Source: Planctomycetes bacterium syqfu
Lineage (GTDB): Bacteria; Planctomycetota; Phycisphaerae; Phycisphaerales; Phycisphaeraceae
DNA: 64,000 nucleotides
Reading direction: 5' to 3'
NCBI GenBank assembly: GCA_020974905.1
Contig: CP087563.1
Location: 5,084,001 to 5,148,000 of the forward strand
Shown: in pieces, positions 1 to 64,000 of the stretch
Position numbering within the stretch: position 1 is the stretch's first letter
How the letters are laid out: each line of letters starts with the position of its first letter
The notes under the pieces: model-generated
The model's input: the letters and a program-made list of their open reading frames with translations, nothing else
Told to the model about the DNA's origin: nothing
Database searches by the model: none
Program-made: the position numbers and the translations under genes

Positions 1-2707
1 GCGCCAAACCCTCTGGATAGCGTATCTCTGGTAAAGCTGAACCGTCATCCGGAACTTCATACAACCGAATCTCCGCAGCAGCCGGTCCCTGGTCATACAA
101 CGCCGAGTAGCAACGCCCGTTGTCATGGAACGCTACCCAGAAGCCGTTTTCACTACTGGTGGTTCGCGCCCCTTCGTAGCCGTAGGTCACTTCGTCATTG
201 AGAACGATGTGGTCATACCATTGGTACTCTTGTGTCAGTGGATACGGATCGGTTGAATTGTCCGGTGAGATGCCGCTACGGAAACCGGTTCCCATGTAAT
301 TGCGTCCGGTCTTGATATCCATCACCTGATACCGCACAGCATTGTCCGGCACGAGTACGCGCAGGACATATGCCTTGTGCAGCTTGAGTTTGCCCCGACC
401 CACCCGATAGGCAAAGAACTCATTGTTGTTGGCTTGACGGTATTGACGGTTCTTGAACGACTCAATGGTGATGCCATCTTTCCATGTGCCATAAGCTCGG
501 AATTTCACCCAACTGTTGCGAATACCCCCTTGTTTATAGGGATGTGGGTCGTCGTTTGGATCGGCTGCACAGTTGATCACGTCGATGAGTTTGAGTTTGC
601 CATAGGGTGTTTGTTCGACGGTGTCCGCCAGTGGGGGCAGTGTCAGTTGATCACGCTGTTCGTAGCGCGGCTTGAAATGTTTTTCATCACCGTTTGGATA
701 GTTGGCAACGGCAATGACGTGTCCCTGTTGATCCAGTACGGTAACTCGGCCGGTGAACCATTCACTGTAATAAAGTTGGTTGGTCTGGGCTTGATCGAGT
801 GTGATAACGCTCTGCCAACGGTTGTTGGCTGTCGGTTTGATCGCGGTCTGACCACTTGCAAGTGGACGATGGAAACAGTCATGCAGGTCATAGGCAACAG
901 TGTATTGGCTGTGCGTGTTGGTGTTGCCTGCCCATGAAAAAATCAGGTCGAGATTTTTGGGAGGCACTGTTCCCATTTCAAATTGGTTCGGATCAGTCGC
1001 GGTGTTGGGTTTGCCATGTTGAGCCATCATGATGTTGGTTGCGTTTTTGACGGCGAGTTGTAACAGGCCGTTATACAGTCCGCCGCGTCGACGCCAGGTT
1101 GTGACTTGGATCGCCAGTTGATTGGCTTTGCCGAATTGGACATCTTTAGCTGGGATGGTGACCGTCAGGGGTGCCTGGTTTTCCATGGATTGGCCGAGCA
1201 ATTTGCCGTTGAAATAGACTTTGGCGGTGTCGTTGGGTGTGCCCAGGTTCAGGTGTAGATCATTGCCTTGCCAGTGGGATGGGACGATGACCTGTTGACG
1301 GAACCATGCGGGGCCGAGCTTGCCGTTGCCCTTGGGCATCCATTTATCTGCAACGATTTCAAGATCCCATTGGCTGTCGTCAAAGTCGGTCTTGTGATAA
1401 CCCAGTTTTTCGCCATGGCCTTGATGGTCTTGATCGAGTTTGTCGGGTGTGGTGTTGCGTGCGTCTTTGGCATTGAATTTGATGCTGCTGCCATCGGATC
1501 GGGTGTCATCAAGCTTGTATCGCCAAAGTCCGCGGAGATTGATGGGCTGGTAGAACGGCGCATCATCGGCGCTGCGTCCGACGGTGAAGTTTGCAAAGGT
1601 GATTTTGCCCGGTGCCTGAAGCATGTGGTTTTCGTAACCAATGACAAGGCGTTCGATCTTGGCAGTGTTTTGCAGTCGGAGAATATCGTCGAAGGTGCTT
1701 TGGCGTTTATATCGCGTAAAGCTCGACAGGGGAAGGATAACGCGTTGCCAACCGTTGTTGGATTGAGATGCGGGTTGGACGGCAAAGTCAGCTTGCCAGA
1801 CTTCCGTGCCGCGACTGCCCCATTTGTGTTTGCCTGTGGTCAGGCGGATGGTCATGTGGCCGGTGAGTTGGGTGGTGCGATACCAGAAGCTCAGGTGGTT
1901 GTAATCGCGCGCCTGCCAGACCTGGCCGTCATGATTGGAACTGAGGATTGCATCGACAAATTCAGCACTGTTGGGATACCAGACATCCAGTTCGATGCCG
2001 TCCATGTTTTTAAATGCATTTTTCACCGCACGGAGTTTGGGGCGTGTATCACTGGTCCCGCCATCCCGCCAGCCACTTTCCCAGTGTTTGGCTGAGAGGA
2101 CATCCTCGGGCAGATTGTCGGTGATGAGTAAAGCCAGTGTTGCCGGGCCGGGGGCAGGTTGCTGTGATAGTGGGCTGAGGTATTGGATGTTGAAGTGACT
2201 GCCATGGACACCGCCGCCTTTGTACCAATCCCATACGCGGATGGCCAGGGTGTTGGTCTTGCCCCATTGAATGGCATTGTCAGGGAGGATGGTGTAAATG
2301 TTTTCGGTGAATTTCCAGATCCCCAGGCTTTGTCCGTTGAGGTAGACTTCCGCGCCGTCGTCGGGCGTGCCGAGTTGGAGCATCAGTGTTTTGCCCTGCC
2401 AACTTGCGGGGATGGTGAACTGTTTGCGATACCAGGCAATGCCGTCGTAACCGATACCTTGTGTTTCCCAGTTGGTTCCGATGAGCAGATTACGCCATTG
2501 GCTGTCGTTGAATTGTGGTTCGTGAAATCCCTTTGAGGTGTCGCCACGGTCGCCACGTTTATGGCCTCGGTCAGCCATGAATTTCCAATTGCCGCTTAAG
2601 TCAATGGATGACGATTCCTGTGCATGCAGTGTTGCAGGATTGATCAATAACACTGTGAGCAGGAAAATAATCATATGCAGGCAGTGAGACGAAACGAATT
2701 TAAACAT
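1..2707 (-). CDS. Giant secreted sugar-binding/hydrolase-like protein (3' end beyond window)
   Basis: An open frame of about 902 codons runs without a stop from an ATG at 2707 to the left edge, so the C-terminus is missing. A GGAG about 11 bases upstream supports this start; an in-frame ATG at codon 12 is an alternative. Residues 1-30 are a signal peptide (hydrophobic run ending LHAQ). Two GH2-type jelly-roll sugar-binding modules are visible, each with AWYR/AWFR, LGTPDD/LGTPND and VYLNG/VYFNG motifs, near residues 90-180 and 480-570. From about residue 710 the sequence matches in layout a domain found in the two giant proteins at 40293-44462 and 44646-48923 (a beginning like IDVINC, an end like AAEIRLYEVPD). 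In those two proteins this domain leads straight into a barrel-like region, so the same is expected beyond the edge. It lies 68 bp downstream of a pseudopilin gene and behind a GntR-LacI regulator, suggesting an extracellular polysaccharide role. The exact activity is unknown. Confidence 0.85.
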   Translation of the reverse strand, partial: MFKFVSSHCLHMIIFLLTVLLINPATLHAQESSSIDLSGNWKFMADRGHKRGDRGDTSKGFHEPQFNDSQWRNLLIGTNWETQGIGYDGIAWYRKQFTIPASWQGKTLMLQLGTPDDGAEVYLNGQSLGIWKFTENIYTILPDNAIQWGKTNTLAIRVWDWYKGGGVHGSHFNIQYLSPLSQQPAPGPATLALLITDNLPEDVLSAKHWESGWRDGGTSDTRPKLRAVKNAFKNMDGIELDVWYPNSAEFVDAILSSNHDGQVWQARDYNHLSFWYRTTQLTGHMTIRLTTGKHKWGSRGTEVWQADFAVQPASQSNNGWQRVILPLSSFTRYKRQSTFDDILRLQNTAKIERLVIGYENHMLQAPGKITFANFTVGRSADDAPFYQPINLRGLWRYKLDDTRSDGSSIKFNAKDARNTTPDKLDQDHQGHGEKLGYHKTDFDDSQWDLEIVADKWMPKGNGKLGPAWFRQQVIVPSHWQGNDLHLNLGTPNDTAKVYFNGKLLGQSMENQAPLTVTIPAKDVQFGKANQLAIQVTTWRRRGGLYNGLLQLAVKNATNIMMAQHGKPNTATDPNQFEMGTVPPKNLDLIFSWAGNTNTHSQYTVAYDLHDCFHRPLASGQTAIKPTANNRWQSVITLDQAQTNQLYYSEWFTGRVTVLDQQGHVIAVANYPNGDEKHFKPRYEQRDQLTLPPLADTVEQTPYGKLKLIDVINCAADPNDDPHPYKQGGIRNSWVKFRAYGTWKDGITIESFKNRQYRQANNNEFFAYRVGRGKLKLHKAYVLRVLVPDNAVRYQVMDIKTGRNYMGTGFRSGISPDNSTDPYPLTQEYQWYDHIVLNDEVTYGYEGARTTSSENGFWVAFHDNGRCYSALYDQGPAAAEIRLYEVPDDGSALPEIRYPEGLA

Positions 2708-2775
2708 ATGTCGGACTCCGGGAGAGGGCCAAAACAATGGCCTGAAAAAACAGGTTGAAGTTGGTGAGATGGTGT

Positions 2776-3615
2776 TTATGGCAACAGGTAGGGATCGAGC
2801 TGCCCGTTGAAGATTTCCAGCAAGCCCTCACCACCGCGGACATTGACTTTGGTACCGTTGGTGTTTTGGGCAATGCGACTTTTGGCAAGGGAACTGTTGA
2901 TCCAGTTGTTATTGCGGTTGTACACCAGGTTGTCAGGATCGCGCCATGTATGGGCTGATCCATCGACATTCAGAAAGTTGTAGGTCTGACCATGCCAGGG
3001 CAGGCGTGATGCGTTGCTTTTGGGTGCATGGTCATAGGCGATGCCGAAGTTGCTCGGCAGCAGGTCAACGATGTGCCCGGGCCATTGGTCGAAGGTGTTG
3101 TCGATCTTGCCGAAGTAACTTGCTGCAATCAGTTCGTTGGTCTCGTAGGAGGTGCCCACATCGTGACGATTGCCATAAAGTTTTTTGTTGGTTTGTGTGT
3201 CGGATCGCGTGATTTGTGCCTGGTTCCAACTCCGGTAATAGTCATCCAGAGGGCAATAGAGAATGCTCGGCTGATTGGTGTTGGGATCGAGAATGCCTTC
3301 CTCAAGCAAGGTGCCCAGGTGTCGTCTTCTTGGGTCGGATTGACGTGAGATCATGTTGGTTTCATGTTTCTGATAACCCATGAGATAACCGTCATTGTTG
3401 ACCGCATAGACTTGCGTTGACACACCAATCTGCCGGAGATTGGCAAGGCACTGTGAGGTCTTGACTGCGTCGCGTGCTTTGGCCAATGCGGGCAGCAGGA
3501 TGGCAATGAGCAGACTCACAATGCTGATCACAACGAGCAGTTCGATGAGTGTGAACGCGGTGCGTGCGATAGATTCATTCCGCAGGCGTGCAGGTTGTTG
3601 CATAAAGCCAAACAT
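2776..3615 (-). CDS. Type IV pseudopilin-like secreted protein (regulator/hydrolase cassette 1)
   Basis: A 279-residue protein with the prepilin cleavage/methylation signature [13 protein letters not shown] at about residues 20-32, followed by a long hydrophobic helix ([15 protein letters not shown]) and then a large extracellular domain. Near the C-terminus is [10 protein letters not shown], the usual D-G-containing closing motif of planctomycete prepilin-like proteins. The family is processed by a prepilin peptidase and held in the inner membrane or assembled in a pseudopilus. No pilus assembly genes adjoin it. It lies between a sugar-type regulator and a giant secreted protein, all on the minus strand with 38- and 68-bp gaps, so it probably belongs to that operon. 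Related pseudopilins occur at 39373-40131 and 50532-51356 in the same kind of context. The ligand is unknown. Confidence 0.9.
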
Positions 3616-3653
3616 CTCTCATGTCTCCTTCAAGTTGTACATGTGAATGCGAC

Positions 3654-4877
3654 TTACTGAGCGGTCGAATTCATGGGATCGATCAACACGGGCTTGACCA
3701 GGTGATTGGTTTTGTCCTGGCAGGTCACATGCCCAGCGTCAGTGGGCTGACCGAGCAGGACATCAATGAGCGTCCGACCAATGAGACTGTTGGACTTGTC
3801 GACGGTCATCACGGGTTTGAAAGTTGAATGCTGTGAATAAGGATGCGAATCATAAAAATTGTCATAGCCATAGATGGCGACATCTTCCCCGGGCTTGATG
3901 TCCAGCAGCTTGCAGGCTTCAGCGACTTCATAGGCGGCTGCATCATTGGTCGCAAGAATCACATCCATCTTGCCATGATCCCGAACGTGTTCGAGCATGT
4001 AGCCTGCAATGGTGCGCGCGTTGCGATGCAGTTGCTGGTCGGCTGGTTCATTGATCAGATTATGCGGGACACGGATGGCAGGCAGGGGATGGATACTGTT
4101 TTCCTGACAGGCCTGAAGGTACCCGCGATCGCGCTGTCCCAACCATGGCCTGCGGTTATCCAGTGAACCACTGACCGCCCAGAGTCGGAGTATCTTCTTA
4201 GCGCCATGGTCGATGGCATGTTGCGTTAACGCCTTCATCCCGCCGCAATGATCCGATGCCACGCAAGGCACACCCAACGCCAGGTTCAACTCACTGAAAG
4301 CCACCGTCGGGATACCGATTTTCACAGCCTGCCTCAGCACGTCCGGCGCGACATTGCGCAATGCAACCAATCCCGCTGGGCGCTGCGCCAGTAACCAGCG
4401 TCCGCCGTCGTTGTTGAGTCTTTGCCACTGAACACCCAACGCGTGATAGCCGGATTCGATGGCATGGAGATTGGCGTGCTGTTCGACATCCCAGTCGGCT
4501 GCTGCTGTCCCTGCGTTTTCGTGTTCGTTATCAAATCCCTGACGCATGCCGCGTTCACCGAGCATGGCAATGACGCCTTCCAGGGCACTGACATCCTTTG
4601 GGTTCTGGGTGTCAGGCAGCGTTGCCACCGAACCGGTACAACTCGGATCAATGAGTATCCGACGATGCGCTGAGACCCGTCGTACTGCGCCCACGGTCTC
4701 CAGATCATCAAGCAGCGTTCGCAAGAGCCCGCGTGAAATCTCCATCTGGCTGCACAGGTCACGCTCGGATGGCAGCTTCTGCCCCCGGTTGATCTTCCGC
4801 TTCTGCAGCAGTGACCGAAATCGATCCAATGCTGAAGCGCGCTTGCGGGTGAGTCCGATGGTTTGCATTTGTGACAT
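3654..4877 (-). CDS. Hybrid transcription regulator: GntR-type HTH with LacI-type sensor domain
   Basis: A 407-residue regulator. The N-terminus (about residues 15-80) is a GntR-type winged helix with the hallmark LPSERDLCSQMEISRG and a following recognition/wing region. From about residue 100 the protein resembles LacI/GalR periplasmic-binding-like sensor domains, with VAIYGYDNFYDSHPYSQ near the C-terminus, the typical D-N-containing LacI effector region. This domain order is that of AraR-type sugar repressors. It is the first gene of a minus-strand run with the pseudopilin (38 bp downstream) and the giant secreted protein. It most likely controls that run in response to a sugar, and perhaps also the divergent autotransporter. 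The effector is not deducible. Confidence 0.88.
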   Translation of the reverse strand: MSQMQTIGLTRKRASALDRFRSLLQKRKINRGQKLPSERDLCSQMEISRGLLRTLLDDLETVGAVRRVSAHRRILIDPSCTGSVATLPDTQNPKDVSALEGVIAMLGERGMRQGFDNEHENAGTAAADWDVEQHANLHAIESGYHALGVQWQRLNNDGGRWLLAQRPAGLVALRNVAPDVLRQAVKIGIPTVAFSELNLALGVPCVASDHCGGMKALTQHAIDHGAKKILRLWAVSGSLDNRRPWLGQRDRGYLQACQENSIHPLPAIRVPHNLINEPADQQLHRNARTIAGYMLEHVRDHGKMDVILATNDAAAYEVAEACKLLDIKPGEDVAIYGYDNFYDSHPYSQHSTFKPVMTVDKSNSLIGRTLIDVLLGQPTDAGHVTCQDKTNHLVKPVLIDPMNSTAQ

Positions 4878-5459
4878 AGATGAATTTCTGTTTTGGACCT
4901 TGATCGGCGACCTGACTGAGCCGTCTGATCACCGATTCAGACTTTGCCGATGACCTGATCAAAGTCTAGCTCCAGCAGGAGGGTGATCAACGATTTTGCA
5001 CCAACTATTTGGTTTTAAAAAATAGACCAAATGAAAATCGGATTTTCTGGATAGAACGTCAAGATGTTTTTTTATAATTGTTTATGCATGTCTGATGAAC
5101 CTGTCGTTTAACCCATGTCAAGCCCAAAGCAATGGCAGAAAACATTTCAGATCAGAAGCTTGAAGTGTTTGGTTCATCAATCAAGGTTATCGGGATAACA
5201 TTTGTGTCATTTTGTCGCAAATCACGTTCAATTCGCCAATAAGACTAAATTTTCTCATGTACTGGGAAAAATGTACCGATGGAATCTCCACGTTAATTGA
5301 ATACAAAACCAATCGGTCTTTTTTTAAGTTCCCCATCTCCCGCCGGACTTCCAAGACAGATCGTAATGATGCGATGAGCATCAGCAGACATGCATTTTTG
5401 ACCAGGCTGATTCACGTGATGAATCCGCTGAGCTGTTTCTTTATCAGGAGTGATGCAAC
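4878..5459. other. 582-bp divergent intergenic region between regulator and autotransporter
   Basis: No convincing gene is seen here. Short open frames on both strands lack ribosome sites and coding character. The region is AT-rich from about 5010 to 5330 and should hold the promoters of the minus-strand regulator operon and the plus-strand autotransporter. It contains one clear palindrome at 5186-5199. Confidence 0.6.
5186..5199. promoter_or_regulatory. Palindromic operator-like site GTTATC-GG-GATAAC
   Basis: Six-base arms (GTTATC and GATAAC) are perfectly complementary around a two-base centre. The site lies in the divergent gap about 310 bp from the regulator start and 260 bp from the autotransporter start. 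GntR/AraR-type repressors bind short palindromes of this size, so the hybrid regulator is the natural candidate. Assignment is inference from position only. Confidence 0.35.
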
Positions 5460-7832
5460 ATGCGTCGGAAGACCCAATCCATTCTCAAAACGTTTGGCAC
5501 ACTGGCCTGTTTGGCTTTACCCATGACGGTCAATGCTAATCCGGTACAGCAAGATCCGGGTGACTACACTTGGAACGGTGGTTCATCTGAGAACACCAAC
5601 GTCAGTACCCCCGAAAACTGGGTGGGTGGCGAAGCACCAGCAGGTGTTGGTGACAACCTGTTTTTTGAAGGCGGTAATCAGGCCGATTACACGGAGGTTA
5701 TTTTCGATGACGATGGTGGTCTCTATAACAACATCACCTTCAACGCTGGTGCCGGACTCTTCGCGCTTGAAGGTGCAGATGGCGTGAGTATTGCGTTGTC
5801 TGACGGTTCGGTGATCACCACGTTGAGCAGCAACATTATCAACGGCTCAGAGTACGAACAGGGTATCACCGTGCCCCTGATGCTAATTGGTGATCTGACG
5901 TTGGATACCCAGAACAGTTGTCTCATCGGGATGGGCGGCTGGACCGCCGGTTCCGGCTCCGTGGTCACCAAGACCGGTGAACATGGCATCCAGCTTCTGG
6001 GTGATTTCAGCGAATTTACGGGCACCTTTGACGTCAAGGAAGGTTGGATGGGCTTTGAATCTTACAACGGTTCTGCAGCAGCCGACGCCTTTGGTGGCAG
6101 CATCATCATGCATGAAGACACTATCCTCTACGGCGTTGACACCATGGCAGGTAATCTCACCATGCTCACTGGTTCGCACCTTTACATCGGTGATGCCTAT
6201 GCGGACAGCAACAATCACGTGATGACCGTCAACGGCGACGTCACGGTTGAGACCGACACCACCACGTTCTTCACCATCAAAGTTGCAGAAGATCAGTCCA
6301 CCACCAATGACCAACTCGTCGTTGAAGGTAACGTCTATATCGAAACCGGCCACAAGATCAGTTACGACATTGATAACCTCGGTCGACTCACTGTGGACCC
6401 GGATGCGGATGGGGGCCCGATCACACAGACCTTCCGCGTGATCACCTGTAACGGTGATGGCGGTATCCTCGTGAGCAATTGGGATGAAAGTGAACCTTTC
6501 CCTGAGTTTGACGTGATTGTCGAACTGATCAATTCGGCCTTGGTCGATGCGGAACTGGTCTATACCTATGGTGCTACTGAGGCCGATCCGGACACCGTTG
6601 ACCTGGTTGTCAAGGAAGTCTACACCATGGCCGAGTTTATTCAGGGGCGTAATCTCAATGCGTCATTGGCAACATACATGGATAATTTCCTGCAAGCCGG
6701 TTACGTCCAGACACCCACGGACGCTGGTCTCAAGCGTTTGTTCTATGCCTTGCAGTATTACTCAACAGAGCAGATGACTGCTTTGATGACCGAGCTTTCC
6801 AACAGTGTGCAGAGTGCTGCCGTAGCAGAGAATGTGGCTGTGCAGTTAAACCGCACGTTTGCAGACAATCTCAACGGTCACATTGGTCAGCGTCGTGCCA
6901 ACCTGCCGCGCGTCTCCATGTTCAATGGTCTGACGGATCAACCGCACATGCTTGCCCAGAACCAGGAAGACAAACCTGAAGACGTGGTGGGTAAAGAAGT
7001 GCAGGACATGACGATGCAAGGTGACTGGGGCGTCTTTGCCAAGGCATACGGTCTGTTTGCCAATCAGGACTCCAGCTCGCAGGTCAACGGTTATTCCGCG
7101 GACACCGTCGGTGTGCAGTTCGGTTTGGATAACCAGATCAATGACCAGTGGCTGGTTGGTTTCGCAATGGACTATGCCATGACCGATGTCACCATGGACA
7201 ACAGTGCAGGCGACATGCAGATCAACACCATCCGCATCGGTCCGTTCGTCTCCTATGCCAAGGATGCCTGGATGATCAACGCCAGCCTGACCTATGGCAA
7301 TCACACCATCGACAGCAACATCGATACCGGCTACTGGGGTTTGACCGACGACAGCTATGAAGCCAACGACATGACGATGTTCATCGGCGGCGAATACCGC
7401 TACAAGCTCAGCGATGTCTGGGCTTTGACCCCCAGTGCATCATTGCAATACACCTACTACAACCGTGCAGGTTATTCGCAGTCAGCTTCGGGTTTTGCCA
7501 TTGATTCGCAGGATATCAACACGCTGCACTCACGTCTGGGTGTCAAACTTGATGGTCAGATCAAAGCCATGAACATGACGTTTCTGCCCGAGGTCTCTCT
7601 GGGTTGGGAACACGAGTTCATCCAGGACGATGATCCCGTTGATGCCTACAGCTTTGGCAACTACGCTTTTTCCTCCAAGACCATCACCCCGGATCAAAAC
7701 AGTGTGTACTTTGGTGCCGGCGTTACCGCTTTGGTCAAAGACAACTGCAGCGTCTTCGTGAACTACGAAGGCAACATCGGCAGCGACAGCGACACCCACG
7801 GCATCTCCGGCGGGATTCGCTTCACCTTCTGA
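5460..7832 (+). CDS. Autotransporter-type surface protein with C-terminal beta-barrel
   Basis: A 790-residue protein with a signal peptide (residues 1-26, ending MTVNANP), a passenger of beta-helix character (WNGG...NWVGGEAP opening, repeated G-D/N turns) and a C-terminal domain from about residue 520 that begins GDWGVFAKAYG and ends in the aromatic C-terminus GGIRFTF. This is the layout of type V autotransporters: the barrel inserts in the outer membrane and exposes the passenger. An alpha-helical linker region precedes the barrel (about residues 440-490). The start is fixed by AGGAG nine bases before the ATG. It is followed by a strong terminator at 7866-7902, so it is a single-gene unit. 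The passenger function (adhesion, enzyme or matrix) cannot be told. Confidence 0.88.
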   Translation: MRRKTQSILKTFGTLACLALPMTVNANPVQQDPGDYTWNGGSSENTNVSTPENWVGGEAPAGVGDNLFFEGGNQADYTEVIFDDDGGLYNNITFNAGAGLFALEGADGVSIALSDGSVITTLSSNIINGSEYEQGITVPLMLIGDLTLDTQNSCLIGMGGWTAGSGSVVTKTGEHGIQLLGDFSEFTGTFDVKEGWMGFESYNGSAAADAFGGSIIMHEDTILYGVDTMAGNLTMLTGSHLYIGDAYADSNNHVMTVNGDVTVETDTTTFFTIKVAEDQSTTNDQLVVEGNVYIETGHKISYDIDNLGRLTVDPDADGGPITQTFRVITCNGDGGILVSNWDESEPFPEFDVIVELINSALVDAELVYTYGATEADPDTVDLVVKEVYTMAEFIQGRNLNASLATYMDNFLQAGYVQTPTDAGLKRLFYALQYYSTEQMTALMTELSNSVQSAAVAENVAVQLNRTFADNLNGHIGQRRANLPRVSMFNGLTDQPHMLAQNQEDKPEDVVGKEVQDMTMQGDWGVFAKAYGLFANQDSSSQVNGYSADTVGVQFGLDNQINDQWLVGFAMDYAMTDVTMDNSAGDMQINTIRIGPFVSYAKDAWMINASLTYGNHTIDSNIDTGYWGLTDDSYEANDMTMFIGGEYRYKLSDVWALTPSASLQYTYYNRAGYSQSASGFAIDSQDINTLHSRLGVKLDGQIKAMNMTFLPEVSLGWEHEFIQDDDPVDAYSFGNYAFSSKTITPDQNSVYFGAGVTALVKDNCSVFVNYEGNIGSDSDTHGISGGIRFTF

Positions 7833-7865
7833 TCCGTCAATCAAACAAGTATCTCCTCAACCAAA

Positions 7866-7902
7866 AACACCCAGGACAGGGAACGTCCCGGGTGTTTTTT
7901 AT
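7866..7902 (+). terminator. Rho-independent terminator of the autotransporter gene
   Basis: A 12-bp stem with one mismatch (AACACCCAGGAC at 7866-7877 pairing with 7885-7896), a seven-base loop and a run of Ts from 7895. It begins 33 bp after the autotransporter stop. The A run before the left arm could also make it work weakly in the opposite direction. Confidence 0.85.
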
Positions 7903-7920
7903 TTGAGTTTGAACCAGAAT

Positions 7921-7957
7921 AAAAAACAACCCCGAATCGCGTGATCCGGGGTTGTTT
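7921..7957 (-). terminator. Rho-independent terminator of glyA
   Basis: An inverted repeat (AAACAACCCCG at 7924-7934 pairing with 7947-7957) sits 27 bp past the glyA stop. On the minus strand it is followed by a T run (A run at 7921-7926 on the plus strand). Together with the terminator at 7866-7902 it separates the two convergent genes. Confidence 0.8.
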
Positions 7958-7983
7958 GTTGATTGGTTTATCGTGTGTCGGTT

Positions 7984-9255
7984 TTAGTGGGGCATGGGGA
8001 ACTTGCCAGCCAGTTCAGCGACCTGCTTGCGGATGTCAGCGAGCTTGGCTTCATCGCCATTGCTTTGCAGGGCTGCGTCGATGAGACCAGCCACTTCGGT
8101 GATGTCCGCTTCCTTCAAACCACGGGTGGTCAGGGCAGGGGTGCCCAGTCGGACGCCGGAGGTTTTGAACGGGCTGCGGGTTTCGTTGGGGACGGTATTC
8201 ATGTTGGTGATGATGCCCGCCATTTCAAGCCATAGGGCGGCTTCCTTGCCGGTGAGTTCGGGGAAGACCGGACGAAGGTCAACGAGGACCAGGTGGTTTT
8301 CCGTGCCGTTGGCAGCAAGCTTGTAACCCTTGGCCATGAGTGCTTGAGCCAATGCTTTACCGTTCTTGACGACTTGATCTGCATAGGTTTTGAAGCCCGG
8401 TTCGAGTGCTTCCTTGAAGCAGACAGCTTTGCCAGCGATGACGTGCATCAGCGGACCACCCTGCGTGCCGGGGAAGACCGCCTTGTTGATCTTCTTGGCA
8501 AGTTCTTCGTCGTTGGTCATGATCAGACCACCACGCGGACCGCGAAGGGTCTTGTGGGTCGTGGTCGTGACAACGTGACAGTGGGGGAACGGTGAGGGGT
8601 GAGCACCACCTGCACAAAGACCAGCGATGTGAGCGATGTCGGCCCACAGCAGACAGCCGTACTTGTCAGCAATCGCGCGGAAGCCTGCAAAGTCGATGGT
8701 CTTGGGATGGGCCGAGTAACCGCACATGATCAGCTTGGGCTTGTGTTCCTTGACGACAGCTTCGACGGATGCCATGTCGATCGCGCCGTAGTCCACGGAC
8801 GATTCATCGGTGACCAGCTTGTAGGTGACCGGGTTAAGCCACTTGCCGGAGATGTTCACCGGGCTGCCGTGGGTGAGGTGTCCGCCTTCGGAGAGTTCGA
8901 TGGCAGCAAACGTGTCGCCCGGTTCAAGCAATGCGAATTGGACTGCCAGATTCGCTGACGCGCCGGAGTGCGGCTGGACATTGGCAAAGGAGCAACCAAA
9001 GAGCTCGCAGGCACGGTCGATGGCCAGTTGTTCGATACTGTCATAAAAACCGCAGCCCGAGTAGTAACGCTTCTGCGGGTAACCTTCGCAGTACTTGTTG
9101 GTTAAGCAGCTTCCGACAGCTTCCATAACCGCTTGTGAAGTATGGTTTTCGCTGGCAATCATTTCCAGGGTGCATTCCTGACGGGCAGCTTCGGATTCGA
9201 TGAGCTGAGCCACGGAGGGATCGACAGCGGTGAGGTTGGGCAGATTCTCTGACAT
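7984..9255 (-). CDS. glyA: Serine hydroxymethyltransferase
   Basis: A PLP enzyme that interconverts serine and glycine and supplies methylene-tetrahydrofolate in the cytoplasm. The 423-residue product has the family hallmarks: [10 protein letters not shown] near the N-terminus, [13 protein letters not shown], the cofactor site ADIAHIAGL, and the PLP lysine in [14 protein letters not shown] (about K235). [11 protein letters not shown] and the C-terminal [15 protein letters not shown] are also present. An in-frame ATG exists 42 bases upstream (9297), but GGAG lies about nine bases before the ATG at 9255 and the family usually starts there (MSENLPN). A terminator follows at 7921-7957. It appears monocistronic. 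Confidence 0.95.
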
Positions 9256-9373
9256 TGGGGCTTTCTCCAGCATGGATGTTGGTTTCTGGGAAGCCACATA
9301 GTTTAGAGGCTAGGTGACAGGATGACAATTCAAAGCATTTGGGATATCGAATTTTGGATTTCGGATTGTTACA

Positions 9374-9459
9374 ACCGCTTGCGGTTTAGCGCTCCATTGA
9401 TCGAACGGACGCCCATCACGTTATTCGAATCTCACATGACGCGCTAAACCGCAAGCGGT
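9374..9459. repeat. Long inverted repeat of the 'aaccgc/gcggtt' type
   Basis: The 19-base arms 9374-9392 (ACCGCTTGCGGTTTAGCGC) and 9441-9459 are perfectly complementary and 48 bp apart. Each arm itself contains the small palindrome ACCGCTTGCGGT. A single copy of the arm occurs at 22345-22364 and a related pair at 15041-15117. This looks like a REP-type intergenic element. Confidence 0.75.
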
Positions 9460-9471
9460 CTATGATTCGGA

Positions 9472-9526
9472 CGAAATCCGAAATCCGAAATCCGAAATCC
9501 GAAATCCGAAATCCGAAATCCGAAAT
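9472..9526. repeat. Heptamer tandem repeat (CGAAATC)n next to a stop codon
   Basis: Seven full CGAAATC units plus a partial eighth run directly up to the stop codon of the minus-strand PQQ/TPR gene, whose last codon is at 9527-9529. The copy number may vary by slippage. Its function is unknown. Confidence 0.85.
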
Positions 9527-12500
9527 TCACTCACCGGCGGGGATGACGATTGTCTGCGTGTTGGTGGTGAGGATCAGGTGGTTGTCCGTGAGGATGGTGT
9601 CCGACGGGTGGATGGGTTCGACCATGGCAGAGAGTGCCTGCTCATGGAGGATGCGCCCTGACGCGCGATCCAACAGCAGGATCTGGTAGCGGTACTGACC
9701 GGGCGCGTCATCAAAACCACCTTCGGGCATCCGATTGATCCGACGTTCCTGGACACCGCCCTGCATCGGTGCATGGATCGGCTGATCGATCATGGCATCC
9801 GGGCCGTTTGGCATCTCACCGTTCCCCCAACCCATGTCACGTCGCGTGAGCAGGACCATGTATTTTTCGGACAGTTGCATGGCCAGCAGGTATTGCGTGG
9901 TGGTGTTGATCGCGTCATGCCAAAGCAGGTTGCCCGACAGGTCGGTGCAGGTGAGTTGGGTGGGGGTCAGCAGGAAGTAGCGGTCATCAGCCTGCTTGAG
10001 TTGGGGAGCTGGTGAGGAGTCGCTGTTACCGGTGAGCCACGTGCCGGTGATCTGGCCGGTGTTCAGATCGATGCTGGTGAACATGCCATGCTCATCGCGG
10101 AAAAGCATGACGTGGGCTTGTCCCAGTGCGTTGACCGCATTGAGTCTGATGTTGCCCGTCTGCATTTGTTCCTGCTGTATGCGTTGATGGTTGAGCATCT
10201 GCGTGCTGTTACCACCATTGAGGATTGGCGTGCCGGGGTTGGGTAAACGCCAGACGACTTCGCCGGTCCCGATGCGGTGGGCGGTGACCAGTTCCCTTGT
10301 GATGCTGATAAGCAGATCAGGGTTGATGATACCCAGCCAGAGTAAGGATTCTTCCTTTTCTTCCAGGGGATGCATCAGCGGTTCGCCGGTGTTCAGGTCG
10401 ACCACGATTTTGCGATGACTTTGCGTGTCATTGGGTAAACCAACACGACCGCCGATGCCCAGCACGGAGTCGGTGATGGCAAGGTGTTCAAGGATGTCCA
10501 ACGCATAAAGGCGCTTCCAGAGCACAATGCCGGTTGCGCGATCGATGGCAAGCACCCGGCCGGTCCCGTCTGCTGCAACCAAAATGTTTTTGGCAACGGT
10601 CATCCGCAGCGACAGGTCCACTTCATGACGTGCTTCACGGATGCGACCTTGCACGACCGCCAAGCCGTTGGGGTTCATCATCTGCATCCATTCACGCTGG
10701 ACATTGGGTTCCATGGCAAGGCGGTTGGGTTGTGCAGCGACGGACTGTACTTCGTCGGTCAGTGCGATAGGCTCCCAGAGTTGCTGTCCCGTGCGGATGT
10801 CAATGCCCTGGAGTTGGCTGAGTGTCGGTTGCCAAAGCAGCAGTTGATCCGGTGATTGGGCAAGCAACTGAACCTGTTGATCATCAGCCTGAATCGACCA
10901 GATGATTTTACGCTCATCAAGGCGGTACAGACACAGCGCATCATTCTGCAATAACACCAGCGATTGACTGTGCACATCCGGGGCATGCTGTGTCGGCAAA
11001 AGCAAGCGACCATTAAGTCCAGCAGCCTGACCCAACGCCAGATTGAATGTCGGGTAACGCGATTGCAGCGGATGCGAATGGGCTAACTCGCTGATCCACG
11101 CTTCGACCGAGACCATCTGCCCGTCACGCTCAACGGGTGTCTGCGGGAAGAGCAACGCAAAGTCCTTGAGTACGCGATGAGCCTGGGCCGGTGATCCGAG
11201 CTTTTGGAAACCTTCAGCAAGTTGCCCGACGATCTGCTGCTTGGTCTGCGGATCGTTGGATTGGTGATACGCTGTTTGCAGCAATCCAACGGCCTTGGCA
11301 AGATCACCCGTTCGCCAGAATTGACGTGCTGCAGCAATACGGGCTTTGGCAGCCGCCTGTGTCAACGGGTAACTCTCCGCCATCGCCAGGTAGCTCTGGG
11401 CGGACGTCGTGGGCATCTGTTCAAGCTGTCGGTAATGCTCTGCAGCCACCGTCTGGAACTTGGCCATCGTCTGCGGGTCAGAGCCAACGATTTCAATCAA
11501 ACGCAATCGCGCTTCAAGTCTGGCCTGTCGAGCGCCTTCATCAAACTGATACAACTGCGAAGCCAGTGTCGGGTCGGCAAGCACGCTTTGGTAATTCTCA
11601 ATCGCCAGTCCGCCCTGACCTCGGAACTGATAGTACCGACCGCGGGCAAACTGCTGCGTGACTTCGTTGATCGGTGTCATGCTCATCATGGCCAAACGCT
11701 CAAAGAGACTGAGCACGGTCAGATGGTCGGGCAACGCGGCCATGGCCTGGGCAGCCAACTGTGGATCTTTGACACCTTCTGCAGGCAGTTCGATTTGATC
11801 TCGGATGTGGTCAAAGACCTGCTGGACCTGCTGCTGCTGCGTTGAGTTGGCGGGGATACCGGGGGTGAGATTGATCGACTCAATCGCCCAGTCAATCCCG
11901 CGGATTGCCGTATCCCATTGGCTGCGTCCAACTGCCAGGTGACTTAACGCCAAGCCTGGCCAGGCCTGATCGGGATAGCGTTCGATGCGCGAGACAAGTT
12001 GGTCATACGCATCATCCCAACGCATCAGGCTCACCAGTTCGTCATCGCGGCTGATGATCCATTGCTGCTCAGCGGTGATGATCACACCATCTTGATTAAA
12101 CGGATATTCTGCAATGATCTTGCCATCCGCCAGGTTGATGGTGGTGAGTTTATCCTTGGACTGCACCATGACGGTCTTGTCATGAATAAGGAACTGTGGT
12201 TTTTCATTGCCGGGGATGCCACGGAGTTTACATTCCCATTTTTTTGCAAAGTCTTTGACATCAAACAGGCGGACCGTGCTGTCAATGCTCAGTAAACCGG
12301 CATCGGTCAATGCCAGTTGGCAACCGGTTTCAAATCCTGCCTCATCGAGCTTGCGCAGTGGGATACCGGTATGTCGGTCGATGACCTGTGCTGGTTCGTT
12401 GACCCATGCTGGTGAAACAAGCACCTTGTTTGAGGTGACAATCGGGGCAGGGCGGCTGGCAGCGGTGGTCCGGCGGCGGTGTTGAGCGACCAGTGATTTT

Positions 12501-13993
12501 TCCTCGACATCCTGCGAGTCAAACGAGCGGTCGAGCATCACAAGCCAGAGCATGTCACCGGTGAGTCCGTCGATGGCGCTGACGGTGCCCAGGTTGTCGG
12601 TGACGTAAACCTGACCTTGATACAGCGTCATCTCACCCAACGCATACGTGCGGTTGTGATTGCCCATCGCAGCGCTGGCAAGGTGACGCTTCCAAAGCAG
12701 GTGTCCGTCGGTGATGTCCAGTGCTGCAAGGTAAACCGTGTGGAACCCCGAGTTCTGGCTGCGACGCATCAGCACGTAGACACGGCGGTCATCGGCTAAG
12801 GGTGTGCCATGGAAAAAGACTTCGTCCAACCCTTCATCCAACTGCACCGGCTGGGTCTCCCAGAGCGGGTTCCCGTTTTGCATGTCCAGACAAACCAGGT
12901 GCGTCTGATGCTTTTTGAGTTGCCAGCTTGCCCGCCATTGGCTCATGAATCCGACGATGCCCAAGACGCGGTTTTCAGTGACGCAGACACTGCGCTGATG
13001 GTCCAGCGTGCTGCTGCTGAGCATGTTGGAATTTGTCGGACCATCGGTATCCATCTGGTATTGCCACAACGGGCGACCTGAGAGTCGGTCGTAGACACTG
13101 ATGCCCTGTTGCGAGTTCACGAACAGGCGGTCACCCTGAATCAATGGGATGAGATTGCCCTGTGCGGCGTTGGGCAGATTCTGCTGACGCTGGCGATTGA
13201 TGAATCGGCGGCGTGACGATTGACTTCTTGCCTGCGTGTACGGGTTGTCGATCTGGATCGACCATAGCTGCGTGACATCATCGGGTAACGTTGGCAAAGA
13301 CCAACCCGAATACTTGAGCCCCGAAAACGGCGCGACATTCGGCGGGATGACATACGCAGGGGAGAGTTCCCCATCACGCGGTTGTTCATCAGCAAGCCCC
13401 ATCGGGTCGAGTAACACCTTGGCGGACCACCGCAGGGCGTCATAACGCTTGGCCATGTCCTGCCGATCCGGGTGATCATTGAATTGTTCGAGCAGTGCAG
13501 CAGCAGCAGGGATGTCCGCGCGGGCAAGCAGAATACCCGCAGCATCAAGTCCGGCTTGCATCCCCGAGGTGCACAGGAAATAGCGATCCACCACGTTAAG
13601 CAAGGCCGTCAAACGATCCTGTGATGTCGCTGCCTGGAGCAACATCCGCTTGGCGGAGGCTTCGTACTGTTTGCGATACGTCGTGAGCATTGGCTCATCG
13701 GAGAGCAGACGATTGACAACCAACCGACGCGTGTCGGTGAAGTATGGCTTGTCGGTCTGCATGAGCTTATGACGGTAGGTTTCCAGAACGTGCTGATACT
13801 TGGTGACCGCTTCAGTGAGGCGGTTTTGAGATCGCAGCCGGACCGCTTCAGTGAGTTGATCGACAGCTGCCGGCGAGTCATCGATGTAGACCGGCGTGGT
13901 CTGGGCCTGCAATTCAGCGGGTACAACACCCAGCGTTAAAACCAAAAGGATAAACGCAAGACCCCATTGAGATAAGCGGGTAAGGTCAAACAT
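9527..13993 (-). CDS. Giant exported PQQ-propeller and TPR protein
   Basis: A 1488-residue protein with a signal peptide (LAFILLVLTLGVVPAELQAQ) and, after residue 45, a TPR-like helical stretch (AVDQLTEAVRLRSQNRLTEAV). A PQQ-type beta-propeller follows, with blade motifs such as GRPLWQYQ, GNPLWETQ, GHLLWKRH and GDMLWLVM. A second TPR-rich helical part comes at about 760-960, and a second propeller with QLWEPI, GIVLWKRL, GEVVWRLP and NLLWHDA. The BamB-like propellers suggest a periplasmic or surface scaffold. Similar multi-domain PQQ/TPR proteins are common in planctomycetes, and no enzymatic motif is seen. The first ATG is at 13993; a TTG five codons upstream is an unlikely alternative. It is divergent from the PfkB kinase gene with under 100 bp between the starts. 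Confidence 0.9.
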   Translation of the reverse strand: MFDLTRLSQWGLAFILLVLTLGVVPAELQAQTTPVYIDDSPAAVDQLTEAVRLRSQNRLTEAVTKYQHVLETYRHKLMQTDKPYFTDTRRLVVNRLLSDEPMLTTYRKQYEASAKRMLLQAATSQDRLTALLNVVDRYFLCTSGMQAGLDAAGILLARADIPAAAALLEQFNDHPDRQDMAKRYDALRWSAKVLLDPMGLADEQPRDGELSPAYVIPPNVAPFSGLKYSGWSLPTLPDDVTQLWSIQIDNPYTQARSQSSRRRFINRQRQQNLPNAAQGNLIPLIQGDRLFVNSQQGISVYDRLSGRPLWQYQMDTDGPTNSNMLSSSTLDHQRSVCVTENRVLGIVGFMSQWRASWQLKKHQTHLVCLDMQNGNPLWETQPVQLDEGLDEVFFHGTPLADDRRVYVLMRRSQNSGFHTVYLAALDITDGHLLWKRHLASAAMGNHNRTYALGEMTLYQGQVYVTDNLGTVSAIDGLTGDMLWLVMLDRSFDSQDVEEKSLVAQHRRRTTAASRPAPIVTSNKVLVSPAWVNEPAQVIDRHTGIPLRKLDEAGFETGCQLALTDAGLLSIDSTVRLFDVKDFAKKWECKLRGIPGNEKPQFLIHDKTVMVQSKDKLTTINLADGKIIAEYPFNQDGVIITAEQQWIISRDDELVSLMRWDDAYDQLVSRIERYPDQAWPGLALSHLAVGRSQWDTAIRGIDWAIESINLTPGIPANSTQQQQVQQVFDHIRDQIELPAEGVKDPQLAAQAMAALPDHLTVLSLFERLAMMSMTPINEVTQQFARGRYYQFRGQGGLAIENYQSVLADPTLASQLYQFDEGARQARLEARLRLIEIVGSDPQTMAKFQTVAAEHYRQLEQMPTTSAQSYLAMAESYPLTQAAAKARIAAARQFWRTGDLAKAVGLLQTAYHQSNDPQTKQQIVGQLAEGFQKLGSPAQAHRVLKDFALLFPQTPVERDGQMVSVEAWISELAHSHPLQSRYPTFNLALGQAAGLNGRLLLPTQHAPDVHSQSLVLLQNDALCLYRLDERKIIWSIQADDQQVQLLAQSPDQLLLWQPTLSQLQGIDIRTGQQLWEPIALTDEVQSVAAQPNRLAMEPNVQREWMQMMNPNGLAVVQGRIREARHEVDLSLRMTVAKNILVAADGTGRVLAIDRATGIVLWKRLYALDILEHLAITDSVLGIGGRVGLPNDTQSHRKIVVDLNTGEPLMHPLEEKEESLLWLGIINPDLLISITRELVTAHRIGTGEVVWRLPNPGTPILNGGNSTQMLNHQRIQQEQMQTGNIRLNAVNALGQAHVMLFRDEHGMFTSIDLNTGQITGTWLTGNSDSSPAPQLKQADDRYFLLTPTQLTCTDLSGNLLWHDAINTTTQYLLAMQLSEKYMVLLTRRDMGWGNGEMPNGPDAMIDQPIHAPMQGGVQERRINRMPEGGFDDAPGQYRYQILLLDRASGRILHEQALSAMVEPIHPSDTILTDNHLILTTNTQTIVIPAGE

Positions 13994-14076
13994 ACAACAC
14001 TCTAGCAATTTTACGGTATGAACCGCTCTATGGACATACCTGCGCTTGGACTTATTTTATTTCGGCTAAATCATGC

Positions 14077-14082
14077 TATTCT
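14077..14082 (+). promoter_or_regulatory. -10-like box (TATTCT) just before the PfkB gene
   Basis: TATTCT ends seven bases before the ATG at 14090, and no Shine-Dalgarno sequence precedes that ATG. Transcription would then start at or next to the A of ATG, giving a leaderless message. The -35 element is not clear. Confidence 0.4.
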
Positions 14083-14089
14083 GATTCAT

Positions 14090-15022
14090 ATGAGCCATTA
14101 CTCTTTAACTGTCTGCGGGATCGGGGAAGCCTTGTTTGACATCTTTGATGGGGCGCAAGTGCTTGGTGGTGCACCGTTAAACGTGGCTGTGCACGCTCAT
14201 CGACTCGCCAGTGAACTCTCCGGCGGACCCGGGCGCGGGATCGTTATCAGCCGTGTCGGACAGGACCCGTTGGGCAATCTGGTCTGTGAAAAATTATCTG
14301 AACTTCAAATGGATAATCACTACATCCAGTCCGATCCCGACCATGCGACCGGCAAAGTCTATGTCGAAACGGACTTTGACGGCCAACCCACCTATGACAT
14401 TGTCGCCAACGCCGCATGGGATTGGCTGCAATATGATCCCGATCTGGACTCCCTGGCCAGCCAGTGTGATGCGGTGTGTTTTGGCTCACTGGCGCAGCGC
14501 GAAGCTCAAACGCGCAACACCATTTACCGATTCCTGGAAAATTGCCGTGACTCAACCATCAAGCTCTTTGATGTGAATATCCGGCTCGACTTCTACAACG
14601 CGCAGATCATTGAGCGATCCTTGAATCTGGCGAATGCGGTGAAACTCAACGAAGACGAATTGCCATTGGTGTTCAAACTCATGGGATTGGGTGAGATTGA
14701 ACAAGGTTCGGAACGGGACGCCATTGTCAAACTCATGATGAAGTACAAACTCAAATGGGTCGTCTACACCCGTGGTTCCAAAGGCACTGCCATCCACACC
14801 CCCGGAAGTTTTTTCGAAGGGACACCGGCTCAGACTGATCCTGTTGAAGGTGCCGATGCCGTGGGTGCCGGCGATAGTGTTGCTGCCACCTTTCTCGTCG
14901 GTGCCGTTCTCCGCAAACCCTGGCAACAGGTGGCAGACTTGGCCAACAAAGTCGGAGCCTACGTCGCCTCCCAACCCGGCGCCACACCAACCCTGCCCGA
15001 TGAACTCATTGATCAGATGTGA
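14090..15022 (+). CDS. PfkB-family carbohydrate kinase (fructokinase-like)
   Basis: A 310-residue cytoplasmic sugar kinase. It opens with SLTVCGIGEALFDIF and LGGAPLNVAVHAHRL, the PfkB signature region, and ends with the second signature ADAVGAGDSVAA, which carries the GAGD anion hole and catalytic aspartate. VYTRGSKG, shortly before, is also typical. Known members phosphorylate fructose, ribose, tagatose-phosphate and others; the substrate here is not certain, although GEALFDIF resembles fructokinases. An ATG at 14018 is in frame, but its extra 24 residues do not look like the family, so the start is placed at 14090. It is followed by an inverted repeat (15041-15117), not by a linked gene. 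Confidence 0.9.
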   Translation: MSHYSLTVCGIGEALFDIFDGAQVLGGAPLNVAVHAHRLASELSGGPGRGIVISRVGQDPLGNLVCEKLSELQMDNHYIQSDPDHATGKVYVETDFDGQPTYDIVANAAWDWLQYDPDLDSLASQCDAVCFGSLAQREAQTRNTIYRFLENCRDSTIKLFDVNIRLDFYNAQIIERSLNLANAVKLNEDELPLVFKLMGLGEIEQGSERDAIVKLMMKYKLKWVVYTRGSKGTAIHTPGSFFEGTPAQTDPVEGADAVGAGDSVAATFLVGAVLRKPWQQVADLANKVGAYVASQPGATPTLPDELIDQM

Positions 15023-15040
15023 ATGACAGTTCTCCCGATC

Positions 15041-15117
15041 ATTTAGCCGCATCGCTTGCGATGCGATTTAGCGATATCTGGACACTGCGGCGCGCATCGC
15101 AAGCGATGCGGCTAAAT
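15041..15117. repeat. Inverted repeat with 25-base perfect arms
   Basis: Arms 15041-15065 and 15093-15117 are perfectly complementary and separated by 27 bp. Each arm contains its own palindrome CGCATCGCTTGCGATGCG. It lies between the PfkB kinase gene and glnS and resembles the elements at 9374-9459 and 22345-22364 in form (TTAGC and CGCTTGCG cores). It could fold into a large hairpin and may end transcription of the kinase gene. Confidence 0.8.
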
Positions 15118-15157
15118 GATTGAGTCGTTCATCCATTTGTGACACCGACGGTCACTA

Positions 15158-15187
15158 TTGGTTGAACACCCATTGACCCGATACAAT
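15158..15187 (+). promoter_or_regulatory. Candidate promoter of glnS
   Basis: TTGGTT (15158-15163) and TACAAT (15182-15187) are separated by 18 bp and lie 37 bp before the glnS ATG. This is the only good sigma-70-like pair in the gap. Confidence 0.5.
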
Positions 15188-15224
15188 CCCTGTTTAAACC
15201 ACGTATCGGAATGAAGAATAAAAA

Positions 15225-16931
15225 ATGACCGACGAACCGACACTCAAAAAGAATTTCCTCACCGAAGAGATCGAAGCGGACTTTGCTTCCGGTCGCTACA
15301 CCGGCAAGATCCTCACCCGCTTCCCACCTGAGCCCAACGGCTATCTGCACATCGGCCACGCCAAGGCCATCTGCATCGACTTCGGTTTGGCCCAGCAATA
15401 CGGCGGGGGCACCAACCTTCGCATGGATGACACCAACCCCTCCAAGGAGGAACAGGAATACATCGATGCCATCCAGGACGATATCCGCTGGCTCGGTTAC
15501 GAGTGGAAGAATCTGCTTTACGCATCCGACTACTTCCAGCAGCTCTACGACTGGGCCATCGAACTGATCAAAGCCGGTCTTGCTTACGTTGACGATCAAA
15601 CCGCTGACGAAATGCGCGCTAACCGTGGCACACTCACCGAGCCGGGCAAAAACTCCCCGTTCCGTGATCGGTCTGTCGAAGAAAACCTCGACCTGTTCAC
15701 CCGCATGAAAAATGGTGAGTTTGATGAAGGCTCGCGCGTGCTCCGCGCCAAGATCGACATGGCATCGCCCAACATTGTCATGCGCGATCCAACCATGTAC
15801 CGCATCATGAAAGCCCATCACCCGCGGACCGGTGACAAGTGGTGCATCTATCCCATGTACGACTATGCACACGGCCAAAGTGACTGGCTTGAAGGCATCA
15901 CCCATTCACTCTGCTCGCTGGAGTTCAAAAACAACCGCCAGCTTTACGAATGGTTCATCGACCGCATCGCTGAAGTCTCCGGCTTCCCCGAAGGTGTCAA
16001 GCACAAGACCCGTCAGATTGAGTTTGCACGGGGCAATATCAGCTACATGATTACCTCCAAACGCAAGCTTCTTAAGCTCATCACCGACGGCATCGTCGAA
16101 GGTTGGAACGACCCGCGCATGCCCACCATTCGCGGCATGCGTCGTCGCGGGTTCACCCCCGGCAGTATCAAGCGATTCTGGGATGAAGCCGGTGTTGCCA
16201 AGCGTGAAAACCTGCTCGAATATGCCAAGCTTGAAAGCTTCCTGCGTGATGAACTCAACAAAATCGCTCAGCGACGCATGGCAGTACTCGACCCCATCAA
16301 ACTCGTCATCACCAACTACCCCGAAGGTCAGGTGGAAGTGATGGACGTGCCCAACAACCCTGAGAATCCCGATGACGGCAAGCGTCAGGTTCCCTTCTCC
16401 GGCGAGTTGTACATTGAACGCGAAGACTTCATGGAAGATGCCCCCAAGAAGTTTTTCCGGTTATCCGTGGGTAAGGAAGTCCGCCTGCGTTGTGGTTACT
16501 GGGTGACGTGTACGGATGTGGTTAAGGACGAGGAGGGCAACATTATTCAGCTTAACTGCACCTACGATCCACAGACGCGTGGTGGCAACAACCCGCCGCC
16601 GGATGCTGAGGGTAAACAACGCAAAGTCAAAGGCACGTTGCATTGGGTGTCTGCTGAACATGCTGTCGATGCGGAGGTTCGTTTGTATGAGCATCTGTTC
16701 ACCAAGCCCAAGGCTGAGGAAGGTGAACTGATGGACAACATCAATGCCGACTCATTGAAGATTGTCAACGCCAAGGTTGAGCCGTCTCTTGTCGATGCCA
16801 AACCCGGCGATCCGATCCAGTTTGAACGCCTGGGTTATTTCACGCCCGACATCACAACCAGTGATGAAAAAATCGTGTTTAACCGCACGGTGACGCTCAA
16901 GGATTCCTGGGCCAAGATGCAAGGTAAATAA
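15225..16931 (+). CDS. glnS: Glutaminyl-tRNA synthetase
   Basis: A class I aminoacyl-tRNA synthetase that charges tRNA-Gln with glutamine in the cytoplasm. The 568-residue length is normal. The ATP-binding HIGH motif is at residues 42-45 inside [14 protein letters not shown], and the KMSKS counterpart is the TSKRKL stretch near residue 277. [15 protein letters not shown] and [17 protein letters not shown] are also family signatures. The C-terminal anticodon-binding beta-barrels run from about residue 340. A strong terminator-like hairpin follows. Direct tRNA-Gln charging implies that the amidotransferase route is not needed for glutamine. Confidence 0.97.
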
Positions 16932-16974
16932 GTTCGAGGCTTTGCTGAACGAGACATTCTTCAACAATCATCAG

Positions 16975-17010
16975 CCCCGTGTCGTCATGACGATGCGGGT
17001 TTGTTTTTGG
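16975..17010 (+). terminator. Terminator after glnS
   Basis: The palindrome CCCGTGTCGTCATGACGATGCGGG, written here by its parts CCCG, TCGTCA, TGACGA and CGGG, is followed by TTTGTTTTT. It begins about 45 bp after the glnS stop and lies before the convergent lipoprotein gene. Confidence 0.65.
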
Positions 17011-17075
17011 GATTCATTGTTCATACAGCTTGCGTGTGATCTAGGTAATCAAATGATCAAATCAGATTCAACGCA

Positions 17076-17858
17076 TTACAATGACATCGCCAACAAATCC
17101 GGGTCGGTTTGTTCTTGTGGCTCTTGTGTTTCTGGAGTCGGTTGTGGTTCGTGGTTTTTGTCTTCAGGTTCAGCTTGAACCTGACGTCCGATGAGGACCA
17201 GATTCTTGATGAATTGATCAAAATGTTTGGTGGTGGATGCGATAGCCATCTGCTCGGTTTTGTCCTGGCTGATGCCGGTTGCTTCTCGCATTTGATCGCT
17301 AATGATGTTGTTATAGGAGATTACTCGGAAAACCATGTCTTGAAATCTGAAAAAAGCTTCAATGCGATAGATGATAAATCCACGAGATGACTCATAAGGC
17401 CCGAAAGTAAACACACGCCAGGGACCGTATTTTTCATGCTGGCGCATCTTGTCTGTGCCCGGCGTTCGCGAGACGATATCTGGCAGTTTACGGGCGACCC
17501 ATTCATACTCAAGTGCTTGCATGTCCGGGCATTCAGCAGCGACCATGGTGAGTATCTTGGTGTTATAACCATAGGGATCCCGAAAATGCGCCACCTCGCG
17601 CACACGAACTTCATAGGGTTGTTTCTCGCCTGTGTCGACAAAATCGCGGATGAAAATATGATTGTTTGAAATGGGGAAAGTCAGCTCGAAGGTTCCAGCA
17701 GGACTGCGGTAACCCGTGGGGATTTTTGTACCTTTGATCTGATCATGCCAACCGTGAAGCAGGTTTTGTCCTGCCCAATGGGATTGTTCCTGGGTGGTTT
17801 TACAGCCGGTGAGGCCAACGATTGACAGTAAAAAAAACAGATAGATGCAGCGCGTCAT
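17076..17858 (-). CDS. Lipoprotein of unknown function, paralogue of 19406-20086
   Basis: A 260-residue protein with a lipoprotein signal (IYLFFLLSIVGLTGC, lipobox LTGC near residue 19). The mature part has FELTFPIS, then YEVRVREVAHFRDPYGYN, and a closing IKNLVLIG. The same order (LEITLPIS, MKFKIHEWLTIRDEKGY, LIKNLTLDG) is found in the 226-residue lipoprotein at 19406-20086. The two are probably duplicates with a shared fold. The C-terminus is acidic and rich in Q, P and E. It is expected to be membrane-anchored in the periplasm. The family was not recognised. Confidence 0.8.
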   Translation of the reverse strand: MTRCIYLFFLLSIVGLTGCKTTQEQSHWAGQNLLHGWHDQIKGTKIPTGYRSPAGTFELTFPISNNHIFIRDFVDTGEKQPYEVRVREVAHFRDPYGYNTKILTMVAAECPDMQALEYEWVARKLPDIVSRTPGTDKMRQHEKYGPWRVFTFGPYESSRGFIIYRIEAFFRFQDMVFRVISYNNIISDQMREATGISQDKTEQMAIASTTKHFDQFIKNLVLIGRQVQAEPEDKNHEPQPTPETQEPQEQTDPDLLAMSL

Positions 17859-18060
17859 GATTCAATCCCCCAGGGAAGTTCTGAACCGCAGACACCTGCA
17901 GAGGGCCTGGCATCTCCCGGTCAACAAGTAAACAGACTGTATTGAACCTGTGTTCAACGAACAAGTTTGATCTTATCAGATTTGCAGGTGTTCTGTTGGC
18001 GTTGGATGCGTTAAAATTTTTACAAGATATGTTCACAGACAAAGCAATTGGGAAACGACA

Positions 18061-19374
18061 ATGTCCAACATTCAACCGGGGCCGATCCGTACGACTGACA
18101 ATCAACATCGTTTACTCGATGCCAATGGCGACTACTTTTTCTGGTGTGGTGACACGGCCTGGAATTTGTTTGCATCTTTGGATATGGATGAAGCACGTCG
18201 ATTTTTGACGCTTCGTGCCCAGCAGGGATTCAACGTCATCCAGGCGGTTGGTTATTTTGAGCATGACTGTCGTTATCGTCCTGCACATATGGGCCAATGG
18301 GTCATGCACGAGATGGACCCGGACAAGCCCAATGATGCTTACTTCGACCATGTCGAAAAAGTGATGAACATCGCCGAATCGCTGGGTTTGCATATCGCCT
18401 TCTTGCCAACTTGGGGGCATCTGGTCAGCCCGATGTGGGCCGGGGGCGAATCGCTGTTCACCGCGGAAAAAGCCCGGATTTACGGGGAATATGTGGGTAA
18501 GCGTTTTGGTGATCGCAAGAATCTGATCTGGGTCAACGGCGGGGATCGCCCGGTCAACTCCGAAGCTGAACTGGAAATCTGGCGTGCGTTGGCTCAGGGT
18601 ATCCGTAGCACGGAGTCGATCCGACATTTGATGACGTTTCACACCTGTGGCTTTCGCTGTTCATCGGAGTTTGTTCACGACGAACCCTGGCTCGACATGA
18701 ACATGCAGCAGTCAGGGCATGGTCGATTGCTTGACCGTGTGGATCAGCGCATTGCCAACACGTTGTCGTTGACACCTGCCAAGCCGGTGCTTGATGGTGA
18801 GATTTGTTACGAGGATCACCCGGTAGCATTCCGCACTGCCAATGGCCGCTTTGGTGATTGGGATGTACGCGTGGCAGCATACCGCTGTGTCTTCTCCGGT
18901 GGCTGTGGTGTGACCTATGGTGCGTGCGCGATCTGGCAATTTTTCTCCGGCAACTCCCCGGCGATCATGGGCACCATCCCGAGCATGGATTGGAAACAGT
19001 CGATGTATCTACCAGGCGCAATGCAAATGGGGTACCTACGACAACTCATGGAACGCTTTGCCGACAAGTCGCTAAAGCCCTGTGGCTCCATTTACAGTGT
19101 GTCGGATTACGATGGTGAAGCATCATGCACGTTGCGTGATGGCACCCTTGGCAACACCGATGCGCATTGCATGTTGGCTTACTTGCCGGTGGTCTCGCAT
19201 TTACATCAGTTTGATTTATCACAGATGGGCCGAGACGAAATCTGTGCCACGTTCTTTGATCCACGGACCGGCAAGACTCAGCCTGCCGGCGTCTACCAAC
19301 GCAGCAAACAAGTCCAACTCAAAACCATGCCGGACCACGGGCGGGATTGGGTGTTGATCTTCGAAGCGCTGTGA
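18061..19374 (+). CDS. DUF4038/GH140-like glycoside hydrolase
   Basis: A 437-residue protein. YFFWCGDTAWNLF followed by EARRFLTLRAQQGFNVIQAV is the signature start of the DUF4038 TIM-barrel family, whose characterised members (GH140) cut apiosyl linkages in pectin. WVNGGDRP and VLDGEICYED supply the acidic residues expected at the barrel ends. The C-terminal part ending FFDPRTGKTQPAG and DWVLIFEAL matches the small beta-sandwich often attached to these enzymes. No signal peptide is visible, so it should act in the cytoplasm on oligosaccharides. It sits alone between two minus-strand lipoprotein genes. Family assignment is firm; substrate is unknown. Confidence 0.88.
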   Translation: MSNIQPGPIRTTDNQHRLLDANGDYFFWCGDTAWNLFASLDMDEARRFLTLRAQQGFNVIQAVGYFEHDCRYRPAHMGQWVMHEMDPDKPNDAYFDHVEKVMNIAESLGLHIAFLPTWGHLVSPMWAGGESLFTAEKARIYGEYVGKRFGDRKNLIWVNGGDRPVNSEAELEIWRALAQGIRSTESIRHLMTFHTCGFRCSSEFVHDEPWLDMNMQQSGHGRLLDRVDQRIANTLSLTPAKPVLDGEICYEDHPVAFRTANGRFGDWDVRVAAYRCVFSGGCGVTYGACAIWQFFSGNSPAIMGTIPSMDWKQSMYLPGAMQMGYLRQLMERFADKSLKPCGSIYSVSDYDGEASCTLRDGTLGNTDAHCMLAYLPVVSHLHQFDLSQMGRDEICATFFDPRTGKTQPAGVYQRSKQVQLKTMPDHGRDWVLIFEAL

Positions 19375-19405
19375 GGTTTGTAAGATACCTTCGACAATGG
19401 CATAT

Positions 19406-20086
19406 TTAATCCGGTAGTCCGTCAAGAGTCAGATTCTTAATCAGGTCATTAAAGTTGCCTCGAGCGGATATACGTGCTGTGATTCGGCGAATATCCTGTT
19501 TGGGATCACCTTGTTTTAGAACTTTCAGTACCCCCCATGGATGGTTTTGAACTACCATCCAATACATGGCGTCATCGTAACGCACCATGGCATGGATCTG
19601 GCAGATCGTTTCACCTCGTACGTTGTACGCATCAAATACAACGCAATAGATTTTACCCAAGAACGGGTCATCAATGGTTTCAGATGCTGTTGGTGATATT
19701 TTGGGGACTTCAGGAAGATTGTCTTGTAACCACGTATAACTCATATTTGATATCTTTGGAAAATCTTTGGCTTCCATGACAACAATGCCAGCTTGATAGC
19801 CTTTCTCATCACGAATCGTCAACCATTCATGAATTTTAAATTTCATTGCGGGTATTTTTTTTTGAAAGACTGCTGTGCTGAATTCAGTTGAGTATGCGCT
19901 GATTGGCAATGTGATTTCAAGTGTTTTGAGTGGTGTTCGATAGAGATCTTCTGTGAGTACGGGGGCGGTTTTTGATACGGGTCTGATATGTGGATTCTTG
20001 TAAGGATTGTTCGTTGTTTGGGTGCTTTCACACCCAATGAGCCAAGCAATTACAATGCAAGATAACAGTGCTACAACATGTCGCAT
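19406..20086 (-). CDS. Lipoprotein of unknown function, paralogue of 17076-17858
   Basis: A 226-residue protein with a lipoprotein signal (VALLSCIVIAWLIGC, lipobox LIGC at about residues 16-19). It shares the order LEITLPIS, KFKIHEW..IRDEKGY, MSYTWLQDNLPEV and LIKNLTL with the other lipoprotein. A CVVFDAYNVRGETICQIHAMVRYDD region aligns in position with VFTFGPYESSRGFIIYRIEA of the paralogue. It is more AT-rich than its neighbours. It is convergent with the DUF4038 gene with 31 bp between the stops. No enzymatic motif is seen. Confidence 0.8.
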   Translation of the reverse strand: MRHVVALLSCIVIAWLIGCESTQTTNNPYKNPHIRPVSKTAPVLTEDLYRTPLKTLEITLPISAYSTEFSTAVFQKKIPAMKFKIHEWLTIRDEKGYQAGIVVMEAKDFPKISNMSYTWLQDNLPEVPKISPTASETIDDPFLGKIYCVVFDAYNVRGETICQIHAMVRYDDAMYWMVVQNHPWGVLKVLKQGDPKQDIRRITARISARGNFNDLIKNLTLDGLPD

Positions 20087-20186
20087 TTTATATCAGTCCC
20101 CAGATAAAGTTATCAAAGCTTCAAATTGTGACGCCTTAAGATGTTGTAATTATATCAACGGATATGACGCCTGTTTTATCACAAGG

Positions 20187-20192
20187 TACAAT
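20187..20192 (+). promoter_or_regulatory. -10-like box (TACAAT) just before the glycosyltransferase gene
   Basis: TACAAT ends eight bases before the ATG at 20201, and there is no usable Shine-Dalgarno sequence. This is the same arrangement as at 14077-14082 and 22392-22397 and suggests a leaderless message. Confidence 0.4.
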
Positions 20193-20200
20193 CGAAAACC

Positions 20201-21760
20201 ATGTCCGACTTCCCAACACCGCGTGTATCCATTTTGATTCCCAACTACAACAACGGGGCGCAAAGCTCGCGTGATGGGTCGGTGAATCTGATTCTGGATT
20301 TGCTCAACAGCCTTGAAAAAACACTCAAAAACGACCCCACACCGTTTGAGATTCTGGCATACGACGATGGGTCGAATGATGACAGCCTGGAGACGCTGCG
20401 GGCCTGGTCGAAAAAAACATGGTCCAACGGACGCCCGTTTTTACATCTGACCGAAGATGAACACTGTGGCATATTAGCGATCACCGCCAACAAGCTTTCG
20501 CGCATGACCAGGGGGGATATTCTCTCACGGCTGGATGGCGATGTGATCTGCCTGACGGACAATTGGGTGAGCAAACTCGTTGAGTATATGGATCAACCCA
20601 TTGATCGGCTGGGGATCATCGGTCCCAAGCAACTCAAGCCCAACATGCGCATCCATGCCTTTGGTGATTTTTTGGTTCACCCCAACGGCTACATTCATTA
20701 TGCCAACAATCTCCCGCGTCATGCCGTCAAACGACCGTTGGAAGTCGACCATGTGATGGGGTGCTTTTACTGCTGCAAGAAAGCGGTCTTTGAAGACATC
20801 GGCGGTTATGACGAAGACTTTCTACGTGGGCAGACGATCGACTTTGGCTTGCGTGCACGGAAAGCCGGTTGGCGTGCCTTTGCAGTGCCCGATATTGAGT
20901 TCATTCACAATCACGTCAAACGTGAAGACCGCAAGACCCGGGCGGACACCAATGAAGGTCTGAGTTACACCATGGACGTGTTCGAAAAGAAGTGGGGCTT
21001 TTCCCGACTGGCACCGGACATGGACAAGATTGCTCGGGACTACGAAGGATCACCCCTGCTATGGAACAAGCACTTGTTTGGTACCACTGCCTACAAGCCG
21101 CGGATGGTTCCCGCAGATCAGATTGATTTTACGCAAAGTGACTGGGCGCGTTACGCCAAAGACGAAGCCTTTCAGGCCAAGATCAACATTCGCATGCAAG
21201 CAACGATTGACGTGATCAAGCAGACGCGGATCATCCCCAAGCCGCTGGTGATTTTCGGGCAGGGCGATGGTTTGCTGACACATCTTTTTGCTGCCCAGGG
21301 TGGTCACGCCCTGACGTATGACGATCGACCGGGTCATGTTGCTTTCGCCCAGAAGTGCACCGCCAATCAGAAGTATCCCGGTCAGCGTCCGATTTTCAAG
21401 ACACTGGGTGAAGGTGGATCGACCGATTTACCGGATGCTTCGGTGGATCAGATTCTCATTGACAGTATCCTTGAGCGATATCCCAACCCCACCGCGTTAC
21501 TTCGGGAAACCATTCGCATTCTCAAACCCGGCGCGTTGATGGTGGTTGTTGCCAATCGGCGTCCGGTCTTTGAAGGTGAAGATCCGACCGACCCCGCCAC
21601 CTTTGTTCGCCTGATGACAACTGAGCGACATTTTGTCTGGATGGAACTGGTGAACCTGGTTAAAGCGGCAGGTGCCGGCAAATTGGACCTTGCCATTGAT
21701 ATTTTTAAAGACAATCCGGCCCGGGATATGGTTTTGATCGTACGTCGAAATCCTGATTGA
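20201..21760 (+). CDS. Family 2 glycosyltransferase fused to a methyltransferase-like domain
   Basis: A 519-residue two-domain protein. Residues about 8-290 form a GT-A fold of family 2: VSILIPNYNNG, YDDGSNDDS, RLDGDV as the metal-binding D-x-D region, and a CKKAVFEDIGGYDEDF acceptor-side motif. From about residue 345 a SAM-dependent methyltransferase-like Rossmann domain follows: VIFGQGDGLLTHLF at the motif I place, a later DASVDQILIDSILERYPNP and RILKPGALMVVV. The motif I glycines are not perfect, so methyl transfer is not certain. Such fusions build and modify surface polysaccharides. No membrane segment is seen. It stands alone between divergent and unrelated genes. Confidence 0.88.
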   Translation: MSDFPTPRVSILIPNYNNGAQSSRDGSVNLILDLLNSLEKTLKNDPTPFEILAYDDGSNDDSLETLRAWSKKTWSNGRPFLHLTEDEHCGILAITANKLSRMTRGDILSRLDGDVICLTDNWVSKLVEYMDQPIDRLGIIGPKQLKPNMRIHAFGDFLVHPNGYIHYANNLPRHAVKRPLEVDHVMGCFYCCKKAVFEDIGGYDEDFLRGQTIDFGLRARKAGWRAFAVPDIEFIHNHVKREDRKTRADTNEGLSYTMDVFEKKWGFSRLAPDMDKIARDYEGSPLLWNKHLFGTTAYKPRMVPADQIDFTQSDWARYAKDEAFQAKINIRMQATIDVIKQTRIIPKPLVIFGQGDGLLTHLFAAQGGHALTYDDRPGHVAFAQKCTANQKYPGQRPIFKTLGEGGSTDLPDASVDQILIDSILERYPNPTALLRETIRILKPGALMVVVANRRPVFEGEDPTDPATFVRLMTTERHFVWMELVNLVKAAGAGKLDLAIDIFKDNPARDMVLIVRRNPD

Positions 21761-22004
21761 GTTTATGGCAATTTCGGTCTATCAGGATTTTACGGCCTAT
21801 AAACCTGACAAGATTGTCATTAATAGAAAATTGGGCAAGTCTTATAGGCATTGCTGCCTTTTGGACGATATGGTTTATTGAAGACATACATCCGTTTGGA
21901 CGGCCCGGTTTGAGATGGCGATGACGGTCATGGCCACAAGTTGGGACGCCACCTGAATCTGTGTTGGCAATCACAGCAAAGCCCCAGAACAAGGGGGGTG
22001 GATC

Positions 22005-22340
22005 ATGAGTCAAATCGGAACCGGCGTTGCCGCAGGTGTGGCACAAACCACCTACCAGGCAGGCGATGTCAACAAGCGTAAAACCAAAGAAGTCCGCGAC
22101 AAGGATCGCAAGACCGAGCGTCTGAACGACCAGTTTGAGCAGCACATGCTCGCACTGGACGAAGGCGATGCCGACGGCGATCAAGCGCCCACCCAATTGC
22201 GTGTTAACGAACAACTGCCTCAGCATCACACCATTGAGACTGAGATGAAAACATACACGCATTCAACCCAGCAACCCCCGCAGGCGCAGCAGCAGCCCGA
22301 CGACGACGAACCCAAGAAGCACCTGGACATCCAGGCGTAA
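22005..22340 (+). CDS. Small hydrophilic protein of unknown function
   Basis: A 111-residue protein preceded by a strong purine-rich ribosome site (GGGGGGTGG, six bases before the ATG). The N-terminus SQIGTGVAAGVAQT is small and Gly/Ala rich. A highly charged helical stretch with many K, R, D and E follows, and then a Q- and P-rich tail closing with DDDEPKKHLDIQA. It looks like an abundant small structural or accessory protein, not an enzyme. The ribosome site, codon use and compact spacing to rmuC support a real gene. The family was not identified. Confidence 0.7.
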   Translation: MSQIGTGVAAGVAQTTYQAGDVNKRKTKEVRDKDRKTERLNDQFEQHMLALDEGDADGDQAPTQLRVNEQLPQHHTIETEMKTYTHSTQQPPQAQQQPDDDEPKKHLDIQA

Positions 22341-22344
22341 GTCA

Positions 22345-22364
22345 AACCGCTTGCGGTTTAGCGC
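22345..22364. repeat. Solo copy of the AACCGCTTGCGGTTTAGCGC element
   Basis: An exact copy of the arm of the inverted repeat at 9374-9459, just after the small gene. Its inner part AACCGCTTGCGGTT is a palindrome. Confidence 0.7.
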
Positions 22365-22391
22365 GATCTCACAAAATCCCAATCGTTGCGG

Positions 22392-22397
22392 TATCAT
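22392..22397 (+). promoter_or_regulatory. -10-like box (TATCAT) just before rmuC
   Basis: TATCAT ends six bases before the ATG at 22404, with no ribosome-binding site. It again points to a leaderless transcript. The -35 element is weak. Confidence 0.35.
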
Positions 22398-22403
22398 GAC
22401 CCC

Positions 22404-23732
22404 ATGTTAACTGCGGTCATCATCGTTCTATCTCTATTGCTTCTGATGCTTGCCATCGTCACCGGTGCGCTGTGGGTCTCGCGTAAGCATCTTTCGTCAC
22501 AGATCACGTCACTCACCGTTGAACGTGATGAGGCACGTCTGCAAGCCAAGACAATCGGGGAGCAAACCGCTGACCTCAAGACGCAGTTGGAACTCGCCCG
22601 CCAGGAACTCACGCAGAAGACCCAAGCTTTTGAGGACGCTCAGAAACAGGCCAAGGATACGTTCGCTGCGGCTGCCAATGACACCTTGAACAAGACCTCC
22701 GAACAGTTTCTCCAGTTAGCCAAGAAGTCGCTGGAGTCTGAAAACAAAGACGCGACTGCTGCATTGGAGCAGCGCAAGCAGGCCATCGAGTCCATGCTCA
22801 AACCCATCCGCGAGCAACTTGAGCAACACGCCAAAGCGGTCACCGAAATGGAGAAAAACCGCGAAGGTGCGTATCAGGGTCTCCGCCAGCAGATCACGAA
22901 TCTTCTTGAATCCCAACAACACCTTTCCCAAACCACAACACAACTGAGCACCGCCCTCAAAGGCTCATCTGCAACGCGTGGTCGCTGGGGCGAACTGGCT
23001 TTGCGGCGCATCGTCGAACTGGCAGGCATGGTCAACTACTGTGACTTTGACGAACAGGTCAGCATCTGGAAAGGCAACGATCAGCAGCGTCCCGACATGG
23101 TGGTCCATCTGCCTTCGGATCGTAACATCGTCATCGACTCCAAAGCCGTTGGCGAAAGTTATCTCAAAGCCATGGAGGTTGATGACGAACAGCAGCGCAC
23201 CGAGTTGATCAAGCAACATGCCAACCAAATTGAAAGTCGCGTTCGTGATCTTTCGCGCAAGGATTACACCTCAGGCTTCACCAACGCACCCGACTTCGTG
23301 GTGCTCTTTATCCCCGGCGACAGTTTCCTGCCTCCTGCCATGCAGGCCAAACCGACTTTGGTTGAAGATGCTTTGAGTAAAGGCGTGGTTATTGCGACAC
23401 CTTCGACATTGGTGTCACTACTCAAGGTCGTTGCCATGGGTTGGCGAGAGCAGCAACTTGCAGAGAACGCTCAAAAAGTCACCGAGCAGGCAACGGTTCT
23501 GCACGAACGTGTTGCCACCGTCATCGGTCACATGGAAAAACTCGGTAAGTCACTGGACACTGCAGTGAGTCATTACAACAAAATGACCAGTAGCTTCGAG
23601 TCCCGTGTTTTGGTTTCGACCAAGCGTTTAGAAGAAATGGGCATCAAGTCCGCCAAGCAGTTACCCGAAGCGCTGCCCGAGTTGGAAGCTACACCGCGCG
23701 AGTTACGCTCGACGGAGAATAACGAGTCGTGA
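22404..23732 (+). CDS. rmuC: RmuC family DNA recombination protein
   Basis: A 442-residue protein with an N-terminal membrane helix (AVIIVLSLLLLMLAIVTGAL), a long coiled coil (about residues 30-185) and the RmuC nuclease-like core: RGRWGELALRRIVELAGM, PDMVVHLPSDRNIVIDSKA with the D-S-K of the nuclease fold, and FVVLFIPGDSFLPPA. RmuC limits rearrangements at inverted repeats in Escherichia coli, and its exact action is unresolved. A TTG at 22386 would add six residues, but the ATG at 22404 gives a normal membrane-anchor start. It is followed convergently by the gene ending at 23786. Confidence 0.93.
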   Translation: MLTAVIIVLSLLLLMLAIVTGALWVSRKHLSSQITSLTVERDEARLQAKTIGEQTADLKTQLELARQELTQKTQAFEDAQKQAKDTFAAAANDTLNKTSEQFLQLAKKSLESENKDATAALEQRKQAIESMLKPIREQLEQHAKAVTEMEKNREGAYQGLRQQITNLLESQQHLSQTTTQLSTALKGSSATRGRWGELALRRIVELAGMVNYCDFDEQVSIWKGNDQQRPDMVVHLPSDRNIVIDSKAVGESYLKAMEVDDEQQRTELIKQHANQIESRVRDLSRKDYTSGFTNAPDFVVLFIPGDSFLPPAMQAKPTLVEDALSKGVVIATPSTLVSLLKVVAMGWREQQLAENAQKVTEQATVLHERVATVIGHMEKLGKSLDTAVSHYNKMTSSFESRVLVSTKRLEEMGIKSAKQLPEALPELEATPRELRSTENNES

Positions 23733-23785
23733 TGTGTTTGCGTGAAAACACTTGATTCATGTGAGCAATCCATCAGGGTATCTGA

Positions 23786-25633
23786 TCATTGCTGCACAAC
23801 GGTCTTGGGTTCTTTTTTCCGTGGTTTGTGGCTTGAGACCTTCACCTCAAACTGGCCATTTTCTAACTCACGCGCCTGGGCGATCCAACTCATGCCCATG
23901 TTGCCATTGTTCAGGGTACTGGTCCATGGACGACGCGGTTGATGCTCTGTGCTTGAACTTGAAGAATTGCCATGCTCTGAGCCAATGATTTGCAGGGAGT
24001 GTTTGAAAACACCTTGCGGGGTGCTGGCTTTTTCAATGATCGTTCTGATCAAAGCCAGTTCGTCAGGCTGGTTATCAGAGGGTTCGAGTACTGTATAACA
24101 CATCACCGATTCACCAAGTTGGCATTGATAGGTCAGCGGCTGATCATCCTGGAGTTGCAACAGGCCTGCCTGCTCACAGGCTTGGGTGGTGAGTTTGGGG
24201 GCTTTGTACTTTTTGTTACCGGTGAGTTTCTTGCCCAGCCGTTCGACTTCTGATTCATGTTTCCTGTCGATTGCCAGAGCAACAGGTGCAAAAGATTCGA
24301 GTCGTTTTAGCGCTTCGTCTTTTTGCTTATGACGGGCCAGATAGTCAATGACCATCAGTTGGATATCTGGGTCTAACTTGGGAGTGTCAAGATAACGTTT
24401 GACGAATTGATCGCGGGTTTTACGATCCATAAGTCGTTCAAATGTCAGCCAAGTCTGCAAAGGCAGGCTCTCTTCATTCTGCAGGGCTAGCATGGCGTCA
24501 TTCATATCACTGCGATTAAACCGGTCAGCATAACGCAACACAATATCAATGGGCTTACTTGCATCAATCGGTTCATTGTGTCGATCTTCGAATATTTCCA
24601 GGACGTCTGCATCACGTTTGGCTCGCAGGTGATTATTACTCATTCGCTCGGTACGTTTGCTATGGGTGTCCACCTGCCAGCCAGCATCTTTGAGTTGCTG
24701 GGCATAGGTTTCAAACAAGCTGTTTGAAGCCTCACCGTCGACAACGCGGAAGGTCCATGCGGTGATGTTATGACGCATCAGTTGCCGCCCTGAGAACAGT
24801 TGTTTTAGCGACGGGTGATCGGGGAGCGGCAAGTCGTCGGGTAACGCCCGGTAAGCAGGATAAAGCACCTTGGGGATGTCGGCCCGCTGTGGGTATTCAC
24901 TGCTCCATTTCTCAAAGTTCCCGGTTAACTGCTCAAAGATTTGATCAGTCATATTTTTTATCACACATTGATATTGCGCGTTGGCTGATTCGTAGCCGGT
25001 GGACGTGCTCTGGTGATTCAGTGTCATCTGTCCTTCGATATTACATGCTGGCAGGGTATAGCCATCGGTGACATGATGCGCTGATTCACCGACACTTTGC
25101 GAAAAGTTGATCTGCACCGTGGCCTTGATGTCCCGGCCGGTCGCCAATAGTCCTGACTCCGTGAACTGTGGCATGTCCATTACGACAAACAGATCAGGCA
25201 ACGCTGCCCCGTCATCAAGCCATTTCTCCTGTTGAGTTGCATCAATGCCATCAACCGCATCGAGCCCGGGATAGGCTGCAAGTCGATTGGTCAGTTCTTT
25301 TGCGACGCCGATCATCAGCGGGTGATCAGAACAATTGATCACAGCGACATGCTTGAGCAACATGAAAGCATGGTTGGTGGTACTCATCGAATGATGACTG
25401 TCAAACTGATTCTTGGCTTCAATCGTCGTTGCGTCCGCGTTGACCTGAGGTAAAGCAGAGTCCTTGGGTATGGGGACGAATGTCACCAGTAGCAAAGGGA
25501 GCAACAGGATTAGCAACACACTGCCGATGATCTTGGCGATTTTGCGTCGATACCACGGCTTGGCAGATGGACGTTGATTGTCGTTTTGTTCCACGGAAGT
25601 TCTCGATTGGCAAGGCATGAAGGCAGGGATCAT
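23786..25633 (-). CDS. Membrane-anchored protein of unknown function
   Basis: A 615-residue protein with a charged N-terminus, a single transmembrane segment (IIGSVLLILLLPLLLVTFVPI, about residues 34-54) and a large domain that is probably periplasmic. It contains helical repeat-like stretches (about residues 380-450: LTFERLMDRKTRDQFVKRY, LDPDIQLMVIDYLARHKQK) and a C-terminal part rich in S (SSSSSTEHQ). No catalytic signature was recognised. The gene is more AT-rich than glnS or glyA. The start at 25633 lacks an obvious ribosome site, and the ATG five codons later is equally possible. Confidence 0.75.
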   Translation of the reverse strand: MIPAFMPCQSRTSVEQNDNQRPSAKPWYRRKIAKIIGSVLLILLLPLLLVTFVPIPKDSALPQVNADATTIEAKNQFDSHHSMSTTNHAFMLLKHVAVINCSDHPLMIGVAKELTNRLAAYPGLDAVDGIDATQQEKWLDDGAALPDLFVVMDMPQFTESGLLATGRDIKATVQINFSQSVGESAHHVTDGYTLPACNIEGQMTLNHQSTSTGYESANAQYQCVIKNMTDQIFEQLTGNFEKWSSEYPQRADIPKVLYPAYRALPDDLPLPDHPSLKQLFSGRQLMRHNITAWTFRVVDGEASNSLFETYAQQLKDAGWQVDTHSKRTERMSNNHLRAKRDADVLEIFEDRHNEPIDASKPIDIVLRYADRFNRSDMNDAMLALQNEESLPLQTWLTFERLMDRKTRDQFVKRYLDTPKLDPDIQLMVIDYLARHKQKDEALKRLESFAPVALAIDRKHESEVERLGKKLTGNKKYKAPKLTTQACEQAGLLQLQDDQPLTYQCQLGESVMCYTVLEPSDNQPDELALIRTIIEKASTPQGVFKHSLQIIGSEHGNSSSSSTEHQPRRPWTSTLNNGNMGMSWIAQARELENGQFEVKVSSHKPRKKEPKTVVQQ

Positions 25634-26090
25634 GCGTGATCAGGTAAGGCCCGGAGACTATCTCATGGCGTTAAAGCCAAGGTTGTTCAATTCATTTATC
25701 TGTGTGTTGTCGTTAGCTTCGTCATTCCCGCGCAGGCGGGAATCCAGTGACAAGTTGTTGACGCTTGCAGTTCCCACTGGACTCCCGTCTGCACGGGAGT
25801 GACGAATGGTGGGCAGACAATGTCTAAACGCCCTAAGTGTAATCCAATGAGTTGTCACGTGCACGGGAAAGATCGGGTGATCGATCACAGGAATGAGAAA
25901 GTCGATTTAAACACAAGCCGCCAGATGAGTGACCGCAGGGAAGGAATCTGACGGGTGTTGAACCAGTTGCGTTTGAATTTTGTGGATGTGTATCAGCGAC
26001 GCGCGAGCTGTCAGCTTGCGGCTATTGAATGACCTGCATGAGTCAGCAATGGTGTCGCGCTGTGAAATCCAAAACTTCCGAGGTCAGGGA
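25634..26090. other. 457-bp intergenic stretch with one 85-bp repeat
   Basis: No gene is seen. It carries a copy of the palindromic repeat at 25721-25805. The open frames over it (up to 76 codons) are explained by the repeat and lack ribosome sites. Confidence 0.6.
25721..25805. repeat. 85-bp palindromic intergenic repeat, copy 1
   Basis: It starts CGTCATTCCCGCGCAGGCGG and ends with the near-reverse complement (CTCCCGTCTGCACGGGAGTGACG). The outer arms share the ATTCCCGC-GCGGGAAT core known from the dRS3-type repeats of Neisseria and other bacteria. Copies 2-4 lie at 29627-29714, 44502-44586 and 51475-51559. Confidence 0.85.
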
Positions 26091-26606
26091 TCACATCACT
26101 TCTTCGAACACCGGATGGTAGTACGCGGTGCCGCTGACGTTTTGCATGGCGATGGGATCGAGGACGAGGATCATGAAGGCTTCGTCAGGGATGCCGGTCC
26201 ATTGGCAGCGGATGTTGCGCAGGGATGCGGGGACAAAACCGAATCGCGGGTAGTAATCGACATGTCCCAGGACGATGACATAGGGGATTTGCATGTCGGC
26301 CATACGGTTGATGCCAGCCTTGATCAATTGCTTGCCGATGCCTTGGAGTTGGTGGTCGGGGTGTACTGCCATGGGGGCGAGTCCCATGCCCTCGACATCA
26401 CCGGTGGGGTTATGGATGGTGGCAGGGGTGAAGAGGATATGGCCAACGATCTGACCATCGTCATCTTCTGCAACAAGGCTGACGAACGGCTGGGCATGTT
26501 CGCGAAGATGAGCGATGAGCATGGCTTCATCAAGACGCTCAAATGCCAGTTGGTTTAAGCGCATAATGGCTTCGATATCGCCGGATTGTTCAAGACGGAT
26601 CTGCAA
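26091..26606 (-). CDS. GNAT family N-acetyltransferase
   Basis: A 171-residue GNAT fold protein. The N-terminal IRLEQSGDIEAIMRLN, the central VGHILFTPA, the acetyl-CoA loop region LAPMAVHPDHQLQGIGKQLIKAG (with the Q-x-x-G-x-G/A pattern as QLQGIGK) and the VVLGHVDYYPRFGFVPA strand are all standard for the YhbS-like subgroup. Two starts are possible: an ATG at 26633 or a TTG at 26606. AGGGAG lies six bases before the TTG and the family usually starts close to it, so the TTG is chosen. The substrate is unknown. It is a single gene between the repeat region and the metal regulator. Confidence 0.85.
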   Translation of the reverse strand: MQIRLEQSGDIEAIMRLNQLAFERLDEAMLIAHLREHAQPFVSLVAEDDDGQIVGHILFTPATIHNPTGDVEGMGLAPMAVHPDHQLQGIGKQLIKAGINRMADMQIPYVIVLGHVDYYPRFGFVPASLRNIRCQWTGIPDEAFMILVLDPIAMQNVSGTAYYHPVFEEVM

Positions 26607-26788
26607 GGCTAACTCCCTTAGTACGCAGTCCATCTTACCGGACCTTGGAGTCGACGCCAATAAGGTTAAATCACTGGTTGTGTTTGTTTTGTTCCTGTTG
26701 TTCGGTTTGGAACAATTGTTCGAGCAGATGTCAGATTTCGGACAATCTTTGCCACTGATGTGATACGTGGTGATGTGTCAGGCGTTGT

Positions 26789-27460
26789 TCAATCGACTTG
26801 ACGAACCAGGATCTTCCCCGCTGCCGTCATGCCCAATGTCACCGGCTCAGTGTCCGGCGCTTTGATGGTGATGGCATCGACAACTTTATCGTGGGAGAGG
26901 ATGGTGATCGGCGTCCCGGGGCGCAGGCCGTGTTGATGCATGAACTGTAAAAATTCGCGCCCCTGATCGGTGATACGGGCGACGATTAACTGCTTGTGTT
27001 CGACACTGTCTGCAAGGCTCTGCAAAGGGGCAGGCATGTGTGTGCCCTTGGCAGGGGGGATCGGGTCACCATGCGGGTCAGTATCGGGATGCCCCAGGTA
27101 ATCATCCATGCGCTCAAGGACTTTGTCGGAGATCGCATGTTCGAGGACTTCCGCTTCGTCATGTACTTCCGACCAGTCGAGCCCAAGTGCTTCAACGAGG
27201 AATAATTCGAGCAGGCGATGTCTACGGAGGATGTGCAATGCCAGCGTTTGACCTTTGTCGGTGAGTTTGACGCCCGAGCGGGGTTTGTAGTCCACCAGGC
27301 CGGAGTCTGCCAAGGTTTTGATCATCGACGTACATGTGCCGGGCACGACATCCATGGCCTTGGCCAGCTTGCCCATCGCCACGGTCTTGCTAGCGGTTCG
27401 CTGCTTTTGCTGTTGCAGGTAAATCGTCTTGAGATAATTTTCAACAGTGCTCGTGGGCAT
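26789..27460 (-). CDS. DtxR/MntR-family metal-dependent regulator
   Basis: A 223-residue regulator. The N-terminal winged helix has VENYLKTIY, VVPGTCTSMIKTLADSGLV and KLTDKGQ, typical of the DtxR/IdeR/MntR family. The dimerisation and metal-binding domain contains HDEAEVLEHAISDKVLERMD and PHGDPIP, whose H, E and D side chains are the usual Fe(II) or Mn(II) ligands. The C-terminal SH3-like FeoA-type domain begins near residue 150. It most likely represses metal uptake genes, but no transporter lies beside it, so the metal cannot be chosen. Confidence 0.9.
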   Translation of the reverse strand: MPTSTVENYLKTIYLQQQKQRTASKTVAMGKLAKAMDVVPGTCTSMIKTLADSGLVDYKPRSGVKLTDKGQTLALHILRRHRLLELFLVEALGLDWSEVHDEAEVLEHAISDKVLERMDDYLGHPDTDPHGDPIPPAKGTHMPAPLQSLADSVEHKQLIVARITDQGREFLQFMHQHGLRPGTPITILSHDKVVDAITIKAPDTEPVTLGMTAAGKILVRQVD

Positions 27461-27545
27461 GCATTCTCCGGGCAGGACACGGTTTTTTACATGCGTAATT
27501 TACCCTGAGATGATGAGGCTTGCCAATGCAAACTGAATTTACTGC

Positions 27546-27572
27546 AAGACGCAGAGGACGCAGAGGACGCAG
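27546..27572. repeat. Tandem repeat, three units of GACGCAGAG
   Basis: Three direct 9-bp units in the gap before the IS110 remnant. The gap also ends with the related stretch CTCTGCGTTCTTG (27697-27709), so it may be part of a small intergenic element of inverted form. Confidence 0.5.
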
Positions 27573-27727
27573 AGGTAGAACAGGTCAATGCAAGATTGAC
27601 TTAGCTTTGTAATCTAAAACGTTAATGAAATCGGTGTTCATCATGCGGTATTTCCCGTTCAACTGATTATTTGTGAGATTCCCAGCCTGTCTTAGCTCTG
27701 CGTTCTTGTAAGTTGTCATTTACGCGA

Positions 27728-28562
27728 ATGGCAACATTGGGGCCGGTGCACGTGGCCATCGAAGCCAGCGGTGGCTACGAACGACGCCTGCTCAAACGCT
27801 TGCACGAGGCGGCCTGCCCCGTGTCCCTGATTCAGCCGGCATGCGTCAGGCACTTTGTAAAAAGTTTGAATCTCCATGCCAAGACCGACAAGCTCGATGC
27901 CCAACTCATCGCGAAATTTGCTGCAACCACCCAACCCCAACTGGCTCAAAAGCCCGACAAAACCACGGAAAAACTGCGGGCTTTACGCGATCGACGCAAA
28001 CAAATCGTTGAGGACCGCGTGCGGGAACAAAGCCGTCTGGAATGTTGTCACGACACAAAAATGGCACGGATGATCAAGTAAAGCATCACGCGCCTGGAGA
28101 AAATCGAATCCCAACGCGATGACCAGATGGCCAAGTGTTTGAGCCAGTCGCCCAAACATCAAGCCAAGGCCGCCATCCTCATTCAGGTCAAAGGCGTAGC
28201 CGAGCAAACCATCGCGACGCTGCTGGGACACCTGCCGAAACTGGGCACCGTCAACCGTCAGCAGATCACCGCATTGGCGGGGTTGGCACCCTATGCCACG
28301 ACTCAGGTCGCACAAAGGCAAACGCAAAGTCCGTGGCGGTCGCCCGGCGGTGCGATGTGCCTTGTACATGGCCTGTCACTCTGCCGTACAGCACGATCCG
28401 GTGATGCGGGATTTTTTTCAAGGCCTGATCGCGGCTGGCAAGCTCTACAAAGTCGCCATGTGCGCCTGTGCCCGTAAGTTGTTGATTCACCTCAACAGCC
28501 TATGCGCCAAGGCTCAAGCCCTTCCGGGCAACGCCGTGAACAGAAGGTTTGATTGGCGATAA
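27728..28562 (+). pseudogene. IS110-family transposase remnant
   Basis: The reading begins in the middle of the DEDD nuclease domain (VHVAIEASGGYERRLLKRL, then FVKSLNLHAKTDKLDAQLIAKFA), so the N-terminal third, with the first catalytic Asp, is missing. An in-frame TAA at 28079-28081 interrupts it. The frame then reopens into the C-terminal Tnp_20 part (LIQVKGVAEQTIATLLG, ITALAGLAPYA). Near 28300 it shifts again, the expected HDSGR being in one frame and HKGKRKVRGGRPAVRCALYMA continuing in another. It is clearly inactive. No intact terminal sequences are recognised. Confidence 0.85.
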
Positions 28563-28566
28563 AAAA

Positions 28567-28620
28567 GCGTCCCTGCCGATGTATTTGTTGTCTAAACACA
28601 TACACGAAAGACAGGGACGC
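28567..28620. repeat. Short inverted repeat between two transposase remnants
   Basis: GCGTCCCTG at 28567-28575 pairs with CAGGGACGC at 28612-28620 over a 36-bp spacer. It may be a remnant of an insertion-sequence end or a hairpin before the IS4 fragment. Confidence 0.5.
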
Positions 28621-28621
28621 C

Positions 28622-29446
28622 ATGAAGACTGATACGCCCATGGGGCGATGTGCTGTTGTTTGTACTTATCGTCATCCGTTACTCAAAAAAGATCAGTCTT
28701 TTTTCCGTTCGCTTGCGGGCATGGCTGATCCGGCGGTCAACCGAACCGTGCGATGGACGCCCACGCCAGTGCGTTGGCTGTGGTGCTGATGGTTTGGAAT
28801 CGCGGCGCGAATCTGGGCGTGCGGTGTGCCGATGCACTGCGTTGTTGTTAGCCGATGCCAATGATGTGGGACACAAACTCTGGTCAGCCTTGATCAATCC
28901 CCCGGAAACCACGGAAGACAACGCTATTTTATGATTCGCGTGGGCAGCAATGTCTCATTACTCAGCGATCTTTGGCCGGAGTTTGATGTGACTTGTCAAG
29001 GACAATGGGTTTACGCATGGCCTGTCAAACGTCAGCGTCAGGTTCCGCCGTTGCGGTTGCGATTAATCAAAGTGGGGACTGTTGACAAACCGGTATACCT
29101 GTTGACGAACGTGGGTAACGTGCGTCAGTTGAGCGTGCCGATGGTCTGTCGTGCGTATCGGTTGCGTTGGGGCATTGAGCTGTTTTGCCGCAGTTTGAAA
29201 CGCACATTGTGCTCAGCAAAAATAGACTGTCGCACCGGTCAACGAGCGACGGTACAGATCAATTGGACGTTGTTGAGTCTGTGCATTTTGCCGCTGCTTG
29301 GCATTGAACATTTGCAGACTCGTCGTATCAAGCCCCAGCGTTTAAGTTCTGCCGCTTTGCTGTGTGCCGTGCGTGAGGCGTTACTCGGTGGTCGATTCAC
29401 GCAATCCTTGCATCAAGCCTACCGGACGTTGGACGCACAGCTTTAA
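28622..29446 (+). pseudogene. IS4-family DDE transposase remnant
   Basis: The intact frame at 28931-29446 (171 residues) carries the IS4 signature Y(2)R(3)E(6)K exactly, as YRLRWGIELFCRSLK near 29157-29201, preceded by YLLTNVGNVRQLSVPMVCRA. This is the C-terminal part with the last catalytic glutamate. The N-terminal part, with the first two aspartates, is only found as disconnected pieces at 28622-28930 in other frames. It is presumably dead. Confidence 0.8.
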
Positions 29447-30140
29447 GCTGCTTTTAAGAGACAACTATCAACGCCAATCATCCAAAGCTTCGCGTCATGA
29501 GCCCATCACGCGAGACACACCCATTCTCCAAATCAAACCGCCGAGGATCAGACAAGCCACGCTGAAAGAGAAGACGTTTGTAAAACAAATGTACCCAAAG
29601 GCAATCACATAACCTTCAGTTCACGGCGTTGCCCGGAAGGCGGGAGTCCAGTGGAATCTGCATGCGTCAACAGAATACCACTGGATTCAGTACTTCCGCC
29701 TACGCGGTAATGACGAAATCAACGAAGGCATGGAGATCAATGATTTGTACTGCTCTATACACAACAAATCGAGGCATCGGTTCAAGGATGTTGGGTTGCA
29801 TGACGGTGAAAATTGACTGCTTCGTCGCCATGCACGATATATGCGCAAAGCTGCATGCAGCAACGCCGGCCACTCACGGGTTCTTTGCTGTGACGCGCAC
29901 GCCTCGAAAGCTGGCTTCATATTACTGAGATTTGAGGACGTGCAGGTTTCGTCCAAACAACCGGTGAGTGGTTAAGGCAAGTTGCACCAGTAAAGCCAGA
30001 TGGCGCATGTGAAGATGGATACGAAAAAGTCTGCGATCGCCACCCATGAACCGATGCTCCGGCTAAACCAAAAGCGGTTAAAGATGTGTATCAGGCAAAG
30101 GCGTGTCGTGTGACAGACCGAAGCTCTTCTTTGCAACGAT
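29447..30140. other. 694-bp stretch without genes after the transposase remnants
   Basis: It holds repeat copy 2 (29627-29714) and otherwise no recognisable gene. Short frames of up to 99 codons overlap the repeat or lack ribosome sites. It may be decayed mobile DNA. Confidence 0.55.
29627..29714. repeat. 85-bp palindromic intergenic repeat, copy 2 (degenerate)
   Basis: It shares GGCGGGAGTCCAGTGGAA, CAACAGAATACCACTGGATTC and TAATGACG with copy 4, but the left arm has lost the first CCCGCG half, reading CGTTGCCCGGAAGGCGGGAG. It lies next to insertion-sequence remnants. Confidence 0.7.
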
Positions 30141-30836
30141 TCACTTCATCGATGATTCATACACCTTCGCCAACAGTGCATCATCAACCGCGTCCAGTGA
30201 CGCAACAAAATGCACAGGCAGTTCACCGAAATGTTCAATCGGTTCATCCGGTGCGACAATGCACGGTATTCCCGCACGCACCGCTGCGGTGGCGCCGGTC
30301 ACACTGTCTTCAAACACAACGCAGTCTTTGGGGTTCATACCAAGCAACCGTGCTGCTTCGAGAAACACATCCGGCGCCGGTTTGCCATGTGTGACTGCTT
30401 CGCCACTGATCGCTACATCAAGATGCTCGACAATTCCCAAAGACTTGGCAGCAGCATGAATCCCCTGGGCCGGTGACCCGGATGCAATTGCCATTGGCAA
30501 TATGCCTGCATACCGTTGCACCAACGCCACCGCGCCGGGCATCGCTTGGATCGGTTGAGTTTGAAACTGCTCAATGAGCGATTCTCGAAACACACGCACA
30601 CATTCGTCAACACTGACATCCGGTTTGAGCAGTTCGTGCATTGCCTTGCCTGCATCAATCGCATGCATGCCGTTGTAGCAATGATGCACATCCATCTGCG
30701 GGTCCAGGCCAAGATGCTTGAGTAATGCCTGTTCTGATGCACGCCAGAAATGACGCGAGCGAATCAGCGTCAGATCCAGATCAAACAGCAAAGCCAACGG
30801 CCATTTTGCAGGCGAAGAATCAGATATTTGGGTCAC
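30141..30836 (-). CDS. HAD-superfamily phosphatase/phosphoglucomutase-like
   Basis: A 231-residue cytoplasmic HAD protein. The catalytic motif is FDLDLTL (nucleophile D19 and D21), motif II is ASGSP, and motif III/IV is GKPAPDVFLEAARLLG with VFEDSVTGATAAVRAG. A cap domain sits between motifs I and II, so it falls with beta-phosphoglucomutase or phosphoglycolate-type enzymes. The true start is taken as the GTG at 30836, which has AAGGAG eight bases upstream. The longer frame from 30911 adds 25 residues that do not look like the family. It is divergent from the carbonic anhydrase gene. The substrate is unknown. Confidence 0.85.
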   Translation of the reverse strand: MTQISDSSPAKWPLALLFDLDLTLIRSRHFWRASEQALLKHLGLDPQMDVHHCYNGMHAIDAGKAMHELLKPDVSVDECVRVFRESLIEQFQTQPIQAMPGAVALVQRYAGILPMAIASGSPAQGIHAAAKSLGIVEHLDVAISGEAVTHGKPAPDVFLEAARLLGMNPKDCVVFEDSVTGATAAVRAGIPCIVAPDEPIEHFGELPVHFVASLDAVDDALLAKVYESSMK

Positions 30837-30945
30837 AGCAAGACTCCTTGGCTGACATTGTAGCGATTCGTCGCAATGGGCTTGATTGGCCCGCAAACTT
30901 GCCAATCTCATTTAAGCCGCTATCCTCTGCCAAACGATTTGGTCC

Positions 30946-30973
30946 TTGCATCAAATCGCATAGTCGGGATACT
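30946..30973 (+). promoter_or_regulatory. Candidate promoter of the carbonic anhydrase gene
   Basis: TTGCAT (30946-30951) and GATACT (30968-30973) with a 16-bp spacer. GATACT ends seven bases before an in-frame ATG at 30981, so a leaderless product starting there is possible beside the ribosome-site start at 31026. Confidence 0.4.
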
Positions 30974-31025
30974 GGTAGTCATGGATCAATACAAGGCCGG
31001 GGCACAGATGAACCCAAGGAGCCTC

Positions 31026-31673
31026 ATGAAAGATATCGAACGCTTCATCAACGGCTTTCGTGTATTTCAGAACGACTATTTCGGGTCGGACTCAACGCAT
31101 TTTGAACCTTTGAAAAAGGGGCAGAATCCCAGCACCATGTTCATTGGTTGCAGTGATTCACGCGTCGATCCTGCTATTCTCACCAACTCATCGCCCGGTG
31201 ATTTGTTCATGGTGCGTAACGTGGCCAACCTCGTCCCGCCTTACCAGATGGACGACAAGCTTCATGGCGTGAGTGCTGCGTTGGAATTTGCGGTCTGCCA
31301 TCTTGAAGTCGAACATATCATCATCCTCGGCCACTCAAGTTGCGGTGGCATCAAGGCCCTGATGGACGGGACCTGTGGCTGCAAGGGGGGCGGATTCATC
31401 TCGCATTGGATGAGTATCGCCCAGCCTGCCAAGGACAAGATTCTCGCTGAGTTACCCGACAAAAATCCATCGCTTCAACGCCGTGCCGCCGAGCAGGCCG
31501 CGATTCTGCTGTCGCTGGAAAATCTGCATTCGTTCCCTTTCATCACCGAACGCATCAAGCAAGGCAAGTTGTCCCTGCATGGCTGGTATTTTGACCTTGA
31601 GCGGGGAGAGTTACTGGCCTATCAACCCAAGGTTGGTGCGTTTGAATGTGTCACGCAGAAAACCAAAATCTGA
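31026..31673 (+). CDS. Beta-class carbonic anhydrase
   Basis: A 215-residue zinc enzyme that hydrates CO2 to bicarbonate in the cytoplasm. Zinc ligands are C42 in GCSDSR, H103 and C106 in LGHSSCGG; D44 and R46 form the Asp-Arg dyad. The C-terminus HGWYFDLERGELLAY is typical. AAGGAG lies four bases before the ATG at 31026. The in-frame ATGs at 30981 and 31011 are alternatives, and the one at 30981 sits right behind a -10-like box. It stands alone between a HAD gene and the TPR/kinase operon. Confidence 0.93.
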   Translation: MKDIERFINGFRVFQNDYFGSDSTHFEPLKKGQNPSTMFIGCSDSRVDPAILTNSSPGDLFMVRNVANLVPPYQMDDKLHGVSAALEFAVCHLEVEHIIILGHSSCGGIKALMDGTCGCKGGGFISHWMSIAQPAKDKILAELPDKNPSLQRRAAEQAAILLSLENLHSFPFITERIKQGKLSLHGWYFDLERGELLAYQPKVGAFECVTQKTKI

Positions 31674-31790
31674 AATTTTTGAAATTGGATACCGTCGATA
31701 ACTTTTGGTGACAAAACCGTAAAACTCGCCTGACATAATGTGCCCATGAATTGGTTGGATGCGATACCATCAACTTGAAAGGGACAGGCG

Positions 31791-33974
31791 ATGAAACGGA
31801 TGCTTGCTTATACATTGATTTTGATCATGACCTTCGCAACCACTGCGATGGCTGATGATGACTTGGGGCAACTTCTCGAATCCGGCATTTATCAAGAACA
31901 GACCGTCGGTGATCTGGATGCTGCAATCAAATGCTACCAACAGGTCGTCGAGAAGAATGCGAGTAATCGCAAACTCGCTGCCCAGGCACTCTATCGCCTG
32001 ATCCAATGCTATCTCAAACAGAATAAACCTGACGAAGCGCGCAAGGCCATGGAGACGCTCACCGCGGATTATGCCCAGTTCCAGGAGATCATCACACAAG
32101 CCCGCAAGCTCTTGCCCGACATATTGCAGGTCGGTGATGTACCTTGGCCGAACAACGAACGCATGGCGCTTAAGCTGCGATCGCATTCCGGTATGGAGCT
32201 TGGTGCGATTTACTACTCGGCTAGACAGACAAAGCATGATTTTCAAGGTGGTTTGGGACGCCACAATGACGGTGGGTTTACATTGCCCGTTCAATCCAAT
32301 TGGCTCATCCAATCACACATGGCTGTGCCTGTCAGTAATCTCACGCAATACACTGCTGTCTTTGCTGATGAAAAAACATTCGCTCCCATTCAGGGGATCA
32401 CATCGCATAGCATGCTCGGACGCTTTATTGCTGATTACAAAGATCAAAAAGTTGAGCTTCAATCAACAAGTAATACAGGCAAGAGCATCCGGACGTTCGA
32501 TGTCACCAAGCGGGTGTTCGACAACGAACAAGTCATTTACCTGATCCGACGTTTACCCTTAGCCAAAGACTATCAGGCAACGTTCCCCATTTTTCCGGTA
32601 ACCAGTGGGCAGTTGGTTGAATGTCAGATTAATGTTGTTGCAAGAGAAAACGTCGAGGCAATTGGCAGACAAATTGACTGCTGGAAGGTGGACCTGAAAG
32701 TTAAAACCAATGGTGTGACCGCACTCAATCACCAGCTTTGGTATTCGGTCGAAAAACCGCATCTGTTGGTCAAGTATGATTCGGGCAATGCTGTGATGCT
32801 CCTTGATGATGTCCGCATCCAACCCAACAATCCAACAGCGTTTCAAGTCACCAAAGACGTGACATTATCCCAACCCGTGGATTGGCAGTTCTACCAATCC
32901 CCCAACCCCGGCCAGTACAAAGCCTCCGTGAGTTTACTGTCCAACACGCAGACTTGGGGCATGTTCCTTGTCTCGGAAAAAACCGGCACTGCGATACCGC
33001 TTGAAACTCTGGTCAAGCAGGATGTCAAAACGCTTGAGTCCTACTTTACGGATTACAAAGTCCAAGCATCAAGCTGGAAAGAACACAAAATTTCTGGCAT
33101 GGATGCAATCACCTATGTCGCTGATTACAAAGACAAGCATCAGCAAATGGTTGAGTACCGCACCTATCTTGCCAGCAACAGTCACATCATGTGGTTCGTC
33201 TTCCGCACGGAGAAGGATCGATTCGAAGCCAATCGAAAAGTTTATGATCAGATTATTGAAAGCTTGGATATCAAAACGCAAGCAAGCCATTCAGCTGTGA
33301 GTCAGTTTCCAACGGTTTTAAGTACGTCGCCTATCACATTTGCCACGGATGTTGACCCGTTATTGACTCAGTTGTCGGTTACATTCGACCTGCCAATGGT
33401 CGATAAGAGTTGGTCATGGACAGGTGGCGGTGAGACTTTCCCAGTGATTAAAGGTGAAATTTCGTATGACGCAAAACGGATGACATGCACACTGCCTGTG
33501 AAACTCAAACCCGCAACGGTGTACTGGGTGGGGATCAACAGTCCGAGCCATCGCAATTTCAAGTCCATTGATGGCAAGCCCGCAAAGCGATATGTCATTC
33601 TTTTTGCCACACGCGATGAACATGGTAACCCCACAGCCATCCCTGAGGATATGCTCAAACGTGTACAAACCATCAATCAAGTTCATCAGGTTTTACATAG
33701 TAAAGCGATCGTTGATAAACATCAGTTAATGAATTGGGTCGATAAGTTTTTTACTGAGAACTTTCGTGACATTGCCGGTCGAAAGAAACTCGAGTGGGGA
33801 ACACCAGCCAAAGGCAATGATGGCATGCTCAGTATTCGCTATAAGTATCGGGCTATGTTTACGAATAACCAGTGTATGATCCTTGACCAACTGTTCACAT
33901 TTACGCCTGAAGGCAAGTTTGTTTCAGTTGAGACGATTGAAAAAACACCTGTCGCTCTAAATGCTGATGAGTAA
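31791..33974 (+). CDS. Exported TPR and Ig-like protein upstream of a two-component system
   Basis: A 727-residue protein with a signal peptide (MLAYTLILIMTFATTAMADD), TPR-like helices at about residues 35-110 (AIKCYQQVVEKNASNRKLAAQALYR), a large middle region, and around residues 500-600 an Ig-like fold (ATDVDPLLTQLSVTFDLPMVD, then a long loop and AKRYVILFATRDEHGNP). AAGGGA precedes the ATG. A -10-like TGACATAAT lies at 31731-31739, followed at 31746-31778 by a ten-codon frame (MNWLDAIPST) that could be a leader. The kinase gene begins five bases after the stop, so all three genes form an operon. It may be the extracytoplasmic partner of the kinase. Confidence 0.85.
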   Translation: MKRMLAYTLILIMTFATTAMADDDLGQLLESGIYQEQTVGDLDAAIKCYQQVVEKNASNRKLAAQALYRLIQCYLKQNKPDEARKAMETLTADYAQFQEIITQARKLLPDILQVGDVPWPNNERMALKLRSHSGMELGAIYYSARQTKHDFQGGLGRHNDGGFTLPVQSNWLIQSHMAVPVSNLTQYTAVFADEKTFAPIQGITSHSMLGRFIADYKDQKVELQSTSNTGKSIRTFDVTKRVFDNEQVIYLIRRLPLAKDYQATFPIFPVTSGQLVECQINVVARENVEAIGRQIDCWKVDLKVKTNGVTALNHQLWYSVEKPHLLVKYDSGNAVMLLDDVRIQPNNPTAFQVTKDVTLSQPVDWQFYQSPNPGQYKASVSLLSNTQTWGMFLVSEKTGTAIPLETLVKQDVKTLESYFTDYKVQASSWKEHKISGMDAITYVADYKDKHQQMVEYRTYLASNSHIMWFVFRTEKDRFEANRKVYDQIIESLDIKTQASHSAVSQFPTVLSTSPITFATDVDPLLTQLSVTFDLPMVDKSWSWTGGGETFPVIKGEISYDAKRMTCTLPVKLKPATVYWVGINSPSHRNFKSIDGKPAKRYVILFATRDEHGNPTAIPEDMLKRVQTINQVHQVLHSKAIVDKHQLMNWVDKFFTENFRDIAGRKKLEWGTPAKGNDGMLSIRYKYRAMFTNNQCMILDQLFTFTPEGKFVSVETIEKTPVALNADE

Positions 33975-33979
33975 GCAGT

Positions 33980-35965
33980 ATGATTTTTCACCGAACAAAA
34001 AACAGCACCACAAACCCATTGCGTCTCTGGCCGGTGTTGGTGATCCTGTTGTTTGCAGCATTGGTTCCCAGTGCGTGTGTGATCTGGTTCATGAACGCTG
34101 CCATCGAAAACCAGCAGCTAGCGATGCGGCAGCGTTTAACCGATCTGTATCTCAATGAACTGGATCAAGTCAGAAAGCGCATCAATGAACAGATAGAAGG
34201 TCGCGTCAGTGAGTTGACACGTGCTGCCCGATCCAAGCCAACTGAGGCGTTTGCTCAGATTGTTTATGCCGAAGTTACACCATCAGCGATAGTCATGGGA
34301 CGTGAAAATCAGATTTTGTATCCATGCGATGCTGAACGTATGAAGGTGTCAGATGCATTTCTTGAATATCGTCAACATATCGAAACGCTGGAGTTTTCAG
34401 GAAAGCTTCCGGACGCTGTTGCTGCATGTGAAGATGCGATCAAGAAGCCGTTGGATGTTAATGAACAGGCGATGTTGCTTTTAATCCAATCGCGGTGTCT
34501 TGTGAAATTAAATCAGTATGAGAAGGCAATATCGATCCTCACGCAGACCTTGACAGAGGATCAGTATGCAGATGCGCATGATGCGATGGGAAGGCATATT
34601 CTCAGTGACGCATTGCTGCGTGCATGGACATTGAGCAAAGCACATGTGCCAGACAAAATAAATCCAATTCAAGAGCAACTCAGAAATATCGTTTATGGTT
34701 ATTCAAACATCATGCCTTCATCGCAGCGTCGATTTTTGATGACTGAATTAGCAATGGATCAGCCGGTCATGATCCGAATACTTGAAGCAGAAAAACTCGC
34801 TGAGCAGGTCCGCCAGCGTCATCCCGTCATCAAGTATGTCGGCCAAATGTATTACAGTGATCAAGCGCAGTGTTGGTTGCTCTCTGGGGCCAGTGGGCAA
34901 GTGATTGGCTTGTTTACCAAGTCACATATCGAGCAGTTTATCGCCTCGTGTTTGCAGGATCAGACAATGCTCAGTCAGGTGCGATGTGTTGGTCATACGG
35001 ATGATGATCGGCCGTCGGATCAGGATGCAAGATTAACCGTGCCGGTGTCGCCCTTGATGCCGGGTTGGTCGATCTCTGTTTATGATCAGAATCCAAACGC
35101 GATGCTCGATAGCAATCGCATCTCCGCAGTTTATCTCTGGTCTGCCATTGCCGTGATTGGTTTTCTTGCCATCTCCACGTTGGCATTGATGACCTATGTC
35201 GCACGCTCCATCCGACTCACGCGACTGAAAAATGATCTGATAGCCACCGTCACCCATGAGCTCAAAACGCCGTTAGCTTCCATGCGTTTACTCGTGGACA
35301 CACTGCGTGATGATCGCATGACGGACCCAACGCAAGCCAAAGAGTATCTGGACCTCATCGCGTCGGAGAACCAACGACTCACGCGATTGATTGATAACTT
35401 TCTGGCGTTCTCACGGATGGAGCGCAACAAGAACGCATTTATCTTCGAGCCGGTGGATGTAATGCAAGTGATTCATGATGCGGTTAACTGTTTGAAGGAT
35501 CGGTTTAACGCGCCGGACTGCGAATTGTCAGTGGACATCGATGCATCATTACACGAACACCCGATTGAAGCGGATCGTGATGCACTGGTGACCGTGCTGT
35601 TGAACTTGCTGGATAACGCATGGAAATATACGGACATGCCCAAGCAGATCAGCGTTCGTGGTCTGGCAGTCAATGGCTCAGTGTTCATCGAAGTGACTGA
35701 CAACGGCAAGGGACTGACTAAACGCGAACAGTCTCGTGTGTTTGACCGGTTCTATCAAGTCGACCAATCACTCTCCCGACAGGTCGGTGGATGCGGGCTT
35801 GGTTTGAGTATCGTCAAGTTTATTGTTGATGCTCATGATGGGAACGTCTCGGTCAAGAGTACGCCTGGGCAAGGCAGCACGTTCACCTTGCAATTCCCTA
35901 CCGATCGCGGACACTTAAGCAGCAACAGTGATTCACCCAAGGATCAGAGGAACGAGCATGCCTGA
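33980..35965 (+). CDS. Membrane sensor histidine kinase with TPR-like sensor domain
   Basis: A 661-residue kinase. It has a first transmembrane helix near residues 14-38, a long extracytoplasmic part to about 385 with TPR-like stretches (LPDAVAACEDAIKKPLDVN, LNQYEKAISILTQTL), and a second helix near 387-408. The HisKA box follows with H426 in TVTHELKTPLASM, then an HATPase domain with N-box LLDNAWKYTD, G1 DNGKGL, and G2 GCGLGLSIVK. It autophosphorylates on the histidine and passes phosphate to the regulator encoded at 35958. It follows the TPR protein gene by five bases and overlaps the regulator start by eight bases. The signal is unknown. Confidence 0.93.
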   Translation: MIFHRTKNSTTNPLRLWPVLVILLFAALVPSACVIWFMNAAIENQQLAMRQRLTDLYLNELDQVRKRINEQIEGRVSELTRAARSKPTEAFAQIVYAEVTPSAIVMGRENQILYPCDAERMKVSDAFLEYRQHIETLEFSGKLPDAVAACEDAIKKPLDVNEQAMLLLIQSRCLVKLNQYEKAISILTQTLTEDQYADAHDAMGRHILSDALLRAWTLSKAHVPDKINPIQEQLRNIVYGYSNIMPSSQRRFLMTELAMDQPVMIRILEAEKLAEQVRQRHPVIKYVGQMYYSDQAQCWLLSGASGQVIGLFTKSHIEQFIASCLQDQTMLSQVRCVGHTDDDRPSDQDARLTVPVSPLMPGWSISVYDQNPNAMLDSNRISAVYLWSAIAVIGFLAISTLALMTYVARSIRLTRLKNDLIATVTHELKTPLASMRLLVDTLRDDRMTDPTQAKEYLDLIASENQRLTRLIDNFLAFSRMERNKNAFIFEPVDVMQVIHDAVNCLKDRFNAPDCELSVDIDASLHEHPIEADRDALVTVLLNLLDNAWKYTDMPKQISVRGLAVNGSVFIEVTDNGKGLTKREQSRVFDRFYQVDQSLSRQVGGCGLGLSIVKFIVDAHDGNVSVKSTPGQGSTFTLQFPTDRGHLSSNSDSPKDQRNEHA

Positions 35966-36644
35966 GGAAACCATTCTGATCATCGAAGATGATCCGACGA
36001 TGCTGCGTGGTCTGAAAGATAATTTCACGTTTGAAGGCTATCGCGTGATCACAGCGGATGATGGTGAAAAGGGACTCAATGCTGCGATGCATGACAAGCC
36101 GGATTTGATTTTGCTTGACATCATGCTCCCCAAGATCAATGGCTATGAAATCTGTCGCCTGTTGCGTCAAAGTAAACTCGAATGCCCCATCATCATGCTC
36201 ACCGCCAAGGGCCAGGAACAGGACATTATCCTGGGGCTGAATCTTGGTGCCGATGACTATGTGACCAAGCCGTTTAGTATCCGCCAATTGCTTGCGCGTG
36301 TGAATGCGATGCTTCGTCGACAACGTCAGGCAAGTAGTGTGTTGTTTGTGTTTGGTCCGTTTGAATTGGATTTAACCAGTCGACGTTTGATGCGCGGTGA
36401 AGAAGAAATTCCGCTGACACCCAAGGAGTTTGGCTTGCTGGCATTGTTTACCCAGCGCGCGGATCGGGCGCTGAGTCGTGATGAAATCATCCGCATGGTC
36501 TGGGGGCATGATGTCTATGTCACATCGCGGAGTGTGGATCGCTGTGTCAACACGTTGCGTAACAAGATTGAAGACGACCCGACAAAGCCACGCTACATCC
36601 AGACGATCCGCCCGGTGGGTTATCGTTTTGAGATGGATGGTTGA
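35958..36644 (+). CDS. OmpR-family response regulator
   Basis: A 228-residue regulator. The receiver domain (1-115) has the acidic pair D11/D12, the phosphate acceptor D54 in DLILLDIMLPK, T82 and K104. The C-terminal winged helix contains LTPKEFGLLALFTQRADRALSRD and VDRCVNTLRNKIEDDP, the OmpR/PhoB hallmark. The start is the ATG at 35958 with a GAGGAACG ribosome site, overlapping the kinase stop. It is the last gene of the operon and ends seven bases before the convergent GH4 gene. Target genes are not seen. Confidence 0.95.
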   Translation: MPEETILIIEDDPTMLRGLKDNFTFEGYRVITADDGEKGLNAAMHDKPDLILLDIMLPKINGYEICRLLRQSKLECPIIMLTAKGQEQDIILGLNLGADDYVTKPFSIRQLLARVNAMLRRQRQASSVLFVFGPFELDLTSRRLMRGEEEIPLTPKEFGLLALFTQRADRALSRDEIIRMVWGHDVYVTSRSVDRCVNTLRNKIEDDPTKPRYIQTIRPVGYRFEMDG

Positions 36645-36651
36645 GCGTTCA

Positions 36652-38055
36652 TCAGTCCGCAAAGTAATTCGCAGCCTGAGCCAATTCTTCACCGATGGCC
36701 TGGGCGTTGTGTTCAATCAGGGACTGCCACAGCCAACGACTTTGGGGCATGTCTGTGAAGACGGGGTAATTAAAACATGCTTCAAAGAGCACCCTTGGAT
36801 CACGGGTCACGATCGCATCACCGAGTAAGGTTTGATGGGTTGCAAGACTGCTGATTAACCCCTGAAAAACAGGCGGAATCTGATATTTGCCTGCTGGCTT
36901 GATGCCATGTCGACTGATGAGTTGGGTGTATTCCAGGACGGTGCGATCGGTAAAGCCATCCACCGCGCCGTGGTTGAGATAGCTGGTTGCAATGCGCTTG
37001 GGGTGGTCACTGCCGATGGCGGTGATGATCAGCGACATGACGTTTTCATCATCACGCAGTCGATAAAGTCTTTCGGGGTCCGGCATGTCCCAATCCGTTT
37101 GGCTGAGTTGAGTCTGACTGTCGGCTTCAAACTTATTGTCTGCCTGGCGTCGGAAGGCTTTGTTTTTCTCCAGTGAAGCATGATCCACGGTGAGTTGCGA
37201 GAGATCGGGCTTTTGCATGATGGGATGGAAATGTTCTGCTAGCTCCATGTGCGCCAGGCCGTCCGGTTCACTGGAGAAGACAAGATGCCCAAAGCGTTGG
37301 TAGATGTTTTTCAGTCGCGTGACATTGCGGGTGATGTTGTTACGAGCAGATTCATTCCACCGACTTGAAAGCGCTGGCATGGTCCAGTTGTCATCGACTT
37401 TGCGTTTGAGCACATCGTAAAGTGGTTCCTTGCCAACCTTGGATGATTGGAGAATAAAGCTCAGATGGTTCACGCCTGCACAGTCGATCGTGTAGTCATT
37501 GGAGGGGGCATCTTCACCCAGCAGTCGCGTGATATCCCATTGGTGATTGGTGTAGCCTGCGCAAACACCAAGACAGCGAATGTCAGTGTGATTGTTGACT
37601 GCTGCACTGAGTACCGCGACGGGGTTGGCAAAGTCGAGCAGCCAGGCGTCCGGGCAGTGTTCCTGCATCTGCTTGGCGATGTTCATGAGAATCGGCCCAC
37701 CCCGCAGGGCAAGCATCGTACCACTTGCTGAGAGTTGGTCGGACCCCACAAAACCATGTGCGCGACAGATCGCCATATCACGTTGGAAGGGCACCGGACC
37801 GCCTGCCATGATCACCACGCAGACCACATCCGCGCCAGGCAACAGCTTGGCCAGATCAGTATCCCACTGGACGGTGCAGTTGGCTTTGGCAAACTCGGGT
37901 GTCTTCTGGATCATCGTTGCCATCACCTGTGCGCGATGGGCATCAAGATCACAAATCCGAATACTGCTGGGTTGTTCAAAGGCTTGATCATTGAGAATGG
38001 ATCGGGCGACCCCCAGGTAGCGATGCGCACCACCGCCGACAAAGACAACATGCAT
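36652..38055 (-). CDS. GH4-family glycosidase (NAD-dependent)
   Basis: A 467-residue cytoplasmic enzyme of glycoside hydrolase family 4, which uses NAD+ and a divalent metal in an oxidation-elimination mechanism. The dinucleotide motif is HVVFVGGGAHR at the start. VVIMAGGPVPFQRD, WLLDFANPVAV and the metal-ligand region CAGVNHLSF (cysteine and histidine) are family marks. GH4 members act on alpha- or beta-glucosides, galactosides or galacturonides; the substrate is open. The ATG at 38055 has AGGA upstream; a longer frame from 38136 has no family-like N-terminus. It lies 77 bp behind a LacI gene on the same strand and is probably controlled by it. Confidence 0.9.
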   Translation of the reverse strand: MHVVFVGGGAHRYLGVARSILNDQAFEQPSSIRICDLDAHRAQVMATMIQKTPEFAKANCTVQWDTDLAKLLPGADVVCVVIMAGGPVPFQRDMAICRAHGFVGSDQLSASGTMLALRGGPILMNIAKQMQEHCPDAWLLDFANPVAVLSAAVNNHTDIRCLGVCAGYTNHQWDITRLLGEDAPSNDYTIDCAGVNHLSFILQSSKVGKEPLYDVLKRKVDDNWTMPALSSRWNESARNNITRNVTRLKNIYQRFGHLVFSSEPDGLAHMELAEHFHPIMQKPDLSQLTVDHASLEKNKAFRRQADNKFEADSQTQLSQTDWDMPDPERLYRLRDDENVMSLIITAIGSDHPKRIATSYLNHGAVDGFTDRTVLEYTQLISRHGIKPAGKYQIPPVFQGLISSLATHQTLLGDAIVTRDPRVLFEACFNYPVFTDMPQSRWLWQSLIEHNAQAIGEELAQAANYFAD

Positions 38056-38132
38056 GATTGGATTCCTGTAGAGAGTTGTGTGGCGGGTTAATCCTATGCC
38101 GGTGATGCGGGGAAAGAAACAAGCCGTCGCAC

Positions 38133-39152
38133 TCAAATGGTTGCAGTGGATTGGCGGAGTACCAGTTTGGTGGGGATGAGTTCGTGAACGTACGGCGCGT
38201 CGGGTTCGTTCAGACGCTTGAGGACCATGTCCGCGGCTTTGACGCCGATCTGATAACCATTCTGACTGATGGTGGTCAAAGGCGGATCGACCGAGGGCGT
38301 GAAGTTGAGGTTCGCATAGCCAATGACGCTGAGTTGTTGGGGGATTTTGATTTTCAACTGACGCGCTGCCTTGTACACGTTCATGGCAAGAAAGTCCGTT
38401 GCAGCAAAGATCGCGGTGGGGCGGGCAGGTTGTTGCAGCAGTTGGGTCAATTGCTCAAGCATCAACGCCTCGCGATCATCACGTGAGAACAGAAGCTTTA
38501 ACACACGATCCGGGTGTAACGCCAGGTGATGTTCATTGAGCGCATCCCGAAACCCCTGCAGGCGTACGTCCGCACTGGAATGCCCATCACCGAAATACAG
38601 AAACGCAAACTGTCGATGCCCCAGGTCCAGCAAATGTTCAGCTGCCAACCGCGCCCCCATCATGTCATCACTGGCTACCGAGTCATACGGCAAACCCGCA
38701 CGTACCATGTCCAACGTCACCACCGGCAAGCCCGACTTTGTCACATCCGCAAAGTCCTTGGGCGTGAAGCCTTCGTAGATCAGGTTCATGATCATCGCAT
38801 CGACTTTATGATCCAGCAGACGTCGAATCGCTTTGCACGCATCAATGCCAAACTCACCGGAGTGCTGAAGGATCATCGGCAGGTAATCGTCTTCCATGAA
38901 CCGATCCTGTAGCCCCAATGCGATCTGGGCGAAGTGACTGATTTCAAGTGAAGGCAACACCACGCCAACACTGCGCGTCCTGCCACCAAAAGCCACGCGC
39001 CCCACCGCGCTGGGACGAAAGCCCATGCGGTCCGCCAGCTTCAGCAGTCGCTCACGCGTCTCCGGTGCCACCGTATCCGGCTTGGAAAACACCCGACTCA
39101 CCGTGGCGGTGGAGACGCCAGCCATTTTGGAAAATTCACGTAATGAAGGCAT
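38133..39152 (-). CDS. LacI-family transcription regulator of the GH4/pseudopilin locus
   Basis: A 339-residue repressor. The HTH at residues 4-24 reads REFSKMAGVSTATVSRVFS, with the hinge helix region following (VAPETRERLLKLADRMGFRPS). The sensor domain from about residue 60 is periplasmic-binding-like (SVGVVLPSLEISHFAQIALG, then FLYFGDGHSSADVR and IFAATDFLAMNVYKAA, and SVIGYANLNFTPSVDPPLTT). The gene reads toward the GH4 gene and diverges from the pseudopilin/giant hydrolase run. Two palindromes, TGTATCACGTTACA and TGTAACATGTTACA, lie in the gap and fit LacI operators. It most likely represses both directions until a sugar binds. Confidence 0.93.
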   Translation of the reverse strand: MPSLREFSKMAGVSTATVSRVFSKPDTVAPETRERLLKLADRMGFRPSAVGRVAFGGRTRSVGVVLPSLEISHFAQIALGLQDRFMEDDYLPMILQHSGEFGIDACKAIRRLLDHKVDAMIMNLIYEGFTPKDFADVTKSGLPVVTLDMVRAGLPYDSVASDDMMGARLAAEHLLDLGHRQFAFLYFGDGHSSADVRLQGFRDALNEHHLALHPDRVLKLLFSRDDREALMLEQLTQLLQQPARPTAIFAATDFLAMNVYKAARQLKIKIPQQLSVIGYANLNFTPSVDPPLTTISQNGYQIGVKAADMVLKRLNEPDAPYVHELIPTKLVLRQSTATI

Positions 39153-39162
39153 GACAAGTCAT

Positions 39163-39176
39163 TGTATCACGTTACA
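39163..39176. promoter_or_regulatory. LacI-type operator copy (TGTATCACGTTACA)
   Basis: It lies eleven bases upstream of the LacI start (39152). It differs from the palindrome at 39271-39284 at two of 14 positions. It is the natural autoregulation site. Confidence 0.6.
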
Positions 39177-39270
39177 TTGGATGATCAACGAGTCACGGTT
39201 GATAATTTAAAATGTCAAAAAACTCTTACATTAGCGTTTGCCTTGAATAACCGACGCGCCTATGATTTTA

Positions 39271-39284
39271 TGTAACATGTTACA
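39271..39284. promoter_or_regulatory. LacI-type operator (TGTAACATGTTACA, perfect palindrome)
   Basis: A perfect 14-bp palindrome 89 bp before the pseudopilin ATG. The match to the site at 39163-39176 points to the same repressor acting on both divergent transcripts, with 94 bp between the sites (start to end). Confidence 0.7.
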
Positions 39285-39372
39285 TTTATTGCGTCATGTG
39301 ACATGCGAATTCAGATTCAAGCAGCAAGCAACTCACTCTCGGATGACACGTCAAGTCAGTAAGGAGTCTTCC

Positions 39373-40131
39373 ATGCCTGGACGGTCGTATCACACAAAAG
39401 CGTTCACCCTCATTGAGTTGTTGGTGGTGATCAGCATTATCAGCCTGCTCATTGCCATCCTGTTGCCAGCCTTGGGTGCAGCGCGCAAGTCGGCGCGACG
39501 GATCAAGTGTATCGCTCAGATGAAGCAGCAGGGCATGGCCCTGGTACTCTACGCAGCGGACTTCAATGACTACCCGCCATTAAGTGATAACAACTCCCAG
39601 CGCGTCGGACAGGTGCAGACGATGAAGTACATCCACAATCTGGATTATGGCCATGTCCCATCGCGCGTGCCTTACCGTGTCCCCTTCAGCAGTGTGCTGA
39701 CCTGTCCTTCCAGTAGTGCTGAGTCCGGGTTGTCGAACATGGCTATCTACAACAACTACACGTTCAATCGGCGTGTGATCCGTTACTACAATCCGTCAAC
39801 CCGAGTCTGGAATGATGCCTCAGGCTATGGGGGGCGTTATGAATTCCCTTGGCGATTGTCCAACTTCCAGTATCCCTCCGGTGACATCTATTCCTACTGC
39901 AGTTGGCGAGCAACCAACCCAGATTCTTCGCTGACCACCGAGGGCTTTAACGATTGGACGAGTACACATCCGTTTCACCAATCCAGCCGGATGAACAATG
40001 CAGCACAGGGCGTGTATCGCGAACACATGGAAGGCACCAACCTCGTCCTGGTTGACGGACACGTCGAATCCTTCCAGTACAGTCAGCTTGAAGAACTCGT
40101 CGCAGCTAAGCGATATTGGCGTGAGAAATGA
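39373..40131 (+). CDS. Type IV pseudopilin-like secreted protein (cassette 2)
   Basis: A 252-residue protein with the prepilin signature [14 protein letters not shown] followed by [19 protein letters not shown], then a soluble domain rich in Y, N and S. It closes with NLVLVDGHVESFQYSQLE, the D-G-H motif of this family. AAGGAG ten bases before the ATG at 39373 fixes the start; the longer frame from 39262 has no ribosome site. It follows the LacI operators, and the giant hydrolase-like gene at 40293 lies downstream on the same strand. It is a paralogue of 2776-3615 and 50532-51356. Confidence 0.9.
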   Translation: MPGRSYHTKAFTLIELLVVISIISLLIAILLPALGAARKSARRIKCIAQMKQQGMALVLYAADFNDYPPLSDNNSQRVGQVQTMKYIHNLDYGHVPSRVPYRVPFSSVLTCPSSSAESGLSNMAIYNNYTFNRRVIRYYNPSTRVWNDASGYGGRYEFPWRLSNFQYPSGDIYSYCSWRATNPDSSLTTEGFNDWTSTHPFHQSSRMNNAAQGVYREHMEGTNLVLVDGHVESFQYSQLEELVAAKRYWREK

Positions 40132-40292
40132 TGGCTTTGTGTCTGTAGATGTGAACCATAAACTTTAGCAGGATGCAGTCATCGACAGTTCAGTCCCACC
40201 TTAACCACCTGATTCAAACCAGCACCTTCCCGATCAATGTCACCAACTCAAGTGTCATTTTCATGATCGGTTTCCTGATCCGGAGTTGACCT

Positions 40293-43200
40293 TTGAAAAC
40301 GCAATTGACCTTGATTTTTGCCTTGTTTTTCAGTGTTTTATGCTCGTCGTCTTCAGTTCATGCGGCAGACGACTTCAAGACCTTTGATCTCTGGCGGCAT
40401 GCTTCAACCTACGATCAATCACAGCAGCCGGACCGTGATCGCAAGAATGATGCAGCAAAGAATGCCGGTGACCCGGGACTGGTGCGTGGCAACAGTGATT
40501 GGCTCAGCTATGATTTTGAGCTTCAAGAATCCGGCTGGTACGAACTCTACCTGCTGGGCACCCCACTGGGTTGGCGACGTGATATCGAGCTTGATGGCAA
40601 ACGCATCTTCAAAGGCGTACTTAGAGATGATGCGTTTCTCACCGACAAAAACTCACCCGCCAAAGTCCGCAGTCTCTACATCGAAAAAGGCAAACACACC
40701 CTCAAGTACACCATGGCAGCTTTCCCCGGACTTTATTTGCATGGCTGGGGTCTGATCAAAGCCAACTCCCCCGCGCAGTCCATTTATGGTGAGCTTCAAT
40801 CCAACAGCATCGGTCGCATCTCCGATGTGCGTCAGGTCCAACTGACTTTCAAATCTCAATCTTTCGAACAAACCTTAACACTCACCGCGACCGAAGACAT
40901 TTCCAAGCAGACTTTCACACTGGGTCAATTCAAACTCAAAGCTAATACAACATCGCAAGCAATCTCTTTCAGACTTCCGCAGCAGGGCAGTTACCAGCTT
41001 GCTGCAAAGCTTGATGATCAGGTTTTACAGTCAAGTGACCTGGCACTGCCACTGCTTGGAGCAATCGACACCACACCGGTGACCGTGCATCAACCGACGG
41101 TGAAAAAGACACTGCTTTGGGACATTGATTGCGTGAAGCAGACCCGTAACGGCAAGCCGGTGAAGCTTGACGAAACCTTCTGGGAAGCCAACGGCCCGAC
41201 ACGGATTCACCGTTCACCTGCTGGGACCTATCGCGAATCCGATGCACTGAGTGGCGACAATCAGATTGTTTCAGGACATGGTGAGCGTTCGCTTAATGCT
41301 TTTTCCTATGCGATTGATGTGCCGGAGATTCAGGTGCCTTACCTGTTGGAAGTGGATTACCCCGATGACACCCGTCGGACGACAAATGTGGTGATCCTGG
41401 AAAAAGCGATCATTCACCCGCGTCATGGTTACCCGATGGCACAGTTGGGAAGTGGCTATGAAACCGGTGATGCATTTGAACTGACCAACGAGATGAAGAC
41501 GCATCGTGTGTACTTCTGGCCGACCGTGCCGGAAATTCGTGCGGCGTTGGTGAGTATCTATGACGGTCAACGTGCAGCAGCAGCGCGCATTCGCGTTTAC
41601 AAACTTGATGAAGGATTGCCTGATCCCGTCAAACCGTACGCCGGTCCCAAACCCGGTGGCCGTGTCTTTGCCAGTTACTACGAAGAGTGGCGTCGATGGA
41701 ATGCGCATCAACGCAGCGCGTACCTGGCAGGACGCAACGAGATGAGTCAGGACATCATCGGCATTGATCGTTGGCTGCGACTGAGTCGCGCGGTCGGGAT
41801 GAATGCCATCAGTCCGACGGAGGTCGTCTACCGTAGCTGCACCTATGATTCGGATGCACTCTATGGCTACGGGACACAGCCTTATGACATCCCGCGCCTG
41901 GCAGTACTCCTGGCTGAGAAATACCAGATGGGTTACAGCCCTGAACTCCACGTCACCCCACGACCGACGTTGGATAACCTCGTCAAGGCTCAGGCAGACA
42001 AACCCGAAGATACACTGCTTTATTCACAAACCGGAGCGGTCGGTATCAAGAACAATTACGGTCCCGGGTTTAACCCCTTGCATCCGGCTGTGCAGGATCG
42101 GTACCTGATGATCCTTGATGAACTGGTCAGCAAACTCGGGGATTCGCCTGCGTATGATGGCGTGAATATCCGCCTGATGACTTGGGCAGGCAACTCATGG
42201 TTTTGGCTGTGTTCACTGAACTGGGGCTATGGTGATTGGACCATCAACCAGTTTGAAAAAGACACGGGTATTGATGTCCCCACGCCATCCGGTGATCAAT
42301 CCCTGCAACGTTTCTCCGAGCGTTACACATTTCTGACATCCAAGACGATGGTTGATCGCTGGATCGCCTGGCGGAACGGTCGCATGCTCCAGTACATCCG
42401 CAAGATGCGTGATGTGGTGACAGCAGCGAATCCTGATGCGCGGTTGATCTTCACCGGTTCCTATGAGCTTGATTACATCTTTGAACACGATCCCGATGCA
42501 ACCCCGCAGCAGCTACTCACCGAAGCCGGTTTTGATCTGGAGGCTTTGAGTCAGGAACACGGCATTGGTTTTGTCAATGTCAATGCCTACGGTCGAGCCA
42601 AGACAGCCAGTCCGGTGGAAGACCAGGCGATGTTCGACAAACTCATCTTCAATGACAAGCGCTTGATTGCTGGCGGTAACGGTCAGATTCAGAAGGTGAC
42701 CAATACTTATTTTGAAGTCCACGAACGTGTACCGGTGGATAGGCTGGGGTTGCCCGGATACACGCCCAAGGGTTACTGCGGTGCTGCCGAAGCAGCCGGA
42801 CGCATGGGCCTGCGCAAGTTGGCGATTCCATTGGCAGAGCAGGATACATTGCGATTTGTCCAGGGCGGACTCGGTTATGTCTGGGGGCAACCTGATGTCT
42901 ATGTTCCCTGGCTCAATGCATTCACCGCGCTGCCTGCTGTTGCTTTTGATGAAGTCGCAAGCCCCGGTGATGCTGTCGTGGTGCGTCAGAAAACACTGGA
43001 AAACAAGGGGTATGGCTATGTCGTCAACCGTGAACCGTTTGCGGTTGATGTGACACTGACCGTCAATGCCAAACAACTTGAACGTCTTGGGACCGGCGAA
43101 AAATTGCCCGTCACCAATGGCAAACTCACATTGCAACTTCAACCCTTTGAGTTGATCAGCTTCAAATCGCAGGACAATGCCACGATCATTAAAGTCTCCA

Positions 43201-44462
43201 TGGTGATCCCACAGGAGCGCATTGATCTACTCAAAAATCGATTGGCTCAATGTCAGCAGTGGCAGATGCAAATGCAGGATGGTGCTTTGGCGGACGCACT
43301 GAACGATCAGCAGAAGTCAGACTATGCCAACATACTTGCTAAGAGTTGGCAGGCCTTTTCGGATCAACGGTATTGGCACGCCCGTCACCTGTTGGGCAGT
43401 CAAACCATGTTAGCGATTTACCAGACCATCGGTCGCTTGCCAGTGAATCAACTCGGGCGTGATTTTCCCATGCAGTTAACCGTGAGTCCGACAGGCAAGT
43501 ATGAACCGGCCAATCCTGCCTTGATCAGCGCTGCCCAACTTCTCAAGCAAGCCAAGGCCGCATCAACACCGCAGTGTGTCGACTCAGCAAGCATCAATCC
43601 GGATTGGGGTGGTGATGAAGTCTTGCTCGTGGACAATCAGGTTCAGCTTGGTTTTGACGTGCCGTTTGCGGGCAAGTACCGCATCGCCCTGGGGCATGTC
43701 CGCGATCGACGCGGCGCGATGATGGCATCACTCAACGGTAAGAGCTTGCCCATTCTTGCCAACACCAAGCAGCCTAATGTTCCTGAGCAAACAGCGTTTG
43801 GGATGCATGCACTCAAAGCAGGCGACGCACAATTGTCTTTGCAGGGCACGGGGCAGATCGGTGTCTATGCGTTGAATATCGAGCCGGTCTATTACGCGGT
43901 TTCAAGTGAGCATTGGCAAGTGCTCGGGCCATTCCCCTCAGCGTGGTACAGCTCCTGGCAAAAGAATGCTCAGCAAGCCATCCACGATGCCATGCAGCGC
44001 ATCGACCCGCCGATGAATCCATTGGACTTGAATGCCAGGTACGAAAACGCGTTTGGGCAATCCGTGGGGTGGACCACCGGTGAGCACTGTTACAGCAAGT
44101 TCTCCAAATGGGGTGTCAACTTCCTCACACGCATCGGCATCACCGAAGGCTACATCAGCTTTGCTGTCACCCACATCCTCAGCCCCGAAGACCGCCAAGC
44201 CCAACTGCTCATCGGCAGTGACTGGTGGTCCAACGCATATCTCAACGGCAAGTTGGTTGAGAGTGATCGCAAGCCGGAGAATGTTGCCAAGGACGGTGCG
44301 ATGTTTAATGGTTGGAAACCAACGTCTGCAACCATTGAACTGAAGAAAGGTGTGAACGCATTACTGGTCAAACATCATGGTGGCAGTGCCGCGACGTGGT
44401 TCACCGCGTTTATCACCAATCCCGGTGACCTGCAGATCACCGCTGAAAAGCCAGTTGATTAA
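40293..44462 (+). CDS. Giant secreted protein with hydrolase-like barrel (paralogue of 44646-48923)
   Basis: A 1389-residue secreted protein, started by a TTG with GGAG eight bases upstream. It has a signal peptide (LIFALFFSVLCSSSSVHAAD) and an N-terminal beta-sandwich region to about 160 (LQESGWYELYLLG). A module at about 277-450 is shared with the left-edge protein and with 44646-48923 (LLWDIDCVKQTRNG, HRVYFWPTVPE, AAARIRVYKLDEGLPDP). A barrel-like region follows from about 456 (GGRVFASYYEEWRRW; then ELHVT, NPLHPAVQDRYLM, VNIRLMTWAG, DWTINQFEKDTGIDVP). C-terminal beta-sandwich modules end with WWSNAYLNGKLVESDR and VNALLVKHHGG. The barrel recalls clan GH-A/GHL10-type enzymes by the DWTINQFEKDTGI pattern, but no characterised family was recognised. 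It follows the pseudopilin by 161 bp and probably shares its promoter. Confidence 0.85.
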   Translation: MKTQLTLIFALFFSVLCSSSSVHAADDFKTFDLWRHASTYDQSQQPDRDRKNDAAKNAGDPGLVRGNSDWLSYDFELQESGWYELYLLGTPLGWRRDIELDGKRIFKGVLRDDAFLTDKNSPAKVRSLYIEKGKHTLKYTMAAFPGLYLHGWGLIKANSPAQSIYGELQSNSIGRISDVRQVQLTFKSQSFEQTLTLTATEDISKQTFTLGQFKLKANTTSQAISFRLPQQGSYQLAAKLDDQVLQSSDLALPLLGAIDTTPVTVHQPTVKKTLLWDIDCVKQTRNGKPVKLDETFWEANGPTRIHRSPAGTYRESDALSGDNQIVSGHGERSLNAFSYAIDVPEIQVPYLLEVDYPDDTRRTTNVVILEKAIIHPRHGYPMAQLGSGYETGDAFELTNEMKTHRVYFWPTVPEIRAALVSIYDGQRAAAARIRVYKLDEGLPDPVKPYAGPKPGGRVFASYYEEWRRWNAHQRSAYLAGRNEMSQDIIGIDRWLRLSRAVGMNAISPTEVVYRSCTYDSDALYGYGTQPYDIPRLAVLLAEKYQMGYSPELHVTPRPTLDNLVKAQADKPEDTLLYSQTGAVGIKNNYGPGFNPLHPAVQDRYLMILDELVSKLGDSPAYDGVNIRLMTWAGNSWFWLCSLNWGYGDWTINQFEKDTGIDVPTPSGDQSLQRFSERYTFLTSKTMVDRWIAWRNGRMLQYIRKMRDVVTAANPDARLIFTGSYELDYIFEHDPDATPQQLLTEAGFDLEALSQEHGIGFVNVNAYGRAKTASPVEDQAMFDKLIFNDKRLIAGGNGQIQKVTNTYFEVHERVPVDRLGLPGYTPKGYCGAAEAAGRMGLRKLAIPLAEQDTLRFVQGGLGYVWGQPDVYVPWLNAFTALPAVAFDEVASPGDAVVVRQKTLENKGYGYVVNREPFAVDVTLTVNAKQLERLGTGEKLPVTNGKLTLQLQPFELISFKSQDNATIIKVSMVIPQERIDLLKNRLAQCQQWQMQMQDGALADALNDQQKSDYANILAKSWQAFSDQRYWHARHLLGSQTMLAIYQTIGRLPVNQLGRDFPMQLTVSPTGKYEPANPALISAAQLLKQAKAASTPQCVDSASINPDWGGDEVLLVDNQVQLGFDVPFAGKYRIALGHVRDRRGAMMASLNGKSLPILANTKQPNVPEQTAFGMHALKAGDAQLSLQGTGQIGVYALNIEPVYYAVSSEHWQVLGPFPSAWYSSWQKNAQQAIHDAMQRIDPPMNPLDLNARYENAFGQSVGWTTGEHCYSKFSKWGVNFLTRIGITEGYISFAVTHILSPEDRQAQLLIGSDWWSNAYLNGKLVESDRKPENVAKDGAMFNGWKPTSATIELKKGVNALLVKHHGGSAATWFTAFITNPGDLQITAEKPVD

Positions 44463-44501
44463 AGCGATATGCGTCATCAATCATGACTGGGCAACACGAT
44501 A

Positions 44502-44586
44502 CGTCATTCCCGCGAAGGCGGGAATCCAGTGGCATAAAGTAGACGCTTGCATATCTCACTGGACTCCCGCCTGCGCGGGAGTGACG
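44502..44586. repeat. 85-bp palindromic intergenic repeat, copy 3
   Basis: It begins CGTCATTCCCGCGAAGGCGG and ends CGCGGGAGTGACG, forming a long hairpin. It lies in the 183-bp gap between the two giant paralogues. Confidence 0.85.
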
Positions 44587-44645
44587 GAAGATTGTACTGA
44601 TTGTTGCATGATATTTTGAAGTAAAATCAAACCGGGCGAACAAAT

Positions 44646-47600
44646 ATGAAATACAAGCGATTGAATGTTAAAACGCTGCTCCTGCTCATTGCATTGTGCT
44701 TGGCGATGATCGGTTTGCCTGAGTCGGTCAAGGCTGAGGAGACGATTATTGATGTCCCATTATTCAACTTTGTCGCTAGTGATTTTAAACCTGAACATCT
44801 TGCGCAAGCCAAAAAAGCAGGCCGGATCTTTCGGGCAACGTATGTGACATACAACATCAATGCACCCAAGGCTGGGATGTACGGACTTTATGTGGCTGCT
44901 GCTCGTTGGGAGTCGCATTTTCTGGTCAACGGCAAGGAAGTCGCCTTCTGCAGAATCACGGATAACGATCTGGATACCACGAAGGTCAAGCAGTTCACGC
45001 TCAACCAAATTACCAACGTTTGGCTTAAGCAGGGAAGCAACACGCTGACCATCCAGCGCCGGACTTTCCCGAGTCTACCTTACCTTGGGGCGATTCAGTT
45101 GATTGCCAAAGACATACCGGTGACGCGCGTTGCAATCGACTTGCCCAACTATCGTGGGTATTACCGCAAGGGTGAATCGGTCGCATGGTCCGTGCGTGCC
45201 CAGTCATTGCCATCTCGTGATTACGTCATCGACGTGAGTCTGCATTTTCCTGACGGTAACAAGCGAGCGCTTAAGCAAGTCAAAGTCACAGCAGGTCAGG
45301 CGCTGGTTGAAAAAACACTGGATTTACCGCTTGATTTTGAAGGTCAGGCGATCTTGCGTGCAACCGTGGATGGGCAGAATGTCATGCGCCCCGCAAGCAT
45401 CTTTGCGATGGATGTTTCCAAGCAGGCAACCTTGCCACAACATGTTGCTACACCCAAACTCATCACTGAGATTGATTGTGTTACGCAGGAGCCAACCTAC
45501 TTCGGTAACGGCAAGACGCGCGTGACCACGCACGCTGGCATGACCTATCGGGAGTCAGCAAATCAAGGCAACTACACCCACGGTTGGAAGCAATCGAGTT
45601 GGTTTGCTTACCGTCTTGATGATCTTGATGTCGGCAAAGCTTACCACATTGAGGTTGATTATCCCGACGACAAGGTGCGTACGTTTACGGTGAGTCTGGT
45701 GGATCAACCACGATACGGGCATGATGACCATCTCATCCCGTATCCCCTGGACAGTGGCGTTGCCAGCGGCGGGGAGTTCATCAATACCAACACGATGCAG
45801 ACCATGAGCATCGACTTTATCGCAAGGCGAACCGAAGCTCGCGTGTTGTTTTTCAATTGGCATGGGCCACTGAGTGCTGCTGCTGCGAAGATCCGTTTGT
45901 ATCAGACCGACGACCAATATCCAGCACTGGAACTCTCCCACAAGTCTCAGAGGCATCAAGCCATCTTCTTTGAAGAGTATGACCGATGGTATGGTTACTT
46001 TGGCGCATTGGATGATTCACAAAGTGAATTGCTCAAGGCTGCGGACCGCTATGCACGCTGGTGTCAGTCTGCAGGCATCGACACATTCTGGGACACCGTT
46101 GCGATTTATGGCACGACCTGCTGGCCGTCGATGGTGATCGACAATGCCAATGTCCGTGGCTTTTTGCGTGAAGATCATTATCCGACTGGTATCATCTGGC
46201 CGTTGTTACTCACCGCCGAACGCTATGGCATGCGCTATTTCGCAGAGCTGCATCCGACGGAGAACATGGTCACGTTGCCTGACGAAAAACAAATGCCCGA
46301 ACTCTACTGCGCGGACGCGCGTGGCAAGCTCAGACTCAATCCACTGCATCCGACGGTCCAGCAATGGGGGACTGATCTGGTGACCGAGTTGGCCAACCAT
46401 GCGTCGGATAGTCCTGCATTTAAAGGCATATCCATTCGCTGGATGACGTGGGCGAATTGCGGTTGGGCGAGTTTTAATTCACCTGATGCCGGTGTTGATG
46501 ATTGGACACTCGGCATGTTTGGGAAGCAGGTGAATATTGATGTGTCGTCGATTCTCAAAAAATCGCATCACCAACGCTGGGCATGGATCAATGCCAATCA
46601 CCGTCAAGCGTTTGATAATTGGAAGAATCAACAGTTGGTTGCTTACTATCAGAAACTCATCACGGCCATGCGCCAGGTCCGGTCGGATTTGAAATTGGTG
46701 ATCCATCGCTTTGGAGATTCAGCGGACTTTGGCATCACTGACAGAAGCAAGCTTGCAGCGATTGCGGGAGTTGAACTGACCTATGCAGGGCAGGGGTATC
46801 CTGCGATGCGCCGCATTACTGATCCGAAGATGCTGCCAGGGGCTGGTTCGGAAAATCACATCACGGATGTTGATCGCAATGGGGATATCGTTGCATTTTC
46901 CAACATGTACATGGAAGTGGATTTCATGTTGGACCAACTCAAACTCGGCAGTAAAGACGGCCAGCGGATGCGCATCTGTGGTGTGATTAATCCACCCGGT
47001 CGTCAGATGCTCAAGCGGTTTGCACTGCTGTTGCAGAAGCATCCGTTGCCAAGGCTCATCAGTGATGGGCAGCTTGGTTATGTTCAGGCGGACTTGGCAT
47101 TGCGTCGTGAGTTTGCCCGCGCATTTTTGCCATTACCAGAGATTGGGTATGCGAAGCTTGATGGTGATGATGATCCGGTTGCGTTGTGGCAAGGTGAGTG
47201 TGATGGCCAATGGTTTATGTACATGGTCAATGTCAGTCCCGCGACGATCGATGTAAAGTTGCAGTCCAAAGCGCAGCATATGACAGAATTAGCAAGCGGG
47301 CAGTCCATGTCGATCCAATCCGAAATGAAACTCCCTGCCTTTGCGGTGCGTTCGTTTCGTTTGGTTTCACCGATCACAGGTTTGAATACTCAGTTACCCA
47401 GTGGACTCCGCGAGCAGATGCAACAACAGTTGGCGTCCGCCAAGTTGATTGTGCAGTTGCCTCAGTTGGATGAACCCCGGATTCTGGATATCAGCCCTGA
47501 GGATTATCGGCTTGCTTGTGAACAGGTGGATGATGCACAAAACCACTTGAAACAAGGGCATTATCTGGCGTTTGAGAAGGTGATCCGTCAGGGATATCGC

Positions 47601-48923
47601 AAGGAAAAACACGCTGAGCGGTTGACGGGTTTGGCAAGGCTGTGTGTTGCTCGGGATCAATTCCCGGTTGGTGTTTACAACGTTGATGCAAAATACGAAC
47701 AGATGCCGATGGATCAATCGGTTGTGACCGATACGGGTGAGATGACGGTGAAGTTGATTCGACGGGTGGGCAATCTCAAGCAGGTGTATGCCAACGCGCT
47801 GGACCGCGCGACCGATGAACAAGGGCGTGTGTATCTGCTTCTTGAAGATGGTCGGATCGTGATGCAGCAGGGTAATGGGCAATATGTGAAGACGCTCTAT
47901 GCCGAGTTACCTGCGGATCAACGTCGGTCATTGACCATTGAAAATGGTTGGATCATGCTCAGTGGTCAAGCGAGTAAGCAGAATATTGCGGACACCGGGC
48001 CTGAGTTGTTGCCTTATGCACAGGGACCGTTGCATGCGTTAGCTGATGGTGGTGTTGGCTTTTTGTTTGATCCCGATGGGAATGGTGCCAAGTCTGCGGG
48101 ATTGTATCAACTGGCTATTGAACATGATGATCCGCGTCTGGTGCGCAAGGTTCCGGGGTACAAGGATGCCTGCGACTTTGCGTTGATGGGGTCGGACCTT
48201 GTCGTTGCAGGGCGGTATCAGGATCGCCAGGGGCAGTTGGCGTTGATGAAGGTGCCGATGCGTGACACCTCGTCCAAACCGCAATGGATCTCCGGTACGT
48301 TGGGTAAGCGTGATGGTGTCACCGCATACAGTCTTGCTGCAGCGCACGAACCGGGCAAGCTCATTATGCGACAGGTCAGTACGTGGGCGCGTTTCAAGTT
48401 GGTCAAGCTTGATCTTGCAAGCAACACGACCGAGCCATTGTTTGATGTGCAGGACCACTATGGCATGCATGGTCATCAGAACATTTTCAATCTCTATAAA
48501 CAGTTCCCGCCCTGGTCGCTGGGGTACTCGGTCTTGCGATGTCACAACGGTGGCTATGCTGTGCTCATTGCGCCTTTGTGTACGCTTTACCGTTTGGATG
48601 ATCAGGGCAGGGTGCTTTGGGCAGCAGGCGTCAAAGCTGAGGGGACCGGCGAGAAACTCAAATGGGAGTGGCCGTCGGACATCGCAATGGATGGGCAGGG
48701 GCAGCTGTGGGTGATCGACTGTGATACGTCGCGGGTGGATGTGCTTGATGAATATGGCAAGCGTGTCGGGCACTTCGGCCAACCCGGTCGCCTGGATGAT
48801 ACTGCGGTCGACGCCTTCTGGAAGCCGGTGGGCATTGAAGTGCTCAGTGACAAGCTGGGCGTCAAAGCGGTGTTCATTGCTGACGAAGGCAACGGTCGCG
48901 TGGTGGTGTTGGACGTTAAGTGA
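44646..48923 (+). CDS. Giant secreted protein with hydrolase-like barrel and C-terminal propeller
   Basis: A 1425-residue paralogue of the preceding gene. It has a signal peptide (LLLLIALCLAMIGLPESVKA), an N-terminal sandwich, the shared module from about residue 275 (LITEIDCVTQEPTYFG, IEVDYPDDKVRTFTV, AAAKIRLYQTDDQYPALE), and the barrel-like part from about 438 (AIFFEEYDRWYGYFG, ELHPT, NPLHPTVQQWG, ISIRWMTWAN, DDWTLGMFGKQVNIDV). In place of the sandwich tail it carries an NHL-like beta-propeller from about 1020 to the end (YANALDRATDEQGRVYLLL; WEWPSDIAMDGQGQLWVID; VFIADEGNGRVVVLDV). Both are secreted, likely acting together on one substrate. The TA-rich stretch before the ATG (TAAAAT near 44622) may hold a promoter. 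Confidence 0.85.
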   Translation: MKYKRLNVKTLLLLIALCLAMIGLPESVKAEETIIDVPLFNFVASDFKPEHLAQAKKAGRIFRATYVTYNINAPKAGMYGLYVAAARWESHFLVNGKEVAFCRITDNDLDTTKVKQFTLNQITNVWLKQGSNTLTIQRRTFPSLPYLGAIQLIAKDIPVTRVAIDLPNYRGYYRKGESVAWSVRAQSLPSRDYVIDVSLHFPDGNKRALKQVKVTAGQALVEKTLDLPLDFEGQAILRATVDGQNVMRPASIFAMDVSKQATLPQHVATPKLITEIDCVTQEPTYFGNGKTRVTTHAGMTYRESANQGNYTHGWKQSSWFAYRLDDLDVGKAYHIEVDYPDDKVRTFTVSLVDQPRYGHDDHLIPYPLDSGVASGGEFINTNTMQTMSIDFIARRTEARVLFFNWHGPLSAAAAKIRLYQTDDQYPALELSHKSQRHQAIFFEEYDRWYGYFGALDDSQSELLKAADRYARWCQSAGIDTFWDTVAIYGTTCWPSMVIDNANVRGFLREDHYPTGIIWPLLLTAERYGMRYFAELHPTENMVTLPDEKQMPELYCADARGKLRLNPLHPTVQQWGTDLVTELANHASDSPAFKGISIRWMTWANCGWASFNSPDAGVDDWTLGMFGKQVNIDVSSILKKSHHQRWAWINANHRQAFDNWKNQQLVAYYQKLITAMRQVRSDLKLVIHRFGDSADFGITDRSKLAAIAGVELTYAGQGYPAMRRITDPKMLPGAGSENHITDVDRNGDIVAFSNMYMEVDFMLDQLKLGSKDGQRMRICGVINPPGRQMLKRFALLLQKHPLPRLISDGQLGYVQADLALRREFARAFLPLPEIGYAKLDGDDDPVALWQGECDGQWFMYMVNVSPATIDVKLQSKAQHMTELASGQSMSIQSEMKLPAFAVRSFRLVSPITGLNTQLPSGLREQMQQQLASAKLIVQLPQLDEPRILDISPEDYRLACEQVDDAQNHLKQGHYLAFEKVIRQGYRKEKHAERLTGLARLCVARDQFPVGVYNVDAKYEQMPMDQSVVTDTGEMTVKLIRRVGNLKQVYANALDRATDEQGRVYLLLEDGRIVMQQGNGQYVKTLYAELPADQRRSLTIENGWIMLSGQASKQNIADTGPELLPYAQGPLHALADGGVGFLFDPDGNGAKSAGLYQLAIEHDDPRLVRKVPGYKDACDFALMGSDLVVAGRYQDRQGQLALMKVPMRDTSSKPQWISGTLGKRDGVTAYSLAAAHEPGKLIMRQVSTWARFKLVKLDLASNTTEPLFDVQDHYGMHGHQNIFNLYKQFPPWSLGYSVLRCHNGGYAVLIAPLCTLYRLDDQGRVLWAAGVKAEGTGEKLKWEWPSDIAMDGQGQLWVIDCDTSRVDVLDEYGKRVGHFGQPGRLDDTAVDAFWKPVGIEVLSDKLGVKAVFIADEGNGRVVVLDVK

Positions 48924-49422
48924 CGCGCGGTGCGTGGCACTTCAACCCAACCGATCCGTCGGCATACGCATGACTGCGATCCATCCAAGTCGGTTCATTT
49001 CAATCAAGTGGTTTATTGCAGTTGTTTTGAGGGGCATCATTCCAAGGCAACCGAGCCAAGATGGCCATGCTATTTGTACATAGTCCGGTCATCTTGGCCG
49101 GGTCTCAAACGCAACAAATCAGCTGCAGCAAACCACTAGTCCGCACCCGCTTGGCTCATGATTCAAAGTCGCCAAGGGTGAGATGTTTGTGATGTCATGC
49201 GCTCATCTCAAGGCAAGGATGATTGGATATGGGGGACAAAATTCCAATTACCACTTGGTCAATAACACCCTTTCAAATCGCCAGTTAAATTCCGCGACAA
49301 AAAACTCAATCCCCAAAACTTGACTTGTCAATACTCAGTGATAAGGTTAACAATAGCAATGTTAACCTTAACTTTATGTATGTTAAGCTTAACATCGTGT
49401 ATTTCAAAAATGGACACAAACC
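48924..49422. other. 499-bp gap upstream of the second LacI gene
   Basis: The first 400 bases hold no convincing gene; frames of up to 69 codons lack ribosome sites and are probably chance. The last part contains three operator-like palindromes (49339-49394). Confidence 0.6.
49339..49394. promoter_or_regulatory. Three operator-like palindromes, 21-bp spacing, before lacI-type gene
   Basis: Sites begin at 49339 (TGATAAGGTTAACA), 49360 (TGTTAACCTTAACT) and 49381 (TGTTAAGCTTAACA). The third is a perfect palindrome, and each of the others matches it at 12 of 14 positions. The start-to-start distance is exactly 21 bp twice, two helical turns, so all three face the same side of the DNA. The regulator gene starts at 49423. 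Auto-repression is the likely use. Confidence 0.75.
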
Positions 49423-50496
49423 ATGACAACCGTCAAGGCTCCCAAACAGAACACCGTCACGCTTCAGGCGATTGCTGATGAAATCGGCGTCTCGGCGATG
49501 ACGGTGTCGCGCGTGCTCAACGGTGATTACAAGGTCCATACCAAGCTGGCTTTACGTCGGGCTGATGAGATCCGCAAGGTCGCCAAGGACATGGGCTATG
49601 TCCCCAATGCCGCAGCGCGGATGATGCGTTCGCGGCAGACCCGTCAGATCGGACTGCTATTGCGAAACGAGGAGGGGCACCGCTATCACAACTTGGCAGC
49701 CTTCATCCTCATGCTTGGGATCAATGCCCGGCTGGAGAAGGAAGGTTACCTGCTGAACATCGTCCGGCTTGGCGATGTGCGACAAGATGAAAATCGTCGC
49801 TCGCGCGTGTTTGATGAGCGGTTACTTGACGGCCTGATCGTCTTTGGCAATTTTTCCCAGGAAGTCCACGACTGGATCGATCAGGCCATGCCTCATTGCG
49901 TCTGGGCGGACACCAATCGGTTTGATGAACATCTCTGTCTGCAACGCAATGAAGAACAGGTTGGCGAACTGGTTGCAAAGCATCTGTTGAATCTTGGCTA
50001 CCGTCGCGTGTTCTGGACGGGGCGACCCAGCTATCACGAATTTGGTGATCACTACTCACTGACAAAGCGTCATCGCAGTCTCAAGCAGACACTCGCTTCA
50101 CATGGCGTGGACTTGCAATACATCGACGCACCCAAGCGATCGGACAACCGTCTTTACTTTCCTGACATCTATGACGTGCTCAAGCCCGACTGTGCTTTGG
50201 TGGCTTACAACACACTGGGGGCCCATGCGATCACCTCCACCGCCAACGCAATGGGCAAGGTGGTGGGCCATGATTTTGGTCTGGTCTGCTGTGATGACAC
50301 ATCAGAGATTTTCGAAGCCTGGCCGGGGCTCAGCCGCGTGAGTTACGACCGGTTTGAGATGGGCTATATGGCTGCCCAGATGATGCTTGATCATCTCAAA
50401 CATCCATCGCATAAACCTGACTCCTGTCTGATTGATAGTCAATGGCTTGCAGGCAATACCGCCTGGGGTCCGCTTGAGAAACGAATGGGACTTTGA
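49423..50496 (+). CDS. LacI-family transcription regulator of the GH2 locus
   Basis: A 357-residue repressor. The HTH is at about residues 13-33 ([22 protein letters not shown]), with the hinge region [19 protein letters not shown]. The sensor domain has [49 protein letters not shown] and [14 protein letters not shown], the LacI/GalR pattern. Three phased palindromes lie just upstream. The pseudopilin gene starts 35 bp after the stop, and the GH2 and LamG genes follow on the same strand, so it should control this run. Confidence 0.93.
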
Positions 50497-50531
50497 TTCA
50501 CACGCTTGCCACTTTCAAAAGGAATGTCATC

Positions 50532-51356
50532 ATGCGCCGCTCAGCATTTACCCTCATTGAATTGTTGGTTGTCATCTCAATCATCGCGTTGTTGATTTCC
50601 ATCCTGCTTCCTGCATTGGGTAAAGCCCGTGAAGCGGCGCGCGGGACACAGTGCATGGCAATGGAACGCGGCTACGGTGTTGCCATGGCAGCCTATCTTG
50701 CAGACAACAAATCGTGGTGGGTCGCTGGTTGTGAATGGCCTAATCAACCCAACTACACACCCAATGCGCCCGGTCCGTCGACGAGTTGGGATCAGGGTTG
50801 GGGATGGCCTGAAGCGATTTACAATTATCTGAAGCATCCCGGTGCATATGATTACAACGCAGGTGATGCCAAAGGTGAAAATCTCTACACCTGCCCAACA
50901 GATCCCAAGGAACCATGGCAGGGGGAATATCCGTTGTCCTATGTCATGAACGCCCAGCGTAACAACACCAACGCCAGATGGGATGGCATGACCTACAAAT
51001 GTACTGGTGAAACCAAGCTCCCATCTGGTGAAGTGCCATCCAATGCCGTGCATGTGCGTGACAACTGGGTTCCCGCGCCGTCGGAAGTGTTCGTGGTGGT
51101 CGACAACTGTTCGCCGCAGTATCGCAACTCATGGCGGTATGGTGCGGCAGCAGAATTACGCTCACCGGAATATGCCTATGGCAGTGGCAACTACTACTTC
51201 CGACTCATTGATGGTGAAATGAAAAATCACAACGGTGGCTTTAACTGGCTCATGGCTGATGGACATGTCGCGAACATGACCGTCGCAGAAAGTATTGGTA
51301 CCAGCAACAACTACGGTAAAGCCCTGGGCATCTGGACCAAGACCCGTGGTGATTGA
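50532..51356 (+). CDS. Type IV pseudopilin-like secreted protein (cassette 3)
   Basis: A 274-residue protein with [14 protein letters not shown] and [19 protein letters not shown], then an aromatic-rich soluble domain ([14 protein letters not shown]) and the closing [20 protein letters not shown] before the ATG at 50532 is the ribosome site; a TTG at 50493 overlapping the LacI stop is a weaker alternative. It lies between the LacI gene and the GH2 gene, with repeat copy 4 in the gap after it. It is a paralogue of 2776-3615 and 39373-40131. Confidence 0.9.
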
Positions 51357-51474
51357 TCTACCGCTACCGTAAATCAACCAACGCATCACAGTAACCTGAC
51401 TAACTTCCCGCAGGAAAACATTAACAATAGCATTGCCAACGACCAAGCTCCATGGACATGAACTTGAAAATTTC

Positions 51475-51559
51475 CGTCACTCCCGCGCAGGCGGGAGTCC
51501 AGTGGAACTTGCAAGTGTCAACAGAATGCCACTGGATTCCCGCCTGCGCGGGAATGACA
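51475..51559. repeat. 85-bp palindromic intergenic repeat, copy 4
   Basis: CGTCACTCCCGCGCAGGCGG at the left pairs with CCGCCTGCGCGGGAATGAC at the right. It is located between the pseudopilin and GH2 genes, 56 bp before the GH2 start, and might affect the expression ratio of the two. Confidence 0.85.
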
Positions 51560-51614
51560 GTGAGTGGAGTTTGTTTTTTTGTGCTGCTCTAACACAACAT
51601 CAAGGTATAGATTC

Positions 51615-53921
51615 ATGTTCAGACGCTTGATTCATTCTGTCGTTTTTGCCACCGTTCTATCACTGTTGCACCTTCCTGCTTTGGCAGCAACTTCCATCAT
51701 CGAAGACGGCAACCGCGGGCGCATGTCACTTGACGGCACGTGGGATGTCATCGGTGTGAACGGCATTATCCCGCAGTTTCCTGCACCACCTGCCAGCGCG
51801 GACTGGAAAACCATTGATGTCCCGCATGACTCTGCTGAGCCTTACCTGATCAACAAAGGTGCTGGCCCCTACACCAACGGTGTCGTGGAGAATGCAGTCG
51901 GTAAGGATGGCAAATACCTGCGCAACGAAAACGCGGTCGCCTGGTTTAAACGCTCCTTCAAAACACCTGCTGCCAAAGACATCGCAGATCGACGGATCAT
52001 TCTCTATTTCCACGGTCTGGCTTACCGCAGTGATGTCTATCTCAACGGTAAGCATCTTGGCACCTCCCTGCAATGTCTGGTCCCCAACAGCTATGACATC
52101 ACCGATCATCTCAAGCCGAATCAGGACAACGAACTTCTCGTCGGACTCACCGAACGTGATGGCATTGTCGACCCGCAAACACAGGTTGCATTAACCCCAA
52201 CCAGTGGTGTTCGTGCGGGGATTTATGGTCGCGTGGAGTTGCAGTTCCTGCCAACCATTCGTCTGGATGATGTGTTCGTTCAGACCTTCGTTGCAGACAA
52301 ACAGTTTGTCCTTGAATTGACGTTGCTTAACAAGTCAGATCGCGATCAAACCGTCACACCGATGGCAACGGTCTTTGACAATGAAGGTGTGCCAAGCTGT
52401 GAGTTGGAAGACCAATCCGTCACCGTTAAGGCAGGTCAAACCAAGGTCATCACACTCAAGAAGGATTGGATCGCAGATCATCTCTGGTCGCCGGAGATTC
52501 CCTATTTGTACAACGTCCGCGTGCAGCTTCGTCAGAAGGATCAGCCGGTGGACATGGTGCAGATTCCCTTTGGTTTCAGGGAGTTCACCATCAAAGGCAC
52601 CGACTTTTATCTCAACGGCAACAAGACGCGTTTGCTGCGTATCAGTCACCTGACCTACATTCCTGCTGATGTCGAGAAAGCGCTGACCGGTGATATCCGC
52701 AGCGGCACCATGCGCGAGAAGTCCGGCCGCCCGGTTAACAGCGTTCGATTTCACCTTGGCTTTAACAACGAACATCAAATCCGTGCCTGCGACCAGTTGG
52801 GTTTCATGGCCATCCCGGAGTCCGGCTGGTACCACGTCAAGGAGTACAACGAGCGCGGTCGCGAAAAGTTCCTGCCCAATGTGCTTGAGTATATGGAACG
52901 ATGGGTCAAGCTTTACCGTAACCATCCGTCAATCGTGATGTGGTCGCTGACCAATGAACATTTCTGGGGGCGCACTGGTGATGTGGAAATGGCTATCGGC
53001 AAACAGGTCGCTCAACGTGTGATGCAGACCGACCCGACACGCCCGATTCAAGGCGATGCGGAAGTCACGTGGAACGGCACACTCCCTGTCATCAATATCC
53101 ACTACCCCGAAGGCACCGCAGGCGATGTTCGCAATGTCTATCCCAATTCCTGCCTGGTGATCCCCAACGATTTGTATTGGCTTAAAAAAGGTAAGCTCAA
53201 CACGCAGGCATGGCGTGCAGAATTTGTCTGGGACCGCCCGTTGGTTATCGGTGAGTACTGGGACTTCGGCGGCGATCCTGACAAGAAGTCCAGCTACAGC
53301 GGTGATGCCATTTACGATTGGGAGCGTTGGCGATTCGACAAAGTCAAAAAGTCGCCCGACAGTCCGTACATTGATGTCGTCCGCAAGTCCACCGATGTCT
53401 ATCGACTGCAAGGCGTGGCAGGGCTCAACCCATGGTCCGGTCAACAGGAAGACATCATGCCAACGCGTGGCACACGCGCGCTGGACTTTCATCCCAACTT
53501 CTTTGCAGGCGAAGATGCTACCCGCAAGATGATCATCTTCAATGAGTCTGCAACGTCACTGGTCTACCCCAACCTGCAATGTCGCATCATCGTCGATGGA
53601 CGCACTGTCTGGCAGAAAGAAGTCCGCGTCAGTGGTGAGGCACACAATATCCAGGCAGTCGATGTTCCCATTGAAGTGCCCCAAGTCTCCAAGCCTACCA
53701 AGGCAACCTTCACCGCCATGATGCGCTTCTGGGCGGGGGTGCGTACCATCAAATGGGAGAACGTCACACCGAAACCATCTACCTCATGCCACGCACTGAT
53801 CTCTCGGATATCAAGCGCGAAGGCATTGTCGTCTTTGACTCACACGGCGAGACCACCAAGGCGCTCACAACACTGGGCATGCACGTTCAAGGCGTTAAGG
53901 AAATCACTGACGAAACCTTGA
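51615..53921 (+). CDS. GH2-family beta-galactosidase-like enzyme, N-terminal part (frameshifted)
   Basis: 768 codons. It has a signal peptide (FATVLSLLHLPALAATS), then the GH2 sugar-binding domain (LYFHGLAYRSDVYLNGKHLG), an immunoglobulin-like domain, and the catalytic barrel with acid/base E at about 447 in MWSLTNEHFWG and nucleophile E at about 547 in VIGEYWDFGG. After the third domain (KATFTAMMRFWAG) the frame runs into about 60 codons of low-complexity tail. The homologous continuation, ending in the GERHTETIYLMPR strand, lies in the other frame from 53753. The shift falls at a run of five Gs at 53735-53739; one extra G would join both frames. The ATG at 51615 gives a signal peptide, unlike the ATG at 51564. 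It should act on extracellular galactosides or related sugars. Confidence 0.88.
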   Translation: MFRRLIHSVVFATVLSLLHLPALAATSIIEDGNRGRMSLDGTWDVIGVNGIIPQFPAPPASADWKTIDVPHDSAEPYLINKGAGPYTNGVVENAVGKDGKYLRNENAVAWFKRSFKTPAAKDIADRRIILYFHGLAYRSDVYLNGKHLGTSLQCLVPNSYDITDHLKPNQDNELLVGLTERDGIVDPQTQVALTPTSGVRAGIYGRVELQFLPTIRLDDVFVQTFVADKQFVLELTLLNKSDRDQTVTPMATVFDNEGVPSCELEDQSVTVKAGQTKVITLKKDWIADHLWSPEIPYLYNVRVQLRQKDQPVDMVQIPFGFREFTIKGTDFYLNGNKTRLLRISHLTYIPADVEKALTGDIRSGTMREKSGRPVNSVRFHLGFNNEHQIRACDQLGFMAIPESGWYHVKEYNERGREKFLPNVLEYMERWVKLYRNHPSIVMWSLTNEHFWGRTGDVEMAIGKQVAQRVMQTDPTRPIQGDAEVTWNGTLPVINIHYPEGTAGDVRNVYPNSCLVIPNDLYWLKKGKLNTQAWRAEFVWDRPLVIGEYWDFGGDPDKKSSYSGDAIYDWERWRFDKVKKSPDSPYIDVVRKSTDVYRLQGVAGLNPWSGQQEDIMPTRGTRALDFHPNFFAGEDATRKMIIFNESATSLVYPNLQCRIIVDGRTVWQKEVRVSGEAHNIQAVDVPIEVPQVSKPTKATFTAMMRFWAGVRTIKWENVTPKPSTSCHALISRISSAKALSSLTHTARPPRRSQHWACTFKALRKSLTKP

Positions 53922-55684
53922 GCAATGCCAAGTTGTTGATCGTCGGCCGCAACACCAACCCGACCCCGTTCCGTGGCAAGATCATCAACTTTGCTAAACA
54001 AGGCGGCCGTGTCATTGTCCTGTCGCAGGCGTCGGACTTCATCCTCGGAACCGGTATCCCTGAACCTGACACCAAGCATGTTGCCTCGCAGGTCTGGAAG
54101 GCCTCGCCCAATCACCCCGTCATCAAACCCTTTGGTGATGAGCAATTCTCCTTCTGGAAACCTGATCACATCGGCACGAAGTTCAACTTCACCAAGCTCT
54201 CCGTCGGCGGGATTCGATACCTGCTGCACTGCGGTGGTCTGGGTGGCATGGCATGGAGTCCGCTCGTTGAAGTCCCACAAAACAAGGGAACCATCCTGCT
54301 GTGTCAGATGCAGGTCATCGATGCTGCCGAGGCCGAACCCATGGCTGGGGCGCTGCTCAAATCCATGATCCAATACGCACTGGACTACCAAACCCCCGAC
54401 ACCAAACCCCTGCGCGTCCTTGCTGCAAACGACAATGTCACGCAGGTCCTCAAGGCATCCGGCGTCACCTTCACCAAGAGTCTTGAAGGTAGCGGTCCAA
54501 TTCTCGTCGATGCTTCCCATCAACTGAGCACCGCAGAAATTCACGAAATCAACAGCACACTCTCACGCGGTGGCAAGGTCTGGCTGCACGGCTACGATGC
54601 ATCCAATGTCCAGGCTGTCTCGGATATCCTCGGCTTTAAACCCACCATGTCCAAACGTGACGATACCGTGCTCAGTGTCGCACTGCGTGGAGATAATCCG
54701 TTGCTTGATGGTCTGAGCAACTTTGATTATTTCTGGGCAACCGTGCAGCTGGGCGCACGTCGGGATTACTTTGAAAAGGGCAAGCCCACCGCGCCGATTG
54801 GCGGATTGGATGTGCTTGATCTGCCGACATTGGATCGCGGGCAGATGCTTGGTGCGCCAGCATTGATGCTCGATATCCCCAAGGACTCAGGCAACATTTT
54901 CTTTGACGGTGTGACCTGGGACAAAGCCTACGCAACCGAACCAGGCAAAGTCTGTCGCATCGTTGGTACCATTGCGATGAACATGGGCGCGACCATCGAC
55001 ATCTCACCCGAACGCGAGTTTACCTACTTCCCCGTGAGCCTGGTCAATCATGCCAACCGCGCATTCTTTGACGAAGAAGCAGGGGATGGCAAAGGCGGCT
55101 GGACCGATCAGGGACCGAATAATGACATGAGTTATTTCCTGATCAATCACACCGGCAAGTTCAACGGCATGGATGTCACCAGCGTGAAATTCCCCGTCTC
55201 ACAAACCTTTGCCAAACGCCCGTTCCTGTTGATTGATCCGACGCGTAACAACGGTAAAGCTGTGTTGACGTTTACAGGCGGTGGTCACGACACCGCTGCA
55301 CTCAAGCAAGCCAAGGACATCAAAGTCAACCGCAAAGCCACCACACTCTGGTTTCTCCAGACCGCTTGCTGGGCTAACAACATCAATGATGCAGGTAAGA
55401 CGCAGTTGCGCTATGTCATCCATTTTGATGATGGCACGTCGGTCAACTTCGATCAACGCATCGGCCTGGAATTAGCTGAGTGGTGGAATCCCAATCAACT
55501 CGCTGCAGCGCAAGTCGGTTGGTCCGGCCGCAACAATATGCATTCACCCATCGGCATTTTTGTCACGCCATGGGAAAATCCGTACCCCAAGAAGACCATC
55601 CAATCCATCGACGCGATTGGTAATCTCGGCAATGCACAGGTGGTCCTGCTTGCGATCACCGGTGGCGTGGAGCGACGTGATTAA
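53753..55684 (+). CDS. C-terminal half of the GH2 gene product, in the shifted frame
   Basis: 643 codons opening MGERHTETIYLMPRTDLSDI with no ribosome site of its own, directly continuing the third GH2 domain of the gene before it. A region of glutamine-amidotransferase-like/trimerisation type follows (EGIVVFDSHGETTKALTTLG, LLIVGRNTNP, GGRVIVLSQASDFILG), then a beta-sandwich C-terminus. Read together, the two frames give a protein of about 1350 residues. Whether the shift is real, programmed or a sequencing slip at the G run cannot be told here. Confidence 0.85.
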   Translation: MGERHTETIYLMPRTDLSDIKREGIVVFDSHGETTKALTTLGMHVQGVKEITDETLSNAKLLIVGRNTNPTPFRGKIINFAKQGGRVIVLSQASDFILGTGIPEPDTKHVASQVWKASPNHPVIKPFGDEQFSFWKPDHIGTKFNFTKLSVGGIRYLLHCGGLGGMAWSPLVEVPQNKGTILLCQMQVIDAAEAEPMAGALLKSMIQYALDYQTPDTKPLRVLAANDNVTQVLKASGVTFTKSLEGSGPILVDASHQLSTAEIHEINSTLSRGGKVWLHGYDASNVQAVSDILGFKPTMSKRDDTVLSVALRGDNPLLDGLSNFDYFWATVQLGARRDYFEKGKPTAPIGGLDVLDLPTLDRGQMLGAPALMLDIPKDSGNIFFDGVTWDKAYATEPGKVCRIVGTIAMNMGATIDISPEREFTYFPVSLVNHANRAFFDEEAGDGKGGWTDQGPNNDMSYFLINHTGKFNGMDVTSVKFPVSQTFAKRPFLLIDPTRNNGKAVLTFTGGGHDTAALKQAKDIKVNRKATTLWFLQTACWANNINDAGKTQLRYVIHFDDGTSVNFDQRIGLELAEWWNPNQLAAAQVGWSGRNNMHSPIGIFVTPWENPYPKKTIQSIDAIGNLGNAQVVLLAITGGVERRD

Positions 55685-55720
55685 TCGGGATGGTTGTCCC
55701 TATCGTAAAGGAGTTGGTCG

Positions 55721-57190
55721 TTGAGTCGTATCGCAATCACTTGGCGTTTGATGGTGGCTTTAGGTCTGTTTTTCACGGTGTCTATCACGCATGCCGGTGA
55801 TCTGGTTGCAGACTGGCAGTTCGTTGACAACGCTGCAAAGGAACAGGTCTCCGGCAATACGTTTGCTTCCAGACCCGGCCTGCATCTGACACCCGTCGAC
55901 GGACCCGATGGCAAAGCTGCCTACTTTGCTGAAGGTCAATACCTGGTTGGCAAACTTCCTGCTGAACTCAAACCGCCAATGACGCTGTCGTTTTACGTCA
56001 TGCCTACCGGCAACCCGCGTGGCTCCGTCACAGGCATGTTCCAGCAGATGCAGTACGGGCATGCAGGTTTTCGCATCGGCTATCAACGCAATGGGCAAGT
56101 CTGTTTTCTCTACGAAGGCAACGGCAAAGAGCATGTCGTCCGCAGTGAGTCTGAGCTTGAGTATTATCGTTGGTATCACGTTGCTTTTGTTGTCAACGTC
56201 GATGAGGTTTCAATCTACATCAATGGCAAACGCGATCACACCGGCAAACTCACTTGTCCCATTACACCGACATCAGAGTCTGTCATGATCGGCAACTACT
56301 CAGGAACCGGTGGCACGTTCAACGGCTTACTCGGGCGCATCACCATCAACCAGGGCATCGCTTCATCCTTCACCGAACAAGCCCAGATGGTCACTGCTGC
56401 CAATGCCTCACTTGATGTCGATAAACTCGTGCCTGAATCGCCGGTGATCAAACCGGAAAACATCTCTGAGCAATGGGTCAGCAAGAACCTGATCTTTGCC
56501 CTGCGGTTTAATGGCGATGTCTCAGCGACAACACCAGCAGGCGTGGTCGAAGCGTTGGATGTCAACCCGTTTAATCTTGATCAAGGTGAACTCGTCGATG
56601 GTGTAGTGGGGCAGGCGTTGAACATCAAACGCTACAAGCACCTGAAGTATCCCAAACCTGCCAACTTCCCGCCCAGTGACGGTGGAACCATCAGCCTGTG
56701 GTTTAAGCCCGGCGATTGGTTTACGCCCGATGCAATCGCCTTCGTCAAGAAGAACACGTATGCCAAGCGCAAAATGATTTTTACCGTCGACAAAGCCAAG
56801 GGCTCACCGTGGGGGCCCTGGGAAGCTGCAGTGCAACTGTTAGGTGATCCAGCGGATCAGTTGGCACAGGTGCGCATCCAACTCGGTGATGCATTTGGTT
56901 TGGATACGCAGCAGAAACTTGATCCAGAAAAGTGGTATCACCTCTGCGCCACCTGGGGCAAAGACGGTGGCGATCCAACCAGGACTCGGGGCATTCTCTA
57001 TCTCAATGGCAAACAGGTTGACGAATTTCTCAATACCAAAATCCCGAATAATGCCATCGATCAACACCTGATCATCAGCACCACCAATCCTGGGGTGACT
57101 TATTCCGGCCAGTTGGATGAATTGATGATCCTGTCTCAACCCATGTCCCCGCAACAGGTTTTAGGCTTGTATCAATCCATGAATCCCTGA
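55721..57190 (+). CDS. Secreted protein with two LamG-like jelly-roll domains
   Basis: A 489-residue protein started by a TTG with AAAGGAG seven bases upstream. It has a signal peptide (LMVALGLFFTVSITHAGD). Two concanavalin-type LamG sandwiches follow, one near 25-230 (PMTLSFYVMPTGNPRG, YYRWYHVAFVVNVDEVSIYING) and one near 265-489 (GGTISLWFKPGDWFTP, KWYHLCATWGKDGG, LYLNGKQVDEF). Such domains usually bind sugars or surface polymers. It follows the GH2 gene by 36 bp and likely belongs to its operon, perhaps as the binding partner on the same substrate. No catalytic motif is seen. Confidence 0.85.
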   Translation: MSRIAITWRLMVALGLFFTVSITHAGDLVADWQFVDNAAKEQVSGNTFASRPGLHLTPVDGPDGKAAYFAEGQYLVGKLPAELKPPMTLSFYVMPTGNPRGSVTGMFQQMQYGHAGFRIGYQRNGQVCFLYEGNGKEHVVRSESELEYYRWYHVAFVVNVDEVSIYINGKRDHTGKLTCPITPTSESVMIGNYSGTGGTFNGLLGRITINQGIASSFTEQAQMVTAANASLDVDKLVPESPVIKPENISEQWVSKNLIFALRFNGDVSATTPAGVVEALDVNPFNLDQGELVDGVVGQALNIKRYKHLKYPKPANFPPSDGGTISLWFKPGDWFTPDAIAFVKKNTYAKRKMIFTVDKAKGSPWGPWEAAVQLLGDPADQLAQVRIQLGDAFGLDTQQKLDPEKWYHLCATWGKDGGDPTRTRGILYLNGKQVDEFLNTKIPNNAIDQHLIISTTNPGVTYSGQLDELMILSQPMSPQQVLGLYQSMNP

Positions 57191-57349
57191 TGCCAATACC
57201 TCACCTTTTTATCGATCAATCCGAGATAGAGCCATTTGCGTCAAGATATGCCGTGTCACCCCATAACCTCAGTGATGAGTTTTTTGACCTGCCTTTCAAA
57301 TAACATCCAGATTCGTGAGGTTCTCGCATAAATATTGGACTGGGTTTGA

Positions 57350-57508
57350 GGGGGCAGGTCAGATGAGCGAGGGCGTCATGCCGACTTCCACGCCCTGCGT
57401 CATACGCTTTGTACCAATCTGGCCTTGTCGGGTGTTCGTCCGCGGCTGGCGCAAGAGATCATGTGTCACAGCGATATGAACCTGAGGGCCAATATGTGGT
57501 TGAAGTTC
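57350..57508 (+). pseudogene. Tyrosine recombinase (integrase) C-terminal remnant
   Basis: In one frame, 57383 onward reads DFHALRHTLCTNLALSG and, after a short gap, AQEIMCHSD. This is the HxxR box and the following HxD/H box of phage integrases. The catalytic tyrosine (usually Y-T-H after the last H-S-D) has been replaced by MWLK. A stop lies just upstream (57347-57349) and the frame closes about 10 codons later. It is a remnant at the left border of the island, overlapped in another frame by the secretin-like frame. Confidence 0.75.
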
Positions 57509-58056
57509 AGTTCATTGAATTGAATCGTGCACTGACTCGGCGTCTGGGCGTGGATTGGAATTTATCAGGGGTGATGCAATTCGATGCTGCCTTGGCCGGT
57601 CAAGCCGTCGATGCCAACGCGGCCATGTCTGCCGTCCTGCAAGCCACGATTGAAGCTGACGAAAACCAACGCCATGCACGTCTGCTCACCTCGGCCACCC
57701 TGCATTGCATCGAAGGCAAAGAAGCCGAACTCCAAACCGGCACCACAACCCCTGTCCCCCTGCGGGTTGTCTCCCCCGAAGGCACGATCACAACAACGGG
57801 ATTCGATCAGATCGACACCGGCCTAATCTTGAAGGTTGGCGTGAATCGTGAGCCACAAGGCCGTCTGAGAGTCAGCGTAGAGCCGGAGTTATCGCAGGTC
57901 GTCGGAGAAGTCGAAGGCGCCCCGGTACGCTCCAGACGGCGTCTACGGACCTCAGCCGTCATCGAGCCCGGCGGCGTGATCATCGTCGGCGGCACGCAAC
58001 TCATCTCCCAAACAATTCAACAAAATCTTGGCACGCATTGGGCATGCTTTACGTGA
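57409..58056 (+). CDS. Secretin-like C-domain fragment (GspD/PilQ-type)
   Basis: Residues from about 20 onward (YVVEVQFIELNRALTRRLGVDW, then HARLLTSATLHCIEGKEAELQ, a long turn, TGLILKVGV, and the C-terminal EPGGVIIVGGTQ) match the conserved secretin domain of type II/III outer-membrane channels. The N-terminal modules and a signal peptide are absent, so this 215-codon frame (TTG start) is a fragment, possibly of an adjacent full gene. Its first 20 codons overlap the integrase remnant in another frame. It may not be expressed. Confidence 0.6.
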   Translation: MYQSGLVGCSSAAGARDHVSQRYEPEGQYVVEVQFIELNRALTRRLGVDWNLSGVMQFDAALAGQAVDANAAMSAVLQATIEADENQRHARLLTSATLHCIEGKEAELQTGTTTPVPLRVVSPEGTITTTGFDQIDTGLILKVGVNREPQGRLRVSVEPELSQVVGEVEGAPVRSRRRLRTSAVIEPGGVIIVGGTQLISQTIQQNLGTHWACFT

Positions 58057-59476
58057 GCAAGTTCCATTCAGGGACGGTGACGCAGCATACCTTTGCAGAT
58101 CGAATAGCCCAATCAAAGGCACTTTGACTTACGTCACACCCAACCCCGATTACGATCAGACGCTTGCCGAAAGTCCTAGCGGATGGCGTCGGGCTAACCG
58201 GAATGACAGGTGGGAAGACATTGTTGAAAACAAAACAGATTTTGTTGACGTTACAGAAAGTCATAATACAGACAATTATGCAGATCAATCACGTATTTTA
58301 ATCAATCGATCTGGGCTACGGACTGTTGTTACTGGACCTGTTCCCCAGACAAAACAGCAGGCTTATGAAAGATCGAGGGGGTTTGAAAATTTTGAATACA
58401 ATCATAATCTCGAACGCTTCAATGTACATCGTGGCTTTTTAATCGCATTCCCCTGCGCTGGCCGACGAGATATTGTTCACCAGTGGCTGGAATGGTATGA
58501 CAGTGCGATTGACAATCCAATTAGTATTGCCGCTGCCAAGAGACTGGCCAGTCTTGCTACCCACAACACTTCGCATCGACCTCGCTTAAATAGCTCCAGT
58601 CAACAAAGTGCATCCTGGGCTGTATTGACCAGTTTAAAAAAACCTGAATCCACGTTGGCTGCTGCTCAGATTGCACTGCAACAATACGGTACTTCGGCAA
58701 CTGTAGAGCATGTTTTAGAGTTGTATGAAACTCATGGTCATCCTACGGGCCCCCGAGACAGCAAGCGGATTCGTCGGGCAACGTCTGCCTTAAACAAAGC
58801 CATGAGTACCTTCAATCCTGAGATTAAAAGCAATATCAAGTGTTCACGTACTGCCAACGCTCAATCAGAACCAACTTTTGGGAATAAAGAAATTCAGGAA
58901 TTGATTTTGTGCATGCAAGAAGAGTGGCCCGATCTGAACGTCTTGAAACAAATTGCGCGGGGACGCAGAGTTGGTTATGAGCAAATGGCATTTGTTTTTG
59001 CATGCATGGCCAAATACTCTCTTACCAATACCGACGGGCGAGTTTCAGGACAAGCCGTGATAAAATCAGCCCGAATATACGGCCTGCAATTGCATTCTGA
59101 TGTGTACCAGGCGGTGAAAAAGTGCCTTATTGAGGCTGAATGGCTTGTCGTGACAGACAGCGGCTATTCGTCTAAACAACAACTCGCCAAGGCCTATGAA
59201 ATTGGTTCCAACGCTCCTCGAATGAAATGGTTGGAAGGATTTGAACCCCGAACAAGTGCATCATCATGTCCTCTGCCTGATCCCCCCACTGATCTCGATT
59301 TACAGAAAGTTATCGAATGGGGTGATATGGTTACGTCAATTGCAAGCGAATCATACTGCGATTACGAAGTAGATACTGACAATTTCACTCCAGACCCACT
59401 ATGGGCTGAAGCTTGGGATATTTACAATGCCCATCTTAGCAATGCCCTGAATGATGACCGAAGTGCAATTCCATGA
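58028..59476 (+). CDS. Unrecognised 482-residue protein in the island
   Basis: The reading frame has no early ATG; TTG at 58028 is the only simple start, inside the end of the secretin-like frame, so the true N-terminus is uncertain. The protein is basic and without membrane helices or signal peptide. Stretches such as GRRDIVHQWLEWYDSAIDNP, KRIRRATSALNKAMSTFN and NVLKQIARGRRVGYEQMAF are helical. No catalytic motif was recognised. The codon use is more AT-rich than that of the core genes. It may be a replication or DNA-processing protein of the mobile element; this is only a guess from context. Confidence 0.6.
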   Translation: MARIGHALREQVPFRDGDAAYLCRSNSPIKGTLTYVTPNPDYDQTLAESPSGWRRANRNDRWEDIVENKTDFVDVTESHNTDNYADQSRILINRSGLRTVVTGPVPQTKQQAYERSRGFENFEYNHNLERFNVHRGFLIAFPCAGRRDIVHQWLEWYDSAIDNPISIAAAKRLASLATHNTSHRPRLNSSSQQSASWAVLTSLKKPESTLAAAQIALQQYGTSATVEHVLELYETHGHPTGPRDSKRIRRATSALNKAMSTFNPEIKSNIKCSRTANAQSEPTFGNKEIQELILCMQEEWPDLNVLKQIARGRRVGYEQMAFVFACMAKYSLTNTDGRVSGQAVIKSARIYGLQLHSDVYQAVKKCLIEAEWLVVTDSGYSSKQQLAKAYEIGSNAPRMKWLEGFEPRTSASSCPLPDPPTDLDLQKVIEWGDMVTSIASESYCDYEVDTDNFTPDPLWAEAWDIYNAHLSNALNDDRSAIP

Positions 59477-59790
59477 ATTGAAGCATCGGTTGCACGGGCA
59501 ACGCCACGCCCCAAGATTCTATATATAGACATAAAGTAATGACCCAAAGCATCGGTGGTACATTTTCTACCACTGATCTTGTAACCAGACATACGAAGCC
59601 GGGTAGCATTTCCAAAGATGGCCAATTCGATAATATGGGTGTTGTTTTTTTTGTTTGGATGAACAAAATAATTCAAAATTATGTAAAATTAAGAGTTTTG
59701 GCTAAAATAATAAACAAAATTGTATAAATAATTGTGAATTCACTCCTTCTGCGGCAAATAATCAAGTAGAGAACCAAGGAGTAAATTCAC
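59477..59790. other. 314-bp AT-rich gap with a possible promoter
   Basis: No gene is seen. TTGGCT (59698-59703) and TATAAA (59723-59728) could form a promoter, though the spacer is 19 bp. The ribosome site AAGGAG lies before the HNH gene at 59791. Confidence 0.4.
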
Positions 59791-60153
59791 ATGCCAGTCA
59801 AAGCATCCACATTGAGCCATCGCCTGCACTCATCCGGTCGTATTCGATTGGACACTGACCGTCCACATGCATCTGCGCGGGGTTATGGCCGACGCTGGCA
59901 GAAAGCACGGTTGGAATTTTTACAGCAGCACCCGTTATGTGAAATGTGCTTGAGACGGGGTCGAACAATCGCAGCGATGCTGGTCGATCACATGGTTCCG
60001 CATCGAGGTAGTGCCCAGCGGTTCTGGAATCGAGCTAACTGGCAGTCCCTTTGCACCCGATGCCACAGCATCAAGACCGCAGATGAACGGACTGGGCGGA
60101 ACCAGCACCAATCACACGAGGAGAATCTCTATGACACAACAAACACTAAATGA
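59791..60153 (+). CDS. Phage-type HNH endonuclease
   Basis: A 120-residue protein. GYGRRWQKARLEFL, HPLCEMCLRRG, DHMVPHRGS and NWQSLCTRCHSIKTADE form the typical small phage HNH nuclease: the two CxxC pairs bind zinc and the histidines of DHMVPH supply the ββα-metal site. Such genes usually lie beside terminase in phages and help DNA packaging or processing. AAGGAG before the ATG fixes the start. It overlaps the next gene by 23 bases, so they are cotranscribed. Its presence supports a prophage or phage-derived island. Confidence 0.9.
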   Translation: MPVKASTLSHRLHSSGRIRLDTDRPHASARGYGRRWQKARLEFLQQHPLCEMCLRRGRTIAAMLVDHMVPHRGSAQRFWNRANWQSLCTRCHSIKTADERTGRNQHQSHEENLYDTTNTK

Positions 60154-60553
60154 AGTTCACTGGTATCCCAGCAAGAGTTCAAACGCATGGAATATTCGTG
60201 ATCCTCAAACCTTCGAGTTGCTGAGGTTTCATCCAAAATATTTCATTTGGCTTTGCTCAGAATCAATCAAGCTAAACCCATCGTTAACCAATGGTGATGT
60301 GGCTCTTGTCTGGCGATTTGGCTGTTACTCAATATGGTTCAGCATGGACAAGCCCAACAAATGGTATTTGTTCCCCGGTCAACTGCGAAAGCGCCCTGTG
60401 ATCTTTGAGCAAACATCAAGTCATCCTTGGAAGTTATTTTTTCGGACATTTATTCAGTTGCCTGCATTGTTGCCCGGTTTGCTAAAGATGGCATGGCAAC
60501 AGTGGCGTGAGGTATGGCAGCCGCTAGGGGGATCAAAATCACCAAGACCTTGA
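60131..60553 (+). CDS. Small protein of unknown function, downstream of HNH gene
   Basis: 140 residues from an ATG with GAGGAG eight bases upstream. The opening TQQTLNEVHWYPSKSS is followed by a middle part rich in W and F (YFIWLCSESIKL, CYSIWFSMDKPNKWY). A possible membrane helix lies near the C-terminus (FFRTFIQLPALLPGLLKMAW). Starts further upstream in frame (60011) would lie inside the HNH gene. The family was not recognised. The translational overlap with the HNH gene suggests a partner role. Confidence 0.7.
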   Translation: MTQQTLNEVHWYPSKSSNAWNIRDPQTFELLRFHPKYFIWLCSESIKLNPSLTNGDVALVWRFGCYSIWFSMDKPNKWYLFPGQLRKRPVIFEQTSSHPWKLFFRTFIQLPALLPGLLKMAWQQWREVWQPLGGSKSPRP

Positions 60554-60725
60554 CATCCTGAAGACCGCCCGCCCGTCGCGTGTTTGCGCCCGCGAAATTA
60601 CACCCAGGGGGGCATAAAGGAAATCGACCGACCAAAACCGCATTAACGACTCAAAAACTCAACATCGCAACTTTACCTAAGCCGCTATTAACCACCCGAA
60701 ACGATCAAGATTTTGCGAGATTTTT

Positions 60726-61541
60726 ATGACAACCAGCGTCTGTACAATTGAATCACGTCCGATTGGTTCCATCCAACCCTATCACCGCAATCCGCGTCAC
60801 AACGATGATGCTGTTGAAGCGGTGGCCCAGTCCATTGCTGAATTTGGCTTTCGTCAACCCATCGTGGTTGATTCTGATAGCGTGATCATTGTTGGTCACA
60901 CGCGCTACAAGGCGGCGATCCGACTTGGGCTTGACACAGTGCCAGTCCATGTTGCCGACCTGCCATCGGAAAAAGCCAAGGCCTATCGTCTGGCCGACAA
61001 CGCGACCAACGAGATCGCCAGTTGGGATGACGAGTTGATGCCGTTGGAACTCCAAGACCTTCAGACGGTCGGCTTTGATCTGTCGAAGCTGGGGTTTTCT
61101 CAGGACGCGTTGGACAATTGGCTGAATGGCCAACGCGAAGGCCAAGTCGATCCTGATGCGATTCCTGAACCACCGGATGATGCCATCACACAACCGGGCG
61201 ATATTTGGATTTTGGGTGACCATCGTTTGATGTGCGGCGACAGTGCATCACCTGCTGACCTTGATCGATTGCTGGACGGTGCGGTGATTCATCTTGTAAA
61301 TACCGATCCGCCCTACGGGGTCAAGGTTGAGCCACGCTCCAACAACGCCATCGCCGCAGGTCATTCCTCATTCACATGCATCATTGCGGGTGGCATCATG
61401 GCTCTGTTCGGAATCACTGTCAGTTGGATGGCTTTCAAAACCAACGGCGCTCCTGCCATCTCGATGGTGGCACATCTGGTCTACTTCGGGATTTATGCGT
61501 ATATTACAAATGAGGTTTTTTCAAAAATGCGGCTAGGTTAG
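60726..61541 (+). CDS. ParB-like/DNA methyltransferase gene truncated onto a membrane-protein tail
   Basis: 271 residues. The N-terminal 1-110 is a ParB-like nuclease domain (IQPYHRNPRHNDDAVEAVAQS, IIVGHTRYKAAIRLG, YRLADNATNE). From 155 the phage-type N6/N4 DNA methyltransferase begins (GDIWILGDHRLMCGDS) with the catalytic motif IV DPPYGV. Shortly after RSNNAIAAGHSSF the expected methyltransferase core stops, and the frame runs into hydrophobic segments (CIIAGGIMALFGITVSWMAF, HLVYFGIYAYITNEVF). The product lacks the SAM-binding part and cannot be an active methyltransferase. The break lies at about 61370. The tail resembles the end of a membrane protein, so this is a gene fusion made by deletion or insertion. 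Confidence 0.85.
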   Translation: MTTSVCTIESRPIGSIQPYHRNPRHNDDAVEAVAQSIAEFGFRQPIVVDSDSVIIVGHTRYKAAIRLGLDTVPVHVADLPSEKAKAYRLADNATNEIASWDDELMPLELQDLQTVGFDLSKLGFSQDALDNWLNGQREGQVDPDAIPEPPDDAITQPGDIWILGDHRLMCGDSASPADLDRLLDGAVIHLVNTDPPYGVKVEPRSNNAIAAGHSSFTCIIAGGIMALFGITVSWMAFKTNGAPAISMVAHLVYFGIYAYITNEVFSKMRLG

Positions 61542-61888
61542 GAGATTAGAACTGCTTGAAGGACTCAAATTTTGCATTCTGGATTGTATTGCTGAAACGC
61601 ATTGGGACCGATGGCGTCACAGACCCTTTGAAAGGTATCGTGATAGGAAACCCCGTTCGCAGGTCCAAAAACTTGGCTAATCATTGGGGTTGGGCTTTGT
61701 CTCCTCAACGGTCGATGTTTTACGAATTATTATCTCCACAGAACGCTAGGGCAGATCGCTCAAAAGGGGCTCCAGAAAAACAGTATTGACATGAGTGTGA
61801 CAAAAGCTATGCTGTAAGGCTCCGCTCACGGATGGGGGGTATCTGTTCACATAGGAAACGCGTCATTGCAGATACTAAAGGGAAGGCC
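61542..61888. other. Gap after the truncated methyltransferase gene; holds a strong promoter
   Basis: A 77-codon frame at 61556 lacks a ribosome site and is taken as chance. The useful feature is the promoter at 61786-61813. An in-frame ATG for the next gene also exists at 61832. Confidence 0.5.
61786..61813 (+). promoter_or_regulatory. Near-consensus promoter for the island genes
   Basis: TTGACA at 61786-61791 and TATGCT at 61808-61813 with a 16-bp spacer. It is the best sigma-70-like pair seen in the window and lies 75 bp before the GTG at 61889. Confidence 0.6.
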
Positions 61889-62164
61889 GTGCAGCAAAGA
61901 TACGATCCCACTCGCGATGCCATCGCACTCGAGGCTTATTTACAGGGTGGAGCTCAGGAATCACCTTCGCCAATCTATGAGCGCGATGTATTCCATTCAG
62001 AGCCTCATCTTGTCAGCCGTGCAAGACCTGGAGTACGGCAATCAAGCTTGGACGGACAGTTCGAATTGCTTGGCTACGGCACATTGACGACAGGTGGTAC
62101 AGTGGACTACCAGCCAAGCGTATCCGGTGGGGGCAGTTATGGTGCGTCAGATACTGATAGCTGA
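61889..62164 (+). CDS. Small unknown protein overlapping the large HELMH gene
   Basis: 91 residues from a GTG with AAGGGA five bases upstream; an in-frame ATG at 61832 would add 19 residues. The start MQQRYDPTRDAIALEAYLQGG is polar. The C-terminal third is Gly-rich with alternating T, G and S (GYGTLTTGGT, SVSGGGSYGASD). No family was recognised. The stop at 62164 overlaps the next gene (ATG at 62139) by 26 bases in a different frame, so the two are translationally linked. A substrate, partner or antidote for the large protein is possible, but unproven. Confidence 0.6.
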   Translation: MQQRYDPTRDAIALEAYLQGGAQESPSPIYERDVFHSEPHLVSRARPGVRQSSLDGQFELLGYGTLTTGGTVDYQPSVSGGGSYGASDTDS

Positions 62165-64000
62165 ATTCAAATCCACAGGTGATGTAGAAATTAGACTGGC
62201 AGACAATCTGCCATCCAGTAGCAGCAACCTTGCTTCACAAGGAATAACTCGTTGCAGTCCAATTTACTCACTTGAGATGAATCCATGGCTTCCGGATTGT
62301 GACAACCAATTCCACATCACTTACTTCATCCCACTCTCAGCATATGATGCGCTTGCAGTTCTGCGAGCACGTCTAGCTAGCGGACTTCAGAAATACATCT
62401 GGTACTCGATTGGGCTTCCGTCTGTCATGGTCATAGCCCCGGCTACATCGGTTGCGGACGAAGTTGCCAAAGTGTTGAACGATGGGGTTAGGGCGAGAGA
62501 GAACTGGAAAGTCGACAACGGCACATGTTCTCGAACATCAAGGCAGTGTTCATTTGCTGAGCCTGTGGCTTTTGATCCCAATGTGCACACGGTGCATGAT
62601 CCCGAGGGACTCGATATAGATATTGCGTCGATTGTCCATAATATATCGCTCGGGTTGTCAGAATTCACAACACTCTCAGCGCAGTTCCTCCCACAACTAC
62701 TACCGCTATCGGCTAAGATCGCGGCCAAGGTGAACACGTACATACAGATGGCTCACCGATTGGCGGCTCATTCTTCAAAGAACTGCGATCGAACTGTTTT
62801 TGGGTCTTCCCACCACCAACTGTATCGTGTAACTGACCATCTTGCCCAACTACAGTCATCATTGGCCTATCTTCGGTCCCAGGCTTTTTCATGTGTCGTC
62901 CCATTGGAGACATCACTTTGCCTTCTCCCGACGTATGGACTGCTGGGAATCGGTGAGGCAATAAAGGCGCTCCATTTGTGCCAGCAAACAGTTGAGGCTG
63001 CTTTTGTACAGTATCCGCTCCCCAAAATCATCCGAGAGAATTTCGCAGGGCCGAGTACGGGCGTGGATGTGCTCCGAGAGATACAAGATTGGGAGTCGGT
63101 GTGGGACGGCGTCATACAACCTATAGACAAGACAATTGCGACTACTAGTCAACTCATATCGGATGAGCCTCGTCCAGTCATGATGTTTGTCAGTGGACGA
63201 CTCGGTTTCAAGGAAGCTCGTTATTCAGTGAGTGTACCGCCACAGGCCCTTACCATCGGTGGTTCACCAAGGTGGACTGTGATGACACTCACGCACGAAC
63301 TTATGCATTCGCATGTTCGTTCGCTCTTGGATGCATTGTTTACAGACAATGGTACAACGGCGGAGGACTGTCCGATACCGCCCATTTTGCCGAAAGATTA
63401 TGTGAGCTACACAAGTTATATCAAAGACCGCTCACGCAAAATCAATCCAGAATCCTTGAAGCAGTCACTGCGTTTTGCAATCTATAATTTCGCTCGATGG
63501 CAAGCAGCGGCGGCTCTTAATATTGCTTCGAGCGAGAGGACGCTGAAAGATATCATGCCTACAACTGTAGAAAGCCTACGAGCTGTTGTGGCAGAGTCAT
63601 GGAATCTCGCAAACGAAATCCTCGCGCACGTTCTTGATCTTCACTACTTCTACAACGGTCGAAGGAGCCAATATATGGAGTCCATATGGAGATCATGGGC
63701 AACTGTGCCGGGCGTTGTCGAGGAGATTGATCACTATTTACTTCGTAGTGTTGTTGTTGGGTGTACGGATATTAAGGGCAGCATTTCCACCCGCGTGTCC
63801 ACAGTGTGCGATGAGCTTAAGGATACGCTAATACACATCAATTCACATCGTCCATCACTGACGTTGACCGAAGCCATAGATCGGCTTGAGAAGTATAAAG
63901 ACACACCATGGGGTTTCAGCTTCTATGGGCCAGCACTTTACCTGTCAGATGTTTGCAGAAATTTCTTCTTTTCTTCTTCCGTTCAAACAGCGCTGCTCCA
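62139..64000 (+). CDS. Large unknown protein with an HELMH metal-protease motif (3' end beyond window)
   Basis: An open frame of 620 codons without a stop runs off the right edge. Residues 386-390 read HELMH (THELMHSHVRSLLDA), a perfect HExxH zincin motif; a third zinc ligand was not identified. The rest is mostly helical with no other recognised domain; parts such as SIVHNISLGLSEFTTLSAQF suggest a bundle. It has no signal peptide, so it is probably cytoplasmic. Codon use (ATA, CTA, AGG and CGA are common) differs from that of core genes such as glnS, supporting transfer. It overlaps the small gene before it and shares its strong promoter. Confidence 0.8.
   Translation, partial: MVRQILIAEFKSTGDVEIRLADNLPSSSSNLASQGITRCSPIYSLEMNPWLPDCDNQFHITYFIPLSAYDALAVLRARLASGLQKYIWYSIGLPSVMVIAPATSVADEVAKVLNDGVRARENWKVDNGTCSRTSRQCSFAEPVAFDPNVHTVHDPEGLDIDIASIVHNISLGLSEFTTLSAQFLPQLLPLSAKIAAKVNTYIQMAHRLAAHSSKNCDRTVFGSSHHQLYRVTDHLAQLQSSLAYLRSQAFSCVVPLETSLCLLPTYGLLGIGEAIKALHLCQQTVEAAFVQYPLPKIIRENFAGPSTGVDVLREIQDWESVWDGVIQPIDKTIATTSQLISDEPRPVMMFVSGRLGFKEARYSVSVPPQALTIGGSPRWTVMTLTHELMHSHVRSLLDALFTDNGTTAEDCPIPPILPKDYVSYTSYIKDRSRKINPESLKQSLRFAIYNFARWQAAAALNIASSERTLKDIMPTTVESLRAVVAESWNLANEILAHVLDLHYFYNGRRSQYMESIWRSWATVPGVVEEIDHYLLRSVVVGCTDIKGSISTRVSTVCDELKDTLIHINSHRPSLTLTEAIDRLEKYKDTPWGFSFYGPALYLSDVCRNFFFSSSVQTALL

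Follow-up and report, generated by a model that had tools for sequence, protein, structure and literature searches.

Two giant genes, encoding P0001 and P0002, lie one after the other in the window, i.e., the whole 64,000-nucleotide stretch of planctomycete DNA that was analysed (Table 1). Their reading frames are present where the initial annotation had placed them, P0001 opening with a TTG codon, and its proposal that the two are paralogues holds: residues 70-958 of P0001 align with residues 66-905 of P0002 (25% identity, E 6e-59), i.e., some 900 homologous residues with the listed motifs in register. The protein cut by the left edge of the window, P0004, carries the same IDC...AAA.IR module that had been noticed there. 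Once completed leftwards from the genome (L010:8499-12737, 1,412 amino acids), it also contains the barrel, and the window is therefore touched by three paralogues, as first described. The genome encodes three further ones, six in total.

Table 1. Features of the window, with positions counted from its first nucleotide.
Feature	Position	Strand	Description or evidence
P0004 (third paralogue), N-terminal part	1..2707	-	GH2-type sugar-binding matches, IDC module; barrel outside the window; start codon uncertain (its frame opens at 2737)
Pseudopilin-like gene directly upstream of P0004	2776..3615	-	Pfam N_methyl 22.0 bits (cut-off 21.2)
GntR-type regulator carrying a sugar-binding domain, on the upstream side of the P0004 pseudopilin	3654..4877	-	Pfam scan of neighbours
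GH4 family glycosidase	36652..38136	-	Pfam scan of neighbours
LacI-type regulator, divergent from pseudopilin and P0001	38133..39152	-	Pfam scan of neighbours
Pseudopilin-like gene (N_methyl and DUF1559) directly upstream of P0001	39262..40131	+	
P0001	40293..44462	+	1,389 aa; signal-like start (judged by eye), then beta modules at the N terminus, the IDC module, the GHL10-like barrel and a module at the C terminus
P0001, IDC...AAARIR module, about residues 270-450	41100..41640	+	Five-paralogue alignment; boundary approximate
P0001, GHL10-like barrel and following part, residues 454-943	41652..43121	+	20.7 bits against Pfam GHL10 (E 0.00025), short of the 27.9 cut-off
P0001, C-terminal module, residues 1071-1382	43503..44438	+	38% identity to the end of a GH29 protein
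P0002, paralogue of P0001 with C-terminal NHL-type region	44646..48923	+	1,425 aa; ATG start
P0002, GHL10-like barrel and following part	45945..47315	+	GHL10 comparison
LacI-type regulator, first gene of the next group	49423..50496	+	Pfam scan of neighbours
Pseudopilin-like gene of the next group	50493..51356	+	N_methyl 25.9 bits; DUF1559 below cut-off
Glycosidase of family GH2, next group	51564..53921	+	Pfam scan of neighbours

The tails of P0001 and P0002 differ, as had been remarked. That of P0002 is of the NHL type (Pfam NHL, 22.4 bits for a cut-off of 20; PDB NHL chain, 1.5e-8), and that of P0001 is a distinct module of about 310 residues found again at the C terminus of a GH29 protein that the genome also encodes. 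End modules of the family occur both in a GH29 protein and in a SASA-type esterase. DUF4886 and CBM35 were considered and discarded, their scores being under the cut-off. The NCBIfam scan gave no match for P0001 and none for the barrel, and matched P0002 only in the NHL region. What the members share is a conserved core of about 700 residues, made of the IDC module, the barrel and the C-terminal part that follows it, carried by proteins of 939 to 1,712 amino acids with additional modules. The part after the barrel weakly matches alpha-amylase-type C-terminal domains (cyclomaltodextrinase, 0.0033; two Pfam families of this kind, each in a single member).

The family profile matched 30 of the 392 sampled genomes of the phylum, a few of them through one module only. 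At most three candidates per genome were scored in this search and in a further one, and several of the matches cover just the IDC module (e.g., G592, G443 and G430 in the further search). Two scans of viral contigs found no relatives. Eighteen members form a clade of one-copy genes, which are syntenic and set among ordinary metabolic or envelope genes. Outside this clade, members were recovered from 19 of the 20 loci fetched, the one at L105 being lost to an overlapping longer frame. The barrel alignment holds 44 of the 46 members (L116 and L127, close to other rows, were omitted).

By sequence comparison, the barrel is a distant homologue of Pfam GHL10 (PF02638), and the initial statement that no known glycoside hydrolase family could be named fails for this reason. 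At E ≤ 0.01, the barrels matched no Pfam family but GHL10 (31 of 44, best 1.4e-19); at the looser E ≤ 0.1, eight further families appeared, each in one of 34 members. The best PDB sequence match was the GHL10 enzyme Cwp19 (1.7e-7 for the whole chain, 0.00025 for the best single stretch). An hhalign comparison of the family with 16 ordinary GHL10 proteins gave a probability of 99.3 (E 3.1e-20) over 215 columns, which span roughly the first half of the barrel. Two single GHL10 proteins gave probabilities of 85.7 and 97.9, and single GH29, GH95, GH2 and GH5 proteins, used as negative controls, gave at most 0.6 (the GH5 control was named by eye and later confirmed by Pfam Cellulase, 156.8 bits). 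These family-level matches from Pfam, PDB and hhalign, with their negative controls, make it scarcely credible that the barrel is unrelated to any named family. Such a reading would draw on the weakness of individual proteins: only two of the seven scanned whole passed the GHL10 cut-off of 27.9 bits (59.0 and 46.6), all of the window's own proteins fell under it, P0001 taken alone scored 18.5 to 20.7 bits, P0004 and P0006 had no GHL10 match at 0.01 in the whole-protein Pfam scan, and the sixth paralogue had no Pfam match at that threshold.

The conservation of acidic residues, which had been put forward as a check on the barrel, gave a mixed picture. Strand numbers are taken here from the alignment to GHL10, and not from a model of the family proteins; an AlphaFold run on a four-row alignment (the two window proteins and their L014 counterparts) gave a mean pLDDT of 40. 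The GHL10 motif DGhhhD(D) of strand 4 has its first aspartate in 16 and its second in 12 of the 16 ordinary GHL10 proteins, and none of the 46 family members has an aspartate at either position. This “DD” would correspond to D195/D196 of Cwp19, whose residue roles are discussed in a paper that terms them conjecture (PMC5765458). None of the barrel's acidic residues is shared by all 46 aligned members. An acid is found on strand 1 in 35 of the 46, on strand 3, where either of two positions may carry it, in 41, and after strand 4 in 39. The strand-1 acid is kept by all 28 members outside the one-copy clade, including the six paralogues of this genome, and by 7 of the 18 inside it; the other 11 carry glutamine (9) or histidine or threonine (2). 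Since the barrel is distantly akin to GHL10, a sugar-cleaving family that is known but little understood, and lacks its usual acidic motif, the proteins appear to be a new offshoot of something known and not wholly unknown.

A regulator, a pseudopilin-like gene and a giant gene stand together at three of the gene sites of this genome. In other genomes, the pseudopilin motif was found in the same-strand gene directly upstream of 8 of the 22 members outside the one-copy clade (or of 11 of them, when the next gene and tandem pairs are counted) and of 0 of the 18 one-copy members; the background rates in non-family ORFs of those two sets of loci were 13/141 and 3/208. Genes of carbohydrate use are frequent neighbours in this genome: GH4 and GH2 at the P0001/P0002 site, GH29 and two sulfatases at the P0005/P0006 site, and GH95 at the P0004 site. 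An isomerase-like gene near P0004 exceeds the cut-off for arabinose isomerase domains and not that for fucose isomerase. No SusC/SusD pair was found among the neighbouring ORFs that were scanned with Pfam, which are part of all neighbours. The substrate at the P0005/P0006 site is possibly a fucose-containing sulfated polysaccharide, as suggested by GH29 and the two sulfatases; the same might be said, more weakly, of P0004 from its GH95 neighbour. A general role in fucoidan use was dropped because, of the 17 genomes searched, this one and a same-genus relative alone have a GH29 gene less than 10 kb from a family member; in the others, many contigs are short.

The initial view of a family of giant glycan-active proteins stands as regards their size, signal-like start (read by eye), common core, varied tails and carbohydrate-use neighbours, and falls as regards a family without a name. 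On balance, we think it probable, by a modest measure, that these are secreted multidomain enzymes cleaving glycans, with exchangeable ends. The barrel would be catalytic, with the glutamates of strands 1 and 3, perhaps together with the acid after strand 4, replacing the function of the lost “DD” motif. The ends would be exchangeable sugar-binding or propeller-type modules aiming the enzyme at different polysaccharides, the adjoining pseudopilin may help a type II secretion machine to export the giant protein, and the LacI- or GntR-type regulator may sense the released sugar.

It is rather unlikely, in our view, that the barrel is dead and acts as a platform for glycan binding or scaffolding while the neighbouring GH29, GH95, GH2, GH4, esterase and sulfatase do the cutting. 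The loss of “DD” in all members and the lack of an invariant barrel acid would agree with this, as would the missing strand-1 acid in most of the one-copy clade, with its metabolic or envelope surroundings. However, the retention of that acid in every member outside the clade exceeds what a dead barrel needs. Still less probable are ordinary GHL10 peptidoglycan enzymes, acting in envelope remodelling and not in the digestion of food. Homology to GHL10 fits such a role, and the syntenic one-copy clade would suit it. DigH of Escherichia coli, which we take to be a GHL10 protein (PF02638 does have a match in E. coli), is reportedly a peptidoglycan glycosyl hydrolase as well. Cwp19, a GHL10 enzyme with measured activity, is described as a lytic transglycosylase cutting peptidoglycan (PMC6016235). 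Yet the aspartate discussed for Cwp19 (PMC5765458) is not conserved in the family, the paralogues of this genome score under the GHL10 cut-off and have sugar-use neighbours, and GHL10 is wider than peptidoglycan, one member being reported as active on starch (PMC9967864).

Going beyond glycan-cleaving enzymes with exchangeable ends, we tentatively propose, with rather low confidence, a new family of glycoside hydrolases or lyases, with GHL10-fold barrels that would have given up the strand-4 aspartate and shifted catalysis to the strand-1 and strand-3 glutamates. Its members would be secreted modular enzymes of giant size, each helped in its export by a pseudopilin of its own, and their cassettes, controlled by regulators, would be repeated dozens of times in the genome (the lists behind these counts cover the best 150 of 312 pseudopilin and the best 150 of 215 LacI-type candidates from a first look, “LacI-type” meaning the Peripla_BP_3 domain only). 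If catalytic, the barrels would represent a so far uncharacterised group of enzymes acting on polysaccharides, whose active site would have moved within a fold of unsettled mechanism. The groups of regulator, pseudopilin and enzyme offer a testable explanation of how such bacteria might export very large enzymes.

Compared with GHL10 proteins such as Cwp19 of Clostridioides difficile (PDB 5oq2), the family shares the first half of the barrel, the NP.hP and WR regions and the acid after strand 4. It differs at the “DD” positions, where the first is arginine or glutamine in 34 of 46 members and the second leucine in 26 of 46, and on strand 3, where the tryptophan of GHL10 (15 of 16) aligns with glutamate in 21 of 46; its core is also embedded in larger proteins with extra modules. 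An alginate gene cluster of Verruconatronum similarly has a PulG-like pseudopilin among polysaccharide-degrading genes, in a genome with 67 homologous pseudopilins (PMC13274419), but it belongs to another phylum and has other enzymes, and the account of the cluster consulted here does not mention the giant family. The modular secreted CAZymes of GH29/sulfatase/esterase groups have a different barrel, and the activity of the present family is putative; the two have in common the end modules of the GH29 protein and the SASA-type esterase.

The giant proteins of the window belong to a genuine, modular and expanded family, homologous to GHL10 (Pfam PF02638) but lacking the 'DD' motif, the aspartate pair of strand 4 in GHL10. 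They most likely represent secreted polysaccharide-cleaving enzymes; hydrophobic, signal-like N-terminal stretches were recognized in them by eye. The reading frames of P0001 and P0002 are real, and BLASTP aligned the two proteins over about 900 residues (25% identity, E 6e-59), in agreement with the paralogy proposed by the initial annotation. That annotation had also suggested extending the sequence to the left, which recovered the third paralogue, P0004, in full, with its barrel. Three more paralogues were found outside the window, which spans C1:5084001-5148000 in a genome consisting of one 7.38-Mb contig. The sixth paralogue overall matched no family in a Pfam scan at 0.01. The sole relative found among named genome contigs was in a Phycisphaeraceae MAG, whose best segment was 93% identical to P0001; the phylum assignment follows this match.

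Coordinates of the giant proteins and of other features in the window and genome
Feature	Coordinates	Remarks
Giant protein P0001	window 40293-44462	
Giant protein P0002	window 44646-48923	
Third paralogue, P0004	L010:8499-12737	1412 aa
Paralogues P0005 and P0006	near 0.63 Mb of the genome	tandem
Sixth paralogue	L013:4115-6934, about 1.255 Mb	939 aa; diverged; core profile matched in two pieces
LacI-pseudopilin pairs	window 38133-40131 and 49423-51356	
Palindromic repeat between P0001 and P0002	window 44502-44586	hairpin z-score -8.7
Same repeat, other copies	window 25723-25749 and 51478-51556	
Propeller protein	window 9527-14008 (-)	1493 aa; PQQ/BamB-type propeller matches, weak TPR matches

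The palindromic repeat is dispersed, its core pattern occurring 144 times genome-wide, against 0 times for the reversed control pattern.

The core of these proteins consists of the IDC module (the shared IDC...AAARIR region), the barrel and a C-terminal part, and the protein ends are variable. P0004 has GH2-type sugar-binding matches, and NHL-type regions are present in P0002 and P0005. Two parts of P0001 have counterparts in the P0005/P0006 cluster. A GH29 protein there carries the equivalent of residues 1071-1382 at its C-terminal end (38% identity), and a SASA-type esterase begins with a region resembling residues 59-252 (31% identity).

The initial annotation held that no known family could be named for the barrel; Pfam, PDB sequence searches and hhalign with controls all show its homology to GHL10. 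At a Pfam threshold of 0.1, GHL10 was matched by 25 of 34 core sequences and eight other families by one member each; at 0.01, it was matched by 31 of 44 barrels, with no other family. When seven whole proteins were scanned, L025 (59.0 bits) and L036 (46.6 bits) exceeded the GHL10 cut-off of 27.9 bits and L022 narrowly missed it (25.9 bits). The window's own proteins fell below this cut-off, and a PF02638 search of their genome at 1e-8 gave no match. The GHL10 enzyme Cwp19 of Clostridioides difficile was the top hit in two PDB sequence searches, at 1.7e-7 (next chain, 0.034) and at 3.4e-7 (followed by a cyclomaltodextrinase at 0.0033, which matched the region after the barrel). Two hhalign runs of the family against 16 ordinary GHL10 sequences gave E values of 3.1e-20 and 1.9e-18; two single GHL10 proteins used as positive controls reached probabilities of 85.7 and 97.9, and single GH29, GH95, GH2 and GH5 proteins did not exceed 0.6.

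The structure paper of Cwp19 singles out Asp196, beside a largely buried Asp195, by reasoning that its authors term conjecture (PMC5765458). We assumed that these residues correspond to the 'DD' pair in the GHL10 alignment, where the first position is D in 16/16 ordinary proteins and the second in 12/16. None of the 46 giant-protein cores has D at either position; R or Q occupies the first in 34 and L the second in 26, with the two combined in 20. Other acidic residues are frequent: the strand-1 acid (35/46), a strand-3 acid at either of two alternate positions (41/46), an acid after strand 4 (39/46) and E at the YFEV position (32/46). The active site has possibly been relocated.

The family profile, built from the five long paralogues and applied to no more than three candidates in each genome, found matches at E <= 1e-10 in 30 of 392 genomes of the phylum, counting the source genome, and at 1e-15 in 10 of 298 genomes of the class; several of these matches covered the IDC module only. 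Of the 46 cores, 6 are from the source genome, 22 come from 19 loci, and the remaining 18 represent genomes in which a single match was obtained. In a midpoint-rooted tree with several long branches, these 18 were separated from the rest by a branch with 100/100 support, and the six own paralogues formed no common grouping. The strand-1 acid is present in all 22 and all 6 members outside this one-copy clade and in 7/18 within it, nine having Q instead. Among the 18 loci, nine that belong to a single family share a conserved neighbor order, which includes a trypsin-like protease, a TPP enzyme and, in eight of them, a phosphofructokinase; four loci of another family have O-antigen ligase-, WecG- and sulfatase-type neighbors. 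The one-copy clade, syntenic within families and without the strand-1 acid in 11/18, may be inactive or fulfil a housekeeping function.

Directly upstream of P0001/P0002 lies a pseudopilin, with GH4 and a divergent LacI-type gene at the same site; LacI-type, pseudopilin and GH2 genes follow downstream, in that order. The P0005/P0006 site carries a LacI-type regulator, a pseudopilin, the two giants, a 630-aa protein, GH29 and the SASA esterase; two sulfatases lie on the opposite side. At P0004 are found a GntR-type regulator, a pseudopilin, the giant, a CBM9-like protein, an arabinose-isomerase-like gene whose fucose isomerase match stayed below cut-off, an 818-aa protein and GH95. LacI-type, BNR-repeat (sialidase-like) and GH5 genes lie near the sixth paralogue.

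This genome looks like it carries a repeated regulator-pseudopilin-enzyme cassette. Among the best 150 of 312 pseudopilin (N_methyl) candidates and the best 150 of 215 LacI-type (Peripla_BP_3) candidates, 46/150 pseudopilin starts lay on the same strand within 300 bp downstream of a LacI-type domain (mean 0.4, maximum 4 in 200 random placements), and 10/150 formed divergent pairs within 1500 bp (random mean 2.3, maximum 7). In other genomes, the gene directly upstream carried a pseudopilin motif for 8/22 members outside the one-copy clade (11/22 by a looser rule) and for 0/18 within it; background frequencies in nonfamily ORFs of the same loci were 13/141 and 3/208, respectively. Of two motif genes checked by Pfam, one passed N_methyl (34.1 bits) and the other scored 19.8 against a cut-off of 21.2.

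In the open-licence literature, the Cwp19 paper was the only one found to combine at least two of PF02638, DUF187, glycosyl hydrolase-like 10 and planctomycetes, and we found nothing on pseudopilins with LacI in planctomycetes or on DUF1559 prepilins with polysaccharides. In the main text of a CAZyme survey of planctomycetes, no word starts with "pilin" or "LacI," a pattern that "pseudopilin" would escape (PMC11131199). Pseudopilin expansion beside polysaccharide genes is not wholly new, since a PulG-like pseudopilin is reported within an alginate cluster of a verrucomicrobial genome with 67 homologs, for which type II secretion was suggested (PMC13274419, 2026), and Rhodopirellula baltica has 74 DUF1559 genes, described as solute-binding (PMC2754498).
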